A stretch of 64,000 nt of DNA, taken from the NCBI GenBank assembly GCA_036399055.1, contig DASWNX010000006.1, positions 23,524 to 87,523 of the forward strand. Direction: 5' to 3'. The notes beneath the pieces were generated by a model that was not told the origin of the DNA, did no database searches, and saw only the letters and a program-made list of their open reading frames with translations. This stretch comes from Jatrophihabitans sp. (GTDB lineage: Bacteria; Actinomycetota; Actinomycetes; Mycobacteriales; Jatrophihabitantaceae). Position 1 is the stretch's first letter. Each line of letters opens with the position of its first letter. This document shows, piece by piece, positions 1-64,000 of the stretch. A program made the position numbers and the translations under genes.

Positions 1-584
1 TTCACCACCGACTGGACCTGGCCCGAGGACAGCGTGGCGCCGGGGTCGGTCGTCAACAACACCGATCCGGTGGCCTTCTGGCTGCCGTCGGTGAAGACGC
101 TCTGCTTCGGCATCGCCAGGTGCACCGCGGCCTCGCGGACACCGCTGATCGACTTGATGGTCTTGCTCAGCTCGCCTTCCAGGGCCCGCTGGTAGTCCAC
201 GTGCTGCTTGAACTCCGAGGTGGTGATGCCTTCCTTGTCCAGCAGGCTGTAACCGGAGGCGCCCGCCGACGGCAGGCCGGCGGCGCTCATGGTCAGCCGC
301 AGGTCATAGACGTCCTTTTGCGGAACCAGGATCGAGGTGCCGTTGGCCGCCAGCTGGTAGGGCGTGCCGTTGGTGTTGAGCTTGTCGATGATCCCGCTGG
401 CATCCGCTGGCGCCAGGTTGGTGAACAGCGGCGCGTAACTGGGCTTGGACGCCCATGACGAAAAGGTGAAACCGCCGATCACCAGGGCGAGCCCGACGAC
501 TACCGTGACCACCTTCTGTCCTGGCGTGAACGCCAGGAACCCGGCCCAGATCCGCCGCAACGTCGAGAGAAGTCTTTCCTGCAT
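1..584 (-). CDS. fliF: Flagellar MS-ring protein FliF, N-terminal part (cut by window edge)
   Basis: FliF forms the MS ring in the cytoplasmic membrane, the base on which the flagellar motor and export gate are built. Only about 194 N-terminal residues are here; the gene runs off the left edge. The translation starts MQERLLSTLRRIWAG, has a membrane segment at about residues 24-44 (VVTVVVGLALVIGGF), then the YscJ/FliF ring domain with SYAPLFTNLAPADAS and a later VREAAVHLAMP stretch typical of the family. The start lies 3 bases past the fliE stop, so it is the next gene of the flgB-flgC-fliE-fliF operon. The identification is firm; the C-terminal FliG-binding part cannot be judged. Confidence 0.93.
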   Translation of the reverse strand, partial: MQERLLSTLRRIWAGFLAFTPGQKVVTVVVGLALVIGGFTFSSWASKPSYAPLFTNLAPADASGIIDKLNTNGTPYQLAANGTSILVPQKDVYDLRLTMSAAGLPSAGASGYSLLDKEGITTSEFKQHVDYQRALEGELSKTIKSISGVREAAVHLAMPKQSVFTDGSQKATGSVLLTTDPGATLSSGQVQSVV

Positions 585-587
585 GTC

Positions 588-935
588 TTAGGCCTGCATT
601 CCCATGATCTGGTTGAACGCGTCAACACCCTTGGTGCGAACGGTCGTCGCCAGCTGTGTCACCAGTGAGGCCTGGGTGGCGGCGATGCTGTACTCGTGGA
701 TGTCGGTGAGGTCACCGGTCGCAGCTTGCACCGCGAGCCCGTCGGCTTTGCTCTGCGCCGACTGCACGGCGTTGAGGCCCTTCTCCAGCATCGCGGCGAA
801 GTCGCCGGAGGTGCTGCCGACCGATCCCCCTCCGATGCCGGTGTCACCGAGTCCGGTGTCCCCGATTCCGGTGGTGGCGGTCGTGGCGAAGTTGGGCAGC
901 GCGGCGCTGATGGCGCCGATCGCGGGCAAGGTCAT
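588..935 (-). CDS. fliE: Flagellar hook-basal body protein FliE
   Basis: FliE is the small adaptor joining the MS ring to the rod. The 115-residue product has the usual FliE length. Its N-terminus is Gly/Thr-rich and low in complexity, and the conserved part begins near FAAMLEKGLNAVQ and ends with the family signature (VTQLATTVRTKGVDAFNQIM). It lies 1 base after flgC and 3 bases before fliF on the same strand, the classic flgBC-fliEF order. Expression most likely comes from the sigma-28-like promoter before flgB. Confidence 0.93.
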   Translation of the reverse strand: MTLPAIGAISAALPNFATTATTGIGDTGLGDTGIGGGSVGSTSGDFAAMLEKGLNAVQSAQSKADGLAVQAATGDLTDIHEYSIAATQASLVTQLATTVRTKGVDAFNQIMGMQA

Positions 936-936
936 G

Positions 937-1350
937 TCAGCGGTTCTTTCCGATGTTGATGGCGTCCAGGTAGGTGTCGCGGGCCCGATCCACGACCGCG
1001 GCGTTGGCCTGGAAGGCCCGCTGCGCCATGATCAGGTTGCCCATCTGCTCGCCCATGTCGATATCGGGCAGCCGCACATAGCCCTCGGCGTCGGCGAGCG
1101 GGTGGTTGGGTTGAAAGCTCAGCCGGCCCTCGGGGCTGCTCACCGGCAACGCGGTGACGGAGACTCCGGCGCCGACCCCGTCGGCGCGCCCGGCGACGTC
1201 CTGGGCCTGCACGTACTGCGCCTGGAAGGCGGCGCCGGAGGTGGGCTTGACCGTGTTGAGGTTGGCCATGTTGTTGGCGATGACGTCGATCCAGGTGCGA
1301 AACGTGCTCAGCCCGGTGCCCGAGGTCGAGATGGCGGAGAAGATCGGCAT
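937..1350 (-). CDS. flgC: Flagellar proximal rod protein FlgC
   Basis: FlgC is a proximal rod subunit exported by the flagellar type III system. The 137-residue protein has the N-terminal rod/hook motif (ISTSGTGLSTFRTWIDVIANNMANLNT) and the matching C-terminal helix (NLIMAQRAFQANAAVVDRA), which pair as a coiled coil in the rod. Its length is normal for FlgC. It starts 4 bases after the flgB stop and is followed at once by fliE. Confidence 0.94.
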   Translation of the reverse strand: MPIFSAISTSGTGLSTFRTWIDVIANNMANLNTVKPTSGAAFQAQYVQAQDVAGRADGVGAGVSVTALPVSSPEGRLSFQPNHPLADAEGYVRLPDIDMGEQMGNLIMAQRAFQANAAVVDRARDTYLDAINIGKNR

Positions 1351-1354
1351 CCGC

Positions 1355-1696
1355 TCAGCCCTTCAACACGGTGTTGAGGAGTTCGAACTTCGCCGACATC
1401 GCGCCGCTGAGCAGCCGGAACTGCAGGGCGGTCTTCTGATCGGTGAGGGTCTCGGTGTCCAGGCTGACGTTGTTGCCGTTGATCCCGACCGGCGCGTCGC
1501 TGGGCGTGATGGTGACCGCGGCCTGAGCAGGCTCACCGGCCGAGACCGCCTGCCGCAGGTTGTCCTCGAAGGACAGCTGCCCGGCGCGGAAGTTCGGGGT
1601 CTCGATGTTGGCGATGTTGTGGGCGCTCACCCGCTGCCGAGCGGCAAGCGCGGTGAGAGCGGTACTGAGCGTGACTGACGCGACGTCGTCGAGCAC
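1355..1696 (-). CDS. flgB: Flagellar proximal rod protein FlgB
   Basis: FlgB is the first proximal rod subunit. The 113-residue product has the rod motif near its N-terminus (RVSAHNIANIETPNFRAG) and a C-terminal helix ending KFELLNTVLKG. The chosen start is GTG at 1696; a GGAGG element lies about 9 bases upstream. It is the first gene of the flgB-flgC-fliE-fliF operon. A sigma-28-type promoter lies about 75-100 bases upstream, in the gap after the fliS-side operon. Confidence 0.92.
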   Translation of the reverse strand: MLDDVASVTLSTALTALAARQRVSAHNIANIETPNFRAGQLSFEDNLRQAVSAGEPAQAAVTITPSDAPVGINGNNVSLDTETLTDQKTALQFRLLSGAMSAKFELLNTVLKG

Positions 1697-1772
1697 GGCA
1701 CGAAACCTCCGTTAATCGGGGCTTCGCCAATCCATGGCGGGGCTGTTTCGAGCAGTCCGTGCTCGGAAATCC

Positions 1773-1799
1773 CTATCGACCATGATCACAGAGAGTTAA
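1773..1799 (-). promoter_or_regulatory. Sigma-28 (FliA/WhiG)-type promoter before flgB
   Basis: On the minus strand TTAA (1799-1796) is followed by exactly 15 bases and then GTCGATAG (1780-1773). This fits the sigma-28 pattern TAAA-N15-GCCGATAA at six of eight -10 positions and three of four -35 positions. It is the same architecture as the sites before fliC and flgN. The leader to flgB would be about 70 nt. Confidence 0.6.
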
Positions 1800-1863
1800 G
1801 CGGATGTAAGAAACCTGTTCAAAACGGATTCCTACGCCCTTCAGGCCCTCAACGTTGAGGGGC

Positions 1864-2199
1864 CTAGGCCTTCAGGTCGACAAGTTGCGGCGCCGGGTCA
1901 GGACGGTTGGCTGAGCGGGGCCGGCTCGCGGCGGGCGCCCGGTCCAGCTCCAGTGAGATCTGGATCTGCAGCCGTAGCTGCTGATCGAGCAACGCCTGCG
2001 CGCGGGCGACCAGCTCGGCGGGAATGGGTGGCAGGACCGGTGGATGCCAGGGCGTCACCGGGGCCAGCAGCTCACCGCGCCGCAGGCCCTCCTGCAGCGC
2101 CGTCGTCTCCAGCTCGAGGTCGGCCAGCACCTGTTCCCAGGTGGGCGCGGCCGGAACCGGACCCACGCGCTCAGCCGAGCCAGCGAGCTGGCTAGCCAA
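1864..2199 (-). CDS. Small protein in the fliT position, downstream of fliS
   Basis: The 111-residue product is not recognised by sequence. It overlaps the 3' end of fliS by 8 bases, so the two are translationally coupled, and it is the last gene of the fliD-fliS operon. That is where fliT, the FliD chaperone, lies in many bacteria. The N-terminal half (WEQVLADLELETTALQEGL) and centre (AELVARAQALLDQQLRLQIQ) are predicted helices, as in FliT-type chaperones, while the tail is Pro/Arg-rich and probably unstructured. A FliT-like role is inferred from position and shape only. Confidence 0.6.
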   Translation of the reverse strand: MASQLAGSAERVGPVPAAPTWEQVLADLELETTALQEGLRRGELLAPVTPWHPPVLPPIPAELVARAQALLDQQLRLQIQISLELDRAPAASRPRSANRPDPAPQLVDLKA

Positions 2200-2623
2200 C
2201 GCGGACTGCTTCCCGGCCGTCGGCCGCTACCGCCCCGCTGGACGGCACGCCGCCCTGCAACTGGGCTTCGGCCTGCTGCCAGCTGGCGCGCAGGTCAGAG
2301 ACGATCTTGGTGACGGCTGCCAGCCGGCCCGGCTGCGGCTCGAGCACCTCGCCGATCAGCTCGCGCAGCAGGTAGGAGTACAGCGACGCGAGGTCGCCGG
2401 CGCCTGACCAGGCTGCGACGTCAAGGCTGCCCAGCAGCTCGGCGACGATCTGCTGGGCGTGCTGCAGGTGGTCCCGGGCGGTGGCGTCGCCGCAGTCCTG
2501 AGCAGCCTGAGCACGCTGGATGTCCAGCCACAACCGGTCATAGAGCAGGACGATGCGCCGGGCCGGCGTCGCGGTGGCAACGGCGTCGGCGAGGTAGCGG
2601 GCGCGGGCGGCGTCAGCTGGCAC
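2192..2623 (-). CDS. fliS: Flagellin export chaperone FliS
   Basis: FliS binds the C-terminus of flagellin in the cytoplasm, prevents premature assembly and helps targeting to the export gate. The 143-residue product starts with the typical RARYLADAVATATPARRIVLLYDRL block and continues with helices containing HLQHAQQIVAELLGSLD and SLYSYLLRELIGEVL. Its last 25 or so residues are a poorly conserved tail. It lies 65 bases after fliD. In some bacteria FliS also takes part in the CsrA-FliW-flagellin partner switch, relevant because both regulators are encoded at 9.0-9.9 kb. Confidence 0.92.
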   Translation of the reverse strand: MPADAARARYLADAVATATPARRIVLLYDRLWLDIQRAQAAQDCGDATARDHLQHAQQIVAELLGSLDVAAWSGAGDLASLYSYLLRELIGEVLEPQPGRLAAVTKIVSDLRASWQQAEAQLQGGVPSSGAVAADGREAVRVG

Positions 2624-2688
2624 GGGCGATCATCTCCTTCTTCGGTTGGCGCCGGCCCCGCGGGGGCGAGCGGTCAGGTCGTGAGGGG

Positions 2689-3984
2689 CTACTTGCGCGA
2701 GGCGGAGTTGGACTCGCTGAGCGCGGACAGCGCCGAGGTCAGGTAGCTGGAGGTGGCCTGCAACTTCTGCAATGCCACTTCCATGGCCGTGTACTTGGAC
2801 TGCATGGCGGTTCGCTGGCCTTCCAGCCGGGTGTCCCAGTCGGCGATCTGCTTGTTCAACTGACCGACCTGGGACGTGCCGGAGTTGATCAACGGGCTCA
2901 GGGTGACAGTGGAGCTGTTCATGGCCAGGCTGGACAGGGCGCCGGCCAGCGAGGTCGCGGCAGCCGCCTGGGCCTTGGCCGGGTCGGCCGCGTAGCCGGC
3001 GGCGAAGGCGGTGGCGTCGAAGGCAAGCGTGCCGGTCGAGGTCAGCTGCACGCCGATCGGGGCGAAGCTGGTTCCGGTGTTGTCGCCTCGGCTCACCGTC
3101 GACAGCACGCTGTTGGTGATCGAGTTGATCTGGAAGTCGCTCTCCAGCACCCCGCCCTTGCCGGTGTGCTTGCCGAGTTCGGCGAGAGTGGCGTTCGCGG
3201 CGTCGACCAGGGCTTTGATCTTGTCGCTGATCGCGGTGGCGTCGCTGGAGACCGCGATCGTCACCCCCGAGACGACGGCGCCGACGCTGAAGGTCACGCC
3301 GGGCACGACGTTGTTGAAAGTGTTGCTGCTGCTGGAGATGGTGTATCCGCCGGCGTTGGGATCACCCACCGCGATCTTGGCGTCCCGAGCCGCGACCAGG
3401 GTCTGCGGAGCGGTGTCGAGGCCGTTGACCGTGAAAGCGCCGGCTGCGCCGGTGGCCACCGAGGTGAACTGCAGCAGCGGGCCGGCGTCGGTGTTGACCA
3501 CCGAGGCGCGGATGCCCAGCGCGGCGTTGTTGACCGCGGTCGCAACCGAGGCGGCGCTGCCGTCGGCCAACGTCAGATGGTGGGTGACGCCGCTGGAGTC
3601 GACGACGTCGATGCCGTTGGGGGGCGAGGCGACCACGGCGCCCGCGGCTGCCACGGTGCTGATCTGGGCGGTGGCCAGCCGGATCACGTCGAAGGTGGTG
3701 GCTGAGCCTGAGGCCGCGGCCGAGGTCGTCGAGGCGATCACGGCCGTGCTGCTGGAGACCGCTTTGGTGGCGGCCCAGGTGCTGGCCTGCTTCACCGCGT
3801 CGGCGGCGGCCTGCAACGCGGTCAGCTTGGTGTTGATCGCCTGGTAGGCGGTGAGCACGCTCTGCTGCGCGGACAGCTGGTTCTTCAACTGCGTCTGCGG
3901 TTGCGCGGCCACTGTCATCAACTGCGAGATGAGAGAGGCCGTGTCGATACCGGAGGACAACCCGCCGATCGAGAACGCGCTCAC
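2689..3984 (-). CDS. fliD: Flagellar filament cap protein FliD
   Basis: FliD (HAP2) caps the filament tip and helps flagellin fold into it. The product, about 431 residues, has the N-terminal FliD domain (FSIGGLSSGIDTASLISQLM, then a helix to about residue 70) and a C-terminal coiled coil ending SSYLTSALSALSESNSASRK; between them lies a Thr/Ser/Ala/Val-rich, surface-exposed region. Two GTG codons compete as start, at 3990 and 3984. The AAGGAG element touches the first but sits 5 bases from the second, so 3984 is preferred. A strong hairpin separates it from fliC. Confidence 0.92.
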   Translation of the reverse strand: MSAFSIGGLSSGIDTASLISQLMTVAAQPQTQLKNQLSAQQSVLTAYQAINTKLTALQAAADAVKQASTWAATKAVSSSTAVIASTTSAAASGSATTFDVIRLATAQISTVAAAGAVVASPPNGIDVVDSSGVTHHLTLADGSAASVATAVNNAALGIRASVVNTDAGPLLQFTSVATGAAGAFTVNGLDTAPQTLVAARDAKIAVGDPNAGGYTISSSSNTFNNVVPGVTFSVGAVVSGVTIAVSSDATAISDKIKALVDAANATLAELGKHTGKGGVLESDFQINSITNSVLSTVSRGDNTGTSFAPIGVQLTSTGTLAFDATAFAAGYAADPAKAQAAAATSLAGALSSLAMNSSTVTLSPLINSGTSQVGQLNKQIADWDTRLEGQRTAMQSKYTAMEVALQKLQATSSYLTSALSALSESNSASRK

Positions 3985-4010
3985 GTGCACTCCTTACCTA
4001 CCGAGGCGCT

Positions 4011-4042
4011 CCGGCCGGGGCTCTTGTTCGAGCCCCGGCCGG
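4011..4042 (-). terminator. Hairpin between fliC and fliD
   Basis: A perfect 13-bp stem (CCGGCCGGGGCTC at 4011-4023 with its complement at 4030-4042) has a 6-base loop. It lies 43 bases after the fliC stop and 27 bases before the fliD start. There is no T-run, so it may be an attenuator or mRNA-end stabiliser that leaves fliC mRNA far more abundant than fliD mRNA. Confidence 0.7.
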
Positions 4043-4084
4043 ATCGCTTCAGCGGTGTTGCTGGTTGCTTGCTGGCAGGACTGC

Positions 4085-4918
4085 TTACTGCAGCAGCTTC
4101 AGGATGGCCTGCGGAGCCGAGTTGGCCTGGGCCAGCACCGAGGTGGCGGCCGAGGTCAGGATCTGAGCCTGGCTCATCGCGGTGACCTCCGTCGCCAGGT
4201 CGGCGTCGGTGATGTTGGAACGCGAGGCGGTCACGTTCTGGATCGTGGTCTGCAGGTTGCTGATGGTGTAACCGAGCTGGTTCTGGGTGGCACCGATCTG
4301 CGACCGTGAAGCTGACACCGAGGCGATCGCGGCGTCGATGGTGCCGATCGCGGACTGGGCGCCTGCGGTGGTGCCCACGTTGACACCCGAGACACCCAGG
4401 GTGGTGCTGTCCGAGGACGTCAGCGCCAGCGAGATCTGCTCACTGGCGGTGTTGTTGGCGCCGACCTGGAACACGCCGACCGCGGCGGTGTAGCTGCCGT
4501 CGAGCAGCTTGGTGCCGCCGAAGGAGGTCGTCGCGGAGATGTTGTTGAGCTGGGTGTTGAGGTTGGTGATTTCGGACTGGGCGGCGGCCTGGGCGGCGGC
4601 GTCTTGCGAACCACCGTTGGACGCCTGGACGGCGAGGTCGCGCTGACGCTGCAGGATCTTCTGCACGGTCGCCAGGGCGCCGTCGGCGATCTGGGCGACG
4701 TTGGTGCCGTCCTGGGCGTTACGCACGGCCTGGGTGAGACCGTTGATCTGTGAGGTCAGGCCCTGGCTGATCGACAGGCCGGCCGCGTCATCGGCCGCCT
4801 TGTTGATCCGCAGACCGCTGGAAAGCTTCTCGAAAGCGTTCTGCAGCGAAGCCTGGTTGGCGGACAGGTTGCCGTAGGCGTTGAGGGCCCCGACGTTGGT
4901 GTTGATGCGAAGACTCAT
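4085..4918 (-). CDS. fliC: Flagellin
   Basis: Flagellin is the filament subunit. The 277-residue product is short: it has the conserved D0/D1 N-terminal half (SLRINTNVGALNAYGNLSAN, then LSSGLRINKAADDAAGLSIS) and C-terminal half (ending SAPQAILKLLQ) joined by a small middle part at about residues 140-180, so the outer D2/D3 domains are essentially absent. AGGAGG lies 8 bases before the ATG. The leader carries a sigma-28-type promoter and two hairpins that fit CsrA sites, so expression is probably controlled both by the sigma factor at 5.1-6.0 kb and by CsrA/FliW. Confidence 0.95.
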   Translation of the reverse strand: MSLRINTNVGALNAYGNLSANQASLQNAFEKLSSGLRINKAADDAAGLSISQGLTSQINGLTQAVRNAQDGTNVAQIADGALATVQKILQRQRDLAVQASNGGSQDAAAQAAAQSEITNLNTQLNNISATTSFGGTKLLDGSYTAAVGVFQVGANNTASEQISLALTSSDSTTLGVSGVNVGTTAGAQSAIGTIDAAIASVSASRSQIGATQNQLGYTISNLQTTIQNVTASRSNITDADLATEVTAMSQAQILTSAATSVLAQANSAPQAILKLLQ

Positions 4919-4921
4919 TTG

Positions 4922-4936
4922 GTTTCCTCCTGAAAC
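4922..4936 (-). promoter_or_regulatory. Candidate CsrA site overlapping the fliC ribosome binding site
   Basis: On the transcript GTTTC-AGGAG-GAAAC can fold as a 5-bp stem with a 5-base loop that carries GGA. The loop is the Shine-Dalgarno element, 4-8 bases before the fliC ATG. GGA in a hairpin loop over the ribosome binding site is the standard CsrA target. Confidence 0.55.
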
Positions 4937-4966
4937 AGAGTCCGGGTGACCCTTAGCGGGCCGGCC

Positions 4967-4982
4967 GATCCATCCGTGGATC
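4967..4982 (-). promoter_or_regulatory. Candidate upstream CsrA site in the fliC leader
   Basis: On the transcript GATCC-ACGGAT-GGATC forms a 5-bp stem with loop ACGGAU, which contains the CsrA loop consensus ANGGA. It would lie at the very 5' end of the leader, about 45 bases upstream of the second site. Confidence 0.5.
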
Positions 4983-4994
4983 AGCTCGTCTATA

Positions 4995-5021
4995 GGTTCG
5001 GCAGCCGGGGCGGCGACTTGA
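4995..5021 (-). promoter_or_regulatory. Sigma-28 (FliA/WhiG)-type promoter of fliC
   Basis: TCAA (5021-5018), a 15-base spacer and GCCGAACC (5002-4995) match the pattern TAAA-N15-GCCGATAA. Transcription would start near 4988, giving a leader of about 70 nt that begins just before the first CsrA-like hairpin. Confidence 0.7.
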
Positions 5022-5055
5022 GCGGTTAGCCGCTACTTTGTCGCGCGGGGCGCCG

Positions 5056-6003
5056 TCAGGCGATCGAAGAGCGGTCGAGCTGCTCGTGACGGCGCGGCGT
5101 CGCCGAGCCGTACTGCGCAGAGACCGTCTCGCCGAAGGCGTTTGACATCTTCAACCTGCTGGACAGGTTGCCGCGGGCGGCGACTGCCGCCGCGTAGCTG
5201 GCGACCCGGGCGCCGGCCCGGCCGGTCGGCTCGGCCGGCGTGGCGAGCTCAGGCTCGGCGCTGGCCAGGCCGTGGCGCAGCAGCTTGAGGGCCTCGGCGC
5301 GCAGCTGGGAGATACGTGACTCGGTGACGCCGAGCTCAGCGGCGATGTCTGCCATCTGCCGCTGCTCGAAGAAGTAGGCCTGCACGACGTGGCGCAGCCG
5401 CTCGGGCAGCTCGGCGATCGCGTCGTGGAGGTAACCCAGCTGCTCGCGGTCCAACACCAGTTGCTCGGGGCCGCGCTGGGCGTCGGGCACCATGGCGGCG
5501 CCGGTCTCGGGCGCGAAGCCCTGCAGGCTCAACACGCTGGCGCGGTGCACGTCGGCGTCGATGCTGCCGAGCTCGGAGACGCTGAAGCCCAGGGTGTCAG
5601 CGACCTCCTGCGGCCGGGGTGAGCGTCCCAGGGTCACGGCGAGCTGGTTGCGGGCGGCCTCGACCTCGCGGGCCCGGCCACGGACGGACCTGCTGGCCCA
5701 GTCCATCGAGCGCAGCTCGTCTACCAGGGCGCCGCGGATGCGGATCGCGGCGAACCGGGCGAAGGGCACCCCGCGCGACTCGTCATAACCCTGCGCGCTC
5801 AGCACCAGCGCGGTCATCCCCGCCGAGGTGAGGTCGTCACGGCCGATGTGGGCCGGCAGCCGGGTCATGGTCTCGCGGACGATGTGTCCGACCAGGGCCA
5901 GGTTGTCCCGGACCAGGGTCTCCACGCCGAGGGGGCACGCCTTGGCGGCTGAACCAGCCGACGCGATCATCGACGGTGCGGAGGCCTTGTGACTCATCGT
6001 CAT
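5056..6003 (-). CDS. FliA/WhiG-family RNA polymerase sigma factor
   Basis: An alternative sigma factor of the sigma-28 family, expected to transcribe flagellar genes. Region 2 is seen at about residues 20-95 (LALVGHIVRETMTRLPAHIG, then FARFAAIRIRGALVDELRSM), region 3 around residues 110-160, and region 4 with its helix-turn-helix at about residues 190-235 (MADIAAELGVTESRISQLRA). About 70 extra residues follow region 4. The start at 6003 is preferred because an AGAAGAG element lies 5 bases upstream; an upstream ATG at 6039 lacks one. It sits between the two flagellar arms and the window contains three promoters of the matching type. FliA and WhiG roles cannot be separated from sequence alone. 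Confidence 0.88.
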   Translation of the reverse strand: MTMSHKASAPSMIASAGSAAKACPLGVETLVRDNLALVGHIVRETMTRLPAHIGRDDLTSAGMTALVLSAQGYDESRGVPFARFAAIRIRGALVDELRSMDWASRSVRGRAREVEAARNQLAVTLGRSPRPQEVADTLGFSVSELGSIDADVHRASVLSLQGFAPETGAAMVPDAQRGPEQLVLDREQLGYLHDAIAELPERLRHVVQAYFFEQRQMADIAAELGVTESRISQLRAEALKLLRHGLASAEPELATPAEPTGRAGARVASYAAAVAARGNLSSRLKMSNAFGETVSAQYGSATPRRHEQLDRSSIA

Positions 6004-6082
6004 CGTTACTCTTCTCGTGGCAGTGGTGCTGCTGGGCATTTACGTACTTTGCTGTCGCACCGAATCGATTCCGACTACTGGC

Positions 6083-6139
6083 GGTTAAGTTCGCCCCCGC
6101 TGACTTAACCCGGGCTTAATGTATTAGCTGCGTTAAGTT
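6083..6139. promoter_or_regulatory. GTTAAGT inverted repeat plus a third copy, between sigma gene and flgN
   Basis: GGTTAAGT (6083-6090) and ACTTAACC (6103-6110) form a perfect inverted repeat of 8-bp half sites with centres 20 bp apart, two helical turns. A further GTTAAGTT lies at 6132-6139. The region is unusually AT-rich and sits between divergent genes, so an operator for an unidentified flagellar regulator is likely. The TTAA in this repeat could also be the -35 of a weak sigma-28-like site reading toward the sigma gene (ATCGATTC at 6069-6062 after 15 bases). Confidence 0.5.
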
Positions 6140-6225
6140 TCGGATACTCAGAGTCACTGTGATCTACGTCACTACGGCGTGTCGCTCGCGATGTCTGCTT
6201 TGACCCCTCAGCGGAGCCCAACCGT

Positions 6226-6252
6226 TCAAGTCCGGCAGCGGAGTGCCGATTA
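6226..6252 (+). promoter_or_regulatory. Sigma-28 (FliA/WhiG)-type promoter of the flgN-flgK-flgL operon
   Basis: TCAA (6226-6229), a 15-base spacer and GCCGATTA (6245-6252) give the best sigma-28 match in the window: seven of eight -10 bases. The spacer begins GTC as in the fliC promoter. The start codon of flgN lies 35 bases further on. Confidence 0.75.
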
Positions 6253-6286
6253 GTTGCGTTGAACCCGAGGGGAGTGTGAGGTAGTC

Positions 6287-6796
6287 ATGTTGACGACTAC
6301 GGGAAGTAAAACCATGGGGTTCTCCGAGGTATCGACGTTGCTGTGGCGCGAGCGCGATGCGCTGCAACTACTGCTCTTCAAGCTTGTCGAGGAGCAATTG
6401 ATAGTCAGCGCTGGGCAGACCCGCTGGCTGGCTCAGGCCAACGACGAGATCGAAGCCGCTCTTGAGCAGCTGCGCGGAACCGAGGTGCTGCGGGCAGCAG
6501 AGGTCGACGCGATCGCCGACGACCTGCGGCTACCGGCCCCTCCCACGCTGGCTGAACTCGAGGCGCTTGCGCCGCAGCCCTGGGCGACGCTGTTCGGAGA
6601 GCACCGGCAGGCGTTGCTGCAACTGGTCGCCGAAGTGGAAGGCGCGACCGGTCACAACCGGGTGCTGCTGGCCGCCGGCGCCCGCTCGGTCCGCCAAGCG
6701 CTGCTCTCGGTCACCGAGACGGTGCAGACCTATGACTCCCACGGCTCGACCGCGGCCTCCCCCAACGGCCCGATGTTGATGGACGAGCAGGCATGA
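6287..6796 (+). CDS. flgN: Flagellar export chaperone FlgN
   Basis: FlgN is the cytoplasmic chaperone for the hook-filament junction proteins FlgK and FlgL. The 169-residue product has the FlgN helix pattern: SEVSTLLWRERDALQLLLFKLVEEQLIV in the first half and a later long helix ending NRVLLAAGARSVRQALLSV, which in the family contacts the client. The last 25 residues are low-complexity. It is followed 25 bases later by flgK, its client, in the usual flgN-flgK-flgL order. Confidence 0.88.
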   Translation: MLTTTGSKTMGFSEVSTLLWRERDALQLLLFKLVEEQLIVSAGQTRWLAQANDEIEAALEQLRGTEVLRAAEVDAIADDLRLPAPPTLAELEALAPQPWATLFGEHRQALLQLVAEVEGATGHNRVLLAAGARSVRQALLSVTETVQTYDSHGSTAASPNGPMLMDEQA

Positions 6797-6821
6797 GCGA
6801 GCGTCACAGCGAAGGCTCGTC

Positions 6822-8171
6822 ATGAGCAGCTCGTTCTCCGGCCTGACCAATGCCCTGGCTGCGCTCAACGTGCAGCGCTACGGCATGGAGGTCACCGGCC
6901 AGAACATCGCCAACGCCAACACCGCCGGCTACACCCGCCAGCGCGCCGAGCTGGCCGCGGTCGGCCCGGCGACCGGCGTGTCGGCCCTGTACGCCACCCA
7001 ATCCCCGCACGGTTCGGTCACCGTCTCAGGAACCACCCGGCTCAACGATCCGATGATCGACGCCCGCGCCCGCGCCGAGCACGGTGACAACGGCTACCTG
7101 CAGACCACCACCACCGTGCTGTCCTCGGCCGAGGCGCTCTTCGACGAGCCGAGCGACCACGGCCTGGCCGAGCAGCTCAACGACTTCTGGAACTCCTGGG
7201 CCGCGGTGGCGAACAACCCCGGCGACCTCGCGGCCCGCAACGTGGTGCTGCAGAAGGCGGCCGGCCTGGCCAGCACCCTCAACCAGAGCAGCGCGGCACT
7301 GGACCGGCTGACCCAGTCGGTGTCACAGCAGGCCACCGCCGCCACCGTGAAGATCAACACTGCCGCCACCGCGCTCGCTCAGCTCAACGGCGACATCGCG
7401 GTGGCCACCGCCAGCGGCGCCAACGTCAACACCCTGGCCGACCAGCGCGACAGCCTGCTCATGACACTGGCCGACCTGACCGGCGCCCAGACCAGCATCG
7501 GGGCAAACGGCGCCGCCACCGTGACCGTCGGCGGGCAGAGCCTGGTCTCTGGCGTCACCGCCAGCGCCGTCTCCCTGAGCGGCAACCAGATCCTGGTGGG
7601 CGGCGTTCCGGCCGGCCCGGCCGGCGGCTCGTTGCAGGGGCTGGTCGACGGGCTGAGCACCGCCCTGCCCGGCTACGCCGCGCAACTGGACGCCGTGGCC
7701 GCCGCGCTGGCGAGCACCGTCAACGCCGATCAGGCCAGCGGCTATGACCTGGCCGGCAACCCCGGCGGGCCGCTGTTCGCCGGCAGCACTGCCGCCACCC
7801 TGTCGGTGGTGGTCACCAACCCCGCGAAGCTGGCCGCCTCCGGCTCCCCCGGCGGCAACCTGGACGGCTCGAAGGCACTGAGCATGTCCCAGCTGGGCAG
7901 TTCCAACGCCGGCGCGGACGCCGCCTACCGCACCCTGGTGGGCACCCTGGCCACCGACGTCCAACGAGCCACCCAGCAGGCAACCGTCCAGCAGGCGGTC
8001 ACCAACAGCGTCGACGCGCTCGCGCAGTCCTCCTCCGGCGTCAGCTTCGACGAGGAGACCACGAACCTGCTCACCTATCAGCGGGCTTATCAGGCGGCTT
8101 CTCGGGTGTTGACCACGGTCGATGAGATGCTGGACACCCTGATCAGCCATACCGGAAGGGTGGGGCTGTGA
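6822..8171 (+). CDS. flgK: Flagellar hook-associated protein FlgK (HAP1)
   Basis: FlgK is the first junction protein between hook and filament. The 449-residue product has the rod/hook motif near the N-terminus (GMEVTGQNIANANTAGYTRQ), the FlgK segment FNDFW-like LNDFWNSWAAVANNPGD at about residue 110, and the C-terminal hook helix (EETTNLLTYQRAYQAASRVL). Its middle domain is shorter than in enterobacteria, as is common in Gram-positives. Its TGA overlaps the flgL ATG by one base. Confidence 0.95.
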   Translation: MSSSFSGLTNALAALNVQRYGMEVTGQNIANANTAGYTRQRAELAAVGPATGVSALYATQSPHGSVTVSGTTRLNDPMIDARARAEHGDNGYLQTTTTVLSSAEALFDEPSDHGLAEQLNDFWNSWAAVANNPGDLAARNVVLQKAAGLASTLNQSSAALDRLTQSVSQQATAATVKINTAATALAQLNGDIAVATASGANVNTLADQRDSLLMTLADLTGAQTSIGANGAATVTVGGQSLVSGVTASAVSLSGNQILVGGVPAGPAGGSLQGLVDGLSTALPGYAAQLDAVAAALASTVNADQASGYDLAGNPGGPLFAGSTAATLSVVVTNPAKLAASGSPGGNLDGSKALSMSQLGSSNAGADAAYRTLVGTLATDVQRATQQATVQQAVTNSVDALAQSSSGVSFDEETTNLLTYQRAYQAASRVLTTVDEMLDTLISHTGRVGL

Positions 8172-9052
8172 TGCTCAGGGTCACCGTAGGCTCGGCTTCG
8201 CAGGGCGCGCTGGCCGGACTGCAGGCAGGCGCCTCCCGGCTGGCCACGCTGCAGCAGCAGCTGTCCTCGGGCAGGCAGATCACCAAGCCCTCGGACTCCC
8301 CCACCGGCACGGTCACCGCGCTGCAACTGCGCTCCCAACTCAAGCAGCTCAACCAGCAGCAGGCCAACGCCACCGACGCCCTCGGCTGGCTGACCACGGT
8401 CGACAGCTCCCTGAACAGCGTCACCAAGCAGCTGCAGCAGGTCCGCTCGCTGGTGCTGCAAGGCATGAACACCGGCACCGGCAACACCACCTCAAACGAG
8501 GCGCTGGCTCAGCAGGTCGACCAGGCCCGGTCCTCGCTGCTGTCGCTGGCTAACTCCAGCTACCTCGGCCGTCCGGTGTTCGGCGGGACCACTGCCGGCG
8601 GCGTCGCCTTCGACACCTCCGGAAGCTATGTCGGTGACACCGGCACGGTCACCAGGACCGTCGGGGCGAACAACGCCATCGACCTGAACAACCCTGGGAC
8701 GGCGACCTTCGGCGCCAACGGCAGCAACCTCTTCGACCTGCTCTCCGACATCTCGGCGAAGTTGCGCACCAATCCGTCTGGGCTGGGTGCTGACCTGCAG
8801 CAACTGGACGCCCGGCAGATCAGCATCACCAACGAGCAGTCACTGGCCGGCGCCAAGTATCAAAGGATCCAGAGCGTGCAGAACACCGCGAGCACCAATC
8901 GCATTCAGTTGAGAACACAGCTGTCGGAACTGCAAGAGATCGACCTGGCCGATATGGCGATACAGGTGACTTCAGCCAACGCCGCCTATCAAGCCGCGCT
9001 GGCCACCACGGCGAAGGTCAGCCAGATCTCGCTACTGGACTTCTTGAGGTGA
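8171..9052 (+). CDS. flgL: Flagellar hook-associated protein FlgL (HAP3)
   Basis: FlgL is the second junction protein, related to flagellin. The product, about 293 residues, has a flagellin-like N-terminal coiled coil (LATLQQQLSSGRQITKPSDS) and a C-terminal one (IDLADMAIQVTSANAAYQAA). The ATG at 8171 overlaps the flgK stop; a GTG immediately before it would be in frame too. The stop overlaps the fliW start by 4 bases, so flgK, flgL and fliW are coupled. Confidence 0.93.
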   Translation: MLRVTVGSASQGALAGLQAGASRLATLQQQLSSGRQITKPSDSPTGTVTALQLRSQLKQLNQQQANATDALGWLTTVDSSLNSVTKQLQQVRSLVLQGMNTGTGNTTSNEALAQQVDQARSSLLSLANSSYLGRPVFGGTTAGGVAFDTSGSYVGDTGTVTRTVGANNAIDLNNPGTATFGANGSNLFDLLSDISAKLRTNPSGLGADLQQLDARQISITNEQSLAGAKYQRIQSVQNTASTNRIQLRTQLSELQEIDLADMAIQVTSANAAYQAALATTAKVSQISLLDFLR

Positions 9053-9528
9053 GCGTGAAGCACAGCACCGTCGTAGGAGTGAGCGTCGAGCCAGGTGGCG
9101 AGGTGAGCGCTCTCAAGCCGCGCTCCCGGGCTGCCACCCTTCCGGACCGGATCACCTTCGCGACACCGATACCCGGTTTCGAGGACGAGCGCGACTTCAC
9201 CGTCTCGGCCCTGGACGCCCATGGCGTGCTCTACGCGCTGCGTTCGGCCAAGACGCCCGGCCTGCGGTTCGTGGTCGCCGCGCCTGGGCGGTTCTTCCCC
9301 GAGTACGCACCGCTGCTGGACGCCTCCGACGTCAGCGCCCTGGGGGTGGGCGACGACGACGAGGTCGTGCTGCTGGTGATCGTCACCGTGACCGACGGCC
9401 TCAGCGACGCCACCGCCAACCTGCTGGCGCCGATTGTGATCGCCGCTGACCGCGGCACCGCCCTGCAACTGGTGCTCAGTGACGCCGATCTGCCCCTACG
9501 CGCACCGTTGTTACAGCAAGCAGGCTAG
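9049..9528 (+). CDS. fliW: Flagellar assembly factor FliW
   Basis: FliW is a protein antagonist of CsrA. In Bacillus it is held by cytoplasmic flagellin and, when freed, binds CsrA and relieves repression of flagellin translation. The 159-residue product has the FliW core: [20 protein letters not shown] near residue 40, a central [16 protein letters not shown], and the acidic stretch [16 protein letters not shown]. It is about 15 residues longer at the N-terminus than typical, so a later GTG may be the real start. csrA starts 46 bases downstream. Confidence 0.88.
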
Positions 9529-9574
9529 CGTTGTCGGTGCCGGACCCGGCCCACTTGCCCGCTGGAGCGTCGCC

Positions 9575-9862
9575 TTGCTGATTCTGACCCGCCGTGTCGG
9601 CGAGAGCATCGTCGTCGGCGACGACATCGTCCTGACCGTTTTCGAGGTCCGCGGCGACGCGGTCCGGATCGGCATCGAGGCCCCCCGGTCGGTCAAGGTC
9701 AACCGCAAAGAAATCTACGAGGAAATCCAGCGATCCAATGCCCAGGCAGTCTCGAGCACAGACGACGCGGTCGACGCGCTGCGCGGCGCCCTGGGCGAGT
9801 CGGGCTCGAGCACGCCGCCGGCCGGCGGCGACGCCGCCCCCGCAGCCGGCGAACGACCCTGA
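9575..9862 (+). CDS. csrA: Carbon storage regulator CsrA
   Basis: CsrA is a dimeric RNA-binding protein that blocks ribosome access at GGA hairpins. The product begins [20 protein letters not shown], the family start, and keeps RVGIEAP-type [18 protein letters not shown], where the arginine-rich edge binds RNA and the helix binds FliW. TTG at 9575 is taken as start because it makes the canonical N-terminus and has GGAG 7 bases upstream. At about 95 residues it is longer than usual CsrA (60-75) by a low-complexity Ala/Gly/Pro tail. Two candidate target hairpins lie in the fliC leader. Confidence 0.93.
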
Positions 9863-9952
9863 CCGGTTCGGCGTGATCCGGCTGTTTCGCTGCGACAGCG
9901 CCCGAGTTGTCCCTAAGATTGCGCCCGTGAGCGCGGCAGCGGCCGGTAGGCC

Positions 9953-10579
9953 ATGACCGACGTACCGGCAGACGGGACGGCGGTAGTGCTGCGCGACCAA
10001 CAAGGCCGCGCCTACCGCAGCGAAGTCGCCCGCTCCCAGCCCGGCGTGCTGTTTCTGCAGCCACCCCGAGACCTGCCCGCCACCGGCGCCTTCGCGCTGG
10101 GCACCCGGTTGCTGGTCACCTGGCCGGACGAGACGTCACTGCGGGTGCTGCCGGTGATGCTGCTGAGCGTTGCCACCTCCGGCGAGGTCGGCATGCTGGC
10201 CGTCCAGGTTCAGGGCACCGCCTGGCGCGAGGAGCGCCGGCGCTACGCCCGGGCCAACCTCGACGCCAGTCTCAGCATCGGTTACGCCGGCGCCGACGGG
10301 CAGGACGTGCAGACCTCGGGCGAGCTCATCGACCTGAGCGAGGTCGCGCTGCGCGGCGTGGTGCCTCCCGAGCACCAGGCGCTGTGCCAGCCACGGACTC
10401 CGGTGCGGATGCGGATCGGGCTCGCCGACGACAGCTTCGAGATCGGCGGCTACATCCTGCTCGGCAAGCCGGCAGCCCGGGTGGACCTGGGCCTGGAAGT
10501 GGTCGTGCTGTTCCATCGCCCGGTGGCCCGCGTGGAGGACCTGCGCCGCCACCTCGGAAACCTGGTCGGAGGCGGCTGA
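9953..10579 (+). CDS. PilZ-domain protein, probable c-di-GMP receptor
   Basis: PilZ proteins bind c-di-GMP and often adjust flagellar motor function. The 208-residue product has an N-terminal YcgR-like beta domain (about residues 1-90) and a PilZ domain with the arginine motif RRRYAR at about residue 97 and the second motif IDLSEVALRG at about residue 125, in which the usual glycine of DxSxxG is an alanine followed later by RG. This places it in the YcgR architecture. It is downstream of csrA at the end of the flagellar arm, so control of motility is likely. c-di-GMP binding is inferred. Confidence 0.75.
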   Translation: MTDVPADGTAVVLRDQQGRAYRSEVARSQPGVLFLQPPRDLPATGAFALGTRLLVTWPDETSLRVLPVMLLSVATSGEVGMLAVQVQGTAWREERRRYARANLDASLSIGYAGADGQDVQTSGELIDLSEVALRGVVPPEHQALCQPRTPVRMRIGLADDSFEIGGYILLGKPAARVDLGLEVVVLFHRPVARVEDLRRHLGNLVGGG

Positions 10580-10617
10580 GCCGCAACCGATGAGTGCGCC
10601 ACCGGTCGGCGACAGGC

Positions 10618-10878
10618 CTACCGGTTGCGCCGATCGCGTCGATCGCGCCGGCTGCGGCGCAGGTTGCGGATCATCATCACGCTCAGCAGCAGCCCGGCGC
10701 CGCTGATGACGGCCTTGCCCTCGGGCGTCATCGCCTTCTGCTTGAGCGTGGTCTTGGCATCGTCGACGAGCCTCTTGGGCGCCAGCCGGACCGCGAGTTG
10801 GTCGACGGTGACCGCGAGCTGGTCTCGGGCCTGCTCTATCTCTGCTCGGATCTGGCTCGCGTCGCGCTGGGTCGCCAC
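10618..10878 (-). CDS. DUF3618 domain small protein with C-terminal membrane anchor
   Basis: The 86-residue product matches the actinobacterial DUF3618 pattern: AEIEQARDQLAVTVDQLAVRLAPK, a helical segment that in other members follows membrane stress proteins. A single hydrophobic segment (VISGAGLLLSVMMI, about residues 56-70) is followed by a strongly basic tail of RDRR repeats, which would keep the C-terminus in the cytoplasm. The gene faces away from bcp. Its function is unknown. Confidence 0.75.
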   Translation of the reverse strand: MATQRDASQIRAEIEQARDQLAVTVDQLAVRLAPKRLVDDAKTTLKQKAMTPEGKAVISGAGLLLSVMMIRNLRRSRRDRRDRRNR

Positions 10879-10974
10879 CGTGGCTCCTTCGTTACTCCGT
10901 CGGACCTGACAGGTCGCTGTCTGGCCAGCCTATCCACCCGGCCAAACCCGACTCCGGGCCGATACCGTGTACCC

Positions 10975-11454
10975 ATGACCGAACGCCTCGCCGCCGGTGA
11001 CCCCGCACCCGACTTCACCCTCGCCGACGCCGACGGAAAGCCGGTGTCGCTGTCGGAGCTGCGTGGCCGGCGGGTCATCGTCTACTTCTATCCAGCGGCC
11101 TCCACCCCGGGCTGCACCAAGCAGGCCTGCGACTTCCGCGACACCCTGGACAGCTTCGCCGACGAGGGGTTCGCGGTGCTCGGCGTCTCACCCGACAAGC
11201 CCGCCAAGCTCGCGAAGTTCCGCGACAACCAGCGGCTGAGCTTTCCCCTGCTGTCTGATCCCGACCGGCAGGTGCTGAGCGCCTACGGCGCCTACGGCGA
11301 GAAGAAGCTCTACGGCAAGACGGTGACCGGCGTGATCCGCTCGACCTTCGTCATCGACGCCGAGGGCGTCGTGGAGCTGGCCCAGTACGGCGTCAAGGCC
11401 ACCGGCCACGTGGCCAAGCTACGCCGCGACCTCGGGCTGGCGGCCAGCAAGTAG
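10975..11454 (+). CDS. bcp: Thioredoxin-dependent thiol peroxidase (peroxiredoxin Q/BCP)
   Basis: A cytoplasmic peroxiredoxin that reduces hydrogen peroxide and organic peroxides using thioredoxin. The 159-residue product has the active-site block FYPAASTPGCTKQACDFRD with the peroxidatic cysteine in PGCT at about residue 45 and a second cysteine 5 residues later, the spacing of the BCP subgroup. FPLLSDPDRQVLSAYGAYGEK and GVIRSTFVID are family blocks. The ATG at 10975 is chosen since the upstream in-frame extension has no conserved sequence. A tRNA gene follows 13 bases after the stop. Confidence 0.93.
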   Translation: MTERLAAGDPAPDFTLADADGKPVSLSELRGRRVIVYFYPAASTPGCTKQACDFRDTLDSFADEGFAVLGVSPDKPAKLAKFRDNQRLSFPLLSDPDRQVLSAYGAYGEKKLYGKTVTGVIRSTFVIDAEGVVELAQYGVKATGHVAKLRRDLGLAASK

Positions 11455-11467
11455 GCTCTGCGGCGAC

Positions 11468-11540
11468 GGGGCCGTAGCCCAAAGGCAGAGGCGCACGGTT
11501 TAGGTCCGTGACAGTGGGGGTTCGACTCCCCCCGGCCCTA
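11468..11540 (+). tRNA. tRNA with anticodon UAG and a short variable loop (tRNA-Leu by anticodon, class I shape)
   Basis: The 73-nt cloverleaf is complete: acceptor GGGGCCG/CGGCCCT with a G-U first pair, D arm GCC/GGC with a GG in the loop, anticodon stem CACGG/CCGTG with loop TTTAGGT (anticodon TAG, reads CUA), a 5-base variable loop ACAGT, T stem GGGGG/CCCCC with loop TTCGACT, and A at position 73. CCA is not encoded. Bacterial tRNA-Leu normally has a long variable arm, so this short form is unusual. The fold is clear but the amino acid it carries is uncertain. Confidence 0.8.
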
Positions 11541-11757
11541 CTACTCCAGCTGACGACCCAACCGCGTCGTGAGACGTCCGGGACGCCCAGCACCGGCTCC
11601 CCGACACCCCCGCCGTCGACAGCACGGGCAACCCGGCAATCCGCCGGCGCAGGCGGCTCCGAACCACCTCCATGGCCCGGACCGCTCACCCTCGACTCGC
11701 CGGCGAAGCCGGGCGAGCAGGGTCAGCCGGCTCGGCACTGCTCAGGGTCGGCCTAGC

Positions 11758-12354
11758 ATGACTGCCATGTGGTTCGAGCGCTCCTCCGGCGCCAAGGCCG
11801 AGCCTGCGGTCACGACCCTGGAAGACCTCGTGCGCGCCGCCTCGCGGGGCGACGAGCACGCCTTCGCCGACCTCTACGACCAGACCTCGCCGCGGGTGTA
11901 CGGGATGGTGCTTCGGGTGATCCGCGACCCCGCCCAGGCCGCCGAGGTCACCCAGGACATCTACCTCGAGGTCTGGCGGCAGTCCGCCCGCTTCGACGCC
12001 GGCAAGGGCGGGGCGCTGCCCTGGCTGCTGATGATCGCCCACCGCCGCGCGGTCGACCGGGTCCGGTCGGCGCAGTCGTCGATGGTGCGTGATGACAAGT
12101 ACGCCCTGCTGCACGAGGAGCGTCCCTACGACTCGGTCAGCGAGCAGGCGCACACCAACCTGGAGGCGCAACGGGTTCGCAAGGTCCTGGGCGAGCTGAC
12201 CCCGGCTCAACGCGAGGCGGTCACGCTGGCCTACTTCGGCGGCTACACCCACACAGAAGTGGCCGAATTGCTTAAGGTTCCCCTGGGCACGGCGAAGACC
12301 CGGATTAGAGACGGTCTGATCAGGATGCGCGACGCATTGGGGGTGACGGCATGA
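11758..12354 (+). CDS. sigK: ECF sigma factor SigK
   Basis: An extracytoplasmic-function sigma factor, SigK type, held inactive by the membrane protein RskA encoded next. The product, about 198 residues, has region 2 (AFADLYDQTSPRVYGMVLRV, then AAEVTQDIYLEVWRQ) and region 4 (LTPAQREAVTLAYFGGYTHT, then VPLGTAKTRIRDGL) and no extra C-terminal domain. It overlaps rskA by 4 bases (ATGA). ATG at 11758 is used; an ATG 9 bases later is also possible. In mycobacteria SigK controls exported antigens; the regulon here is unknown. Confidence 0.88.
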   Translation: MTAMWFERSSGAKAEPAVTTLEDLVRAASRGDEHAFADLYDQTSPRVYGMVLRVIRDPAQAAEVTQDIYLEVWRQSARFDAGKGGALPWLLMIAHRRAVDRVRSAQSSMVRDDKYALLHEERPYDSVSEQAHTNLEAQRVRKVLGELTPAQREAVTLAYFGGYTHTEVAELLKVPLGTAKTRIRDGLIRMRDALGVTA

Positions 12355-13088
12355 CCGACGAGCTGACCGGCCTGGTCGGCGCCTACGCACTCGACGCCCT
12401 CGACGACGACGAGCGTGCGGTGTTCGAGCGGCACCTGCAGACCTGCGCCGAGTGCGCCGAGGAGGTGCGGGGGCTGCGCAACGCCGCCGCCGAGCTGAGC
12501 CACCTCAGCGAGGTCAGCCCCCCGCCCCAGCTGCGGGCCGCGGTGTTGGGGGCTGTCGCGCAGAGCCGGCCGCTGCCACCGCTGGTCGACAGCGCGCGCG
12601 CCGACAACGTAGTGCCGCTGCGCCGGGACCGGGGCAAGTCGCTGTGGCAGGGGCTGGCCGCGGCCTGCGCGCTGGCCGCGATCACCGTCTCGGCCTGGGG
12701 CTTCACCGAGCACCGCGAGGCAGAGCGGGCGGCTGGCGTCCGCGCGTCGGCCGTCCAGCAACTGCTTGACGCGCCAGACGTCAAGGCCGCCACCACCACC
12801 ATGAAGCAGGGCCAGGGCATCCTGATCTACTCCCGCAGCGAGCGCAAGCTGGTGCTGGTGGGGCGTGGCATGCCGACGTTGCCCAGCGACCAGACCTACC
12901 AGCTGTGGATGATGGACAAGAGCGGTGAGCCGGTCTCCGGCGGGGTGTTCCGCCCCGACCAGGCCGGCAACGTCGAGGTGCCGGCCTCAGGGAACCTCGA
13001 CGGGGTGACCCGGATGGCGGTGTCGGTGGAGCCGGCCGGCGGCTCGGCTCAGCCGACTCTGGCGACCGTCCAGCTGCTCAACCTCTGA
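12351..13088 (+). CDS. rskA: Anti-sigma-K factor RskA
   Basis: A membrane anti-sigma factor that sequesters SigK until regulated proteolysis releases it. The 245-residue product has the zinc anti-sigma motif HLQTCAEC (H28, C32, C35), one transmembrane segment at about residues 101-117 (GLAAACALAAITVSAWG), and the extracytoplasmic RskA domain with LPSDQTYQLWMMDKSGEPVS. The start overlaps the sigK stop, so stoichiometric coupled synthesis is expected. The outer domain presumably senses redox or envelope state, as in the mycobacterial protein. Confidence 0.9.
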   Translation: MTDELTGLVGAYALDALDDDERAVFERHLQTCAECAEEVRGLRNAAAELSHLSEVSPPPQLRAAVLGAVAQSRPLPPLVDSARADNVVPLRRDRGKSLWQGLAAACALAAITVSAWGFTEHREAERAAGVRASAVQQLLDAPDVKAATTTMKQGQGILIYSRSERKLVLVGRGMPTLPSDQTYQLWMMDKSGEPVSGGVFRPDQAGNVEVPASGNLDGVTRMAVSVEPAGGSAQPTLATVQLLNL

Positions 13089-13144
13089 GCAGCCGCGCCT
13101 GGCAGGCAGTGCCGAACGAACCGCCAGCCGATAGCGTGAGTCTC

Positions 13145-13912
13145 ATGCCGGACAGCCCACGGATCGATCTGAACGCCGACCTGGGCGAAGGTTTCGGCGT
13201 TTGGACCGCCGGGGCGGACGAGGCCATGCTCGACATCATCACCAGCGCCAACCTGGCCTGCGGCTTTCACGCCGGCGACCCGGTCATCATGCGAGGCGTC
13301 TGCGCCGAAGCCGTCCGGCGCGGTGTGGCCATCGGCGCCCAGGTGGGCTACCGGGACCTGGCGGGCTTCGGCCGTCGCCGGATCGACATCGCCCCGGACG
13401 ACCTGAGCGCCGACGTGCTCTACCAGCTGGGCGCCCTGGACGCCTTCGCCCGGGCCGCGGGCGACCGGGTCCGCTACCTCAAACCGCACGGCGCGCTTTA
13501 CCACGCCGCGGCCGCCGACGCGGGCCAGGCCGGCGCCGTCGTCAGGGCCCTGCTCGACTGGGACCGGCCGCTGCCGGTGCTGACGCTGCCCGGTTCGGCG
13601 CTGGCCTCGGCCGCCGCCGAGGCCGGCCTGCCGGTGGTGATCGAGGCTTTCTGCGACCGCGGCTACCAGGCCGACGGCTCGCTGGTTGCGCGCGAGCAGC
13701 CCGGGGCGGTGCTGCGCCAGGCCGACGAGATCGCCGACCGGGCGCTGGCGATGGTCACCGACGGTGAGGTCCGGGCCGTCGACGGCAGCCGGGTGGCCGT
13801 CCGGCCTCACTCACTGTGCGTGCACGGCGACACCCCCGGCGCCGTCGAGATAGCCGGTGCGGTGCGCGCTCGGCTGACCGGCGCCGGCGTCCGGCTGGCG
13901 GCTTTCGCCTGA
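13145..13912 (+). CDS. pxpA: 5-oxoprolinase subunit PxpA (LamB/YcsF family)
   Basis: PxpA is one of three subunits of the prokaryotic ATP-dependent 5-oxoprolinase, which opens 5-oxoproline (pyroglutamate) to glutamate. The 255-residue product has the family blocks IDLNADLGEGFG at the N-terminus, ITSANLACGFHAGDP, VGYRDLAGFGRRRID and RYLKPHGALYHAA. ATG at 13145 places the conserved block near residue 6. The stop overlaps the start of pxpB by one base. Confidence 0.93.
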   Translation: MPDSPRIDLNADLGEGFGVWTAGADEAMLDIITSANLACGFHAGDPVIMRGVCAEAVRRGVAIGAQVGYRDLAGFGRRRIDIAPDDLSADVLYQLGALDAFARAAGDRVRYLKPHGALYHAAAADAGQAGAVVRALLDWDRPLPVLTLPGSALASAAAEAGLPVVIEAFCDRGYQADGSLVAREQPGAVLRQADEIADRALAMVTDGEVRAVDGSRVAVRPHSLCVHGDTPGAVEIAGAVRARLTGAGVRLAAFA

Positions 13913-14541
13913 TGGCCGGCTGGACGCTGCTGCCCTACGGCCAGAGCGCCGTGCTGGTCGAGTTGCCCACCGCCCAGGACGTCCTGCCGCTGCGCGAGGC
14001 CCTGGTGGCGCAGCAGCACCCGGCCGTGCTGTCAGTGGTTCCGGCCGCCCGGACCGTGCTGGTGGAATTCGATCCGGGCGCCGCCCCGGTCGAGGAGCTG
14101 CGCGACCTCATCCAGCGCTGCCTGACCGGCCAGGCCGGCTCGACGGCCCCGCGCCAGCCTGAGCCGGTGGTCGAGCTGGCCGTGCGCTATGACGGCGCGG
14201 ACCTCGCGTCGGTCGCCAGGCAGTGCGGCATGCCGGTGGCCGAGGTGATCCGGCGGCACTGCGCGGCCGACTACACCGTGCAGTTCTGCGGATTCGCGCC
14301 GGGCTTCAGCTACCTCAGCGGGTTGGACCCGGCGCTGCGGCTGCCCCGGCTGGCCAGCCCGCGGCCGGTCGTGCCGGCGGGCTCGGTGGCCATCACCGGC
14401 GAGTTCACCGGGGTGTACCCGCGCGAGTCACCAGGCGGCTGGCTGCTGCTGGGACACACCGACGCGGTGCTCTTCGACCTCGACCGCCAGCCTCCCACCC
14501 TGCTGCGGCCCGGCGCCGCCGTCCGATTGCGCCAGGCATGA
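13912..14541 (+). CDS. pxpB: 5-oxoprolinase subunit PxpB (KipI family)
   Basis: PxpB pairs with PxpC, the two allophanate-hydrolase-like halves of the enzyme. The 209-residue product ends with the KipI signature: VQFCGFAPGFSYLSGLDPAL and PRLASPRPVVPAGSVAI, then GWLLLGHTDAVLFD. KipI-type proteins were first described as kinase inhibitors in Bacillus, but the pxpA-pxpB-pxpC order supports the oxoprolinase role. The stop overlaps pxpC by 4 bases. Confidence 0.92.
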   Translation: MAGWTLLPYGQSAVLVELPTAQDVLPLREALVAQQHPAVLSVVPAARTVLVEFDPGAAPVEELRDLIQRCLTGQAGSTAPRQPEPVVELAVRYDGADLASVARQCGMPVAEVIRRHCAADYTVQFCGFAPGFSYLSGLDPALRLPRLASPRPVVPAGSVAITGEFTGVYPRESPGGWLLLGHTDAVLFDLDRQPPTLLRPGAAVRLRQA

Positions 14542-15425
14542 TCGAGGTCCTGTCCCCCGGACCGCTGGCCACCGTGCAGGACCTGGGCCGGCTGGGCTAC
14601 TCCGACCTCGGCGTCAGCCGCAGCGGGGCGGCCGACCGCGGCGCACTGCGGCTGGCCAACCGGCTGGTGGGCAACGACGAGTCCGCGGCCGGCATCGAGA
14701 TCACCTTCGGGGGGCTGGCGCTGCGGCTGGCCGACGCGGCCACCGTCGCCTTCACCGGTGCCCGGTGCGAGCTGTCGGGCCACCGCGGTGGCTGGAACGC
14801 CGCGCTGAGCTGCCCGGCCGGCAGCGTTCTCACCGTCGGCGCGCCGGCGACCGGCCTGCGCAGCTACCTGGCGATCCGAGGCGGTCTGGCGGTCGCCCCG
14901 GTGCTGGGCTCCCGGGCGACCGACACCCTCTCCGGCCTGGGCCCGGCCGTGCTGGCCGCCGGCCGGCGGCTTCGGATCGGGCCGACGGCGGCCGGCGAGC
15001 CCAGCGACTTCAGCGGCGCGGCCGGGTCGGGGCCGCCGGCCGGGACCCCCACGCTGCGGCTGGCCGCCGGGCCGCGAGCGGACTGGTTCACGCCCGAGTC
15101 GCTCAGCCGGCTGTTCGGCTCGCCGTGGCAGGTGCGCCCGGACAGCAACCGGATCGGCGTCCGGCTGGCCGGGAACGCGCTGGGGCTGCGCTCGGACGCC
15201 GAGCGCGCCGCCGCCGAGTTGCCGTCCGAACCCACCCTGCCCGGGGCGGTTCAGGTGCCTCCGGACGGTCAGCCGATCGTGCTCGGCCCGGACGCGCCGG
15301 TCACCGGCGGCTATCCGGTGATCGCGGTGCTGCCCGCTGCCGAACTGGACCTGCTGGCGCAGCTGCGGCCCGGCGCCGAGCTGCGATTCGCCGCGGTCCG
15401 GGCGCCGTCAGTTCATCCGGGCTGA
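14538..15425 (+). CDS. pxpC: 5-oxoprolinase subunit PxpC (KipA family)
   Basis: The third oxoprolinase subunit, a biotin-dependent-carboxyltransferase-like (KipA) domain. The 295-residue product starts MIEVLSPGPLATVQDLGRLG and has RSGAADRGALRLANRLVGND, both family signatures, and VLGPDAPVTGGYPVIAVLP near the C-terminus. Its 3' end overlaps, tail to tail, the last 13 bases of the MBL-Rieske gene on the other strand. Confidence 0.92.
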   Translation: MIEVLSPGPLATVQDLGRLGYSDLGVSRSGAADRGALRLANRLVGNDESAAGIEITFGGLALRLADAATVAFTGARCELSGHRGGWNAALSCPAGSVLTVGAPATGLRSYLAIRGGLAVAPVLGSRATDTLSGLGPAVLAAGRRLRIGPTAAGEPSDFSGAAGSGPPAGTPTLRLAAGPRADWFTPESLSRLFGSPWQVRPDSNRIGVRLAGNALGLRSDAERAAAELPSEPTLPGAVQVPPDGQPIVLGPDAPVTGGYPVIAVLPAAELDLLAQLRPGAELRFAAVRAPSVHPG

Positions 15426-16963
15426 GGCCGGTCCCCGGTGCGCAATGGCCGGCCGACCGAGGTGATGCACTTGCCGTCGGTGAGCCGCCACTTCCAGCCG
15501 TGCATCTGGCAGGTCAGCACCCCGTCGGCGACCTGGCCGAACCGGGTCAGGTCCGCCTTGAGATGCGGGCACCTTCGTTGGAAGGTCCAGCCGTTCATGG
15601 TGACCATCTCATCGTCATGGCGGGACTCGGCGAAGTAGCCCTCGGCGTAGTTCAGCCGCTCCTCGGACAGGCACTTGAAGAAGGTGTAGACGAACTCGTT
15701 GTACGGCCCGATCCGGGTGGCGGTGAACCGGCAGGACAGGAACAACGAGTTGACCCAGTCGATCTCGTGCTCGAAGATCAGCCTCTCGAGGTAGACGCGC
15801 TTGGTCTGGAACCGGTAGCGGACCTTCTCGTCCTGATAGGGGCGCACCTCGCGGGTGACGAAGTCGAGGATGAAGTCGAGGTCACCGCGCTCGTCGTCGG
15901 TGGCGGTGAACCTGACTCCGCCGTTGATTCCGGCCGCCATGTGATCGGCCTGTTCCAGCAGCGGGGTGAACCATGCCTTGAGCTCGGCCAACACGTCGAT
16001 CTCGGGATGGGCCCAGGTCAGCTTCTGCTGCTCGACCTCTGGCTGGCGCCGCTGCTGCATGTCACGCAGGTAGGAGGCCTTGTCATCGAACAGCTTGTCC
16101 ACCTCGGCGTCAGAGACCGGGTGCTCCAGCGGGCAGCCCGGCTCGTCGACGTGCGCCACCGTGCCCGGCAGCAGCAGCCGGCCGTTGTCCCGGCCCCGCT
16201 CGGCGAGCCAGTCCAAGTAGACCTTCTGGTCGGGGAAGATGTTGGACTCGTCGCCGAAGATGTCGTTGAAGCCCCACAGCTCCGGGTCCAGGAAGCAGGG
16301 CGGGCCCGCGGTCGGAAAGACGTAGCTCGCCTGCAGGTCATCGATGTAGCGCAGGCTTCTGTCGAACTGCCGCTCCCGCTTGGTCGCTCCAAGGGCCTGC
16401 TTGGCCCGCTTGGGCAGGTCATAGACCATCGGAAACCAGATCGCGCCGGAGAACTGCAGCAGGTGCACGTCGACGTGGCCGAGCTTGGTGAACGAGGTGA
16501 GGTCCGAGGGCCGGGCATCGTTCTGGTTGAGCAGGATGTGCTTGCCGTCGGACAGCCACAATGACGAGTCCCCGATCGGGCCGTCGGTCGGCGAGATCAG
16601 CGAATCGATCATCACCTGCAGCCCGTCGAGCTCGACGACCTCGTCGTTACGGGTTCTGACGAACGAGGTGAACCCCAGCTCGCGCAACTGGTCCTCGAGT
16701 TCGCTGGTCGGGTAGTTCGGCAGCAGGACGGTGGCCTTCTTGCTGATGTGCCGCTTGAGGTGCTCGGGGTCGAAGTGGTCGCGGTGCAGGTGCGAGACGA
16801 ACAGGTAGTCGACGTCGCCGAAGGTGTCCCAGTCCAGTTGGGAATTGTCGGGAAAGGGAAACCACGACCCGAAGTAGGCCGGGTTCACCCAAGGGTCGGT
16901 GAGCACGCTGCCGAAATCGGTCTCGATCAGCACGCTGGCATGGCCCAGGCCGGTCACTCGCAT
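15413..16963 (-). CDS. Metallo-beta-lactamase-fold protein with C-terminal Rieske [2Fe-2S] domain
   Basis: The 516-residue product has an N-terminal MBL-fold hydrolase domain with GHASVLI and the metal motif SHLHRDHFD at about residues 55-63, a middle region of unknown fold, and a C-terminal Rieske domain: CPH (C465, H467) and CQMH (C485, H488), the CxH-N17-CxxH pattern. The Rieske plus MBL combination recalls the CMP-N-acetylneuraminate hydroxylase family, but there the Rieske domain comes first. It is probably a cytoplasmic metalloenzyme or oxygenase; the substrate is unknown. The start at 16963 is preferred because homologous MBL sequence begins there (MRVTGLGHASVLIETDFG). Confidence 0.82.
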   Translation of the reverse strand: MRVTGLGHASVLIETDFGSVLTDPWVNPAYFGSWFPFPDNSQLDWDTFGDVDYLFVSHLHRDHFDPEHLKRHISKKATVLLPNYPTSELEDQLRELGFTSFVRTRNDEVVELDGLQVMIDSLISPTDGPIGDSSLWLSDGKHILLNQNDARPSDLTSFTKLGHVDVHLLQFSGAIWFPMVYDLPKRAKQALGATKRERQFDRSLRYIDDLQASYVFPTAGPPCFLDPELWGFNDIFGDESNIFPDQKVYLDWLAERGRDNGRLLLPGTVAHVDEPGCPLEHPVSDAEVDKLFDDKASYLRDMQQRRQPEVEQQKLTWAHPEIDVLAELKAWFTPLLEQADHMAAGINGGVRFTATDDERGDLDFILDFVTREVRPYQDEKVRYRFQTKRVYLERLIFEHEIDWVNSLFLSCRFTATRIGPYNEFVYTFFKCLSEERLNYAEGYFAESRHDDEMVTMNGWTFQRRCPHLKADLTRFGQVADGVLTCQMHGWKWRLTDGKCITSVGRPLRTGDRPQPG

Positions 16964-17088
16964 GAAACTGTGCTCCACTCTGCCGCGCAGGCATCTCTTC
17001 GACTCCACAACGGTAGCCGCTGCCAGCCGACCGGCCCGACAAAAGCATCCGGCCAATCGCGTCTGAGCTGCCCACGCTGGTTCGGCGG

Positions 17089-17706
17089 CTACTCGCTGCC
17101 AGGACCGCCCAGTGCCCGCAGGATGAACGGCAGCAGCTCTCGCAGCGCCTGCCCCCGATGGCTGATCGCGTCCTTCTCAGCGGGCGGCAACTCGGCACTG
17201 GTCAGCTGCGAGCCGTCGGGCACGAAGATCGGGTCGTAACCGAAGCCGTGGGCGCCACGGGGTTGCCGGATCAACCGGCCGGTCATCCGGGCCTCGCGCA
17301 CGATCTGGCTGCCGTCGGGAGTGACCAGCGCCGCCGCGCACACGAACGCCGCGCCCAACCGGTCATCGGGCGTGTCGGCCAGCTGCTCCAGCAGCAGGTT
17401 CAGGTTCGCGGCGTCGTCATGGCGGGCGCCGGCCCAACGGGCCGACAGCACCCCGGGCATGCCGTTGAGCGCGTCCACCGCCAAGCCTGAGTCATCGGCC
17501 ACCGTGACCAGGCCGGTGTGCTTGACCGCCTCGACCGCCTTGATCAGGGCGTTCTCGGCAAAGCTGGCGCCCGATTCGGGCACCTCCTCGAAGGTCGGCA
17601 CGTCAGCCAGGCCCAGCACCTCGACCGGCATCTGAGGCGCGAGGATGCGCCGCAGCTCGTCAAGCTTCTTGCGGTTGCGGGTCGCCAACAGCAGCCGGGC
17701 CGTCAT
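17089..17706 (-). CDS. rdgB: XTP/dITP diphosphatase (RdgB/HAM1)
   Basis: A house-cleaning pyrophosphatase that removes dITP, XTP and similar deaminated nucleotides. The 205-residue product has the family start [18 protein letters not shown], the core block [27 protein letters not shown], and [13 protein letters not shown]. It overlaps rph by 4 bases, the conserved rph-rdgB pair of actinobacteria. Confidence 0.95.
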
Positions 17707-18428
17707 CGACCCAGCGCGTCCTGCTGGCGGCCGGCCAGTTCAGCGCAGCCGGCCACGGCGAGATCGAGCAGCGCGTCGAGCTCGTCACGGCGGAAGGGCA
17801 CGCCCTCGGCCGTGCCCTGCACCTCCACGAAGTCACCGTTGCCGGTGACCACCACGTTCATGTCGGTCTCGGCCCGGACGTCCTCCTCATACATCAGGTC
17901 CAGCCGCGGCTGGCCGTCGATCACCCCCACCGACACCGCCGACACCGTGTGGATCAACGGGTCGGTCCGGGCCAGTGACCCGCGCTTGCCGAGCCAGCCG
18001 ACGGCGTCGGCCAGCGCCACGTAGGCGCCGGTGATGGCTGCCGTCCGGGTGCCGCCGTCGGCCTGCAGGACGTCGCAGTCGATGGCGATGGAGTTCTCGC
18101 CGAGCGCGGACAGGTCGACCGCGGCACGTAGCGAGCGGCCGATCAGCCGCGAGATCTCATGGGTGCGACCGCCGATCTTGCCGCGCACCGACTCGCGGTC
18201 GTTGCGGGTCAGGGTTGCCCGCGGCAGCATCGAGTACTCAGCCGTCACCCAACCCAGGCCGCTGCCCCGCCGCCAGCGCGGCACCCCCTCGGTGACCGAG
18301 GCGGCGCACAGCACTTTCGTCTCGCCGAACTCGATCAGCGCCGAGCCTTCGGCGTAGGCCTGCCAATTGCGGGTGATGGTGATCGGACGAAGCTGGTCGG
18401 CGGCGCGGCCGTCGGGACGGGAACTCAT
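17703..18428 (-). CDS. rph: Ribonuclease PH
   Basis: A phosphate-dependent 3'-5' exoribonuclease that trims tRNA 3' ends. The 241-residue product shows [20 protein letters not shown] at the N-terminus, the catalytic block [20 protein letters not shown], the RNA-binding [20 protein letters not shown] and the motif [20 protein letters not shown]. The ATG at 18428 gives the family's normal start and length. rdgB follows with a 4-base overlap. Confidence 0.96.
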
Positions 18429-18551
18429 GCCGGCAAGCCTATCGAGGGACACCGACAGCGCCGCCGGCGACGGGTTGGCCCACCTCCGGGTGGGCAAGGG
18501 TGAGCCCGGCTGACCGGCGTGCTGAGCGGCGTGCTGACCGGCAAGGGCATC

Positions 18552-18965
18552 ATGGCTGGCATGCGCACCGAGACCTTTCAGTTCCGCACCGGCGACCAGC
18601 CCCAGGTGTGCGACATCACCAGCACCTGCGCCGGCTTCCTGCAGGCCGGTGACGCCGGCCTGCTCAACGTCTTCGTGCCCCACGCCACCGCCGGGGTGGC
18701 GATCCTGGAGACCGGCGCCGGCAGTGACTCCGACCTGCTGGCGGCGCTGCGCGAGCTGTTGCCGGCCGATGACCGGTGGCAGCACCGGCACGGCTCCCCC
18801 GGTCATGGCCGCGACCACGTGCTGCCCGCGTTGATCGCTCCGTACGCCACGGTGCCGGTGTTAGGGGGCCGGCTGCAGCTGGGCACCTGGCAGTCCATCT
18901 GCCTCATCGACACCAACGTCGACAACGCCGTCCGGACGGTGCGGCTCAGCTTCATCACCGGCTGA
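18552..18965 (+). CDS. YjbQ/UPF0047 family protein
   Basis: A small family often described as having weak thiamine-phosphate-synthase-like activity, role unsettled. The 137-residue product has the family pattern: [15 protein letters not shown] with a histidine and the later cluster [20 protein letters not shown], probable metal ligands, then [18 protein letters not shown] lies just upstream of the ATG at 18552; an ATG 9 bases later would also work. It faces rph and stands alone on the plus strand. Confidence 0.85.
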
Positions 18966-19026
18966 GAGCAACCGCACCCTGAGAATCGCCCGGTGCGACG
19001 CCGGCGGTCTCAAGCGGGTTGAGCCG

Positions 19027-19713
19027 CTAACGCCGCGGTCGCAGGGCCCGGGCCGGTCGGTTGCGCCCGCCGCGGTGCAGGATGGCGCCGAGTCCGGCGC
19101 CGGCGAGGAACGAAGCCAGCTGGCTGGCCCAGAACTCGTGCTCGCCCACCCCGGGCTGCAAGCTGTGGAACAGTCCGGAGAACACCAACGCCGCCGCCAC
19201 CGCCACCGCGATCCACACCACCCTGCGCCCGAACAGGGCGCGCGCCAGCAGGTAGCCCAGCCAGCCCAGCAGCACCCCGCTGACGCCGAGGATCACCTGA
19301 TCGGAGGGCCCTGCCAGCCAGGCGACCAGCCCGCTGGTCAGCGCGGCCGCGCCGGTCACCAGGGCCAAGGGCCGAAGGCCGGCGGTCAAGGTCAGCCAGC
19401 CCAGCACCGCGAACGGAATGGACAAGGCAGCCAGCTGATCGGCGCCGGCATGCAGCGCCGGGGCGAGCACGATGCCGGCCAGGCCGTCGAGCCGGCGGGG
19501 CTTGATCCCCAGTTCCAGCAGCGGATGCCCTAGCGCGGCGTCGATGCCGAGCACCGCCCACAGCACCGCGAGCAAGCCGCCCATCACGACGACGGCGCCG
19601 CCGGCGCTGGTGGGGCGGACCGGTCGCAGCAGCTTGGTGTCGATCAGCTCCTGGCGCCGCTGCCGCTTGCGGATCTGGCGGGGCGAGGGCTTACCCGGTA
19701 GCGGTGTGCTCAC
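19027..19713 (-). CDS. Rhomboid-family membrane protein, probably catalytically inactive
   Basis: Rhomboids are intramembrane serine proteases. The 228-residue product has a basic cytoplasmic N-terminus and about six hydrophobic segments from residue 40. The serine motif is kept in GVSGVLLG (S145). The catalytic histidine position reads WASQLASFLAG (Q198) in place of a GHL motif, and the oxyanion block is LHAGADQLAAL, where the His and Asn of the family are Q93 and L97. It lies next to cysM as in Mycobacterium tuberculosis (Rv1336-Rv1337). A pseudoprotease is inferred. Confidence 0.8.
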   Translation of the reverse strand: MSTPLPGKPSPRQIRKRQRRQELIDTKLLRPVRPTSAGGAVVVMGGLLAVLWAVLGIDAALGHPLLELGIKPRRLDGLAGIVLAPALHAGADQLAALSIPFAVLGWLTLTAGLRPLALVTGAAALTSGLVAWLAGPSDQVILGVSGVLLGWLGYLLARALFGRRVVWIAVAVAAALVFSGLFHSLQPGVGEHEFWASQLASFLAGAGLGAILHRGGRNRPARALRPRR

Positions 19714-19758
19714 CCTGGCCAGGTTACCGCCGGGCCGGCGTCGCAGTCCGAAGGCGGC

Positions 19759-21041
<1,283 letters not shown>

Positions 21042-21109
21042 GGAGACTCCTCAAGATGTCGTTGTGCCGCAGTACACCGAACCCAACCACGGACGCGGCG
21101 GCAATATGC

Positions 21110-21568
21110 CTACGGCGCATCGGTTTCCGGTTTATCCACTTTCTCGACCGGCTCCTCGGTGACCACGCCCTCGACGATGCGGTAGGACCGGAACTCGACA
21201 GAGTCGGGGTCAGCGGTGGAGACCAGGACGTAATGGGCCTGCGGTTCGAAGGCCAGCGCGATGTCGGTGCGTGAGGGATAGGCCTCGGTGGCGGTGTGCG
21301 AGTGATAGATCACCACCGGCTCCTCGTCGGCCTCGTCCATCGCCTGCCACAGCTTGAGCTGCTCGCCGGAGTCCATCTGGTAGAAGGTCGGCGAGGCCGC
21401 GGCGTTGAGCATCTCGACCAGCCGTTGCGGTCGGTCCGAGCCGGCTGGGCCGGCGACCACTCCGCACGCCTCGTTGGGATGGTCACGCCGGGCGTGGGCG
21501 ATGATCGCGTCGTAGATCGGCGCGGGCAGTCTCAACACAGTCGTCCACGATATCGGGCCAGCACTCAC
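21110..21568 (-). CDS. mec: Mec-type JAMM/MPN+ metallopeptidase
   Basis: A zinc peptidase that in Mycobacterium tuberculosis releases cysteine from the CysO-cysteine adduct. The 152-residue product has the JAMM residues in order: E33 in NEACG, H89 and H91 in YHSHTAT, S99 and D102 in YPSRTD. It is in the mec-cysO-cysM order, 68 bases before cysO. It overlaps the DUF2017 gene by 4 bases, so the run clpS-DUF2017-mec-cysO-cysM may be one transcript. It may also trim the CysO extension. Confidence 0.93.
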   Translation of the reverse strand: MSAGPISWTTVLRLPAPIYDAIIAHARRDHPNEACGVVAGPAGSDRPQRLVEMLNAAASPTFYQMDSGEQLKLWQAMDEADEEPVVIYHSHTATEAYPSRTDIALAFEPQAHYVLVSTADPDSVEFRSYRIVEGVVTEEPVEKVDKPETDAP

Positions 21569-22014
21569 AGCACCTGCATGACCAGCATGTCCTGCACAGC
21601 CGTGAGCCAGAAGTAGACCTGCGCCGCGGGCTCGTCGTCATCCAGCTCGGCCTCGGCGGTGACGCCGAGCCGGGTGCCCAGCGCCAGCCTCAGGTCGTTG
21701 AGCACCCGCAACCAGCGATCGGTGGCCTCGGCGTCCAGCGTCACCCGCCCGCCGCCGGCGACGAGCTCGGCGCGGCAGGCCTGCAGCCGGCCGATCCGCT
21801 CGGCCCGCAGGTCGCTCTCGACCAGTTCCCGGTACTCCTGGGCGGCCTCCGGATCATCGGTGTAGCCAGCGGGATAGAGCCGCTGGATGACCGGGTCGTC
21901 CTGATCGGGCTCGGCCAGGACGTCGGCGAAGTCATCGAGCAGGCCACCGAGCAGGGCAGCCTCGCCGTCACCGATCTCCAGCCGCAGGGCGCCTGCCTTG
22001 CGCCGCACCCTCAT
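21565..22014 (-). CDS. DUF2017 family protein
   Basis: A conserved actinobacterial protein nearly always found between clpS and the mec/cysO genes; function unknown. The 149-residue product has the family start MRVRRKAGALRLEIGDGEAALL and the C-terminal helix FWLTAVQDMLVMQVL. The ATG at 22014 is chosen for that start and for GGAG 5 bases before it; an upstream GTG at 22050 would overlap clpS. It is acidic and predicted helical and cytoplasmic. Confidence 0.85.
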   Translation of the reverse strand: MRVRRKAGALRLEIGDGEAALLGGLLDDFADVLAEPDQDDPVIQRLYPAGYTDDPEAAQEYRELVESDLRAERIGRLQACRAELVAGGGRVTLDAEATDRWLRVLNDLRLALGTRLGVTAEAELDDDEPAAQVYFWLTAVQDMLVMQVL

Positions 22015-22039
22015 CGCCGCTCCATCCCGCTGTGCCCGG

Positions 22040-22345
22040 TCATGAGTCACGCTGGACGGTCGCCCAGAGGCCGTAGCCGTGCAGGGTCGCCGTGTCGCCC
22101 TCCATCCGCTCCCGCGGACCTGAGGACACCACCGCCCGCCCCTTGTGGTGGACGTCGAGCATCAACGCGGTGGCCTTGTCCTTGGGATAGCCGAAGACCT
22201 TCATGAGCACGTGGGTGACGTAGGACATCAGGTTCACCGGGTCGTTCCAGACCACGGTCACCCAGGGACGGTCTGCCTCGGCAGCCTCGTCGGCCTGCTG
22301 GTCGGCGACCGCCTCCCGCTGCGGAGTGATGGTCGGGGTGGACAT
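22040..22345 (-). CDS. clpS: ClpS, N-degron adaptor of the Clp protease
   Basis: ClpS delivers N-end-rule substrates to ClpC/ClpA with ClpP. The 101-residue product has a flexible N-terminal arm, then [20 protein letters not shown], the block that recognises N-degrons (the ND pair contacts the substrate amino group), and [21 protein letters not shown] with the usual histidines. The opposite-strand pncB starts 42 bases away, so the two share a promoter region. Confidence 0.93.
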
Positions 22346-22386
22346 GCGTCCATGGTGGCATGGGCGGCTCTGACACGATCTGCAGC

Positions 22387-23667
22387 ATGTCCACCGAGTC
22401 GACCGCCCTGCTCACCGACCACTACGAGCTCACCATGCTCACGGCCGCGCTGGCCGACGGAGCCGCCCAGCGGCGCTGCACCTTCGAGGTGTTCACCCGC
22501 CGGCTGCCCAACGGCCGCCGATTCGGTGTGGCCGCCGGGCTCGGCCGGCTGATCCCGGCGATCCAGGCATTCCGGTTCACCGCCGAGGAGCTGGAACGGC
22601 TGGTCGCTGAGGGCGTGATCGACGGCCGCGCCGCCGACTTCCTCGCCGAGTACCGGTTCACCGGCGACATCAGCGGCTACGCCGAGGGTGAGCCGTACTT
22701 CGGGCACTCGCCGATCCTGAGCGTGACCGGCAGTTTCGCCGAGGCGGTGGTGCTGGAGACGCTGATCCTGTCGGTGCTCAACCACGACTGCGCCATCGCC
22801 GCCGCGGCCGCCCGGATGGTGGTGGCCGCCGGTGACCGGCCGATCATCGAGATGGGTTCGCGGCGCACTCACGAGCAGGCCGCGGTGGCCTGCGCCCGAG
22901 CCGCTTACCTCGTGGGCTTCCAGGCCAGCTCCAACCTGGCGGCCGGGGCCCGCTACGGCATTCCGACCACGGGCACCGCCGCGCACGCCTTCACCCTGCT
23001 GCACGACAGCGAGCAGGCCGCCTTCGCCGCCCAGCTGGACTCGCTGGGCGCCTCGACCACCCTGCTGGTCGACACCTACGACATCAGCCAGGGAATCGAG
23101 AACGCGATCCAAGCCGCCGGTCCCAAGCTGGGCGCGATCCGGATCGACTCCGGCGACCTTGCCGTCATGGCCCACCAGTCGCGCGCCCAACTCGACCGGC
23201 TCGGCGCCACCGACACCCGGATCGTGGTGAGCGGCGACCTCGACGAGTACGCGATAGCCGCGCTGGCCGCGGCGCCGGTGGACACCTACGGGGCAGGCAC
23301 GGCGGTGGTCACCGGCTCCGGCGCCCCGACCGCCGGCCTGGTCTACAAGCTCGTCGAGGTGCAGGGCCGTCCGGTGACCAAGCGCAGCGAGCACAAGGGC
23401 AGCGTCGGCGGCGCCAAGCTCGGTTACCGGCGGCACCGGGCCTCGGGGACAGCCACCGAGGAGCTGGTGGTGCAGCAGCGTGCCGGCTTCGAGCCGGCGG
23501 CCGGCGACCGGTTGCTGAGCGTGCCGGTGCTGCGCGAGGGCGAGCAGGTCGGGAGTCCCAGCCTGCAGGACTCGCGTCGGCACCACCGCGCCGCCATGAC
23601 GGCGCTGCCCTGGGAGGCGCTCAAACTCTCCGCCGGCGACCCGGGGTTGAGCGTCACCTTCGGCTGA
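22387..23667 (+). CDS. pncB: Nicotinate phosphoribosyltransferase
   Basis: PncB makes nicotinate mononucleotide from nicotinate and PRPP with ATP, the entry step of NAD salvage. The 426-residue product has [14 protein letters not shown] at the N-terminus, [20 protein letters not shown], the core [20 protein letters not shown] and the phosphate-binding [12 protein letters not shown] with the histidine, then [12 protein letters not shown] 17-bp tandem duplication spans its stop codon. It is divergent from clpS. Confidence 0.94.
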
Positions 23668-23681
23668 GCGTCACCTTCGGC
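23648..23681 (+). repeat. 17-bp tandem duplication over the pncB stop codon
   Basis: TGAGCGTCACCTTCGGC occurs at 23648-23664 and again at 23665-23681, followed by a partial third start (TGAGCGTCC). The first copy encodes the last residues of PncB and the second begins with the stop codon. Replication slippage is the simplest source. Confidence 0.9.
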
Positions 23682-23727
23682 TGAGCGTCCTGGTGAGATG
23701 CTGAGCGTCCTGAGAAGGGAGTCGGAG

Positions 23728-24303
23728 ATGGCTGAGGTAGTGCTGTTCCACCACGCGCTGGGGCTGACCCCCGGCATCGTCGCCTTCGCCGACGAGCTGC
23801 GCCGCGCCGGGCACACCGTCCACACGCCTGACCTGTTCCAGGGGCGCGCCTTCGACACCCTGGAGCAGGGGGTGGCCCATGCCGAGCAGGTCGGGTTCGG
23901 ACAGGTGATCGAGCGCGGCGCCCGGGCGGTCCAGGAGCTGCCCGCGGAGCTGGTGTACGCCGGCTTCTCGCTGGGGGTGCTGCCGGCGCAGTTCCTGGCC
24001 CAGACCCGGGCCGGGGCGCGCGGGGCGCTGCTGATGTACTCCTGCGTCCCGGTGTCGGAGTTCGGCTCGCAGTGGCCGGCCGAGGTCGCGGTGCAGGTGC
24101 ACGGCATGGACGCCGACCCGATCTTCACCGGCGAGGGCGACCTCGACGCCGCCCGCGCTCTGCTCGAACAGGCCCCGGACGGGCAGCTGTTCCTCTACCC
24201 CGGCGACCAGCACTACTTCGCCGACAGCACGCTGCCCTCCTACGTCCCGGACGCGGCCGCGCTGCTGAGCCGGCGGGTGCTCAGCTTCCTCGCCGAGCGG
24301 TGA
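23728..24303 (+). CDS. Dienelactone-hydrolase-family alpha/beta hydrolase
   Basis: The 191-residue product has the DLH-type fold: LFHHALGLTPGIVAFADELR near the N-terminus, a nucleophile elbow GFSLGV at about residue 83, an acid in the MDADPIFTGEGD block and a histidine in YPGDQHYFAD. True dienelactone hydrolases use cysteine at the elbow; here it is serine, so activity on dienelactone is unlikely and the substrate is unknown. ATG at 23728 has GAAGGGAG upstream. It ends 16 bases from the opposite-facing ctaD. Confidence 0.82.
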   Translation: MAEVVLFHHALGLTPGIVAFADELRRAGHTVHTPDLFQGRAFDTLEQGVAHAEQVGFGQVIERGARAVQELPAELVYAGFSLGVLPAQFLAQTRAGARGALLMYSCVPVSEFGSQWPAEVAVQVHGMDADPIFTGEGDLDAARALLEQAPDGQLFLYPGDQHYFADSTLPSYVPDAAALLSRRVLSFLAER

Positions 24304-24319
24304 CCAGGCCCGGTCGCGC

Positions 24320-26122
24320 TCAGCTTCCGGGGTCGGGGTCCCGGCGGCCCTGACGCTGGCCCTCGCCGCCGACCGCGGCCTGGCCGACTGTCTCCAGCTC
24401 GCGGTGCTTCTTGTCTGCGTGGGCCTCGCGTTCGAGCCGGTCGATCAGGTGCGGGTAGTGCGCCTCGAACGCCGGGCGCTCGGAGCGGATCCTGGGCATC
24501 GAGGTGAAGTTGTGCCGCGGCGGCGGGCAGGACGTCGCCCACTCCAGGGAGTTGCTGTGGCCCCACGCGTCGTCGGCGGTGGCCACCTCGCCGAAGCGGT
24601 AGGACTTGTAGACGTTGTAGAGGAACGGCAGCATCGAGGCGCCGAGCAGGAACGCGCCGATACTGGAGATGGTGTTCAGGGTGGTGAACCCGTCCCCGGG
24701 CAGGTAGTCGGCGTACCGGCGGGGCATCCCCTCGTTACCCACCCAGTGCTGCACCAGGAACGTCAGGTGGAAGCCGATGAAGGTCAACCAGAAGTGCAGT
24801 TTGCCCAGTCGCTCGTCCATGTAACGGCCGGTGAACTTGGGAAACCAGAAGTACACGCCGGCGTAGGCGGCGAACACGATCGTGCCGAACAGCACGTAGT
24901 GGAAGTGCGCCACCACGAAGTAGGTGTCCGAGACGTGGAAGTCCGCGGGCGGGCTGGCCAGCACGACGCCGGTCAGGCCACCGAACAGGAAGGTCACCAG
25001 GAACCCGATCGAGAACAGCATGGGCGACTCGAAGGTGATCGAGCCCCGCCACAGGGTGCCGATCCAGTTGAAGAACTTCAGCCCGGTCGGCACCGCGATC
25101 AGGAAGGACAGGAAGGAGAAGAACGGCAGCAGCACCACGCCGGTGGCGAACATGTGGTGGGCCCAGACGGTCAGCGACAGCGCGGCGATCGACAGCGTGG
25201 CCAGCACCAGGCCCTTGTAGCCGAACAGCGGCTTGCGGGCGAACACCGGGAAGATCTCGGACACGATCCCGAAGAACGGCAACGCCAGGATGTAGACCTC
25301 GGGGTGGCCGAAGAACCAGAACAGGTGCTGCCACAGGACCGCGCCGCCGTTCTCCGAGGCGAACACCTGCGCGCCCAGGTGCCGGTCGGCCCAGAGCACC
25401 AGCAGGGCGGCGGTCAGGATCGGGAAGGCCAGCAGCACCAGCAGCGAGGTCACCAGGATGTTCCACACGAAGATCGGCATCCGGAACATCGTCATGCCGG
25501 GCGCCCGCAAGGTGAGCACGGTCGTCACCATGTTGACGCCGCCGAGGATGGTGCCCAGCCCCGACAGCGCCAGGCCCAGGATCCAGAAGTCGGCGCCCAT
25601 CCCCGGAGAGTGCGTCATGTCGTTGAGCGGCAGGTAGAACGTCCAGCCGCCGTCGGCGGCGCCGCCCGGCGTCAGGAAGCCCAGGCACGCGACGATCGCG
25701 CCGAACAGGTAGAGCCAGTAGGAGAAGGCGTTCAGTCGCGGGAATGCCACGTCCGGCGAGCCGATCTGCAACGGCAGCACCAGGTTGGCGAAGGCGAACA
25801 CGCTCGGGGTGGCGAAGAACAGCAGCATGATCGTGCCGTGCATGGTGAACAGCTGGTTGTACTGCTCCGCCGACAGGATCTGCATGCCCGGTCGAGCCAG
25901 CTCCGCCCGCATCACCAGTGCCATCAGGCCCCCGAGCATGAAGAACGCGAACGAGGTGACCATGTACATCCGGCCGATCAGCTTGTGATCGGTGGTGCGC
26001 AACACCTGGAGGAACATCGAGCCGCTGGCGGGGCGATCGGCAGGGTAGGGGCGGCTCACAATCGGCGCCGGCTCGAGATCGAGCGGGCTGGCGGTGGAGC
26101 TGGCACCTGCAGTGGTCGTCAA
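24320..26122 (-). CDS. ctaD: Cytochrome c oxidase subunit I
   Basis: The catalytic subunit of the aa3-type oxidase in the membrane, which reduces oxygen and pumps protons. The 600-residue product has 12 membrane segments and the haem-copper ligands: the HGTIMLLF block for haem a, [15 protein letters not shown] with the copper histidine and the linked tyrosine, then [10 protein letters not shown] with two histidines, and [10 protein letters not shown] with the two haem ligands. A proline-rich start and a hydrophilic tail of about 60 residues lie in the cytoplasm. Other subunits are not in the window. Confidence 0.96.
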
Positions 26123-26341
26123 AATCCTGCCTCCGGCTTAGGCATGCTGTCAGATTCCAGCCGTCCGCCGACCGCCGGTTTCCTACTCAGAGCAGGATAG
26201 CCACCGCCCCTACGCCCGAGCGCACCGGCCCGGCTCGGCGTTTCGCCGTCCTGAGCCGATCCGGCGCGCGAGCAGGCCGGGTGGCCGGTGGCCTACGGTG
26301 GAGGCGCCCCCTGACCGACGAGCCCCCGGAGAGTTGCGAGC

Positions 26342-26797
26342 ATGACAGCCGTCCAAGGCACTGACCCACTTGTCGAGCTGCTCGCCGAGCGGCACTTCGG
26401 CGTGCTGGCGAGCATCAAGTCCGACGGCCGGCCGCAGCTGTCGAACGTGGTGTACGCCTTCACCCCCGACCCGTCCACGCCAGGCGCCGGCGTGGCCAGG
26501 ATCTCGATCACCACCGGCCGGGCCAAGTACCGCAACCTGCTGCGCGACCCGCGAGCCAGCCTGCACGTCAGCGCGCCGGACTTCTGGTCCTACGCGGTGG
26601 CCGAGGCGCTGGCCGACCTCAGCCCGGTGGCAGCCGATCCGCAGGACCAGACCGTCGAAGACCTCGTCGCGCTCTACCGCGACATCCAGGGTGAGCACCC
26701 GGACTGGCAGGAGTTCCGGCAGGCGATGGTCACCGGCCAGCGGGTGATGCTGCGGCTGGCGGTCAGCCGGGTGTACGGAATGGCCGGCAGCGGCTGA
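26342..26797 (+). CDS. PPOX-class F420-dependent oxidoreductase
   Basis: A small split-barrel flavin/deazaflavin-binding protein. The 151-residue product shows the pattern of actinobacterial F420-dependent PPOX proteins: [25 protein letters not shown] at the N-terminus, [23 protein letters not shown] in the middle, where basic residues contact the cofactor phosphate, and [13 protein letters not shown] at the end. It stands 47 bases before fgd, which regenerates reduced F420, so the two genes belong to the same cofactor economy. The substrate is unknown. Confidence 0.85.
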
Positions 26798-26844
26798 GCC
26801 GGCTCAAGTCGCCGTCAACCGCCGTTTCACAGAGAGGCAGCGCC

Positions 26845-27864
26845 ATGTCGTGGGAGACCGGATCGTTGAAGATCGGTTACAAGGCCTCGGCCGAGCAGTT
26901 CGGCCCTCGCCAACTGCTGGATTACGCGGTGCAGGCCGAGCAAGCCGGCCTGGACAGCGTGCTGATCTCCGATCACTTCCAGCCCTGGCAGCACGACGGC
27001 GGCCACGCGCCGTTCTCGCTGGCCTGGCTGGCCGCCGTGGGCGAGCGCACCTCGCGGGTCCAGCTGGGCACCAGCGTGCTGACTCCGACCTTCCGGTACA
27101 ACCCCGCGATCATCGCGCAGGCCTTCGGCACGCTGGCCTGCCTCTACCCGAACCGGATGCTGCTCGGCATCGGCACCGGCGAGGCGTTGAACGAGGTGGC
27201 GGTGACCCGGGTGCAGTGGCCGGACTTCAAGCAGCGGTTCGCCCGGTTGCGCGAGGCGGTGCAGTTGATGCGCCGGTTGTGGACCGAGGAGCGGGTCAGC
27301 TTCGACGGCGAGTACTACCAGACCACCGATGCCACGGTCTATGACCGGCCCGAGCAGAGCGTCCCGATCTACATCGCCGCCGGCGGCCCGGTGGTCGCCA
27401 AGTACGCCGGACGAGCCGGTGACGGTTTCATCTGCACGTCCGGCAAGGGCCCCGAGCTCTACCAGGACAAGCTGATGCCGGCGGTCGAGGAAGGGTTGGC
27501 CGCGGCCGGCCGGGACGGCTCGCAGTTGGACCGGATGATCGAGATCAAGCTCTCATACGACCCCGACCCCCAGCAGGCCTTGGAGAACACCCGGTTCTGG
27601 GCGCCGCTGTCGTTGACCGCTGAGCAGAAGTCCGGCCTGCACGATCCGATCGAGATGCAGGCAGCCGGCGCGGCACTGCCGCTGGAGCAGATCGCGAGCC
27701 GGTGGATCGTGGCCAGCGACCCGCAGACCGCGGTCGCGGCGATCCGGCCGTACCTGGACTACGGCTTCAACCACCTGGTCTTTCACGCTCCCGGCCATGA
27801 CCAGTCCCGGTTCCTGTCCTCCTTCAGCCAGCAGGTCCTGCCGCTGCTGCGCGAACTCGGCTGA
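26845..27864 (+). CDS. fgd: F420-dependent glucose-6-phosphate dehydrogenase
   Basis: Fgd oxidises glucose-6-phosphate to 6-phosphogluconolactone and reduces coenzyme F420, the main source of F420H2 in mycobacteria and relatives. The 339-residue product is very close to mycobacterial FGD in the regions I can recall: [20 protein letters not shown], the active-site [50 protein letters not shown], and [19 protein letters not shown]. It implies that the organism makes F420. Confidence 0.93.
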
Positions 27865-27868
27865 GACG

Positions 27869-28396
27869 GTGCGCGGCGACGTCATCAGGGCGGTCGGCCA
27901 GCCCGACGTCGCCGCCGTCGCCGACCTGGTCCACGAGCTGGCCGAGTACGAGAGGGCGCCCCTGCGACACCGGCTCACCCGGAGCCGGCTGCGCAGGGCG
28001 CTGTTCGGCGCCGAGCCGGCGCTGTTCGGACATCTCGCCGAGGTGCGCGGCACGGTGGTCGGCTGCGCGCTGTGGCGCCTCGACTTCTGCGCTGGTGACG
28101 GCAGCTGCGGGATCGACGGCGGCCCCGCCGTCGACGGCCCCGGGATCTACCTCCAGGACCTGTACGTCCAGCCCGCTCACCGCGGCCGGGGGCTGGGGCG
28201 CGGGTTGCTCGCCGCGCTGGCCGTCGAGGCCTGCCAGCGTGGTCTGGTCAGGCTCGAGTGGTCTGTCCAGGAGTGGAATGTGCTCGCCCAGGGCTTCTAC
28301 CGCGGCGTCGGCGGCCGGCCGGACGGCGCCCGCAGCGCCTGGAAGATGGGTCCGGACGCCCTGACCGCCCTGGCCGCGCGGTCCACCGCGGGTTAG
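27869..28396 (+). CDS. GNAT-family N-acetyltransferase
   Basis: The 175-residue product has the acetyl-CoA fold: IYLQDLYVQPAHRGRGLGRGLL, in which HRGRGLGRG is the pyrophosphate-binding loop at about residues 103-111, then LEWSVQEWNVLAQGFYRGVGG, typical of diamine/spermidine-type and amino-acid acetyltransferases. GTG at 27869 is the likely start, 4 bases after the fgd stop. The substrate is unknown; coupling to fgd is positional. Confidence 0.85.
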   Translation: MRGDVIRAVGQPDVAAVADLVHELAEYERAPLRHRLTRSRLRRALFGAEPALFGHLAEVRGTVVGCALWRLDFCAGDGSCGIDGGPAVDGPGIYLQDLYVQPAHRGRGLGRGLLAALAVEACQRGLVRLEWSVQEWNVLAQGFYRGVGGRPDGARSAWKMGPDALTALAARSTAG

Positions 28397-28508
28397 CGGT
28401 CTGCACGAGGCAACGCCGCCTCGATGACATCGCGGGGTTCCTGACGCCGCGCCTGATCCTCACTCATGGGGCGTACTCCCCTTGCCGCAATCCTGCCTCC
28501 CGCTTGCG

Positions 28509-28554
28509 AGTGACTAACTAGTCACTTAGAGTCAGCATCAATTTGCTGTTAAAT
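28509..28554 (+). promoter_or_regulatory. Palindromic operator and promoter before the beta-helix gene
   Basis: AGTGACTA-AC-TAGTCACT (28509-28526) is a perfect 8-2-8 palindrome, typical in size for TetR- or MarR-type regulators. It abuts a possible promoter: TTAGAG (28526-28531), 17 bases, TTAAAT (28549-28554). The sequence is AT-rich against a GC-rich background. The regulator is not identified in the window. Confidence 0.55.
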
Positions 28555-28578
28555 TTACCGCTTCGAGCAGGGATTTCC

Positions 28579-30210
28579 ATGAGACGAGTTATCGCCGGTA
28601 CGTCAACGGCTGTCCTAGTTGGCGGGCTGTTGTCCCTGATCGGCCCGACCGGCCAGGCGGGGGCGGCGACACTCTCCGTCCCCAGCAGCTACCGCACCAT
28701 CGGCGCGGCCATCGCCGCCGCCCGCAACGGCGACACCGTCTCGGTGTCACCCGGCACCTACCGGGAGAACATCAGCATCGTCGGCAAGCGGATCACGGTC
28801 CGCTCGGTCTCAGGCCCTGGCGTCACGGTCATCGCAGGCAATCCCGGCCGCACGCCGGTGATGATCCAGAACATCCCGGCCGGGACCATGACCCTGCAGG
28901 GCTTCCGGATCGTCTCCGGATCGGCGCCGAGCGGCCAAGGCGGCGGCATCACCATCGCCAACTACGCCAGCCCGACGATCCGCGGCAACGAGTTGGTGTC
29001 CAACCGCTCCAATGACGGCGCCGGCATCCTGGTCTACAACAACTCGCACCCGACCATCACCGGCAACAACATCCACCACAACACCGCGGCCAGGTTCGGC
29101 GGCGGGGTCTTCGCCGTCATCAACTCCAACCCGAAGATCACCGGCAACACCATCAGCAGCAACCGCGCCTACGGCGGTGGCGGCGTGTACCTGGAGAACG
29201 ACGTCTCGCGCCCGAGCGCCCGCTCCGCGCCGAGCGTGACCGGCAACAAGATCACCTCGAACGTGTCCAGCCAGGCAGGCGGCGGCATCATGCTGCGCAC
29301 CGGCGTGAACGCGGTGATCGCCAAGAACACCATCACCGGCAACAGCTCGCCCTACGGCGGCGGCATCGAGGTCGAGACCACCGGCAGCACGCCCCGCATC
29401 ACCGGCAACGTGATCACCGGCAACTCGGCCCTCACCTCAGCGGCGTGGCCGGGCAGCGGCAGCGGCGGCGGCATCGCGGTATTCGGCTGGTCGCGTCCGA
29501 TCATCTCGCACAACAGCATCATCGGTAACCGGACCACCCGCTTCGGCGGCGGCATCGTGCTGGCCGAGGGCTCGGTGTCGACGGTGAACGCCAACAACAT
29601 CGCCAAGAACACCGTCATCGACACCGGCTCAGGCCCGGGTGGCGGCGGCATCTACCTGGCCAACTCCGAGGCGACCATCCAGAACAACGCGCTGCGGCAG
29701 AATTCCGCGCCGCTCGGTGGCGGTGTCGCCTTCGTCGGAACCGGCTCGCTGGTGCTGGTCAACAACACCATCGTCTCCAACGCCTCCCGGGCCGGCAGCG
29801 CTGCCTCCGGCGGTGGCCTGTTCGTGGCGAAGAAGACCTCGGGCAAGGCCTCGATCGTCAACAACATCTTCACCGGGAACAACAACTTCCAGATCTTTGA
29901 GATGGGCGAGTTCGCCACCTACTCCAACAACCTGATCACCAACAGCGGCAACGGGATGTTCTACAGCTTCCCGGCCCACACCATCACCGACATCCGTAAC
30001 TTCAACGGCAATCCCAACATCAGGCTGGCGGTCGGCAACGTCGGCTCCGCCCCGGCGTTCGTCAACGCCCCGGCCTTCGACTACCGGCTCACCAAGGGCT
30101 CGCCGGCCGTGGACGCCGGCCGGTCGACCGGGGCTCCCCTGCTCGACATCCGCGACCTGCCCCGCTACGGAACCCGGCCTGACATCGGAGCTTTCGAGTA
30201 CCGCCCTTGA
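28579..30210 (+). CDS. Secreted right-handed parallel beta-helix protein
   Basis: The 543-residue product has a signal peptide (RRVIAGTSTAVLVGGLLSLI, cleaved near QAGA) and then about 16 beta-helix rungs marked by repeated ITGN, GGGI and NN motifs (PbH1 type), as in pectate lyases, NosD and alginate-modifying proteins. It ends in a DIRDLPRYGTRPDIGAFEY motif common to this fold. No catalytic residues can be assigned, so it may bind or cut a polysaccharide. The gene is alone behind a palindromic operator. GGGA lies upstream of the chosen ATG at 28579. Confidence 0.85.
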   Translation: MRRVIAGTSTAVLVGGLLSLIGPTGQAGAATLSVPSSYRTIGAAIAAARNGDTVSVSPGTYRENISIVGKRITVRSVSGPGVTVIAGNPGRTPVMIQNIPAGTMTLQGFRIVSGSAPSGQGGGITIANYASPTIRGNELVSNRSNDGAGILVYNNSHPTITGNNIHHNTAARFGGGVFAVINSNPKITGNTISSNRAYGGGGVYLENDVSRPSARSAPSVTGNKITSNVSSQAGGGIMLRTGVNAVIAKNTITGNSSPYGGGIEVETTGSTPRITGNVITGNSALTSAAWPGSGSGGGIAVFGWSRPIISHNSIIGNRTTRFGGGIVLAEGSVSTVNANNIAKNTVIDTGSGPGGGGIYLANSEATIQNNALRQNSAPLGGGVAFVGTGSLVLVNNTIVSNASRAGSAASGGGLFVAKKTSGKASIVNNIFTGNNNFQIFEMGEFATYSNNLITNSGNGMFYSFPAHTITDIRNFNGNPNIRLAVGNVGSAPAFVNAPAFDYRLTKGSPAVDAGRSTGAPLLDIRDLPRYGTRPDIGAFEYRP

Positions 30211-30335
30211 TCACAAAGGCAAACACTCCTGGGCCTTAATGCCGCGATGTAGCCGGTAATTTCACGGGCCGGGCACTTGCGCTGGCATCGCGGCTGACGC
30301 ACGGTAGGACAACCCGACTTTGGGAGGTCCTGGTT

Positions 30336-31709
30336 ATGCCCGTGATTCGACCGATACGCCTGGTGCTGGCCGCCTCGATGGTGGCGCTGATGAGCGGCGC
30401 TGCCCTCGATGCGGCCGGCGCCGCCTCAACCGAGGCTGCTGGAGTTCCTCGTCCTGACCACGTCGTCGTGGTCGTGATGGAGAACCACTCCAACACCGAC
30501 GTGATCGGCAATCCGGCGGCCCCGTATATCAACTCGCTCGCCGCGACCGGCGCCAACTTCAGCCAGTCCTACGCGATCACCCACCCGAGCCAGCCGAACT
30601 ACTTCGCCCTGTTCTCCGGCTCCCTCCAGGGCGTTGACGACAACTCCTGCCCGCACACCTTCAGCACTCCCAACCTGGGTGCGGCGCTGATCGCCAATGG
30701 CCTGAGTTTCAAGGGATATTCCGAGTCGATGCCGTATGACGGCTACACCGGCTGCAGCAGCGGCGCCTACGTCCGCAGGCACAACCCGTGGGTCAACTGG
30801 ACCAACGTCCCGGCCTCGTCGAACCTGACATTGAACGCCTTTCCCACCGACTACAACCAGTTGCCGACGGTGTCGTTCGTGATCCCCAACCTGGACAACG
30901 ACATGCACGACGGCACCGTCGGCGAGGGCGACGCCTGGCTGAAGTCGCACATCGACGGCTACGCGCAGTGGGCCAAAACCCACAACAGCCTGCTGATACT
31001 GACCTTCGACGAGGATGACAACAACTCCGGAAACCGGATCCCGACGGTCTTCGTCGGCGCCCAGGTCAAGCAAGGCACGTATTCCGAGCGAATAAATCAC
31101 TACAATGTGCTTCGCACCCTTGAGGACGCCTACGGCCTGCCGTACGCCGGCGCCAGCGCGAGCGCCACCCCGATCACCAACGTCTGGACGACCAGCCCCG
31201 ATCCCGACCCCGACCCTGTTCCAGATCCGGGCTGCTTGGCGGCGCAGCTGATGGTCAACCCCGGCTTCGAGAGGGGCACGGTCGGACCCTGGGTCAGCGA
31301 CCTCGGCGTGGTGGCACGCGAGACTTCCGAGCAGCCGGCGTGGGCCGGCAGCTGGCTGGCCACGCTGGGCGGCCAGGGCGTCGCTGACACCGACACGCTC
31401 AGCCAGCTGGTCACCATCCCGGTGAGCTGCCAGGCCCGCCTGAGCTTCTGGCTGGACATCGACACGGCCCAGCGGAGCACCTCGACCGCTTACGACACGC
31501 TGGCGGTGACGCTGCGGTCGCCGTCGGGCTCGGTGCTGGACTCGCTGGCCACCTACTCCAACCTCGATGCCGAGACCGGTTACCGCAAGCGCAGCTTCGA
31601 CGTGTCCGAGCATGCCGGCCGCCAGCTGCTGGTGACCTTCACCGCGAAGGAGGACTCCAGCCGGGAGACGTCATTCTTCCTCGACTACGTGACGCTGTCG
31701 GTCAGCTGA
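30336..31709 (+). CDS. Secreted phosphoesterase (phospholipase C / acid phosphatase superfamily) with C-terminal jelly-roll-like domain
   Basis: The 457-residue product has a signal peptide (residues 1-30, ending AAGAAS), then a phosphoesterase domain with VVVVMENHSNTDVIG (metal-binding E and N), SYAITHPSQPNYFALFSG and ILTFDEDDNNSG with metal ligands, and a HYNVLRTLEDAYGLPY block, as in acid phosphatases and phospholipase-C-like enzymes. A linker of alternating Asp-Pro (residues about 288-300) leads to a C-terminal beta domain of about 150 residues (NPGFERGTVGPW start), typical of carbohydrate- or cell-wall-binding modules. It is probably exported to gather phosphate. Confidence 0.85.
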   Translation: MPVIRPIRLVLAASMVALMSGAALDAAGAASTEAAGVPRPDHVVVVVMENHSNTDVIGNPAAPYINSLAATGANFSQSYAITHPSQPNYFALFSGSLQGVDDNSCPHTFSTPNLGAALIANGLSFKGYSESMPYDGYTGCSSGAYVRRHNPWVNWTNVPASSNLTLNAFPTDYNQLPTVSFVIPNLDNDMHDGTVGEGDAWLKSHIDGYAQWAKTHNSLLILTFDEDDNNSGNRIPTVFVGAQVKQGTYSERINHYNVLRTLEDAYGLPYAGASASATPITNVWTTSPDPDPDPVPDPGCLAAQLMVNPGFERGTVGPWVSDLGVVARETSEQPAWAGSWLATLGGQGVADTDTLSQLVTIPVSCQARLSFWLDIDTAQRSTSTAYDTLAVTLRSPSGSVLDSLATYSNLDAETGYRKRSFDVSEHAGRQLLVTFTAKEDSSRETSFFLDYVTLSVS

Positions 31710-31833
31710 GGCGTATGGACTGCCGGTATAACGGCACGCGGACACCACCGGCGTGCGGCCGGGCGTGGGTAGGCTCGCGGTAGCGGCGAGCGAACTCGGC
31801 GTCAGACGGCACGGCCTTGTGGGAGGTTCGCCC

Positions 31834-32655
31834 ATGTCACGACCATCCGGCGGCGCCGGCGATGTCATCGCACCGGTCGGCGCCCGCGAGGAACCGGAGA
31901 TCGAGGACGCCTTCGACCGGCTGGTCGCCGAAGGCGACAATCGGCTCTCCCGGCCGCTGTTGCCGTTGTTGGCGACCGGTTTTCTCGGCGGGATCGACAT
32001 CGGGGTAGGCGTGCTGGCCTACCTGGTGGTCAAGCACGAGACCGGCGATCCACTGCTCGCCGCGCTGGCCTTCACGATCGGGTTCGTGGCCCTGCTGATG
32101 GCTCGCAGCGAGCTGTTCACCGAGAACTTCCTGGTGCCCGTCACCGCCCTGGTGGCCGGCCACGGCACCGTCTTGCAGTTGATCCGGCTCTGGGTGGTGA
32201 CGCTGTTGATGAACCTGGCCGGGGGGCTGATCCTGGCCGGCATGATCGTGGTGGCGCTGCCCGACCTGCAACCGACCGCGATCGAGTCCGGCGGCCATTA
32301 CGCCCATCTGGGGGTGTCGTGGCGCTCGTTCTTCCTGGCAGTGCTGGGCGGCACCGTCATCACCCTGCTCACCCGGATGCAGCACGCCAGCGACAACATG
32401 GGCGTGAAGGTCATTCCCGCGATCGTGATGTCCTTCGTCCTGGTGGGAGCGCAGCTGTTTCACTCGGTGCTCGACTCGATCCTGATCGCGGCCGGGCTGT
32501 TCAGCGGCGGCGCCGATTACAACTGGGGCCACTGGGTCGGCGCGCTTCTCTGGTCGAGTTTCGGCAATCTGGTCGGCGGCCTGGTGCTGGTCACCTCGGT
32601 GCGGCTGCTACGGGTGCCGCACCGGGTGCAGGAGGAGCGCCAGCACAACAGCTGA
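31834..32655 (+). CDS. Formate/nitrite transporter (FNT) family channel
   Basis: An FNT pentameric channel for small monovalent anions. The 273-residue product has six membrane segments, the N-terminal pair with GFLGGIDIGVGVLAYLVV, the conserved SELFTENFLVPV block, LMNLAGGLILAG, and NWGHWVGALLWSSFGNLVGGL in the last pair. An acidic cytoplasmic arm precedes the first segment. GGGAGG lies 10 bases before the ATG at 31834. The exact substrate (formate, nitrite or other) cannot be set. Confidence 0.86.
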   Translation: MSRPSGGAGDVIAPVGAREEPEIEDAFDRLVAEGDNRLSRPLLPLLATGFLGGIDIGVGVLAYLVVKHETGDPLLAALAFTIGFVALLMARSELFTENFLVPVTALVAGHGTVLQLIRLWVVTLLMNLAGGLILAGMIVVALPDLQPTAIESGGHYAHLGVSWRSFFLAVLGGTVITLLTRMQHASDNMGVKVIPAIVMSFVLVGAQLFHSVLDSILIAAGLFSGGADYNWGHWVGALLWSSFGNLVGGLVLVTSVRLLRVPHRVQEERQHNS

Positions 32656-32719
32656 CCCCAATGCGGGTCTGAAGGGCCGGACGGTTTCGGGCCGGGATGG
32701 TCAGGCCGGACGGTGCAGC

Positions 32720-32983
32720 TCAGGCCGGACGGTGCAGCGGAGTGACCGACGAGTCGTCGGCCAACGCGGCGTCGGCTGCCGGGTGCTCCACGACGGCGAT
32801 CACCCGGCCGCTCATGAACCGCGCGGTCCGCACGGGGGTGCCGCCCCGAGTGACCTCGGTGACCTCGACCAGGCCGCGACCGTGGCTGACCTCGACCCGA
32901 CGGCCCGCCCGGGTGGCGGTGATGGTGTAGGTCCGGCTGCTCTCACCGGCGTCTATGACGATCTCAACGCTGTCGCCTCGCAT
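32720..32983 (-). CDS. Small hypothetical protein
   Basis: The 87-residue product is not recognised. It starts MRGDSVEIVIDAGESSRTYT and reads as alternating beta strands with a Val-rich centre, without cysteines or a signal peptide. AGGAG lies 8 bases before its ATG. The last 18 bases of the gene are the second copy of an 18-bp direct repeat (32701-32718 and 32720-32737). It lies in the same direction as, and 48 bases downstream of, fmdB. Confidence 0.6.
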   Translation of the reverse strand: MRGDSVEIVIDAGESSRTYTITATRAGRRVEVSHGRGLVEVTEVTRGGTPVRTARFMSGRVIAVVEHPAADAALADDSSVTPLHRPA

Positions 32984-33031
32984 GACGCTCCTCCTGGGGA
33001 AACGCTGTTCTAAACCATGGCGCGGGCTCCA

Positions 33032-33385
33032 CTATTCCAGCGGATCGCCCAGCCGCAGCGGAGCTGCCTCATAGCGTCCCTCATGGGCGATGACCGGCCG
33101 CTGGTCTGCGGCCAGCTCCGGGTACTTGGCCTCCAGCCGACTACGCGCCTGCGCCTGGGCGCGCAATTCAGCCAGGTAGCCGCGGTCGCCATGATAGGTG
33201 CCCCGCCAGGTCTGCGGCTGGCTGTCGTGCGCGGGTGGCACGGCGGCCACGCCCGACAGCGCGCATCCGGCCGGTAGTTTCACAGCGCGCGACCGGCACA
33301 CCGGGCAGGCCGGCAGCTCCGCGGTGAAGGACTGGATCACTTCAAAACGGTGGCCCTGCTGGCAGCGCAGGTCATAGATCGGCAT
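33032..33385 (-). CDS. FmdB-family zinc ribbon protein
   Basis: The 117-residue product has the FmdB ribbon: MPIYDLRCQQGHRFEVIQSF with C and H ligands, then ACPVCRSRAVKLP. In some genomes FmdB lies next to formamidase/acetamidase genes and is called a regulator; direct evidence of regulation is weak. The remaining 70 residues are helical with no known domain. It lies 7 bases after the transhydrogenase gene and so is probably co-transcribed. Confidence 0.82.
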   Translation of the reverse strand: MPIYDLRCQQGHRFEVIQSFTAELPACPVCRSRAVKLPAGCALSGVAAVPPAHDSQPQTWRGTYHGDRGYLAELRAQAQARSRLEAKYPELAADQRPVIAHEGRYEAAPLRLGDPLE

Positions 33386-33392
33386 CGTTGAC

Positions 33393-34685
33393 TCACCACA
33401 GGCTCATCGAACGGCGGAATATCGCGGCCAGATCCTCCTCGCCGACCGGCCGGGGGCAGGTCGCCAGCAGCCGCTGTTGCTTCATCGCACCGCCGACCAG
33501 GCCGTCGATGTCGCTCTCGTCGTAACCGACCCCGCCCACCCCGTTGGGCAGGCCGATGTCACGCATCAGGGCGGCCACCACAGCGGGTAGGAACGCTGAG
33601 GCGTCAGAGGGTTGATCGGCGTCGGGCGCCAGCAGCCGGGCAGCCCGGAGGTGGCGTTCGGGCTGGGCCGAGAAGGTGAACCGGAACGCCTCCGGAGCGG
33701 TCAGCGCCACGGACATCCCGTGCGGGACCATCGGTTCCTCCTGCGGGTAGTCCTTGGGACGGAAGTCCTTGACCCGGCCGGCGATCGGATAGGCATTGGC
33801 ATGCGGGATGTGCACGCCGGCGTTGCCGAAGCCCATGCCCGCGAAGGTCGCGGCCATCGCCATCGCCAGCCGGGCGTCGCGATCCTCGCCATCGCGCACC
33901 GCAGGCCGGAACGATCCGGACAGCAGAGTCAGCGCTTTTTCCGACCACATGTCGGCGATCGGGTTCGACCCGCAATAGGGCACCCGTTGCTCAGCCCGCT
34001 TGTGCTCGTAGGTGGTGTAGGGGCGTGCGGTGTAGCTCTCCAGGGCATGGCAGAGGATGTCCATGCCGGCGGCCGCGGTCACACCGGCGGGCTGGGTCAG
34101 CGTCAGGTCCGGGTCGATGACCGCCAGAGTGGGTCGTAGCCGGACGTGGCTGATTCCGGTTTTCACCTTCATCGCAAGAACGTCAAGCACGCAGATGGTG
34201 GTCGACTCCGAGCCGGTCCCCGTGGTCGTCGGCACCGCGATCAACGGTTTCAGCGCGACGCTCGGGGCTTTGCCGGCGCCTACCGGCGCGTTGATGTAGT
34301 CCATCAGCTCGCCTGGATTGGTGTACAGCAGGTTGACCGCCTTGGCGGTGTCGATGCTGGACCCGCCCCCGACCGCCACGAAGGCGTCCCACGGCCCGTT
34401 GGCCTTGGCCCAGTCCACGGCGTGGCGCAGGCTCTGGTCGGTCGGCTCGATGTGGGACTCGTCGAAGACCTCGGCCTCGATGCCGAAGGCGGCCATCTGC
34501 TCGGCTATCCGTTGCGGCACGCCGGTCGCGCTGAGACCGCGGTCGGTGACCACCAGCGCCCGGCGAACGTCGTATTGGGAAAGGTCGAAACCGATCTCAG
34601 CGGAGGCGCCCGGCCCGAACTTCAGCTGCGGGCAGCCGTAGGTGAAGATGCTTTCCGGATGCGACGGCGCGGGATACTCGGTCAT
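33393..34685 (-). CDS. Hydroxyacid-oxoacid transhydrogenase (iron-containing alcohol dehydrogenase family)
   Basis: An Fe-ADH-fold enzyme that oxidises 4-hydroxybutyrate to succinate semialdehyde while reducing 2-oxoglutarate, with a bound cofactor. The 430-residue product has VAVGGGSSIDTAKAVNLL for the nucleotide, PTTTGTGSESTTICV, and the metal ligands in MDILCHALESYTARPYTTYE and HIPHANAYPIAGRV. Subfamily traits such as YTTYEHKRAEQRVPYCGSNP match ADHFE1-like (HOT) enzymes. It follows the lactonase gene and precedes fmdB in one operon. Confidence 0.88.
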   Translation of the reverse strand: MTEYPAPSHPESIFTYGCPQLKFGPGASAEIGFDLSQYDVRRALVVTDRGLSATGVPQRIAEQMAAFGIEAEVFDESHIEPTDQSLRHAVDWAKANGPWDAFVAVGGGSSIDTAKAVNLLYTNPGELMDYINAPVGAGKAPSVALKPLIAVPTTTGTGSESTTICVLDVLAMKVKTGISHVRLRPTLAVIDPDLTLTQPAGVTAAAGMDILCHALESYTARPYTTYEHKRAEQRVPYCGSNPIADMWSEKALTLLSGSFRPAVRDGEDRDARLAMAMAATFAGMGFGNAGVHIPHANAYPIAGRVKDFRPKDYPQEEPMVPHGMSVALTAPEAFRFTFSAQPERHLRAARLLAPDADQPSDASAFLPAVVAALMRDIGLPNGVGGVGYDESDIDGLVGGAMKQQRLLATCPRPVGEEDLAAIFRRSMSLW

Positions 34686-34794
34686 GAGCTGGCCTTATCG
34701 GTGAGGATCGCAGCGAGCGCCAGCGAGCGAGGACCGGAGCGGAGAAGGCCAGCGGGACACCCCGTCATGAGCTGGCCTTATCGGTGAGGATCGC
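34681..34794. repeat. 31-bp direct repeat flanking the transhydrogenase start
   Basis: The same 31 bases occur at 34681-34711 and 34764-34794. The first copy includes the ATG of the transhydrogenase gene. Between them is a GC-rich stretch with repeated AGCGAGCG units and an inverted copy of CTGGCCTT (34689-34696 against 34746-34753). The duplication moves the transhydrogenase start 83 bases further from the lactonase gene. Confidence 0.85.
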
Positions 34795-34798
34795 GCTG

Positions 34799-35611
34799 CT
34801 AGGCATAGGAACCGGACGGGGCCAGTCGCATCGACCGGAGCTGGGCGGCGTCATGGCCGAACACCACTGTGGCGTCGGTCCTCTCGGCGATGCCTCGGAT
34901 CTTCTCGACTGACTCGTAGAACGCGGCGAGGTCGTTGACGATGGCAGCCGGGACGGCGGGTGGGCCGTAGGAGTCCCCCATGTACACCGCGTCCGAGGTG
35001 AAGATCATGGTTCCGCTCTCCCGCAGCGACACCTGCATAGCCATCGTTCCCGGCGTGTGCCCGGGCGCCTGGATGAAGTTGACGCCGGGCAGGAACTCCG
35101 AGTCGTCGGACACCGTCTGAAACTCCAGGCCGTCGTAATCAGCCTTGAGATGAGCGCCGCTGAACTCGCCCTGATATCCGAACGCGAAGTCCTTCTCCGC
35201 CTCAGAGCAGACCAGGGTGGCGCCGGACCCGGCGAACATCTTGGCGTTGCCGGCATGGTCGAAATGCAGATGGGACAGCACCACGTGGCTGAGATCCTCA
35301 GCCTGCACGCCGAGCTGCCCCAACCTGGCGTCGAGGTGCTGTTCGTCGCTGACCTGGTCATAGGGGAAGAATTCCTGCAAGCCGGTCGGCGCCCACCTGG
35401 TCTCCCAGTCGCGCGGGCAACTGGTGTCCCAGAGCAGGGTGCCCTCGGGTGTCTCGACCAGGACTGCGTGGGTGGTGCAGGGATACCACTCGACGGGTCG
35501 GTCCTTCTCCGCTCGGGGGCGGATGCTGCGTCCGGGCTTGAGAAGCAGCCAGGTCAAATCACAGCTCATCGCACCGCAATCGAGGATATGCAGCCTGGTC
35601 GCGAACGCCAT
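34799..35611 (-). CDS. MBL-fold N-acyl-homoserine lactonase / gamma-butyrolactonase family protein
   Basis: The 270-residue product has the quorum-quenching lactonase pattern: the metal motif HLHFDHAG (about residue 115), a later GHTPGTMAM and a distal VFGHDAAQL histidine. AttM/BlcC of Agrobacterium belongs to this family and opens gamma-butyrolactone to 4-hydroxybutyrate. The next gene oxidises 4-hydroxybutyrate, which supports a butyrolactone role rather than pure signal quenching. GAGGAT lies before the ATG. No signal peptide is seen, so it is cytoplasmic. Confidence 0.82.
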   Translation of the reverse strand: MAFATRLHILDCGAMSCDLTWLLLKPGRSIRPRAEKDRPVEWYPCTTHAVLVETPEGTLLWDTSCPRDWETRWAPTGLQEFFPYDQVSDEQHLDARLGQLGVQAEDLSHVVLSHLHFDHAGNAKMFAGSGATLVCSEAEKDFAFGYQGEFSGAHLKADYDGLEFQTVSDDSEFLPGVNFIQAPGHTPGTMAMQVSLRESGTMIFTSDAVYMGDSYGPPAVPAAIVNDLAAFYESVEKIRGIAERTDATVVFGHDAAQLRSMRLAPSGSYA

Positions 35612-35697
35612 CGGATCCTCCTCGGACCGAGGTTGCCTCGGTTATCCAGACTGGACCGCTGGTCGCGGGCCTGTCAACGCCTCGACCGGCCCGCTAG

Positions 35698-36873
35698 TCA
35701 GCCGGCGACGTGGACCCGCTTGCTGACGGCGGCACGACGGTCGGTGAGCAGCCGCCGCGCGTGGGTCAACGCCGGCGCCGGGTCCCGCCACCGGCCCACG
35801 CTGTGCACGGCGCCGGCTCCGGAGTAGAGCGCGCCGGCCAGGTCACGGACCACCCCGCCGCGCCGCTCGACCAGCGCTCGGCGCAGGTCGCCCTCCCACC
35901 AGGAGTACCGCACTCCCCCGACGGCTGTCACCGGCTCCACCGGCGCCCGCCAGCGGCCGGTGGCCAGCGCCGCCCAGGTCGCCGGCAGGTTCGCTCCGGC
36001 TCGCACCGCCAGGGCCAGCGAGCCGTAGAACCGGCCGTTGAGATCGATCAGCCGAGGGACCCCGTCGGCCGGCACGATGAACTGCAACTCGGCCAGGCCG
36101 AACCAGCCCAGGGCTGCGAACAGCGCGGCGGCGCGTTCGGCCAGCTCGGGGTCGACCGGCACGCTGACCGCGCGGCAGCTTGCTCCGGCTCCGGGCGGCC
36201 AGACCCGCGAGGCGACCTGCATCGAATGGGCGGCGACCTGCCGGCCGCCAGCGGTCGTCACGGCGGCGTAGGCCATCAGGTAGCCGTCCAGGAATTCCTG
36301 CACCTCGGCCTCGCCCCCCACAGCGGCGATCTCAGAGACCCGGCGGCGAGTGGCGGTGGCGCCGAGGACCACGTTGGTGTCGATCCGTGGCGGCGCCCCG
36401 GCCAGGCCCGGGCGGGCGTGCATGCGGGCCTTCACCACGACCGGCCGGGTCTCATCCGACAGCGAGGCCGGGGCCAAGGTCTGCGGGACCCCGAATCCGG
36501 CAGCCACCGCGGCCTCGGCCAGCCGCGCCTTGTCAAGGGCGTCCAGCACGCTCTGGTGACCGGCGTGCGGCACCACCGCCGCAACTGCGTCGCGATGCTC
36601 GGACAGCGTCAGCACTTCGGCCTCGCCGGCGCCGAAGACCACCTCGTAACCGCCCTCGCGCACCGCCTGCTCCACCGCAGCCAGAAACGCCGGTTGGTCC
36701 TCATGCGCGGCGGGCACCGCGTGCCGGCGCGTGCACGCTCGCGACGAGGACGCCAGGCCGCAGCCGTCCGGCGCGCCCACGCCGACCTGCCAGCCGGCCT
36801 GCGCCAACGCGCGGACAGCCGCCAGCGCACCCCGGCTGAAACCCTGCTCGACCACCAATGCCCGCACGCGCAC
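35698..36873 (-). CDS. ATP-grasp enzyme (carbamoyl-phosphate-synthase-like)
   Basis: The 391-residue product has an N-terminal Rossmann-like pre-ATP-grasp domain (VEQGFSRGALAAVRALAQAG), then an ATP-grasp domain with VVVKARMH (ATP lysine), the VQEFLDGYLMAYA hinge, and FGLAELQFIV followed by IDLNGRFYGSLALA with the metal-binding D and N. Such enzymes join a carboxylate to an amine or sugar. The C-terminal 110 residues include WWEGDLRRALVERRGG of unknown role. It stands alone between the lactonase and the SAH riboswitch; the substrate is unknown. Confidence 0.8.
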   Translation of the reverse strand: MRVRALVVEQGFSRGALAAVRALAQAGWQVGVGAPDGCGLASSSRACTRRHAVPAAHEDQPAFLAAVEQAVREGGYEVVFGAGEAEVLTLSEHRDAVAAVVPHAGHQSVLDALDKARLAEAAVAAGFGVPQTLAPASLSDETRPVVVKARMHARPGLAGAPPRIDTNVVLGATATRRRVSEIAAVGGEAEVQEFLDGYLMAYAAVTTAGGRQVAAHSMQVASRVWPPGAGASCRAVSVPVDPELAERAAALFAALGWFGLAELQFIVPADGVPRLIDLNGRFYGSLALAVRAGANLPATWAALATGRWRAPVEPVTAVGGVRYSWWEGDLRRALVERRGGVVRDLAGALYSGAGAVHSVGRWRDPAPALTHARRLLTDRRAAVSKRVHVAG

Positions 36874-37001
36874 TCCCGCGTCTCACATACGCGCGGGACC
36901 GGTGGGCTCTGGCCAGCGCGCGTCGCTGGCCACCCTAGCGGCGCCGGGCAGCTCGTCGAGTCCCGCCAGCGACTGACAGGAAATATCGGCAGTTTCGACG
37001 A

Positions 37002-37029
37002 TTGGGCGGGCGGGCTGACATGTTAAACT
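37002..37029 (+). promoter_or_regulatory. Candidate sigma-70-type promoter of ahcY
   Basis: TTGGGC (37002-37007), 16 bases, TAAACT (37024-37029). It lies about 35 bases before the riboswitch aptamer. The match is moderate. Confidence 0.45.
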
Positions 37030-37059
37030 GGCTATGCGCCGAAGCTGGCGCGGTCCAGG

Positions 37060-37125
37060 TCGAGAGGCGCTGCGACGGACACGGTCCGCCACGCTCGATC
37101 TGTGATCACGTGAAGGGCGCCTCCC
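37060..37125 (+). promoter_or_regulatory. S-adenosylhomocysteine (SAH) riboswitch before ahcY
   Basis: The region carries the SAH aptamer pattern: P1 5' strand GAGGCGC (37064-37070), the conserved UGCGAC directly after it (37071-37076), a P2 hairpin GGACACGGUCC-like (37077-37088), CCACGCUCG, and the final AAGGGCGCC(UC) whose GCGCCTC (37117-37123) pairs perfectly with the P1 5' strand. The strand that closes P1 is also the left arm of a terminator, so ligand-bound aptamer would prevent termination. SAH is the substrate of the enzyme encoded downstream, which makes an ON switch logical. Confidence 0.82.
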
Positions 37126-37146
37126 ACTGAGGAGGTGCCCTTTGTT
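37113..37146 (+). terminator. Intrinsic terminator acting as expression platform of the SAH riboswitch
   Basis: AAGGGCGCCTCC (37113-37124) pairs with GGAGGTGCCCTT (37131-37142): 12 pairs with one G-U and a 6-base loop, followed by TGTT. The left arm includes the P1 3' strand of the aptamer, so the two structures exclude one another. Confidence 0.78.
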
Positions 37147-37233
37147 ACGTCCTCCTCCACACGTAACCGGCTGTTCGGGCCGTCCCGCTGACCTGGGACC
37201 CCTACGGTCATCACTCGTCACCCGGAAGGAATC

Positions 37234-38694
37234 ATGAGCACAAGACTGCAGAACGTTAACGGAATTGACTTCGCGATCGCCGACATCTCGCTCGCGGAGT
37301 ACGGCCGGCACCAGATGCGACTGGCCGAGCACGAGATGCCCGGCCTGATGGCGATCCGTCGTGAGTTCGCCGACGCCCAGCCGCTGCGCGGCGCCCGGGT
37401 CGCGGGTTCGCTGCACATGACCATCCAGACCGCGGTGCTGATCGAGACCCTGGTGGCGCTCGGCGCCGAGGTCCGCTGGGTCTCCTGCAACATCTTCTCC
37501 ACCCAGGACGAGGCCGCCGCGGCTGTCGTGGTCGGCCCCAACGGCACCCCTGACAAGCCCACCGGCACCCCGGTCTTCGCCTGGAAGGGCGAGACGCTGG
37601 CCGAGTACTGGTGGTGCACCGATCAGCTGTTCGACTTCGGCCAGGGCCGTGGGCCGAACATGATGGTCGACGACGGCGGCGACGCCACCCTGCTGGTGCA
37701 CAAGGGTGTGGAGTACGAAGCAGCCGGCGCGGTGCCCCAGCCTGCCGAGGACGACCACGAGGAGCTGCAGCAGATCCTGAAGACGCTGACTGACAGCATG
37801 GCCCGTGACAAGCAGCGCTTCACCCGGATCGCCGCCGACATCAAGGGCGTCACCGAAGAGACCACCAACGGCGTCAAGCGGCTGTACAAGCTCGCCCAGG
37901 ACGGCCAACTGCTGTTCCCGGCGATCAACGTCAACGACTCGGTCACCAAGTCGAAGTTCGACAACAAGTACGGCATCCGGCACTCGCTGGTCGACGGCAT
38001 CAACCGCGCGACCGACGTCATGCTGGCCGGCAAGCTCGCCGTCATCTGCGGCTACGGCGACGTCGGCAAGGGCGCGGTCGAGTCACTGCGCGGCCAGGGC
38101 GCGCGCGTGGTGGTCACCGAGATCGACCCGATCTGCGCGCTGCAGGCGGCCATGGACGGCCTGCAGGTCGTCCGGGTCGAAGACGTCGTCTCTGAGGCCG
38201 ACATCTTCATCACGACCACCGGTGGCCGGGACATCATCATGGTCGACCACATGGCCCAGATGAAGCACAACGCCATCGTGGGCAACGTCGGTCACTTCGA
38301 CACCGAGATCGACATGGCCGGCCTGGGCCGCGTGCCCGGGATCAAGAAGGTCGAGGTCAAGCCTCAGGTGCACGAGTGGACCTTCCCCGACGGCCACGCC
38401 ATCATCGTGCTGTCCGAGGGCCGGCTGCTCAACCTCGGCAACGCCACCGGCCACCCGAGCTTCGTGATGTCGAACTCGTTCACCAACCAGACCATGGCCC
38501 AGATCGAGCTTTACACCAAGCAGGGCGAGTACGAGAACCAGGTCTACGTGCTGCCCAAGCACCTGGACGAGAAGGTGGCCCGGTTGCACCTTGAGGCGGT
38601 CGGCGCGCGCCTGACCGTGCTGAGCAAGGAGCAGGCCGAGTACCTCGGCGTCGACGTCGAGGGCCCGTTCAAGTCCGACCACTACCGCTACTGA
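37234..38694 (+). CDS. ahcY: S-adenosylhomocysteine hydrolase
   Basis: AhcY splits S-adenosylhomocysteine into homocysteine and adenosine with bound NAD+, keeping methylation going. The 486-residue product has the N-terminal [40 protein letters not shown], the insert seen in actinobacterial enzymes near residues 160-200, the NAD-binding [20 protein letters not shown] and the C-terminal KSDHYRY. GGAAGG lies before the ATG. Expression is governed by the SAH riboswitch upstream; a terminator follows. Confidence 0.97.
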
Positions 38695-38762
38695 TCCCGC
38701 CGCTGCCCAGTCGGCGCCGGTGAACGGCGCCGGCTGAGCCGCGAAGATCACCAGCAACGCAA

Positions 38763-38808
38763 CACCGGCCCGAAGTCGCCACCGGCGGCTCCGGGCCGGT
38801 GCTTTTTC
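38763..38808 (+). terminator. Intrinsic terminator of ahcY
   Basis: CACCGGCCCG (38763-38772) pairs with CGGGCCGGTG (38792-38801), followed by CTTTTTC. A smaller hairpin sits in the loop. It lies about 70 bases after the ahcY stop. Confidence 0.88.
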
Positions 38809-38947
38809 TCGGACAAGGCGCGCTCACGCCGAGGCCGTCCTCTGCCCGGCTGCCCCGTGCAGACACCCTTTCGCTAGTGTGGACACAAAGCCGACGGAGG
38901 GTTGAGAGCCCAACTCCCCCGCCGCAGTCACGGAAAGCTCCACGCCC

Positions 38948-39733
38948 ATGACGCTGTTCGAAAGCCCCGGCGAGAGCGACCACCCCGCCTTCACCGCCAA
39001 ATCAGACCTTGCCCGGTCCTTCCGGGCCGCCTGGGCTGGCGGCCGCGATCAGGCCACGGCGATCCCGGAGCTACTGCCGGTCAGGCTGGCACGGGCCTGC
39101 GTGCAGGTCCTGCCGGTCGTCGGAGCAGGGCTGAGCCTGCTCAATCACGACTTCAGGGTGCCGGTGGGCGCCAGTGACGAGGTGGCAAGTCACGCCGAGC
39201 GCTTGCAGTTCACCCAGGGCGAGGGGCCCTGCCTGGACGCGGCCCGCACGAGCCGGATCGTGATAGCCGCCGAGGCAGACATCCGACGGCAATGGCCGCT
39301 GTTCGCCGCCGAGTTCTTCAAGCAGACGCCCTACCGGGGAGCGCTGTGCGTGCCGCTGCGGCTGAGCGCCGAGACGGTGGGGGCACTGGACCTGTTCGTC
39401 ATCAATCCCGAGGATCTGGCCCACATCAGCCTCGCCGACGCCGTCTCGGTCTGCGACCAGATCATCGATGCCCTGACCATCGCCCAGGCCATCACCGGTT
39501 CGGTGAACGCGTTCTCCGACGAGCCCGAACCGATCTGGCTGCAGAGCGGGGCGGTCCGCAGCCGCACCAACGTCTGGGTGGCGATGGGAATGCTGATGAC
39601 GCGGCTGGGCGCCACCGCCCCGGACGCCCTGGCGGTGTTGCGCGGCTACGCCTTCAGCCACGACACCGTACTCGACGATGTCGCCGACGCCCTGGTCCAG
39701 GGCCAGCTGGAGGTGGAGCAGGTTCAGGCCTGA
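38948..39733 (+). CDS. GAF and ANTAR domain-containing protein
   Basis: A cytoplasmic signalling protein: an N-terminal GAF sensor domain (about residues 40-180, with QFTQGEGPCLDAARTSRIV and GALCVPLRLSAETVGALDLF) and a C-terminal ANTAR RNA-binding domain (VAMGMLMTRLGATAPDALAVLRGYAFSH is split over about residues 205-235). ANTAR proteins act as transcription antiterminators. Such GAF-ANTAR proteins are numerous in actinobacteria and targets are rarely known. Its stop overlaps the 3' end of the convergent membrane-protein gene by 10 bases. Confidence 0.88.
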   Translation: MTLFESPGESDHPAFTAKSDLARSFRAAWAGGRDQATAIPELLPVRLARACVQVLPVVGAGLSLLNHDFRVPVGASDEVASHAERLQFTQGEGPCLDAARTSRIVIAAEADIRRQWPLFAAEFFKQTPYRGALCVPLRLSAETVGALDLFVINPEDLAHISLADAVSVCDQIIDALTIAQAITGSVNAFSDEPEPIWLQSGAVRSRTNVWVAMGMLMTRLGATAPDALAVLRGYAFSHDTVLDDVADALVQGQLEVEQVQA

Positions 39734-40227
39734 AGCGGCCGCACCCTCGGCATGGCCCGCCGCGCCGCGGCGAGGGCGAAGGCGGCGGTGAGCACGACGA
39801 CGCTCTCCGAGGCGACCGAGAGCACGCCGAGTGGCTCCAGCCAGTAGCCGACATCACCGGCCAGCAACGGAAAGCTCACCAGCCGGGTGGCCGCGTAAGC
39901 CAGCACCGCCGACCCGCAGGTCAGGGCCGACAAGGCGTAGACCGCCGGGGGGTCCCAACTGACCGCGACGCTGGCCAGGCCGACGCACGCGGCCGTGAGC
40001 ACCACGAACAGCACGCCGATGTAGGGCGCCTCCTCCAGGTGGACGGCGATGACGGGCAGGTGAGCCGCGGCAGCGGTCAGCATGGCCGGCACCATCAGCC
40101 AGCGCCAGCGTGACTGCTGGCGCTGGGATAGAAACGCCGGGACCGGAGCTCGCCGGGAGGCGGGGCGTCGAGCGCTGGTGCTCCGCGGCAGCTCGAACTC
40201 AGTGCTCGTGCTCACCGTGCTCACCAT
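39724..40227 (-). CDS. Four-segment membrane protein
   Basis: The 167-residue product is not recognised. After a basic cytoplasmic arm (residues 1-42) it has four hydrophobic segments (LMVPAMLTAAAAHLPVIAV, IGVLFVVLTAACVGLASVAV, ALSALTCGSAVLAYAATRLV, LGVLSVASESVVVLTAAFAL). A His-Leu-Glu-Glu group follows the first segment. Its start overlaps the end of the His-rich peptide gene by 29 bases, so the two are coupled. The partner suggests a metal-related role, but this is only inference. Confidence 0.72.
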   Translation of the reverse strand: MVSTVSTSTEFELPRSTSARRPASRRAPVPAFLSQRQQSRWRWLMVPAMLTAAAAHLPVIAVHLEEAPYIGVLFVVLTAACVGLASVAVSWDPPAVYALSALTCGSAVLAYAATRLVSFPLLAGDVGYWLEPLGVLSVASESVVVLTAAFALAAARRAMPRVRPLQA

Positions 40228-40381
40228 GCTCCCCGTGCTGCTCGGCGTGCTGATGGCTCGGGGCGTGGCTCGGCGTGGCGGCCGTGGTCGCTTGGGCGAT
40301 ACCCAGGCCGCCGACGACGGCGATCAGGGCAGACATCGCGAACACTCCCGCCCGTCGCCGTGATCTTGCGATGACTCTCAT
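40199..40381 (-). CDS. Small exported His-rich peptide
   Basis: The 60-residue product has a basic N-terminus (MRVIARSRRRAG), one hydrophobic segment (VFAMSALIAVVGGLGIAQA) that reads as a signal peptide, and a mature part rich in His, Gly and Glu (HQHAEQHGEHGEHGEHEH), likely metal-binding. GGGGAG lies 7 bases before the ATG, which supports a real gene. It leads the two-gene unit with the overlapping membrane protein. Metal scavenging at the cell surface is inferred. Confidence 0.72.
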   Translation of the reverse strand: MRVIARSRRRAGVFAMSALIAVVGGLGIAQATTAATPSHAPSHQHAEQHGEHGEHGEHEH

Positions 40382-40478
40382 TGTCAGCTCCCCTGCGCCG
40401 GCCTCCGATGGGCCGCTTCGTCAGGGAATTCGGGACCAGCCGGCTGACGGATTGCCCCGGCGGCCGATCAGCGACCTC

Positions 40479-41645
40479 TCAGGAAGGGCCCGGCCCGCCG
40501 GAATGGAGCCGAGCGCGCAGCCGACGGCTGGCCTCGGTCAGCGTGCCGGCCTGCTTGCACAGGGCGAAGCGGACCACGGTGGCAGCCTCGGGCACCGGTT
40601 GGGAGTAGAAGACCGACAGCGGCAACCCGGCCACTCCCTGGTCCACGAGCATCCGGTCACACCAGCTGGTGGCATCCTCGCCGACGTCGGCGAGGACATA
40701 GAACCCGCTGTCAGGCATGGCGGCCGGGATGCCGAGCCCGGTGAGGGTGTCCACGAAAGAGCTCACCCGCTGGGACATGCCCGCCACCGTGCCGGCGATC
40801 AGGTTCTCGAAGTCAGGGCTGTCAAGCACCCGGGCGACCGCCAGCTGCAAGGGCGTCGGGGGGCAGAAGGTGACGAACTGGTGCGCGGCCCGGATCCGGC
40901 GCGTCAGGCCCGGGCCGGCGATCGCCCAGCCGACCCGCCAGCCGGTGACGGCCAGGGTCTTCGACGCCGAGGAGACCTTGACCCGCAGCTCGGGGTCTGC
41001 GATCACGTCCGAGACGCTGCGATGCGCGCGGGAGCCCAGGTTGAGGTGCTCGTAGGTCTCATCCGAGACCACCACGACGCCCCGGGCGTTGGCCAGCTCG
41101 GCGACCGCGTTCCACTCGTCCTCGTCCAGGGAGCGCCCGAACGGGTTCCACGGGCTGTTGACGACGATCACCTTGGTGGCGGGGGTGGTCACCGCCGCCA
41201 GCGCGGCGGCGTCCAGCCGGGCGTCGAGGCCGGGCAGCCGGATCGCCCGCACGACCCCGCCGAACGCGGTGATCACCGGGCCGTACTGCTCGTAGGCCGG
41301 CTCGACCACGATCGCCTCGTCACCTGGCCTGATCAGGGCCGCCATGGTGCTGTAGTACGCCTCGGTCGCTCCGGCGCACACGGTGATCTCGGTGTCCGGG
41401 TCGAGCGGGCCGTACTTTCTGGCCAGCGCAGCCCGTAGCAGCGGGTGCCCGGCGCTGGGCGCGTACTGGTGCTCTGCGCCCTCTCCCACCGCTGCCAGCG
41501 CCGCCAGCACCTCTGGCGGCGGCCCGTGGTCGAAGACGCCCTGCGCGAGATTGACCGCGCCGTGCCGCACGGCGGCGGCCGGAATCCGGACGAACACCGA
41601 CTCCGTGGGGACGGCGCCGGCGGGCGGCTGGGTGATGCGAACCAT
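40479..41645 (-). CDS. PLP-dependent class I/II aminotransferase
   Basis: The 388-residue product is a fold-type I aminotransferase of the kynurenine/N-succinyldiaminopimelate aminotransferase group: QGVFDHGPPPEVLAALAAVG, YAPSAGHPLLRAALARKYG, the NSPWNPFGRSLDEDEW block with its NPFG, SDETYEHL with the PLP-contacting D and Y, and SSASKTLAVTGWRVGWA with the Schiff-base lysine. AGAGGAG precedes the ATG. The exact amino donor is unknown. The neighbours give no pathway. Confidence 0.87.
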   Translation of the reverse strand: MVRITQPPAGAVPTESVFVRIPAAAVRHGAVNLAQGVFDHGPPPEVLAALAAVGEGAEHQYAPSAGHPLLRAALARKYGPLDPDTEITVCAGATEAYYSTMAALIRPGDEAIVVEPAYEQYGPVITAFGGVVRAIRLPGLDARLDAAALAAVTTPATKVIVVNSPWNPFGRSLDEDEWNAVAELANARGVVVVSDETYEHLNLGSRAHRSVSDVIADPELRVKVSSASKTLAVTGWRVGWAIAGPGLTRRIRAAHQFVTFCPPTPLQLAVARVLDSPDFENLIAGTVAGMSQRVSSFVDTLTGLGIPAAMPDSGFYVLADVGEDATSWCDRMLVDQGVAGLPLSVFYSQPVPEAATVVRFALCKQAGTLTEASRRLRARLHSGGPGPS

Positions 41646-41840
41646 CGGTGCTCCTCTGTGAGCGGTTAGGCCAGCGTCAGGCGCCGACGGCGGATCAGTT
41701 CAGCGGTCAAGGTGTCAGCTAGCACCACCAAGACCGTAGACGGTCGCCGACCGGAGATCAGACTGATGACCATCCCGACCAGCAGCAGGTCGAGCAAGGT
41801 CGTGGGCCACCGTAGACGCCGAAGGGCGATTACGCTCACC

Positions 41841-41902
41841 GCAGTTCGAACACACCCCCAGGGCAGTTCGCACACCCCAGGGCAGTTCGCACACACCCCA
41901 GG
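41841..41902. repeat. Three imperfect copies of a ~20-bp repeat
   Basis: GCAGTTCGCACACCCCAGG-like units start at 41841, 41863 and 41882, with 19-22 base spacing. They lie just after the stop of the antiporter gene and before the aminotransferase gene, in a gap of 266 bases that otherwise shows only a weak reading frame. A role in mRNA 3' processing or in protein binding is possible. Confidence 0.75.
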
Positions 41903-41911
41903 CGAGCCGAC

Positions 41912-43165
41912 TCAGCGAGGGCTGTGCGCAGCCGCGAGTTCAGCGGTGTCCCGCTCGATCTGCTCGCGCGGGTACAGCACGCTCACCAGCGGGCCCGCCA
42001 TCATGGTGGTGAGCACTGCCATCAGGACCATCAGCGAGTACAGCTGGTCGTCGAGGAAGCCCAGCTGCAAGCCGACGCTCAGGATCACCAGCTCGGTGAG
42101 CCCGCGGGTGTTCATCAGGGCGGCCAGCACCCCGGCCTCTCGCTTCGGCACGCCCTGCAGGCGTGCGCCGAGGTAGGCGCCGCCCATCTTTCCGGAGATC
42201 GCGACGAACATGATCATCGCCAGCTCTCCCCAGGCGGAAGAGCCCAGATCCGACAGGTCCACCTTGAAGCCGGCGACGACGAAGAAGATCGGCAGCAGCA
42301 CCACCAACGTGGCAGGTTCCAGCCGCTTGGTGAGCTGGTGCCGCACTCCGTCGAGCCCGTCGCGGGGCATGATCGCGCCGAACAAGAACGCGCCGAAGAT
42401 GAAGTGCACCCCCATCCACTCAGTTGCCCAGGCCGACAGGAGCAGGCCCACCACGACGGGCGCCAGAAGCTCCGACGCCGCCTTACTCCGGCTCAGGTGG
42501 GCCGCGGACAGCCGCGCGAGCAGGGGGCGGACCACCAGGAACAGCAACGCCACGAAGGGCGGCAGCAGCAGGGTGCGCCACTGACCGGCGCCGCCGCTGA
42601 CCGTGACGGCGATCGCCAGCAGCGACCAGGCGAGCACGTCGTCGACCGAGGCGCTGGCCAACGCCACCGACCCCACATGGGTGCGGTTCATCCGCCGATC
42701 GGACAGGATCCGGGCCAGCACCGGAAACGCGGTCACCGACATGGACGCCCCGAAGAAGAGCACGAAGCCGAGCTTGTCGTTGTCTGCGCCGTGGGCGGAG
42801 TACAGCAGCGACAGCGCCAGCACCGACCCCATCGTGAACGGCAGCACTATGGAGCCGAGCGACACGCTGACCGGCACCCGCTTACGCCCGGCCACTATGG
42901 CGTGTTCCAGCTCGCAGCCCACGATGAACATGAACAGCGCGAGGCCGACGTTGGCCAGTGCGGCCAGCATCGGCCGGATCTCGGTGGGGAACAACGTCGC
43001 GGCGATCTGGCCGTTGAACAGCGTGGGTCCGATCGCGATCCCGGCGACAATCTCTCCGATCACCGGCGGTTGCCCGATCCGGCTGGCAAGCATGCCCAGC
43101 ACCTTGGCCAAGACCAGGATGACGACCAGCCCTAAGAAGAGCACTTCGACTTGATGGGCTGTCAT
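41912..43165 (-). CDS. Kef-type cation/proton antiporter
   Basis: A CPA2-family sodium or potassium/proton antiporter. The 417-residue product has 12-13 membrane segments with GQPPVIGEIVAGIAIGPTLF at the N-terminus, MFIVGCELEHAIV, the discontinuous-helix motif SVDDVLAWSLLAIAV with the ion-binding D-D region, and NTRGLTELVILSVGL near the end. No cytoplasmic TrkA domain is present. ATG at 43165 has AAGGAG 9 bases upstream, which makes the upstream ATG at 43201 unlikely. The promoter region carries three 20-bp repeats. Confidence 0.88.
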   Translation of the reverse strand: MTAHQVEVLFLGLVVILVLAKVLGMLASRIGQPPVIGEIVAGIAIGPTLFNGQIAATLFPTEIRPMLAALANVGLALFMFIVGCELEHAIVAGRKRVPVSVSLGSIVLPFTMGSVLALSLLYSAHGADNDKLGFVLFFGASMSVTAFPVLARILSDRRMNRTHVGSVALASASVDDVLAWSLLAIAVTVSGGAGQWRTLLLPPFVALLFLVVRPLLARLSAAHLSRSKAASELLAPVVVGLLLSAWATEWMGVHFIFGAFLFGAIMPRDGLDGVRHQLTKRLEPATLVVLLPIFFVVAGFKVDLSDLGSSAWGELAMIMFVAISGKMGGAYLGARLQGVPKREAGVLAALMNTRGLTELVILSVGLQLGFLDDQLYSLMVLMAVLTTMMAGPLVSVLYPREQIERDTAELAAAHSPR

Positions 43166-43261
43166 GGGGCCAAGCTCCTTCGCGCGCATCGGCGTGGGCA
43201 AGCGTTAGCCCCTTGCCGAATACGGTAAATGGCCCCCAAGTTGGTCACATCGCGCTGATGG

Positions 43262-43320
43262 TCAAATTTAGGAAAGGCGTTTCAAATCTATGAAAAGCCC
43301 GTCAAAGTTTATGAATTGGC
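43262..43320. repeat. Three direct repeats with exact 20-bp period upstream of the antiporter
   Basis: TCAAA(T/G)-type units with GAA and GC ends start at 43262, 43282 and 43302. The block is far more AT-rich than its surroundings and lies about 100-155 bases before the antiporter start, on the same face of the helix. It looks like an operator for a regulator that binds cooperatively. Confidence 0.65.
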
Positions 43321-43401
43321 AGCTGAAGCCAGCAGCTCAGCGGGAACCGAACTAGGCACAGCGGTGATGACACACTCAGATAACCCAGCGTTCACAAGGC
43401 A

Positions 43402-44880
43402 TTACCGCGTAGGGAGCGCGTCGGCGCCGCCGCGATAGACGACTAGGGCCTCCCGGCGCACCGAGAACGTCACCTTGTTCGGCGCGTCGGTCACCTCGCC
43501 GTCGCGGGCGAGGTAGCCGGGCGGCCCGGAGGTCGTGACCGTGAGGCTCGGGGTGCGGGTCTCGACGTAGCGTGAGCTGCGATACAGGTCTCCGGTGAGC
43601 GCGCCGAGCAGCAGCCGCCACCGCGCGCCGGAGAGGGCTGAGTCGACCAACCGCACGTCCAGTTGACCGGAGTCCATCGCGCTGCGCCAGCGAGGCACGA
43701 AGCCGCGCGGAGAGTAGCCGCCGTTGCCGATGAAGATCATGACCAGCCGGCGCCGCACACCGTCGACCTCGGCTTCCAGCGGCGGGCACTTGCGCAGCAC
43801 CTGGGCGATTGCCCACGCCGCGGCCACCGGCTTGCCGACCCGCTGCTCCCAACGCTCCCGGATCTTGACGAACTCCGGGTAGCTGCCGAGGCTGGCGGTG
43901 TTGAGGAACAGCTTTCCCTCGGCGTCACCGACATCGACGCAGATCGCCCGACCGGCGGCCAGCGCCTCGACGGCGTCCTCGACGTCGGTCAGCTCCAAGT
44001 CGGCGGCGAAGTGGTTGAAGGTGCCGGCCGGCACCACCAACAGCGGCACCCCGGCGTCCACGGCAGCCGTGGCCGCCGCGTTGATCGTGCCGTCCCCGCC
44101 GGCGACGCCGAGCACCTCGGCGCGCTTGGCGGCCGCCCGCATCGCTTCGACGACGTCATCGGCCTCGCCCAACTCCACGATCTCGGCGGCGGGCAGGGCC
44201 TGGCGCAGCTGTGCGGCCACCCCCTCGTTGCCGCCACCGCCGGACAGCAGGCTGACCACCAGCACCACTCCCTGCCCGGCCGGACGGGGCGGCTGCGGAC
44301 GGGCCGGGGCGCTGTCGACGCGCACCGGCTCGGGGTGGCGCGCCGGCACGGCTGCCGCCCCGATGCCGGCCACGGCGGCGCCCAGGGCCGCCCCGGCAAG
44401 CACATCGCTGGTGAAGTGGACGCCGGTGAAGATCCGGGAGAAGCAGACCGCCCCGGCCAGCGCCCCGATCGGCGCCGCGAGCTCGGGGAACTCGAACCCG
44501 ACCGCGACCGCGAAGGCCGCCGCGGAGGCGGAGTGCCCGGACGGAAACGAGCTGGACGTGGGCACGTGGTGAGCGATCCGGGCGGTGGGCACGTCACGCA
44601 GCAGCGGACGCCTGCGGGGCACGGCGCGCTTGCCCACCTGGTTGGCCAGCAGGCTGGCGACCGCGATCGACCCCAGTCCCCGGACCGCCGCGCGACGCGG
44701 CCTGGTGTCGCCACTGGCGAGCAGGGCGGCCGAGATCGCCATCCACAGTTTCGACTTGTCAGCCGCGCGGGTGAGCAGCGGCAGCCCTCGCTCAAGGACC
44801 GTCGGCAGCGGCGCCGCGCCGATCCGGGCGCTTACCGCCACATCCCAGCGGCTAACGGTCGAAAACGCTCCGTGATCCAT
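43402..44880 (-). CDS. Bifunctional PAP2 phosphatase / diacylglycerol kinase-family lipid kinase
   Basis: The 492-residue product fuses two lipid enzymes. The N-terminal PAP2 domain (about residues 30-185) has KRAVPRRRP, SFPSGHSASAAAF and SRIFTGVHFTSDVLAG, the three phosphatase motifs. The C-terminal kinase domain (about residues 205-492) has VVSLLSGGGGNEGV and the ATP motif GVAGGDGTINAAA, then an acidic and Gly-rich half. Such fusions are known in actinobacteria; they presumably act on membrane lipids at the inner leaflet. Which lipid is phosphorylated cannot be said. Confidence 0.88.
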   Translation of the reverse strand: MDHGAFSTVSRWDVAVSARIGAAPLPTVLERGLPLLTRAADKSKLWMAISAALLASGDTRPRRAAVRGLGSIAVASLLANQVGKRAVPRRRPLLRDVPTARIAHHVPTSSSFPSGHSASAAAFAVAVGFEFPELAAPIGALAGAVCFSRIFTGVHFTSDVLAGAALGAAVAGIGAAAVPARHPEPVRVDSAPARPQPPRPAGQGVVLVVSLLSGGGGNEGVAAQLRQALPAAEIVELGEADDVVEAMRAAAKRAEVLGVAGGDGTINAAATAAVDAGVPLLVVPAGTFNHFAADLELTDVEDAVEALAAGRAICVDVGDAEGKLFLNTASLGSYPEFVKIRERWEQRVGKPVAAAWAIAQVLRKCPPLEAEVDGVRRRLVMIFIGNGGYSPRGFVPRWRSAMDSGQLDVRLVDSALSGARWRLLLGALTGDLYRSSRYVETRTPSLTVTTSGPPGYLARDGEVTDAPNKVTFSVRREALVVYRGGADALPTR

Positions 44881-44978
44881 CCGGCAAGCCTAGTGGCCCG
44901 AGCGCTTGGCGTGTGGTCGATGTGCTGTCAGCTGGGGCCTCACGCGCGCCTGCTGTCGAAACGATCATGGCAATTGTC

Positions 44979-45008
44979 TTGTTAAAGCCTGATTGACAAG
45001 GTTCTATA
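44979..45008 (+). promoter_or_regulatory. Candidate promoter of the 45-56 kb operon, giving a leaderless transcript
   Basis: TTGTTA (44979-44984), 18 bases, TCTATA (45003-45008). Transcription would start at or next to the ATG at 45014. No Shine-Dalgarno element is present before that ATG, which fits a leaderless mRNA. The block is AT-rich. Confidence 0.45.
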
Positions 45009-45013
45009 GATAA

Positions 45014-45745
45014 ATGGAATTAGCCCGAATTGCCGCAGACACCGGTGGGCGAGGTTCCAGGCTGCCGAGCAGGCCGGCCGACGCGGCGATCGAGGCCGTC
45101 CTCTTCGACTGCGACGGCGTTCTCGTAGACAGTGAATCGCTGTCGGCTTCCATTCTCAGCGCGATGCTCGACGAGCGAGGAGTCACGCTCGGCTTCGCCG
45201 CGGCGCTGGACCTGCTGCGCGGCCGGAAGGTCGCCACCTGGGTCGCCGAGCTGTTCGCCGGGTCGGCGCTGGCGGGCTCGCAGGAGACGTTCACCCGCGA
45301 CTACCGGGCCCGCGTCTCCACGGCCTACCGCCACGAGCTCCAGGCCGAACCGCACGCCCAAGAGCTTCTCGACGGAATGGACGTGCCGTATTCGATCGTG
45401 TCCAACGCGCCTGAGTGGAAGATCCGCGATGGCCTGACGTGCGCGCGGTTGGAGGCGGGCTCGGCCCATCAGCTCGTCAGCGCCTATGACCTGCAGTCAT
45501 GGAAGCCGGAGCCCACCGTCTACCTGCACGCCGCGGCCGGGCTGGGTGTCGCGGCTGAACGCTGCCTGGCGGTCGAAGACAGCGACGCGGGCGTCCGCGC
45601 GGCGCACGCGGCCGGGATGCGGGTCATCCACTACACCCGCGACGACGCGGTCCCGACCCACCCGTTGGCCGTTGCCCGAAGCCGGCACCACGCGCAGACA
45701 CAGCTCATCATCGCGTCCCTCGCCACCCAAGGAGCTGCCGTATGA
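45014..45745 (+). CDS. HAD-family sugar-phosphatase-like hydrolase
   Basis: The 243-residue product has the HAD motifs: VLFDCDGVLVDSES (catalytic Asp pair), the motif II region YSIVSNAPEWKI, WKPEPTVYLHAAAGLG with the lysine, and VEDSDAGVRAAHAAGM with the motif IV acids. The cap is of the beta-phosphoglucomutase/sugar phosphatase kind. It probably removes a phosphate from a small sugar phosphate. It is the first gene of the 45-56 kb train and overlaps the transaldolase gene by 4 bases. The start ATG lacks a ribosome site. Confidence 0.85.
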   Translation: MELARIAADTGGRGSRLPSRPADAAIEAVLFDCDGVLVDSESLSASILSAMLDERGVTLGFAAALDLLRGRKVATWVAELFAGSALAGSQETFTRDYRARVSTAYRHELQAEPHAQELLDGMDVPYSIVSNAPEWKIRDGLTCARLEAGSAHQLVSAYDLQSWKPEPTVYLHAAAGLGVAAERCLAVEDSDAGVRAAHAAGMRVIHYTRDDAVPTHPLAVARSRHHAQTQLIIASLATQGAAV

Positions 45746-46911
45746 CTGGCCAGATCATCGCCTCGCCCACCGGCGCGCAGTCACCACAGGGCATCGGCGG
45801 CCATGCCGCCCTGGCAGGGCAGATTCGCGCTGCTCGAATCGCCAACCCGGCCATTGAATTCTGGTTCGACAGTCACCCGCGCATCCAGTCGCCGGACACG
45901 CCGGCCGGTGAGGCGGTCGCCGACACCCTCGGTCATTACGGCCCGTCCTCGGCAGGATCACCCGAGCTCGCGGCCGAGCTGACCGGTGTGACGACCAATC
46001 CCAACCTCATCGAGGAGTACGACGCCGTGGTCCGGCGACGCACCAGTGCCACCGACCCGCGCACAGCCGCGACGCGCGATCGGAGTTACCCCGCCCACAT
46101 CGCCTCGGCGGCCGAGGCGATGCGCGAGCTGCACGACCGCTCTGCCGGACGGTACGGCTGGGTGTCGGCGCAGGTGTCGCCGCGTCACACCTTCGACACC
46201 CGCGCCATCGTCGAGGAGGGTCTGCGGCTGGCCGCGGTGGCCAGGAACGTGATGGTCAAGGTCCCCGGCTCCCAGCAGGGCTACCGGGCCATCGAGCACC
46301 TGGTCGGCTGCGGGGTCTCGGTGAACGGCACTCTGAGCTTCAGCCTCGCGCAGTTCGAGGCCTTCGCCACCGCTGTCGCCTACGGTCGCGGCCGGCTCAG
46401 CAGGTCCGAGAACGACGGCGTGCGAACGGTGGTCACGCACATGGCGGGCAGGGTCGGCGACGCCGTGCGCGCCTACAGCCGAGCCGAGGTGAGCCTGCGC
46501 AGCCTGCGAGTGGCCGAGGCCGCGCTGGCCCGGCGCGGCGCGGACCTGGTCGCCCAGATCGAGCCGCACAGCTCGATCCTGATGTCCAGCGTGCGTATCG
46601 ACGCCGGAGCCGCCGAAGAATGCCTGCACATCAGCGCCACCCTCGACAAGCCGATCGCCTACACCATCAACCCCGGCACCTACGCGGCGCTCGAGCGGGT
46701 CGACATCGCCGCCGTCTTCCATCCCGGGACCGACCTGCTCGACGAGGTGGACGCGCTCGGCGCCGGCGCCGCCGCGCACGAGCTGATCCGCCCGCTGTTC
46801 AACCGCGCCCTGCCCGCAGCTGAGTTCTGGACCATGCCGCAGTTCCTGCAAACCCTGGCCGAGGCCAGCTCGTCGCACCTGAAGCTGATGGGCGGGGGGC
46901 ACGCGGCATGA
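45742..46911 (+). CDS. Transaldolase-family enzyme
   Basis: The 389-residue product has the transaldolase family blocks: IEFWFDSHPRIQ with the Asp, VTTNPNLIEE, the Schiff-base lysine in VMVKVPGSQQGYRAIEHLV, GVSVNGTLSFSLAQFEAF and the C-terminal LIRPLFNRALPAAEF. The N-terminal 35 residues and a segment at about residues 95-130 are not typical of housekeeping transaldolases. It is therefore a divergent member, possibly transferring or releasing a dihydroxyacetone unit. It overlaps its neighbours by 4 bases on both sides. Confidence 0.82.
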   Translation: MTGQIIASPTGAQSPQGIGGHAALAGQIRAARIANPAIEFWFDSHPRIQSPDTPAGEAVADTLGHYGPSSAGSPELAAELTGVTTNPNLIEEYDAVVRRRTSATDPRTAATRDRSYPAHIASAAEAMRELHDRSAGRYGWVSAQVSPRHTFDTRAIVEEGLRLAAVARNVMVKVPGSQQGYRAIEHLVGCGVSVNGTLSFSLAQFEAFATAVAYGRGRLSRSENDGVRTVVTHMAGRVGDAVRAYSRAEVSLRSLRVAEAALARRGADLVAQIEPHSSILMSSVRIDAGAAEECLHISATLDKPIAYTINPGTYAALERVDIAAVFHPGTDLLDEVDALGAGAAAHELIRPLFNRALPAAEFWTMPQFLQTLAEASSSHLKLMGGGHAA

Positions 46912-47633
46912 GACTGTCCCTGTGGAGCCATCCGCGCTCGCGATCGACTGCGCTGGAGCGCTATTTCGACAACCGGGGCGACGTCATCACCCACCATGAG
47001 GTGCTCGCCGACTACTACTACATCCACCGGCGCGCCGAACCCATCGAGCACGCCCAGATCGAGGGCGACACAGGGCGGACCTACGAAGAGGCCGCCCGCA
47101 TCCTGCTCGGCCCGGCCGACCGGCCCGTCGTGCACAAGGATTTCCCGTACCACGCCATCGACGAGCTCTGCGCCGACTCGCGCTGGCTCGACGGCCACCA
47201 TGCCGTCCTGGTGCGCGAACCCCGCGAGACGATCTACAGCAACCTCAAGCTCCGCACCCAGGTCACCGGCAAGAACCTCGGCTACGCCGACCTGTGGCGG
47301 TGGCACCAGCACCTCAGCGCCGCAGGCAGCCGGCTGCAGGTCATCGACGCCGAGCAGCTGAACGCAGACCCCGTCCAGACCGTCAGCTCTCTCTGCCGGT
47401 TCGCCGGGCTGCCCTTCGACGAGGGGGGCCTGAGCTGGCAGGCCGACATGAGCGACTCCTGGACCAAGTGGGCCGGCTGGCATGTCGAGGTGGCCCAGAG
47501 CCGCGGGTTGGGGCGCCCCGCGAGCGTCCCCGCCGACTGGGTGGTCCCGCCGGAGCTCGACGGCGTGTACGCCGAGGCCTGCGACGTGTACACCGCCCTG
47601 CGCAAGACGACACTCGGAGAGGTGAGGCTGTGA
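46908..47633 (+). CDS. Sulfotransferase-fold protein
   Basis: The 241-residue product has the 5' phosphosulfate-binding block LSLWSHPRSRSTALERYF and the 3' phosphate region AVLVREPRETIYSNLKLRTQ, as in cytosolic sulfotransferases of the loosely annotated bacterial kind. The family is diverse and some members do not sulfonate. The central DFPYHAIDELCADSRWLDGH segment would shape the acceptor pocket. It overlaps the SDR gene by 4 bases. The acceptor would be the product of this cluster, which is unknown. Confidence 0.68.
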   Translation: MRLSLWSHPRSRSTALERYFDNRGDVITHHEVLADYYYIHRRAEPIEHAQIEGDTGRTYEEAARILLGPADRPVVHKDFPYHAIDELCADSRWLDGHHAVLVREPRETIYSNLKLRTQVTGKNLGYADLWRWHQHLSAAGSRLQVIDAEQLNADPVQTVSSLCRFAGLPFDEGGLSWQADMSDSWTKWAGWHVEVAQSRGLGRPASVPADWVVPPELDGVYAEACDVYTALRKTTLGEVRL

Positions 47634-48379
47634 CGACGGCAAGACAGAACTCGACCGGGCGGGGAACCTGCGTCGTGACCGGCGCCGCGAACGGCATCGG
47701 CCGGGCGCTGGCTCACCGGCTGGCAGACGCCGGCTACGAGCTGCTGCTGGTCGATGTCGACGGGGCCGGCCTGGACAAGGTCGCCGGCGAACTGCCGGCC
47801 CCGCCATGGACCGTGACCGCGGACCTGTCCGGGCGCTCGGGCGTCGAGCAGGTGTGCGAGGCGATCGGCAAGATCGACCATCCCGTCGCCCTGGTCAACA
47901 ACGCCGGGATGTACCGCGGCAATCCGTTGCACACCTATGACGTGGCGATGATCGAGGGAGACTACTGGGTCAACGTGCTGGCCCCGATGCTGCTCACCCA
48001 GGCCTACGCGACGCCGCTGGTCGAGCGGGGCGAGCTTGGCTGCGTCGTCAACCTCTCCTCCACGGCTGGGGAGATCGGCAGCTCCGACGCCGTCTACGGA
48101 TCGTCGAAGGCGGCCGTGATCGGCCTCACCAAGTCCCAGGCGATGAACTACGCACCCTGGGTCCGGGTCAACTGCGTGTCACCCGGCCTGGTGCGCGACA
48201 CCGCTATCGAGGACCGGATCCCCGCCTACCGCCACGCCGAGTACGCCCGCCAGGAGCAGTTGAGCACCCGCCTGGACGCAGCCTCGGTGGCCGAGGTGAT
48301 CGAGTTCCTGATCTCACCGGCCAGCCGCAACCTGACCGGCAAGGTCATCCCCGTGGACAACGGCGCCTATCCGCGCTGA
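47630..48379 (+). CDS. Short-chain dehydrogenase/reductase
   Basis: The 249-residue product is a classical SDR: the cofactor motif VTGAANGIGRALAHRL, LVNNAGMYRG, the catalytic serine in VVNLSSTAGEIG, YGSSKAAVIGLTKS with the Tyr and Lys, and NCVSPGLVRDTAI. NAD or NADP use cannot be told with confidence; an aspartate after the second strand (LLVDVDGAG) favours NAD. GTG at 47630 overlaps the sulfotransferase stop. Confidence 0.88.
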   Translation: MTTARQNSTGRGTCVVTGAANGIGRALAHRLADAGYELLLVDVDGAGLDKVAGELPAPPWTVTADLSGRSGVEQVCEAIGKIDHPVALVNNAGMYRGNPLHTYDVAMIEGDYWVNVLAPMLLTQAYATPLVERGELGCVVNLSSTAGEIGSSDAVYGSSKAAVIGLTKSQAMNYAPWVRVNCVSPGLVRDTAIEDRIPAYRHAEYARQEQLSTRLDAASVAEVIEFLISPASRNLTGKVIPVDNGAYPR

Positions 48380-48458
48380 TCGAGCGGCGCCGCTCATCCG
48401 TCGCCGATGACCGCCGCCCTTCCGATCACCCCACTCAGCACAGCCGAAGGAGCACGTC

Positions 48459-49613
48459 ATGCAGCACCTGAGCCCGGTGGGACACCACCGCGTCCTCATA
48501 GTCGGTTACGGCGATCTGGCGAAGAAGATCGCCAACGCCCTCGTCCTCGACCAGCGGTTGGACGCCATCGCCGTCACGTCCCGGTCGGAGGAGCAGATAA
48601 CCCGGGACTCCAACCTGCTGAGGTTCACCGGCATCAACCACGGTTTCCGGGGTGAGGTGAGCGGGCATGTCGTGGACCTGCAGCAGCCGGCGTCGGCGGT
48701 CGAGGTCCTGGACCGGTTCCAGCCGACGATGGTGATCAACTGCGCCTCGGTCCAGTCCTGGCGGCGGCTCACCGAGCTGCCCGCCGCGCTGTACCGCGAA
48801 CTCGACGAGGCCCAGTTCGGCCCGTGGCTGCCGATGCACCTGGCCCCCGTCCACACACTCAGCCAGGCGCTACGCGCGCATGCCGGCGCCCCTGTGCTGG
48901 TCAACTGCGCCTTCCCCGACGCGGTGGGGCCGGTGCTGGCGCCGCTGGGACTGGCGCCCACGATCGGCGCCGGCAACGTCGCCAACGTGGTGCCCGCTCT
49001 CACCTGGTCCGCGGCGCGGGTGCTGGGGCTGCCGATCGACGAGCTCGAGGTGCGGCTGGTGGCCCAGCACTATTACAGCCACCGGCTGCCGCGCGCCGGC
49101 GACGCGGGTGAGGCCGAGGCGGCGCTGGAGATCCGGCGCCGCGGAAAGGTCCTCGACACACGTTCGGACCTGGAGGCGATCCAGCATGGGGTCTCCACGT
49201 TCTGCCGCCGCACCGGCGGCGTCGACGGGCAGTCGCTGACCGCCTCGTCGGTGCTGTCGGTGGTTCGGGCGCTCATCGGCGACCGGCCGACGCTGGTGCA
49301 CGCCCCGGCCCCGGGTGGGTTGCCCGGCGGGTACCCGGTGCTGGTGAGCCGGGCCGGCTTCGAGTTGAGCCTGCCGACGGGCATGGACCAGTCCGAAGCC
49401 GTCCGGATCAACGAGGTGGGCCAGTACGCCGACGGCATCGCCGCCATCGACCCGGTCACCGGCGCCGCTGCCATCCGGCCCGACAAGCTCGAGATCCTGC
49501 AGCGTCACTTCAAGGTGAACCCAGACCCGATCGAGCCGTCGACGGCCTGGCAGCGCGCGCATGAGATGCATGAGTCCTTCAGCGAGCTGCTGTCAGCCAG
49601 GAGCGCGGCATGA
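48459..49613 (+). CDS. Rossmann-fold NAD(P)-binding oxidoreductase of unknown family
   Basis: The 384-residue product begins with a dinucleotide-binding motif (HRVLIVGYGDLAKKIANALV) and continues like saccharopine-dehydrogenase-type enzymes: TMVINCASVQSWRR, VLVNCAFPDAVGPVLAPLG, and an alpha/beta half to the C-terminus. No close named family is recognised. It starts 79 bases after the SDR gene with GAAGGAG upstream, and its stop overlaps the methyltransferase start by 4 bases. It may act in the same pathway as the SDR. Confidence 0.7.
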   Translation: MQHLSPVGHHRVLIVGYGDLAKKIANALVLDQRLDAIAVTSRSEEQITRDSNLLRFTGINHGFRGEVSGHVVDLQQPASAVEVLDRFQPTMVINCASVQSWRRLTELPAALYRELDEAQFGPWLPMHLAPVHTLSQALRAHAGAPVLVNCAFPDAVGPVLAPLGLAPTIGAGNVANVVPALTWSAARVLGLPIDELEVRLVAQHYYSHRLPRAGDAGEAEAALEIRRRGKVLDTRSDLEAIQHGVSTFCRRTGGVDGQSLTASSVLSVVRALIGDRPTLVHAPAPGGLPGGYPVLVSRAGFELSLPTGMDQSEAVRINEVGQYADGIAAIDPVTGAAAIRPDKLEILQRHFKVNPDPIEPSTAWQRAHEMHESFSELLSARSAA

Positions 49614-50383
49614 GGGCCGAACTCGCGACCGATCAGTACGGGCAGGGCTTTGCCGCCCGCTGGGACGAGCTGGTGGATTGGGACCGGCGGCTCGCGGTCG
49701 AGGGCGGTTTTCTGGATTGGATGATCGAATCCGCGCCGGGGCCGGCCCTGCTCGATATCGCCTGCGGCACCGGATTCCACGCCGCCCACTTCCTCGCCGC
49801 CGGTTATCAGGTCGACGCGATCGACGGCAGCGCCGAGATGGTGGAGCAGGCCCGGGCCAACCTGAAGGCGCCGCGTCCGGACGTGCGGGTCGAGCAGATG
49901 GCCTGGGATGACCTGCGACCGTTGTCGTCGCTGCGCTATGACGCGGTGATCTGCCTCGGCAGCTCGATGCCGCACGCCGGCGCAGAGCAGCGCCGGATCC
50001 TGCTCCGCCGGCTTCACGCCCTGCTGAACCCCGGCGGTGTGCTGCTGGTCGATCACCGCAATTTCGACTACATCGTCAAGCACCAGGCCATGCCACCCGG
50101 GCGCAGCGTGTACGCCGGAAACGTCAAGGTCACGCTGGAGGCCAGCGACGCGGCCACCACCACCTTCGGATACCGCTACATCGATGGGTTCTACCGAACG
50201 CTGACCGTCGAGTCGCTGAGCTTCGACGAGCTGCGCGATGATCTGCGGGCAGCGGGCTTCAGCCACGTCGACTCTTTCGGTGACCAGCGGTTGATCTCCT
50301 CGGCCGATGACTCCGGGTTCTTCCTCCACCGCGCGGTCCGCGCCGCGACCGGCTGGCCGTCCCCGGATGACTCGACCGACTGA
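49610..50383 (+). CDS. SAM-dependent methyltransferase (class I)
   Basis: The 257-residue product has the SAM motifs: LLDIACGTGFHAAHFLAAGY (motif I), VDAIDGSAEMVEQARANLK (post I), YDAVICLGSSMPHA (motif II) and LLNPGGVLLVDHRNFDYIV (motif III). The N-terminal VEGGFLDWMIE and other blocks resemble small-molecule N- or O-methyltransferases such as the glycine/sarcosine group. The acceptor is unknown. Confidence 0.85.
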   Translation: MRAELATDQYGQGFAARWDELVDWDRRLAVEGGFLDWMIESAPGPALLDIACGTGFHAAHFLAAGYQVDAIDGSAEMVEQARANLKAPRPDVRVEQMAWDDLRPLSSLRYDAVICLGSSMPHAGAEQRRILLRRLHALLNPGGVLLVDHRNFDYIVKHQAMPPGRSVYAGNVKVTLEASDAATTTFGYRYIDGFYRTLTVESLSFDELRDDLRAAGFSHVDSFGDQRLISSADDSGFFLHRAVRAATGWPSPDDSTD

Positions 50384-50414
50384 CCGTGACTTCGACGACG
50401 TAGAAGGAGCTCGC

Positions 50415-51734
50415 ATGACCTCACGGATCGGCACCCCGGCGCAGCGCTGGTCGGCCGTGTTGTTGATCGCCGGATTCGTGGGAGTCACCTACGGCTTCGG
50501 CATCTACGTGTTCAGCCAGTTGCTGCCGACGATGTCTGACGACCTCGGATTCTCTTACGCCACCGCCGGCCAGATCACCGGCATCGGGCAGTTGCTGTTC
50601 ATCGTGTTCGCCTTCGCCGCGACCTGGCTGAGCCACCGGTTCAACGGCGCCGTGGTGGTGGTGGGCTCAGCGGCGCTGTGCACGCTGTGCCTGATCGGCG
50701 TGGGGCTGACGAGCAGCACCGTGGTGCTCACCATCTGCCTGGCGATCGCCGCAGGCACGTCTGCCTCGGTGTACGTCCCGATCGTGGAGATGGTGCCGCG
50801 GCTGATCGAGGGCAACCGGCGCGGCACGGCCCTGGGCATCATCTCCAGCGGAACGACCTACGGGATCTTCGTCTCGGCCGCGGTCATCCCGGTGCTGACC
50901 GACACTGTCGGCTGGCGGGCGGTCTGGTTCGTGGTGGCCGGCGTCTCGGTCGCGCTCATCGTGGTCGCGGTCCGGCTGTTCTCGCGGCTGGGGCTGTTCC
51001 AGGACCTGCCGGATCCGGCGGCTGAGGACGCTGCCGCCGGCAGTGCTGGCGTGAGCGGCGGCGCCGCCGACCGGCCGCGAGCCCGGCGGTCGCTAGCTGC
51101 CGGTTTGGCGTTCATCAGCGTCTGGATGGTCGGGATCTGGGTCATCAAGTTCATGAACGGCTTCTCGTTCATGTCCTACCAGAACTTCCTGGCGCCGCTG
51201 CTGCGCGACCATGGCGGCCAGACGATCGGCTATTCCTCCGCGGTCTGGATGACGATCGCCGTCGTCGGCGCGTTCGCCGGCTTCGCCGTCGGCCGGCTCG
51301 GTGACGTCCTGGGCCTGCGACGCACGTTGACCATCTGCTACGGCCTGTTCCTGGCCAGCTGCCTGCTGCTCTACACCTCGCAGTCGGGGTGGTTGCCGTT
51401 CGTCGCGGCGATGCTGTTCGGGCTGAGCTTCTACCCGATCTACGGCCTGGTCCCCGCCTACGTCGGCAAGATCTCGACGGTGTCGCAGGCGACGCTGATC
51501 TTCGGCCTGGCCAACGTCTTTCAGGGCGCCGGCGGCGTCGTGGGCAACCTGACCGGCGGATCGGTGGCCACCGACACCGCGTGGCTGCCGAACTACTACC
51601 TGCTGCTCGGGGCTGGCGCGTTCGTGCTGGCTGCGGCGACCCTGGCGTTGCCCTCGGACCGCGCCACGCGTCGCGCCGACGCTGCGACCGGCTCCGGCAC
51701 CGACACCTCCCGGGAGGCTGTCGAAGCCCACTAG
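50415..51734 (+). CDS. MFS transporter
   Basis: The 439-residue product has 12 membrane segments in two halves with a central acidic/Ala-rich loop around residues 200-225. The start GVTYGFGIYVFSQLLPTMSDDLG and the FAVGRLGDVLGLRR loop motif place it near the oxalate/formate-antiporter-like MFS branch. It could export or import the compound handled by this gene train. GAAGGAG lies 5 bases before the ATG at 50415. The gap to the methyltransferase gene is 31 bases. Confidence 0.85.
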   Translation: MTSRIGTPAQRWSAVLLIAGFVGVTYGFGIYVFSQLLPTMSDDLGFSYATAGQITGIGQLLFIVFAFAATWLSHRFNGAVVVVGSAALCTLCLIGVGLTSSTVVLTICLAIAAGTSASVYVPIVEMVPRLIEGNRRGTALGIISSGTTYGIFVSAAVIPVLTDTVGWRAVWFVVAGVSVALIVVAVRLFSRLGLFQDLPDPAAEDAAAGSAGVSGGAADRPRARRSLAAGLAFISVWMVGIWVIKFMNGFSFMSYQNFLAPLLRDHGGQTIGYSSAVWMTIAVVGAFAGFAVGRLGDVLGLRRTLTICYGLFLASCLLLYTSQSGWLPFVAAMLFGLSFYPIYGLVPAYVGKISTVSQATLIFGLANVFQGAGGVVGNLTGGSVATDTAWLPNYYLLLGAGAFVLAAATLALPSDRATRRADAATGSGTDTSREAVEAH

Positions 51735-51821
51735 CGACGCCGACCACGCGGTCAGCTGCCGGCCTGGCAGAGTGAAAGACGCCTGAGCGACACCACGAAC
51801 TCGAGCAGGAGACTCATCAGC

Positions 51822-52823
51822 ATGAAGAAGCTCATCAACGATCCGCAGGACGTCGTCGCCGAGGCGCTGCTGGGCATCGAGGCAGCGCATCCGGAACTCA
51901 ACGTCGACCATCGCCACAAGATCATCTATCGGGGTGACGCGCCGCGGCCCGGCAAGGTCGGGATCGTCTCCGGCGGCGGCTCGGGGCATGAGCCGCTGCA
52001 TGGCGGGTTCGTCGGGCTGGGCATGCTGGACGCGGCCTGCGCGGGTGAGATGTTCACCTCTCCGGTGCCGGATCAGGTGCTGGCCGCGACCAAGCTCGTC
52101 GACGGCGGCGCCGGCGTGCTGCACGTGGTCAAGAACTACACCGGCGACGTGATGAACTTCGAGATGGCCGCGGAGCTTGCGGCGGCCGACGGCGGCACGC
52201 AGGTCGTCTCGGTGGTCACCGACGACGATGTCGCAGTGCAGGACAGCACGTGGACCGCAGGCCGGCGCGGGGTCGGCGCCACGGTCCTGCTGGAGAAGAT
52301 CGCCGGCGCCGCGGCCGAGCAGGGCCGGCCGCTGGATCAGGTGGCAGCGATCGCCCGCCGGGTCAACGCCAACGCCCGCAGCATGGGCCTGGCGCTCACC
52401 TCGTGCACGGTTCCGGCCGCAGGCAAGCCGACCTTCGAGATCGGCCCGGACGAGATGGAGCTGGGCGTCGGGATTCACGGTGAGCCGGGCCGCACCCGGG
52501 TGCCGCTGGCGCCGGCCCGTGACATCGCCGAGATGCTCCTCGAGCCGGTGCTGGCCGACCTGCCGTTCAGCAGGGGCGATCAGGTGATCGCCTTTGTCAA
52601 CGGCCTGGGCGGCACACCCCTGATCGAGCTTTACGTCATGTACAACGAGGTGAACCGGATCCTGCTCGGCCACGGCGTGCAGGTGGCGCGCTCGCTGGTG
52701 GGCTCCTACATCACCTCACTCGACATGGCCGGCGCGTCGGTCACGCTGCTCAAGCTCGACGATGAGCTGCTCTCACTGTGGGACGCCCCGGTGCGCACCG
52801 CGCGACTGAGCTGGGGCGCCTGA
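51822..52823 (+). CDS. dhaK: Dihydroxyacetone kinase subunit DhaK
   Basis: DhaK binds dihydroxyacetone as a hemiaminal to a histidine and phosphorylates it with a phosphoryl group carried by DhaL. The 333-residue product has [57 protein letters not shown] and [16 protein letters not shown], in which the histidine is the DHA ligand. It is followed 3 bases later by dhaL and then dhaM, the PTS-type arrangement. Confidence 0.95.
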
Positions 52824-52826
52824 CTC

Positions 52827-53462
52827 ATGGGCGGGACGGTCACGGTGGCGGGTGTGGGCAGCTGGATCCGAACCTTCGCCGAGCTCGTCGCCGAGCACAA
52901 GGACAGCCTGACCGAGTTGGACGCTGCGATCGGCGACGGTGACCACGGCGCGAACATGGACCGCGGCATGCGGGCGGTGGTCACCGCGCTGGAAGAGGCT
53001 GAACCCGCCACTGCGTCGGCGCTGTTCAGCAAGGCGGGCATGACGGTGGTCTCCACCGTCGGCGGCGCCAGCGGCCCGCTGTTCGGAACCCTGTTCCTCC
53101 GGATGGGAACGGCGCTCGGCGACAGCACCGAGATCTCACTGGCCCAGCTCGCGACGGCCTTGCGGGCCGGACTGGACGGGGTCCTCGCCCGAGGCAAGGC
53201 CGAAGCCGGGGACAAGACCATGGTGGACGCGCTGGCGCCGGCCGTGACGGCATTGGAGGAGGCCGCCGCTGCCCGGACGAGCATGGCCGAGGCGCTGGGG
53301 CTGGCGCTTTCCGCTGCCGAAGGCGGGCGGGACGCCACGACGCCGATGCAGGCCCGCAAGGGCCGCGCGAGCTACCTCGGCGAGCGCAGCGTCGGGCATC
53401 AGGACCCCGGCGCGACCACCGTCGCGCTGCTGATGGCGGCCGCCGTCCGGGCGTTGCCGTGA
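52827..53462 (+). CDS. dhaL: Dihydroxyacetone kinase subunit DhaL
   Basis: DhaL carries an ADP as permanent cofactor, accepts phosphate from DhaM and passes it to DHA on DhaK. The 211-residue product has LDAAIGDGDHGANMDRGMRA (nucleotide/metal block), VSTVGGASGPLFGTLFLRMG, GDKTMVDALAPAV and RKGRASYLGERSVGHQDPGATT at the end, all family signatures. It overlaps the dhaM gene by 4 bases. Confidence 0.95.
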   Translation: MGGTVTVAGVGSWIRTFAELVAEHKDSLTELDAAIGDGDHGANMDRGMRAVVTALEEAEPATASALFSKAGMTVVSTVGGASGPLFGTLFLRMGTALGDSTEISLAQLATALRAGLDGVLARGKAEAGDKTMVDALAPAVTALEEAAAARTSMAEALGLALSAAEGGRDATTPMQARKGRASYLGERSVGHQDPGATTVALLMAAAVRALP

Positions 53463-56086
53463 GCTCTGGCGGCGCTTCTGGTGGCGCTCCTGGCGGCGCT
53501 GGGAGTCCGGGCGGCGCTGGGAGTCCTGGCGGCGCTGGAAGTCCTGACGTGCCGCTGGTGGGGTTGGTGGTGGTCTCGCACAGCCGGGCGCTGGCCCGCG
53601 CGGCGGTGTCGCTCGCCTCGGAGATGTTGCACGACAGCCCGGTGCGGATCGCGGTGGCCGCCGGGCTGGACGAGGACACCCTGGGCACCGACGCCGTCGC
53701 CATCAAAGAAGCCATCGAGCAGGTGGACGGCCCCGCGGGCGTGGTGGTGCTGATGGATCTCGGCAGCGCGGTGCTCAGCGCCGAACTGGCCCTGGAACTG
53801 CTCGAAGATCCGGACGCGCGCGATCGCATCACGCTGTCGGCGGGGCCGCTGGTCGAGGGGTTGGTGGTGGCGGCCGTCGCCGCAGCCGGTGGAGCCCGGC
53901 GCGTCGAGGTCGCGGCCGAAGCGCAGAACGCGCTGCTGGGCAAGGCCGCTCAGCTGACCCCGTCGGGGGTTGCGCCTTCTACGGAGGTCGCGCCGACCAC
54001 GCAGGCTGACGAGCCGGTGACGGTGACGGGCGAGTTCACCGTTGCGAACATTCATGGTTTGCACGCCCGACCTGCCGCCCGACTGGTCAGTGAGCTGCGC
54101 GGGCTGGACGCCCAGGTGCGGCTGCGCAACCTCAGCACCGGCGCCGGGCCGCTGCCGGCGGGCAGCCTCAGCAGGGTCGCCACGCTCGGTGCGCTGCGAG
54201 GCCATCGGGTAGAGGTGCTGGCCTCGGGTCGGCAGGCGACCGAGGCGGTCGAGCAGGTGCTCGCGCTGGCCGCGCGCCAGTTCGATGAGCCGCTGGACGA
54301 CGCCACGGAGTCCGCGCAAGCGCCCGTGCCAGTGCAGTCAGGTCAGGCGCGATCAGGTCAGGCGCAGTCAGGTCAGGCGCAGTCAGGTCAGGCGCGGCGG
54401 GCCGGGCCGCTGCCGGCCTCGCCTGGAATCGGCATCGGCCCGGTGCGGCTGCTGACTTACGCGCCACCGGCTTCGGCGCCAGCGGCTGCCCGTCGCGGCC
54501 AGCCGAGCAGTCCGGCGGATGAGTGGCGCCACGTCGAGACGGCGCTGGCAGCGGTGCGAGGGGAGATCGGGCGACATCAAGCGCTCGCCCGCCAGACCGG
54601 GCCACAAGAAGCGCGGATCTTCGACGCCCACTTGTTATTGCTCGACGACGATGAGGTGATCGCCGACGTCAAGGCACGGCTGGCCTCTGGCGCGGACGCG
54701 GTGACCGCCTGGGTCGATGCCCTGGCGGTCGTGGAGCGGCAGTGGTCCGAGCTGGAAGATCCCTACCTACGGGCCCGCGCCGAGGACGTCCGCGCGGTCG
54801 GCGCGCAGGTGGTCTCCACCCTCGCCGGCGCCGCCCCGGTCGCGATGAGCGGGCCGGGTGTCCTGGTCGCGAAGGAGCTCACGCCCGGGCAGGCCGCCGA
54901 ACTCGACCGCGACTGCGTGCAGGGCATCGTGCTCGCCGACGGCAGCCCGAGCTCGCACGCAGCGATTCTGGCGCGCTCACGCGGGATTCCGGCCGTCGTC
55001 GACGCAGGCTCGGACGTGCTGGGACTGGCTGAGGGCACTCTGGTCGCTCTGGACGGCAGCACCGGCGAGCTGATCGTCGACCCGCCGGCTGCGACGGTGG
55101 CAGAGTTTCGCCGGCGGGCGGCTGAACTGGCGGCTCGGCAGAGCGAGCACCGTGCCGCCGCCGGCACGCCGGCGCGCACTGCTGACGGCGCCCGGGTCGA
55201 GGTCGCCGCCAACGTGGGCTCACGCGCAGACGCGTTGACGGCGGCTGCTGACGGCGCGGACAGCGCAGGCCTGGTGCGCACCGAGTTCCTGTTCCTCGAC
55301 CGCGAGGTGGCGCCGGATGTCGAGGAGCAGGTCGCGGAGTACCTGGCGATAGCCGAGGCTCTGCCAGGCCGCCGGATCACGCTGCGCACCTTGGACGTCG
55401 GTGGCGACAAGCCGCTGAGCTACCTGCCGATGCCGGCGGAGGACAACCCGTTCCTCGGCCACCGCGGCATCCGGCTCACCCTCGACCGGCGTGAGCTGTT
55501 GCTCGTCCAGCTCACGGCGATCTGCGAGGTCGCCCGGCAGGCGCCTGTCAACGTCCTGTTCCCGATGGTCAGCACCGTCACCGAGCTTCGGCAGGCGCGG
55601 CGCGTGCTCGACGAGGCGGCCGGTGTTCGCGGCCTGCCCGAAGGGCTGCGAGTCGGTGTGATGGTCGAGGTGCCGGCCGCGGCGCTCAAGATCGCGACTT
55701 TCCTCCCCCACCTGGACTTTCTCAGCGTCGGCACCAACGACCTGACCCAGTACACGCTCGCGGCGGAGCGGGGCAACGCCGCGGTAGCCGCTCTGTTCGA
55801 TCCGCTGGACCCGGGCGTGCTCAGGTTGATCGGGCGGGTCTGCGAGGTTGCTGGGCCTGTTCCGGTCGCGGTCTGCGGAGAAGTCGCCGCCGACCCGGCT
55901 GCGGTCCCGCTGCTGATTGGGCTCGGGGCGCGGGAGCTGAGCGTCTCGCCGCGCTCGGTGCCGTCGGTGAAGGCGCGGGTCCGGGAACTCGACGTGGCCC
56001 GCTGCGCTGCCCTGGCGCGGACCGCCCTCGACCTGGAGGACGCCGCGGCCGTCCGGGAGCTGGTCGGGTCGGCGCTCTCCTGCTGA
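53459..56086 (+). CDS. dhaM: DhaM-HPr-enzyme I fusion phosphotransferase
   Basis: A multidomain PTS protein that takes phosphate from PEP and hands it to DhaL. The 875-residue product has a Gly/Ser/Ala/Pro N-terminal arm (1-30), a DhaM EIIA-like domain with VVVSHSRALA (H41), an HPr domain with NIHGLHARPA (H202), a SGQA(Q/R) linker (about 294-313), an enzyme I domain with GSPSSHAAILARS (H500), and the PEP-binding half with VAVCGEVA (C806). Enzyme I and HPr fused to DhaM supply phosphate independently of the general PTS. Both low-complexity parts are encoded by tandem repeats. Confidence 0.93.
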   Translation: MSSGGASGGAPGGAGSPGGAGSPGGAGSPDVPLVGLVVVSHSRALARAAVSLASEMLHDSPVRIAVAAGLDEDTLGTDAVAIKEAIEQVDGPAGVVVLMDLGSAVLSAELALELLEDPDARDRITLSAGPLVEGLVVAAVAAAGGARRVEVAAEAQNALLGKAAQLTPSGVAPSTEVAPTTQADEPVTVTGEFTVANIHGLHARPAARLVSELRGLDAQVRLRNLSTGAGPLPAGSLSRVATLGALRGHRVEVLASGRQATEAVEQVLALAARQFDEPLDDATESAQAPVPVQSGQARSGQAQSGQAQSGQARRAGPLPASPGIGIGPVRLLTYAPPASAPAAARRGQPSSPADEWRHVETALAAVRGEIGRHQALARQTGPQEARIFDAHLLLLDDDEVIADVKARLASGADAVTAWVDALAVVERQWSELEDPYLRARAEDVRAVGAQVVSTLAGAAPVAMSGPGVLVAKELTPGQAAELDRDCVQGIVLADGSPSSHAAILARSRGIPAVVDAGSDVLGLAEGTLVALDGSTGELIVDPPAATVAEFRRRAAELAARQSEHRAAAGTPARTADGARVEVAANVGSRADALTAAADGADSAGLVRTEFLFLDREVAPDVEEQVAEYLAIAEALPGRRITLRTLDVGGDKPLSYLPMPAEDNPFLGHRGIRLTLDRRELLLVQLTAICEVARQAPVNVLFPMVSTVTELRQARRVLDEAAGVRGLPEGLRVGVMVEVPAAALKIATFLPHLDFLSVGTNDLTQYTLAAERGNAAVAALFDPLDPGVLRLIGRVCEVAGPVPVAVCGEVAADPAAVPLLIGLGARELSVSPRSVPSVKARVRELDVARCAALARTALDLEDAAAVRELVGSALSC
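53492..53545. repeat. 18-bp tandem repeat, three copies, in the DhaM arm
   Basis: GGCGGCGCTGGGAGTCC(G/T) occurs at 53492-53509, 53510-53527 and 53528-53545, the last with one change. It encodes the Gly-Gly-Ala-Gly-Ser-Pro repeats of the DhaM N-terminus. Confidence 0.92.
54338..54397. repeat. 15-bp tandem repeat, four copies, in the HPr-EI linker
   Basis: TCAGGTCAGGCGC(G/A)(A/G) occurs four times from 54338 at 15-bp spacing. It encodes Ser-Gly-Gln-Ala-(Gln/Arg) repeats between the HPr and EI domains. Confidence 0.92.
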
Positions 56087-56205
56087 CGCTGCCGAGCTAG
56101 GACCTGCGGTCAAGGGACGCCGAGCCTCCCCCGGGCAGTGCCAAAACTCTGCAGTTCGGCTTCTGCAGTTGGCTTCTGCGGGCGTTCTCGGACAGACTCG
56201 ATGTC

Positions 56206-56427
56206 ATGGCAAAGGACAAGGCTGAATCAGACACCAGCTCAGATGACCACGTGGCCGGCAGCAGGGCCACCGGCGGAGTGGAGAACCCCGACGCGCCCGA
56301 TCAGGGCAGCACCACCGGGACCACCCCCTCGTCTGAGTTCGTCGGGCGGGTAGCCGGGATCGATGAGAGTGACGTCGGCGAGAGCGGCGCCGAGGCCCGG
56401 GCCGCGGCTGGCGAGGGCAACGACTAA
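56206..56427 (+). CDS. Small acidic disordered protein
   Basis: The 73-residue product (MAKDKAESDTSSDDHVAGSR start) is rich in Asp, Ser, Gly and Thr and has no predicted helix except near FVGRVAGIDESDVGESGAE. It is hydrophilic and not recognised. It stands alone 119 bases after the DhaM fusion. Small disordered proteins of this kind are common in actinobacteria; function unknown. Confidence 0.55.
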   Translation: MAKDKAESDTSSDDHVAGSRATGGVENPDAPDQGSTTGTTPSSEFVGRVAGIDESDVGESGAEARAAAGEGND

Positions 56428-56612
56428 GCCTTCTTCGTGGCGACAGCGACTACGCGTCCTCGCGGTCGGCAGCCAGGTCCTGTGGTTTGTCAGGCCGGCA
56501 CCGGCACTTGAAGCCGTTCCGGAAGACGGGCGATCACGCCTTCCAAGGCGTCATGGCCGTGCCGAACTCCTAGTGACGCGTGAACGAACGACTCTCGTGA
56601 CACGATGCGGGT

Positions 56613-57326
56613 GTGCGCGTGGCGACCTGGAACCTGGAGCGGGCCGCTCCTGAGAGCCAAGCTGGCGTTCTGCAGCTCGCGACGATCGAACAAGCCGCCG
56701 CGGACGCATGGGTGTTCACCGAAGCTCACGAAGCCCTTGCTCTCCCAGGCTACGAGACGACCAGCAGCCACCCGATGCTCACCATTGAGCCCGCCCGGTT
56801 CGCCACGATCGCCGCTCGCAGTCTGCGAGCGCTACCGCTCCCCGAGCTTCCGACCGGGGTGGCCGCCATCGTCGCCGCGAACGGACGGGACTGGCTCGTC
56901 GTCGGCGTTTGCATGCCCTGGCGACACGACGCGCCGGCCCTCCCGTCCGGCGCGGGTGGTGGCGCCACGACCGGCTCTGAGCAGTGGCGAGCTGTCTTGG
57001 CCTGCCTCGATAGCGCCCTGCGCCGCCTCCTCGCGCTCGTTCCGCACAAGCCACTCCTCCTCGCCGGCGACTTCAATCAGACACTCGAGGGCTATGTCGT
57101 CGGTAGCCGGCAGGGCAGAACGTTGCTCGCTGATCTGCTGTCCCGTCACGCCCTAAGCGCCTACACCGCGACCGAGCCGTCATCGCTCACCGGCTGCTAC
57201 TCCATCGACCACATCTGTGGGCCGGACGACGCCGACGCGCGTGCCTGCACCTGGAAGCCGGCGCTGGCAGGCCGCTCGCTACGCCCGATCACCGACCATG
57301 CCGGCTACCTGGTCAGCCTGACGTAG
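56613..57326 (+). CDS. Endonuclease/exonuclease/phosphatase-fold protein
   Basis: The 237-residue product has EEP motifs: MRVATWNLERAA (metal-binding N), the central PHKPLLLAGDFNQTLEG (Asp, Asn), a YSIDHICGPDD (Asp/His) and SLRPITDHAGYLVSL with the terminal His. All four catalytic blocks are present. It is short for the family and lacks a signal peptide, so it is probably a cytoplasmic nuclease or phosphodiesterase. Substrate unknown. The start GTG-like upstream sites are possible; ATG is not seen at 56613 (GTG used). Confidence 0.8.
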   Translation: MRVATWNLERAAPESQAGVLQLATIEQAAADAWVFTEAHEALALPGYETTSSHPMLTIEPARFATIAARSLRALPLPELPTGVAAIVAANGRDWLVVGVCMPWRHDAPALPSGAGGGATTGSEQWRAVLACLDSALRRLLALVPHKPLLLAGDFNQTLEGYVVGSRQGRTLLADLLSRHALSAYTATEPSSLTGCYSIDHICGPDDADARACTWKPALAGRSLRPITDHAGYLVSLT

Positions 57327-57441
57327 CTCGCGCGGTCGCGCAGTCCCCCTGGCGATCTCATGCTTGCGAGTCAACGCGACCTAGGTCAGACTTCACGTCA
57401 CGCTCACATTGTGGCAATACCCGAGGCGAGGGGGACTTGCT

Positions 57442-58344
57442 GTGCCGATCGACGTCTCGCCCTCCGGAGGGCCAGCGCGTCCTCTCAAGATCATGGCGCT
57501 GCGTCGCCCTGGCGCCTGTGCCTGCGGAACCGACCTTGCTGCCGGCGATCAAGCCGCGTGGGACCGAGCCACTCGAACGGTGCAGTGTTTGCCTTGTGCT
57601 CAATCCACGCCGCCGATGGCGGCGGACAGCGAGCCTTCCACCCCGGTCGAGCCCGCGGTCGAACTCGGTATTGCCGGCGGCTCAGCCCAGCAGGAGTTCG
57701 ACCGGCGTCACGCCAAACGCGAAGAGCGCGTGCGCAGCGCCCATCCCCGGCTCGGCGGCTTGATCCTGGCGCTCTCCGATGACCCTCAGTCCACGACGGC
57801 GTGGAAGTCCGGCGCAGTGGGCGAACGCAAGCTCGGCGCCAAGCTGACAAGCCTGGGCGACACCGTCATCGCGCTGCACGATCGGCAAGTGCCTAAGAGC
57901 CGAGCGAATCTGGATCACCTCGTTGTCGGCCCAGCCGGTGTCTACGTCATCGACGCCAAGCGGTACAAGAACGCCAAGATCGCGGTGCGGCGATCGGGCG
58001 GCTTTCTCACACCCACCCGGACGCAGTTGATGGTCTCGGGAAGGGACAAGACCAAGCTCGTCGACGCGATGACGTGGCAGGTCGCCGCCGTGCGCGCCGC
58101 GCTGGCCGCAAGCCCCGAATTCGCCGATGCGCCGATAACCGCGGCGCTGTGCTTCATCGACGCTGAATTCCCGTTCTTCGGCACCATTGAGATCGGCGAC
58201 GTGCGGGTGCGCGGGCTAGGCGGCACAGCCAAGCTTGTCTCGGCAGCCGGCCCGTTCGACGCTGCGACCCGCGATCGCCTCGCTCGGCGCCTCGCCTCAG
58301 AGCTACCTGCCAAGCCGCCGAGTAACCCTGCGAGCGGTGGCTGA
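57442..58344 (+). CDS. NERD-domain protein with N-terminal zinc-finger-like Cys motif
   Basis: The 300-residue product has a Cys pattern GACACGTDLAAGDQA...CLPCAQ in the first 60 residues, a linker, then a NERD (nuclease-related) domain with WKSGAVGERKLGAKL, NLDHLVVGPAGVYVIDAKRYK (Asp and Lys of the nuclease core) and a helical C-terminus. NERD proteins are linked to DNA processing and defence. GTG at 57442 has GAGGGGG 7 bases upstream, preferred over 57409. It lies in the accessory right end of the window. Confidence 0.78.
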   Translation: MPIDVSPSGGPARPLKIMALRRPGACACGTDLAAGDQAAWDRATRTVQCLPCAQSTPPMAADSEPSTPVEPAVELGIAGGSAQQEFDRRHAKREERVRSAHPRLGGLILALSDDPQSTTAWKSGAVGERKLGAKLTSLGDTVIALHDRQVPKSRANLDHLVVGPAGVYVIDAKRYKNAKIAVRRSGGFLTPTRTQLMVSGRDKTKLVDAMTWQVAAVRAALAASPEFADAPITAALCFIDAEFPFFGTIEIGDVRVRGLGGTAKLVSAAGPFDAATRDRLARRLASELPAKPPSNPASGG

Positions 58345-58432
58345 AAGCAGCGTCGACACCGGCCGGCTCGGTACGGGCCAATGCCCACACCAATCAGGTG
58401 GTGAGACTGGCCTTCGTCGGCGAGGCGCCGTC

Positions 58433-58666
58433 TTACCGGTGGCTGACCCGCTGGTTCTGCTGCAGGTCCAGCTTTGAGAGTTCGGCTTCGCTCATCACCT
58501 GCGCGTCAGGGCCGGGGAACACCAGCGCCTGGGTGCCGGTGTCGGCCCAGCGGACCAGGTAGGGAGGCCTGCCCTGATGGCCGCGCACTTCCAGAATGCG
58601 ACCCCGACGGGGTCGAAGGGAGTCTGTGCGTGCTCGAACCAGAAGCCAGTCGCCGGTGCTTGCCAT
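58433..58666 (-). CDS. DUF1918 domain protein
   Basis: The 77-residue product matches the actinobacterial DUF1918 family: GDWLLVRARTDSLRPRRGRILEV and GRPPYLVRWADTGTQALVFPGPDAQV, a small beta-barrel like a SH3 fold. The ATG at 58666 begins at the conserved MASTGDW. It faces the NERD gene. Function unknown. Confidence 0.8.
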   Translation of the reverse strand: MASTGDWLLVRARTDSLRPRRGRILEVRGHQGRPPYLVRWADTGTQALVFPGPDAQVMSEAELSKLDLQQNQRVSHR

Positions 58667-58952
58667 CGTCGCCCCCGAGTCTCGTCCACCGATTCGCGGT
58701 GGTAAGCCGTGAACTACTTGAGCCATCCTGCTGGTCAGCAAGCCGTGTGTTGTCAGTCGAAGATCCCGATTCTCGCCGCCGCAGGACCGCTGCCAGTTTA
58801 CGCCCGTGCGAGGCGGGAGTCGCTGCGTCCGGCCGACTGTGGATCAGCGCGGATAGGCATGTTTGGGACGTCCGTTTAGTATCAGCACTATTCACCCGAT
58901 TATTAGTTTGCCTCGCGCCGCCGGCGCTTACGAGGTTGCCATAGGAGGAAAC

Positions 58953-60392
58953 GTGCGACTTCGCGCACCCATTCTGATCTCAAGCCGGTCGCGGCGGACG
59001 TCACTGCGAGCGCTGGTGATCGCGATGTTCGTCCTGGCGACCCTGCCACTGATCGGAAACCGGGATGCCCAAGCCGTCGTCCCGCTCCTGACGAACACGC
59101 AGCGGCAGGCCTACCTGAACTACTACGCCCCGGTGATCTTCAAGCGGGGCGATGAGAACAACAGCCAGGAGGGCAGCGACTGGTTGTCGAACTACGACTT
59201 CGACCGCGACGGCGACTACTCGAACAACCGGCTGAACTGGCGCAACGTCAACCAGTACGCGATGTGGGGCGCCAACAGCCACTGGCGCATCCGGCCCACG
59301 CTGTACACCGCGCTGATCGAGTCGACCACCAACGGCGTCAAGAGCCTTGTGTTGATTTACCACGTGTACAACGCCGCTGATAAGGACTTCGCCGAGATCC
59401 ACGACTGGGAGCGCGTCGAGATCGTCGTGCGTGGCGTCACCGGCACGCCCGGCAGCACGGGAGAGGCATTCGTCTACGCGACACTCACCAGCCACAAGGA
59501 CCACGTCATGCGCCGGGCCTCTGACAGCGCGGTGAAGTTCATGCCCACCTCGACGGGTAGGCATCTGCTGCTGTGGCAGGCCGACGGCAGCAACTTCGAC
59601 CAGCCGAACCCGCACGGCCACGAGTTGCGCTTCGCCACCACCCCGTGGAGCACTGTCGCCTCACGGATGGAAAGCACGGTCAAGGCCGAGGTCGACATCA
59701 ACAACGACAACGAGAAGAACGTGCATTACGCGTTCGTCCCCGAGGGCTCCTCGGCGGCGGTCGCCTCCTGGCGGGCTCAACCGGTTAACCCCACCACCGC
59801 CTACAGCTTGGCCAGCAAGGTCGACAACGGCACGGCGGTGACCTGGCAGGCGATCAAGCGCGTCACCTACGAGCTGCAGGACCTTGCCGACGTCGTGCCG
59901 ACGCACTGGCAGCACTCGAACTGGTACACCCACTGGCTCAGCAGCAAGTCCAGCGACGTCCTGCTGGAGGGCCCGGTGATCTCAGAGGCCGGAGCGGCAG
60001 AAGTCAGCGCCGGCCTGCAACGCTTCTACACCGCCTCACGTGACAGTGGAAAGTCCGACCTCACCGACGGCCGCGAAGGCATCCTGTCCAAGAACTGGTT
60101 CTACGGCGCCTATTCCGGCGAGGAGAACGCCGACGAGATCTCGGGCTCTGATGACTTCGGCGGTTATGAGGGTCTCGGTCTCGACAGCACCGGCCGCAGC
60201 CGAGGCGCCGCCAGCGGGGACTACGCCTCCCACAACGCCTACTGGCGTCAGCACGACTTCTTCCTCCACACCGGTGTCGTGGACACCGCGGACCGCCGGG
60301 AGGCGGGCACCTGGCTGATCGGCCAGTGGTTCACACCCGCCAACGGAGGCTTTGACGGCCGATGGGTTCAGTTGTTCGACGACCGGCCCTGA
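58953..60392 (+). CDS. Secreted protein with an HDWE motif, unrecognised family
   Basis: The 479-residue product has a signal peptide (LRALVIAMFVLATLPLIG, cleaved near AQA) and a large mature part with YYAPVIFKRGDENNSQEGSDW at the N-terminus and FAEIHDWERVEIVV at about residue 150. The HDWE pattern recalls the GHRHDWE heptapeptide of NPP1/necrosis-inducing-like proteins and of VPS62-like proteins, but the rest does not align by eye. GTG at 58953 has AGGAGG 5 bases upstream. It is probably released to the outside; its role is not known. Confidence 0.68.
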   Translation: MRLRAPILISSRSRRTSLRALVIAMFVLATLPLIGNRDAQAVVPLLTNTQRQAYLNYYAPVIFKRGDENNSQEGSDWLSNYDFDRDGDYSNNRLNWRNVNQYAMWGANSHWRIRPTLYTALIESTTNGVKSLVLIYHVYNAADKDFAEIHDWERVEIVVRGVTGTPGSTGEAFVYATLTSHKDHVMRRASDSAVKFMPTSTGRHLLLWQADGSNFDQPNPHGHELRFATTPWSTVASRMESTVKAEVDINNDNEKNVHYAFVPEGSSAAVASWRAQPVNPTTAYSLASKVDNGTAVTWQAIKRVTYELQDLADVVPTHWQHSNWYTHWLSSKSSDVLLEGPVISEAGAAEVSAGLQRFYTASRDSGKSDLTDGREGILSKNWFYGAYSGEENADEISGSDDFGGYEGLGLDSTGRSRGAASGDYASHNAYWRQHDFFLHTGVVDTADRREAGTWLIGQWFTPANGGFDGRWVQLFDDRP

Positions 60393-61015
60393 CATAGCGC
60401 ACCCTGCGAGCTCGCGCGGCGGCGCGAGTCCAGGGTGGGACGTATCAAGCAGGGGATGCGCGGACGGCCGTAGCCACGAATGCTCCTTGCTATCGGCACT
60501 CAAGCTGGTTGACGCCAGCTAGAGAGCTGGGCGCTGAGGTAGATGGGAGTGCGACCCATCTTCATTCCAAATTCTGGATCCATGAGTTGGACCTCCTCAG
60601 CCTAGCGGCTGCGCCGATCAGCTTGAGGAGACGTTCGCCAGCGCCAAGTCAGCGATAGGCGTCATCGTCGGTGAAAATCCCATTGTGTGCCCAGGTGTTG
60701 CAAACTCCGCGGACCTCTATCGCGAACGATTCACCGGCCTTGCCAAGCCTGGCTGAACGGGCAACCGGCCCTGCTTGTAACCACCGGTTACTTCACCCTC
60801 AGTCAGAATCCGAAACTGCACCTGGGGGTCGTGCGGATCGTAGAATTTGCCGGTTGGGCCGCCGTTCTTCAAATCTTTGCCTGGACGGGCTTCGTCCACT
60901 CAGCCCTGAGCGAGGTGCCCAGGTGCCCGATCACTGAGGGGATGAGGTCATCGAGCGCAGGCGCGAGAAACCTGGAACATCCGATTCAATGCGGTCACGG
61001 TTGCTCAGCGCCATG
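60393..61015. other. 623-bp gap without a supported gene
   Basis: Several short reading frames exist on both strands, none with a ribosome site or family pattern. One minus-strand frame (60717-60899) reads like a protein fragment (FYDPHDPQVQFRILTEG) and could be a remnant. The base composition is lower in GC than the left of the window. A decayed piece of mobile DNA is the best guess. Confidence 0.5.
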
Positions 61016-62692
61016 TCAGATCAGCTCCCATTCCTCGGCGAGCAGCGTTGTCAGAGTCTCCTGGCGCGCTTCGATCACCTTCGGGGTCCACGAGGCCTGC
61101 CCTATCACCTGGGTGGTGAGGGCGAACACCGCGGACCCGCTTGAGGTACTGAAGTACCGCTGCTTCTTCGTCACAAAGTCGAAGTTATTAGCCTGACTGT
61201 TCTTACGGTGGTTGAGCAACAGCAAATTGCCGAGCCGATGCGTGAGCCGCTCGCGCTCTTCCTCGGTGAAGTCGGATAGCCACTGGCTGTCCTTCTTGGG
61301 CTTCTGCGGGAGGACGTGCTCGATGGAAATGATCTTATGGTTGTACGTGGCACCCGGATCCTTGGCCAGCAGTTCGTCGAGTCTTAGCAGAACGTAGCGG
61401 GCTCGCCGGGCCTGCATTCGGTAGATCTCGCCACGCAGCGCACTTAGCGAGAGCTTCCTGTCCTCGTCACTCAGCGCGAAGGAGGGGGATTCCAGTGCTG
61501 CCCCGCCCTTGAGCTCCTTCAACAAGTCGAGATACACGCCTATTCTCGGGGTCGTATAGGTCTGGCGGAGGAGAAAACTGGCGGCCAACCGCTCAAGCTT
61601 TTTAAGAAAGGCTGTGAGGAAGGCGGCATCGTCGGCGTGCTCAACCATGGCCCATAGCGCGCACGGCCTCCAGTCCTTGTTATCGATCATGTCTAGGCGC
61701 TTCAACCATCGGTTCACCGGCTCCCAATTGTCACCAGGACCAAAATCGTAAGCGATCGTGCGCTCGAATGCCTTGGCGTAGGGCAATAACAAGTCGTCGA
61801 CGAACGAGGCCGCCTTTCCGTCGCTCAAATAGGCGTTTAGCACCTGCTTCGGGAACTCCTGCAGCAATTCCCGGCGAGCGCGTTCCTCACTTACAACTGT
61901 TCGCACGTCGCGGAACAGTTCGGTGAAGTCGTCGCTTCCGAGTGCCTCCTCAGCGTTCTCCCATCGCTTCGAGTAATCGGAACCTTCCGGCACCTTTCCG
62001 ATGACCTGCGACTTGAAGATGTCGGCCGGGGTGAGGTCGAGACCGCGGGCGTTCATGACGCTAAAAATCCGGTACGCACTGTCAAGGTTGGGAGTGCTCA
62101 CGACCACCAAGTAAGTGCGGGTACTGGCGAGCGTAGCAAGACTGCGCCGCTTGGTGTCATCCCAATCCGCAAGACGTTTGGCTAGGGCAGCGGCATTGTC
62201 GCGGATTGCTCGCTGAGGCTCGGTCGTCGCTGCAGCGTCACTCAAACCTATGAGCGACTCGATGTTGCCGGGCTCCTGAACGTACTTTCGAAAGAACGAC
62301 GCGTCCTGTTCACGCAAGGTGAGCCGAGGTTTGGCTGGAACGCCGTCTAGTTCGTTGCCGGGATCCATTACCCGCGCAGCGAGGTTCCGGGAGAACTCCT
62401 CGCCCTCTACCATGTCGCGAAGGACCGAAAAGAGGATGGTCAGTGTCGTGAGTCGTTGCTGTCCGTCGATTACGTGAAAGGCCGAGTCGTTCTGCTCTAC
62501 CAAGACTAGCGAACCAAGAAAGTAGGGCTCAGCGTCGTCGCGCCCGAGGGTTTCCTCCAGGTCGTCGAGGAGTTGAAGAGCCTGGTCCATCCCCCAACGA
62601 TAGGCGCGCTGGTACTCGGGGATTTGAAACTCAAAATCACTTGAGAAGATTTTCCGCAGGGGATGCTCGTGCGCTGTGAGGTTTTTCTGCAT
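61016..62692 (-). CDS. DUF262/DUF1524 (GmrSD-like) restriction-type protein
   Basis: The 558-residue product fuses the GmrS-like DUF262 domain and the GmrD-like DUF1524 HNH nuclease. DUF262 begins with IPEYQRAYRW (24-33) and has IDGQQRLTTL (D76, R80), a ParB/Srx-type nucleotide site. The C-terminus has IEHVLPQ (457-463) and HRLGNLLLLN (485-494) with the HNH His and Asn, then FDFVTKKQRYF. GmrSD enzymes cut phage DNA with modified cytosines, and relatives serve in defence islands. It is single and its neighbours are non-coding, so a defence role is likely but not shown. Confidence 0.86.
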   Translation of the reverse strand: MQKNLTAHEHPLRKIFSSDFEFQIPEYQRAYRWGMDQALQLLDDLEETLGRDDAEPYFLGSLVLVEQNDSAFHVIDGQQRLTTLTILFSVLRDMVEGEEFSRNLAARVMDPGNELDGVPAKPRLTLREQDASFFRKYVQEPGNIESLIGLSDAAATTEPQRAIRDNAAALAKRLADWDDTKRRSLATLASTRTYLVVVSTPNLDSAYRIFSVMNARGLDLTPADIFKSQVIGKVPEGSDYSKRWENAEEALGSDDFTELFRDVRTVVSEERARRELLQEFPKQVLNAYLSDGKAASFVDDLLLPYAKAFERTIAYDFGPGDNWEPVNRWLKRLDMIDNKDWRPCALWAMVEHADDAAFLTAFLKKLERLAASFLLRQTYTTPRIGVYLDLLKELKGGAALESPSFALSDEDRKLSLSALRGEIYRMQARRARYVLLRLDELLAKDPGATYNHKIISIEHVLPQKPKKDSQWLSDFTEEERERLTHRLGNLLLLNHRKNSQANNFDFVTKKQRYFSTSSGSAVFALTTQVIGQASWTPKVIEARQETLTTLLAEEWELI

Positions 62693-63104
62693 CAGTTCTC
62701 CACGTCAAAGTCGAAGGCTCCTTGCGTGGCGGCAGGTTTCTAGCTGCACGTATTACCTCCTGACCGCCAACTTGCCAACCGTAGTCGAGGTCCGACACAT
62801 CAGCTTGTCGGGTTTCAAGAATTGCGTCCCAAGGTGTGTTCGCAGTGTCCCGTTCGGCTTCACCGAACGATCACGTCCCTTCGATGGCCTTCCCATCATC
62901 AACACCCCACATCGGATAGGCGTTGCAACGACTCCTTGAACCCAGGCGCGCGGAAAGCTGCGTTAAGCTTGCCGGGTATGAGCGATGGAGGGGTCGGACC
63001 CCTACTACCGACATCGAGCGGACCTTCGACGAACAGCACTTGGCGCCAACTGGCTACCACGCAATTCTCGGACCGCGGCTAGTGCCGCTAGCCACTACGA
63101 GATG

Positions 63105-63151
63105 GGTGAGCTGAGGGACTCAAACCCCTGACCCCCACACTGCCAGGGTGG
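63105..63151 (-). pseudogene. 3' remnant of a tRNA-Ala(GGC) gene, likely old attachment site
   Basis: On the minus strand the anticodon arm (CTGGCAG loop, anticodon GGC, with TGTGG as 3' stem), the GGTC variable loop, the T arm CAGGGGTTTGAGTCCCT and the acceptor 3' side CAGCTCACC follow the usual tRNA-Ala order. The 5' anticodon stem is damaged and the D and acceptor 5' arms are not recognisable. Only the 3' half is kept, the part that integrases use as an attachment site. Confidence 0.6.
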
Positions 63152-63224
63152 ACGACGCACCTTTACAGGCCCCGGATTTCCTGAGGTACAGGCATCTACC
63201 CGTACATACCCGGTGCGGTTGACT

Positions 63225-63264
63225 GCCGTTGAATGCAGGTCAGAGCCGTTGCCTGCAGATCAGC
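63225..63264. repeat. 20-bp tandem repeat, two imperfect copies
   Basis: GCCGTTGAATGCAGGTCAGA (63225-63244) and GCCGTTGCCTGCAGATCAGC (63245-63264) match at 16 of 20 positions. They lie about 75 bases beyond the tRNA-Ala remnant, a usual place for integrase arm sites. Confidence 0.75.
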
Positions 63265-63535
63265 CCTCCAGCCGCGCTCCAGACCGAATGGTGTGAGAAC
63301 CATCAGCCGACTTACGCCACGCCTGTCCGCCGGGGTCGGTCCCGGATCGGCAACGCGCGGCTTCGCCCTCGAAATCCTTAGCGGCGCCGGCGCCGCCTGC
63401 GTCCAGCGAAGAGCCGACGGCCTATTGCGCAAGCTCAACGCATCGTAATTACATTCGTATTTCTCGACTTGACTACGATTGGTCCTCGAAGATACCCTCG
63501 CATTCCGCGATGGCCTTTACGGGGAAGGCGAGACA

Positions 63536-63952
63536 ATGCCAGTAACCGAGGAGACCGACGCGATCGAACTCCTGACCCAAGCCCAAGCACTGATCGACCA
63601 GGCCCGCGCGCGTTTGGTGCAGGCCGCCGGCGAGGAACCCTCGCAACCAGTGCTCGGGTCCAGAGACCTCGCCCGGGTGCAGCGCTTCGGCGAAGTTGCC
63701 CATCGGCACCTCCGCCTCATCGAGACCCAGGGCTCCATGACCCTCGGTGAGAGCCTTGCCATCCGCCGAGAGCTATTCGGCCCTAAAGTCCAGACAACAG
63801 CCAACCTGTTTGGGGTCAAGGGCTCCGGAGCGCTCTTTCACCGAGGCACCCCGCATGCCAAAAACCGGCATGACGCTGACCCGGTGCACCTGACCGAGGA
63901 GGGCAAGCGCATCGCCGGTCTATGGCGAGAATTCCATCCGGACGCCCCATGA
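63536..63952 (+). CDS. Hypothetical protein
   Basis: The 138-residue product is not recognised. It has two helical parts: AIELLTQAQALIDQARARLVQ near the start, and RVQRFGEVAHRHLRLIETQG in the middle, followed by MTLGESLAIRRELFG, which is like the start of a small DNA-binding helix pair, and a basic/His-containing tail. GAAGGCGAG lies before the ATG. It stands behind the tRNA-Ala remnant in the accessory end, so a mobile-element origin is possible. Confidence 0.55.
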   Translation: MPVTEETDAIELLTQAQALIDQARARLVQAAGEEPSQPVLGSRDLARVQRFGEVAHRHLRLIETQGSMTLGESLAIRRELFGPKVQTTANLFGVKGSGALFHRGTPHAKNRHDADPVHLTEEGKRIAGLWREFHPDAP

Positions 63953-64000
63953 TCCTGACTGCCTGACCCCGTCCCGAGCCGCGGCCGATCGACCTTGACC

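Follow-up and report, generated by a model that had tools for sequence, protein, structure and literature searches.

A train of ten genes on one strand

We analysed a 64-kb stretch of Jatrophihabitans sp. DNA (the window), in which a program-made list of open reading frames (ORFs) places ten ORFs, all on the plus strand, at 45014-56086. Domains of the ten proteins were called by Pfam and NCBIfam profile searches. The first gene (45014..45745) codes for a HAD phosphatase whose best NCBIfam match, 6-phosphogluconate phosphatase, falls under the cut-off; it heads a set of seven genes that is conserved elsewhere (see below). The next six genes encode a member of the transaldolase/FSA family (TAL, 45742..46911), a sulfotransferase (ST, 46908..47633), a short-chain dehydrogenase recognized by Pfam and NCBIfam (SDR, 47630..48379), an unclassified Rossmann-type oxidoreductase (ROX, 48459..49613), a glycine/sarcosine N-methyltransferase-like protein (MT, 49610..50383), and an MFS transporter called by Pfam and presumed to be an exporter (MFS, 50415..51734). 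SDR most likely starts at the GTG at 47630 and MFS at the ATG at 50415, and both starts correct earlier calls. The last three genes are dhaK, for a dihydroxyacetone (DHA) kinase subunit (51822..52823), dhaL (52827..53462), and dhaM (53459..56086), whose product is an EIIA-HPr-EI fusion that acts as phosphoryl donor. From the HAD gene through dhaM, the gaps at successive junctions are -4, -4, -4, 79, -4, 31, 87, 3, and -4 bases. The preliminary description of ten same-strand genes with six tight pairs is therefore borne out by the ORF coordinates and gap measurements, with six of the nine junctions overlapping or no more than 4 bases apart. A scan of 44700-56500 found no promoter-like site and a single terminator-like site on the minus strand (56238-56221), which is no more than shuffled sequence gives.

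A block at 44937..56180 is missing in the congener G002, where the flanks lie 71 bases apart, and all ten genes fill this one 11-kb indel. No tRNA is found near the block, the only one in the window being a tRNA-Leu at 11468-11541, and no exact repeat of 11 bases or more is shared between the two block-boundary stretches that were compared as a check for mobile-element edges. From the comparisons given below, we conclude that the train consists of two units, a seven-gene cluster (45014-51734) and dhaKLM (51822-56086).

The first seven genes recur in two phyla

The first seven genes had been proposed to form a linked unit for assembly, tailoring and export, with dhaKLM belonging to it. A gene-order search upheld the linkage of the seven and did not find dhaKLM beside them. 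The order TAL-ST-SDR-ROX-MT was found in 33 fetched loci besides the Jatrophihabitans copy (27 Pseudomonas, 5 Streptomyces, and 1 Burkholderia), and genes for supply of the sulfate donor PAPS are neighbours. The survey listed only loci with a ROX match above 150 bits, short duplicates (L122-L169, L081, and L104) were removed, and HAD, SDR, MT and MFS had to exceed 75 bits, a threshold at which weak genes may go undetected. All seven genes were scored by script in 25 of the 33 loci, or in 27 when L186 and L219, in which TAL aligned in two pieces, are counted. In P. rhodesiae L011, neither CysC nor HAD was detected at the survey thresholds. L188 and the short loci L191-L195 carry ST-SDR-ROX-MT without TAL and stand outside the 33. 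Protein identity between the Jatrophihabitans copy and its relatives is roughly 28-49% where compared. Recurrence of this seven-gene order across two phyla shows that the gene train is more than chance, and we conclude that HAD-TAL-ST-SDR-ROX-MT-MFS is a member of a patchily spread, two-phylum family of biosynthetic clusters.

ROX is the signature gene of the cluster. Matches above 400 bits occur in 34 of 298 Pseudomonas-genus genomes searched, at least six of them as lone remnants, and in 13 of 295 Streptomyces-genus genomes, where at least four sit in other clusters. Around the ROX matches in G422 and G264, no further cluster gene was in reach, bar a generic HAD in L134. The patchy spread most likely reflects horizontal transfer. 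Support is moderate (86/80; 89/67) for the split between cluster TALs and other TALs of the subfamily. In the ROX tree as in the TAL tree, the two Streptomyces groups come out as sisters, and the Jatrophihabitans row is long-branched in both (1.63 and 2.36). Two sets of relatives were left out of the member counts: ROX relatives outside the seven-gene set, and TAL relatives that have no ROX beside them. The latter comprise 23 loci whose TAL match is nearly full-length; in 14 of these a transketolase-like ORF lies nearby, as judged by eye.

Active sites and family assignments

TAL matches PF00923 with 96 bits against a cut-off of 27. The Schiff-base lysine (Lys173) and the catalytic Asp, Asn, Thr and Arg are kept in 29/29 proteins examined, and in the alignment all 29 have Gln144 and Met234 as active-site residues. 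We take these two sites to be equivalent to Glu96 and Phe178 of TalB. Among 51 comparison TALs scored by motif search, 47 have Glu at the first site (one has Gln and three were unassigned), and 44 have Phe at the second (seven unassigned). A canonical transaldolase was therefore rejected. Passages of PMC13259622 describe a Gln59-Thr109-Tyr131 water network in fructose-6-phosphate aldolase (FSA); this enzyme was rejected as well, since TAL has the Gln and Thr of the network but Met for Tyr. A TAL motif reads FWFDSH in the Jatrophihabitans copy and WWDSS in most relatives.

The best NCBIfam match of MT is the glycine/sarcosine N-methyltransferase (GSMT) profile NF051855, with 150.4 bits in Jatrophihabitans, 289.7 in Streptomyces L220, and 244.4 in Pseudomonas L014, all under the cut-off of 350. 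The Streptomyces homologue aligns along almost its whole length with the solved GSMT structure 5h02, scoring 238 bits. We mapped the pocket residues by hand on the GSMT alignment (offset 21), scored them within the cluster MTs, and took their roles from passages of PMC5146677 on MpGSMT. Equivalents of carboxylate-binding Arg167 and Tyr206, of catalytic Tyr26 and Tyr185, and of His138 are kept in 34/34 cluster MTs; on the amine side, all 34 carry Ser for Asn134 and Val for Met218. Because the carboxylate-binding Arg and Tyr are kept throughout, the alignment points to an MT substrate that is amino-acid-like and not just a sugar.

ST matches PF19798 (Sulfotransfer_5) with 53.6 bits against a cut-off of 23.2. 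The APS kinase CysC makes PAPS, and 31 of the 33 related clusters have a same-strand CysC no more than 9 kb away, from which we judge ST very likely to be a genuine PAPS sulfotransferase. CysC-D-N lies downstream of MFS in Streptomyces L220, L221 and L223, and accompanies HAD-TAL-ROX and another sulfotransferase in three further Streptomyces loci, L004, L005 and L218. No CysC is present inside the Jatrophihabitans cluster copy; elsewhere in the host genome, cysC-D-N belongs to a sulfate operon, of which the APS kinase was identified by search and the remainder read by eye.

ROX reaches no Pfam or NCBIfam family above cut-off. It scores 18.0 bits against the saccharopine-dehydrogenase NADP domain PF03435 (cut-off 25.1), shikimate-dehydrogenase and epimerase domains match it about equally, and its best solved-structure match is non-significant (E 0.037, with unrelated proteins next at 0.05-0.09). 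A role in reductive amination would be a guess. ROX relatives also occur in rhizobia, Martelella, a Rhodobacteraceae plasmid, and Planktothrix (6/20 plasmid records examined). In Rhizobium tumorigenes and Martelella, genes for FAD oxidoreductases and amino-acid ABC transporters are found at distances of about 2-11 kb from them, and some relatives adjoin NRPS-like genes.

A candidate pathway and its alternatives

Conserved order, PAPS neighbours, family assignments for six of the seven proteins, and the catalytic residues of TAL and MT are the basis of a tentative proposal, which we hold with somewhat less than even confidence: the seven-gene cluster would make and export an N-methylated ketose-amino acid conjugate that is either sulfated or activated by way of sulfate, with dhaKLM independent. 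We infer the individual steps and their sequence as follows. By Schiff-base chemistry, TAL would move or add a dihydroxyacetone unit onto an aldehyde to give a ketose phosphate, from which HAD would strip the phosphate, and SDR would set the oxidation state. ROX, perhaps saccharopine/opine-dehydrogenase-like, would couple a small amino acid, for example glycine, to the carbonyl of the ketose; no gene supplying an amino acid was recognized in the cluster. MT would then N-methylate the conjugate, with its carboxylate anchor kept and amine surroundings altered, ST would sulfate a hydroxyl using PAPS from the genomic cysC-D-N operon, and MFS would carry the product out of the cell. Opine-dehydrogenase-like joining of a transaldolase ketose to an amino acid, followed by N-methylation and sulfation or sulfate-driven cyclization, may possibly define a new class of metabolite, a claim we make with low confidence. 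Such a class would be common to Pseudomonas, Burkholderia, and actinomycetes.

The sulfate could instead be a leaving group, a possible but rather doubtful reading in which ST activates a hydroxyl, an amine or hydroxyl displaces the sulfate, and a ring closes, as in azinomycin/vazabitide-type chemistry; the cell would then export a small amine, either cyclic or strained. An ST relative with 32% identity lies in a Streptomyces plasmid cluster that also encodes a LysW carrier protein, a split transketolase, an aminotransferase, CysC, CysD, and a GTP-binding CysN homologue. In such chemistry, a neighbouring amine attacks the sulfated intermediate to form the aziridine, according to passages of a review (PMC9570651, citing Kurosawa 2022). 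The substrate deduced from MT bears an amine. However, the LysW, transketolase, aminotransferase and aminoadipate kinase of the plasmid cluster are absent from the ten proteins by Pfam and NCBIfam, no ring-closing enzyme was recognized, and a second ST relative (H22) is located in an NRPS cluster, neighbours having been examined for two of the five plasmid matches.

It had also been suggested that the genes assemble, tailor and transport a sugar-like molecule. The assembly and export unit stands, but a nitrogen-free sugar, O-methylated and O-sulfated from the transaldolase product, is improbable: HAD, TAL, SDR and MFS would suit a sugar-derived product and ST and MT its decoration, yet MT is GSMT-like with a conserved carboxylate-binding pair, and the annotated neighbours of ROX kin include amino-acid and racemase genes.

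The comparison did not support the inclusion of dhaKLM in the pathway. DhaK scores 478 against TIGR02363 (cut-off 406.25), DhaL 239.9 against TIGR02365 (138.3), and DhaM 116.1 against TIGR02364 (98.25); judged by these profiles, dhaKLM is a standard DHA kinase with all three subunits. Position aside, nothing unusual was observed in these genes. If all ten genes formed one pathway, TAL with its FSA-type Gln would use or release free dihydroxyacetone and DhaKLM would handle it. The single indel relative to G002 is counter-evidence in favour of such a joint unit, and a distant Martelella ROX relative is followed by a DhaK-type kinase. We nevertheless consider it very unlikely. None of the 33 clusters has a dha gene within 9 kb of ROX, although in some loci the contig stops short of that distance, and the 87-base gap between MFS and dhaK is the widest in the train. 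The congeners G007 and G008 have dhaM and lack the cluster TAL, and in G007 dhaKLM lies downstream of an aquaporin-like gene, in a fetched stretch that contains none of the cluster genes; the first seven genes and dhaKLM are thus unlinked in relatives. Alongside the proposed conjugate pathway, dhaKLM would be an independent DHA-utilisation operon that adjoins the conserved cluster and was gained or lost together with it as part of one 11-kb block. It is highly improbable that the genes form a catabolic operon acting on a sugar, methylated or sulfated, that MFS imports. TAL, HAD, SDR and MFS are known in sugar catabolism too, and a wider-subfamily TAL adjoins 2-oxoacid dehydrogenase genes in Shinella, but a sulfotransferase by PAPS synthesis together with a methyltransferase is anabolic.

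Comparison with known systems

Literature searches covering open-licence papers found no described counterpart of the gene set; PMC8719888 was rejected as a match, the mentions of transaldolase and sulfotransferase in its available passages being unrelated. Individually, DhaKLM resembles the bacterial enzyme in all three subunits. TAL shares the domain and catalytic residues of the PF00923 family and the Gln of FSA, but has Met where transaldolases have Phe and FSA has Tyr. MT is homologous to MpGSMT (5gwx, 5h02) over nearly its full length, with both the carboxylate and the catalytic pairs kept, and differs by the two amine-side changes and a GSMT score below cut-off. The cluster offers ROX as a signature enzyme, a subfamily of transaldolases whose active site is mixed, and a glycine N-methyltransferase that has been re-tooled. 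Since the seven genes include no PKS or NRPS gene, we expect rule-based genome miners to miss it.

To our knowledge, none of the furanomycin, lincomycin and iminosugar pathways fits the gene set. The lincomycin C8-sugar pathway, to which the cluster had been likened, shares the logic of a transaldolase and a phosphatase making a sugar-like unit. That pathway has a sugar kinase, isomerase and nucleotidyltransferase beside its transaldolase and, as far as we know, no sulfotransferase, ROX or GSMT-like MT. By Pfam and NCBIfam, the first seven proteins include no kinase, isomerase or nucleotidyltransferase, and with the non-canonical TAL site, the analogy is weak. Azinomycin/vazabitide-type azabicycle biosynthesis differs in using a transketolase rather than a transaldolase, and in its LysW carrier and aminotransferase, which are absent here; the Streptomyces plasmid cluster of azinomycin look has no ROX or GSMT-like MT annotated. 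In common are C-C extension by a sugar-metabolism enzyme, a small amine-bearing polyol, PAPS supply genes, and the related ST in a similar-looking cluster. If sulfate is the leaving group here too, sulfate-elimination ring chemistry would extend to sugar-derived amines.

Seven genes of a ten-gene train form a conserved cluster

The region from 45014 to 56086 contains ten ORFs, all on the + strand, with intergenic gaps of -4, -4, -4, 79, -4, 31, 87, 3 and -4 bases in order. At six of these nine junctions the genes overlap or are separated by no more than 4 bases, so the preliminary description of a gene train with six such pairs was right. Pfam gave a family to nine of the ten proteins, and DhaK, DhaL and DhaM, encoded by the last three genes, each passed their NCBIfam cut-offs. 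The fifth protein (384 aa), a Rossmann-type oxidoreductase that we call ROX, had no match above the cut-off in either Pfam or NCBIfam.

A scan of a genome collection with the transaldolase (TAL) as query returned 89 relatives, from which 80 loci were kept; Streptomyces and additional Pseudomonas loci came from ROX profile searches. By protein comparison, a Burkholderia sp. and many Pseudomonas carry the first seven genes in the window's order, namely HAD phosphatase, TAL, sulfotransferase (ST), SDR, ROX, methyltransferase (MT) and MFS transporter, and the dha genes had no match in those loci. We also counted gene order by tblastn over loci with a ROX match above 150 bits, with short duplicates removed. 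Apart from the window, 33 loci (27 from Pseudomonas, 5 from Streptomyces and 1 from Burkholderia) had TAL-ST-SDR-ROX-MT in this order. Many of the Pseudomonas are closely related, L186 and L187 belong to one genome, and eight of the loci (L186, L187, L189 and L219-L223) come from genomes sampled within the genera to which named carriers belong. All seven genes were in order in 25 loci by script, and in 27 with L186 and L219, where TAL aligned in two pieces. Protein identities to the window, from HAD to MFS, were 48, 33, 39, 47, 49, 41 and 45% for a Streptomyces locus (L220) and 37, 30, 32, 44, 39, 36 and 37% for a Pseudomonas locus (L014). The earlier proposal of a single pathway is supported by conserved order for the seven genes, and is not supported for DhaKLM. 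We conclude with high confidence that these seven form a conserved biosynthetic cluster and that its sulfotransferase is real.

One Pseudomonas-genus genome (G638) holds two versions of the cluster, L186 and L187, one with HAD and MFS and the other without. In Pseudomonas L009, a gene for a CGNR zinc-finger/ABATE protein (16546-17187) comes after the APS kinase gene cysC, and a similar ORF follows CysC in L014 and L023 (read by eye); this protein may be a regulator of the cluster.

dhaKLM and the cluster

Two of eight congeners, G007 and G008, had a strong dhaM match. The G007 dhaKLM products are 85, 73 and 67% identical to those of the window, an aquaporin/glycerol-facilitator-like gene precedes them (read by eye), and no cluster gene lies ahead of them in the 20-kb stretch compared. 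The cluster TAL found weak matches alone (29-31%) in seven of the eight congeners and none in the other. The cluster is also present without dhaKLM elsewhere: none of the loci in the tblastn count had a dha gene at up to 9 kb from ROX, although some of these loci end sooner. The congener G002 (about 88% DNA identity) bears on the opposite reading. There, matches to window positions 43420-44936 and 56181-56434 sit 71 bases apart, and therefore the ten genes amount to one indel, which counts against the independence of dhaKLM from the cluster. The cluster unit and dhaKLM may have moved together. In G003, G004 and G006 a homologue of the left-hand neighbour was found at 46-48%, with no cluster-gene match in the 9-14 kb compared.

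Synteny between the window and G002 ends at 56434. The stretch from 56435 to 64000 had no match among the loci compared, and its GC content is 0.632 from 56600 versus 0.696 for 35000-44900. On a Martelella plasmid (L174, 11399-13060), a DhaK-type kinase gene follows a distant ROX relative that falls below the 150-bit limit, the only other neighbourhood of ROX and a DHA kinase seen.

Distribution and phylogeny

ROX is the signature of the cluster, with 90 listed invariant positions among 12 aligned members. At E <= 0.001, 11 of 396 genomes from the phylum of the window had a ROX match, the window's own being the only strong one; the next best, G422 (228 bits) and G264 (91 bits), lacked other cluster genes. 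Among 298 genomes of the Pseudomonas genus, 35 had ROX, 34 of them with a score above 400 bits; the corresponding figures were 24 and 13 among 295 genomes of the Streptomyces genus, and 3 and 2 among 249 of the Burkholderia family. From these counts, we conclude that the distribution of the cluster is sparse and patchy. Six Pseudomonas-genus loci (L180-L185; G608, G507, G705, G571, G611 and G483) have ROX without other cluster genes, except an SDR gene in L180, and a flanking gene of L180-L183 and L185 is also present in the cluster carriers L012 and L023 (by eye; L184 was not listed). These orphan ROX genes are probably remnants of decayed clusters, reflecting cluster loss.

In the TAL tree, cluster TALs stood apart from 12 other TALs of the subfamily with moderate support (86/80; 89/67). 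Two Streptomyces groups were sister clades in both the TAL and ROX trees. The window, long-branched in both, grouped with Streptomyces in the ROX tree (96/86), in a set that includes L225, a HAD-ROX locus without TAL, and had no resolved position in the TAL tree.

Active sites and candidate chemistry

We aligned 29 cluster TALs (27 loci of the TAL-query scan, the window and L220) and 21 TALs from loci without ROX. Asp43, Asn86, Lys173, Thr197 and Arg237 were conserved in all 29 and all 21. In all 50, Gln144 replaces the acid/base Glu of ordinary TAL, and Met234 occupies the position of Phe in TAL and Tyr in fructose-6-phosphate aldolase (FSA). A motif search of 51 other TAL matches gave Glu in 47 and Gln in 1, with 3 not assignable, and Phe in 44, with 7 not assignable. 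The FSA network is described as Gln59-Thr109-Tyr131 in PMC13259622, and work cited there reports that swaps of such residues interconvert aldolase and transaldolase. The cluster TAL may transfer a C3 unit or use free dihydroxyacetone. In ROX-less proteobacterial and actinobacterial loci, L031 and L179 among them, TALs with the same Gln/Met site have transketolase-like or 2-oxoacid dehydrogenase genes in their vicinity.

Against the glycine/sarcosine N-methyltransferase (GSMT) model, whose cut-off is 350 bits, the MT scored 289.7 bits in Streptomyces L220, 244.4 in Pseudomonas L014 and 150 in the window. The L220 MT matched the solved GSMT at 238 bits over nearly its full length. Mapped by hand onto GSMT numbering (offset 21), the equivalents of Arg167, Tyr206, Tyr26, Tyr185, His138 and Arg43 were retained in all 34 cluster MTs (33 loci and the window), all of which have Ser at Asn134 and Val at Met218. 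We read the putative substrate from these sequences as an alpha-amino acid with a bulkier group on its nitrogen.

The saccharopine-dehydrogenase NADP domain matched ROX at 18 bits, short of its cut-off of 25.1; epimerase and shikimate-dehydrogenase domains scored nearly as well, or in some members better. Solved structures gave no significant match, the best being carboxyspermidine dehydrogenase (E 0.037). ROX relatives outside the cluster adjoin alanine racemase, HAD and C45-peptidase genes on three rhizobial plasmids; in Martelella, the adjoining genes are of creatininase, FAD oxidoreductase and DhaK type. In the Streptomyces genus, L225-L228 have ROX with a HAD gene and no transaldolase, an ATP-grasp gene nearby (three Pfam-confirmed) and, in three, NRPS-like ORFs (by eye). 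These gene neighbours suggest possible C-N chemistry. L226 also has a Rieske oxygenase, a glutamine synthetase-like gene and a WelO5-like oxygenase.

Our best guess for the product is an N-methylated ketose-amino acid conjugate with a hydroxyl sulfated or activated by sulfate; the proposed chemistry as a whole is tentative, possible rather than probable.

Sulfate donor supply and the role of sulfate

In 31 of the 33 loci, CysC, which makes the sulfate donor PAPS, is encoded no more than 9 kb from ROX and on the same strand; the two without it are L011 and L222, whose contig starts at MT. Burkholderia L001 has an additional inositol-monophosphatase-family (CysQ-like) gene, and Streptomyces L220, L221 and L223 have CysD and CysN in addition. 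In Streptomyces L004, L005 and L218, CysC-D-N precedes HAD-TAL-ROX and a sulfotransferase of a different type. No CysC adjoins the cluster in the window; its genome encodes an APS kinase in an apparent cys operon with cysD and cysN, and eight of nine genomes of the genus, the window's own counted, had an APS-kinase match above 150 bits. Given PAPS-supply genes near the relatives and an APS kinase in the host genome, the cluster sulfotransferase is very likely genuine.

The sulfate may be retained or may serve as a leaving group. In azinomycin biosynthesis, as described in a review (PMC9570651), a neighbouring amine attacks a sulfated intermediate to give an aziridine. Five plasmid records matched ST, and we inspected two. 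One ST relative lies amid NRPS genes with cysC and cysD. The other, 32% identical and on a plasmid of Streptomyces sp. NBC_00525 (L177), occurs with LysW, transketolase, aminotransferase, cysC, cysD and a CysN-like gene, and stand-alone NRPS-type proteins are also encoded there. This LysW-transketolase-sulfotransferase-cysCD cluster resembles the logic of azinomycin and vazabitide.
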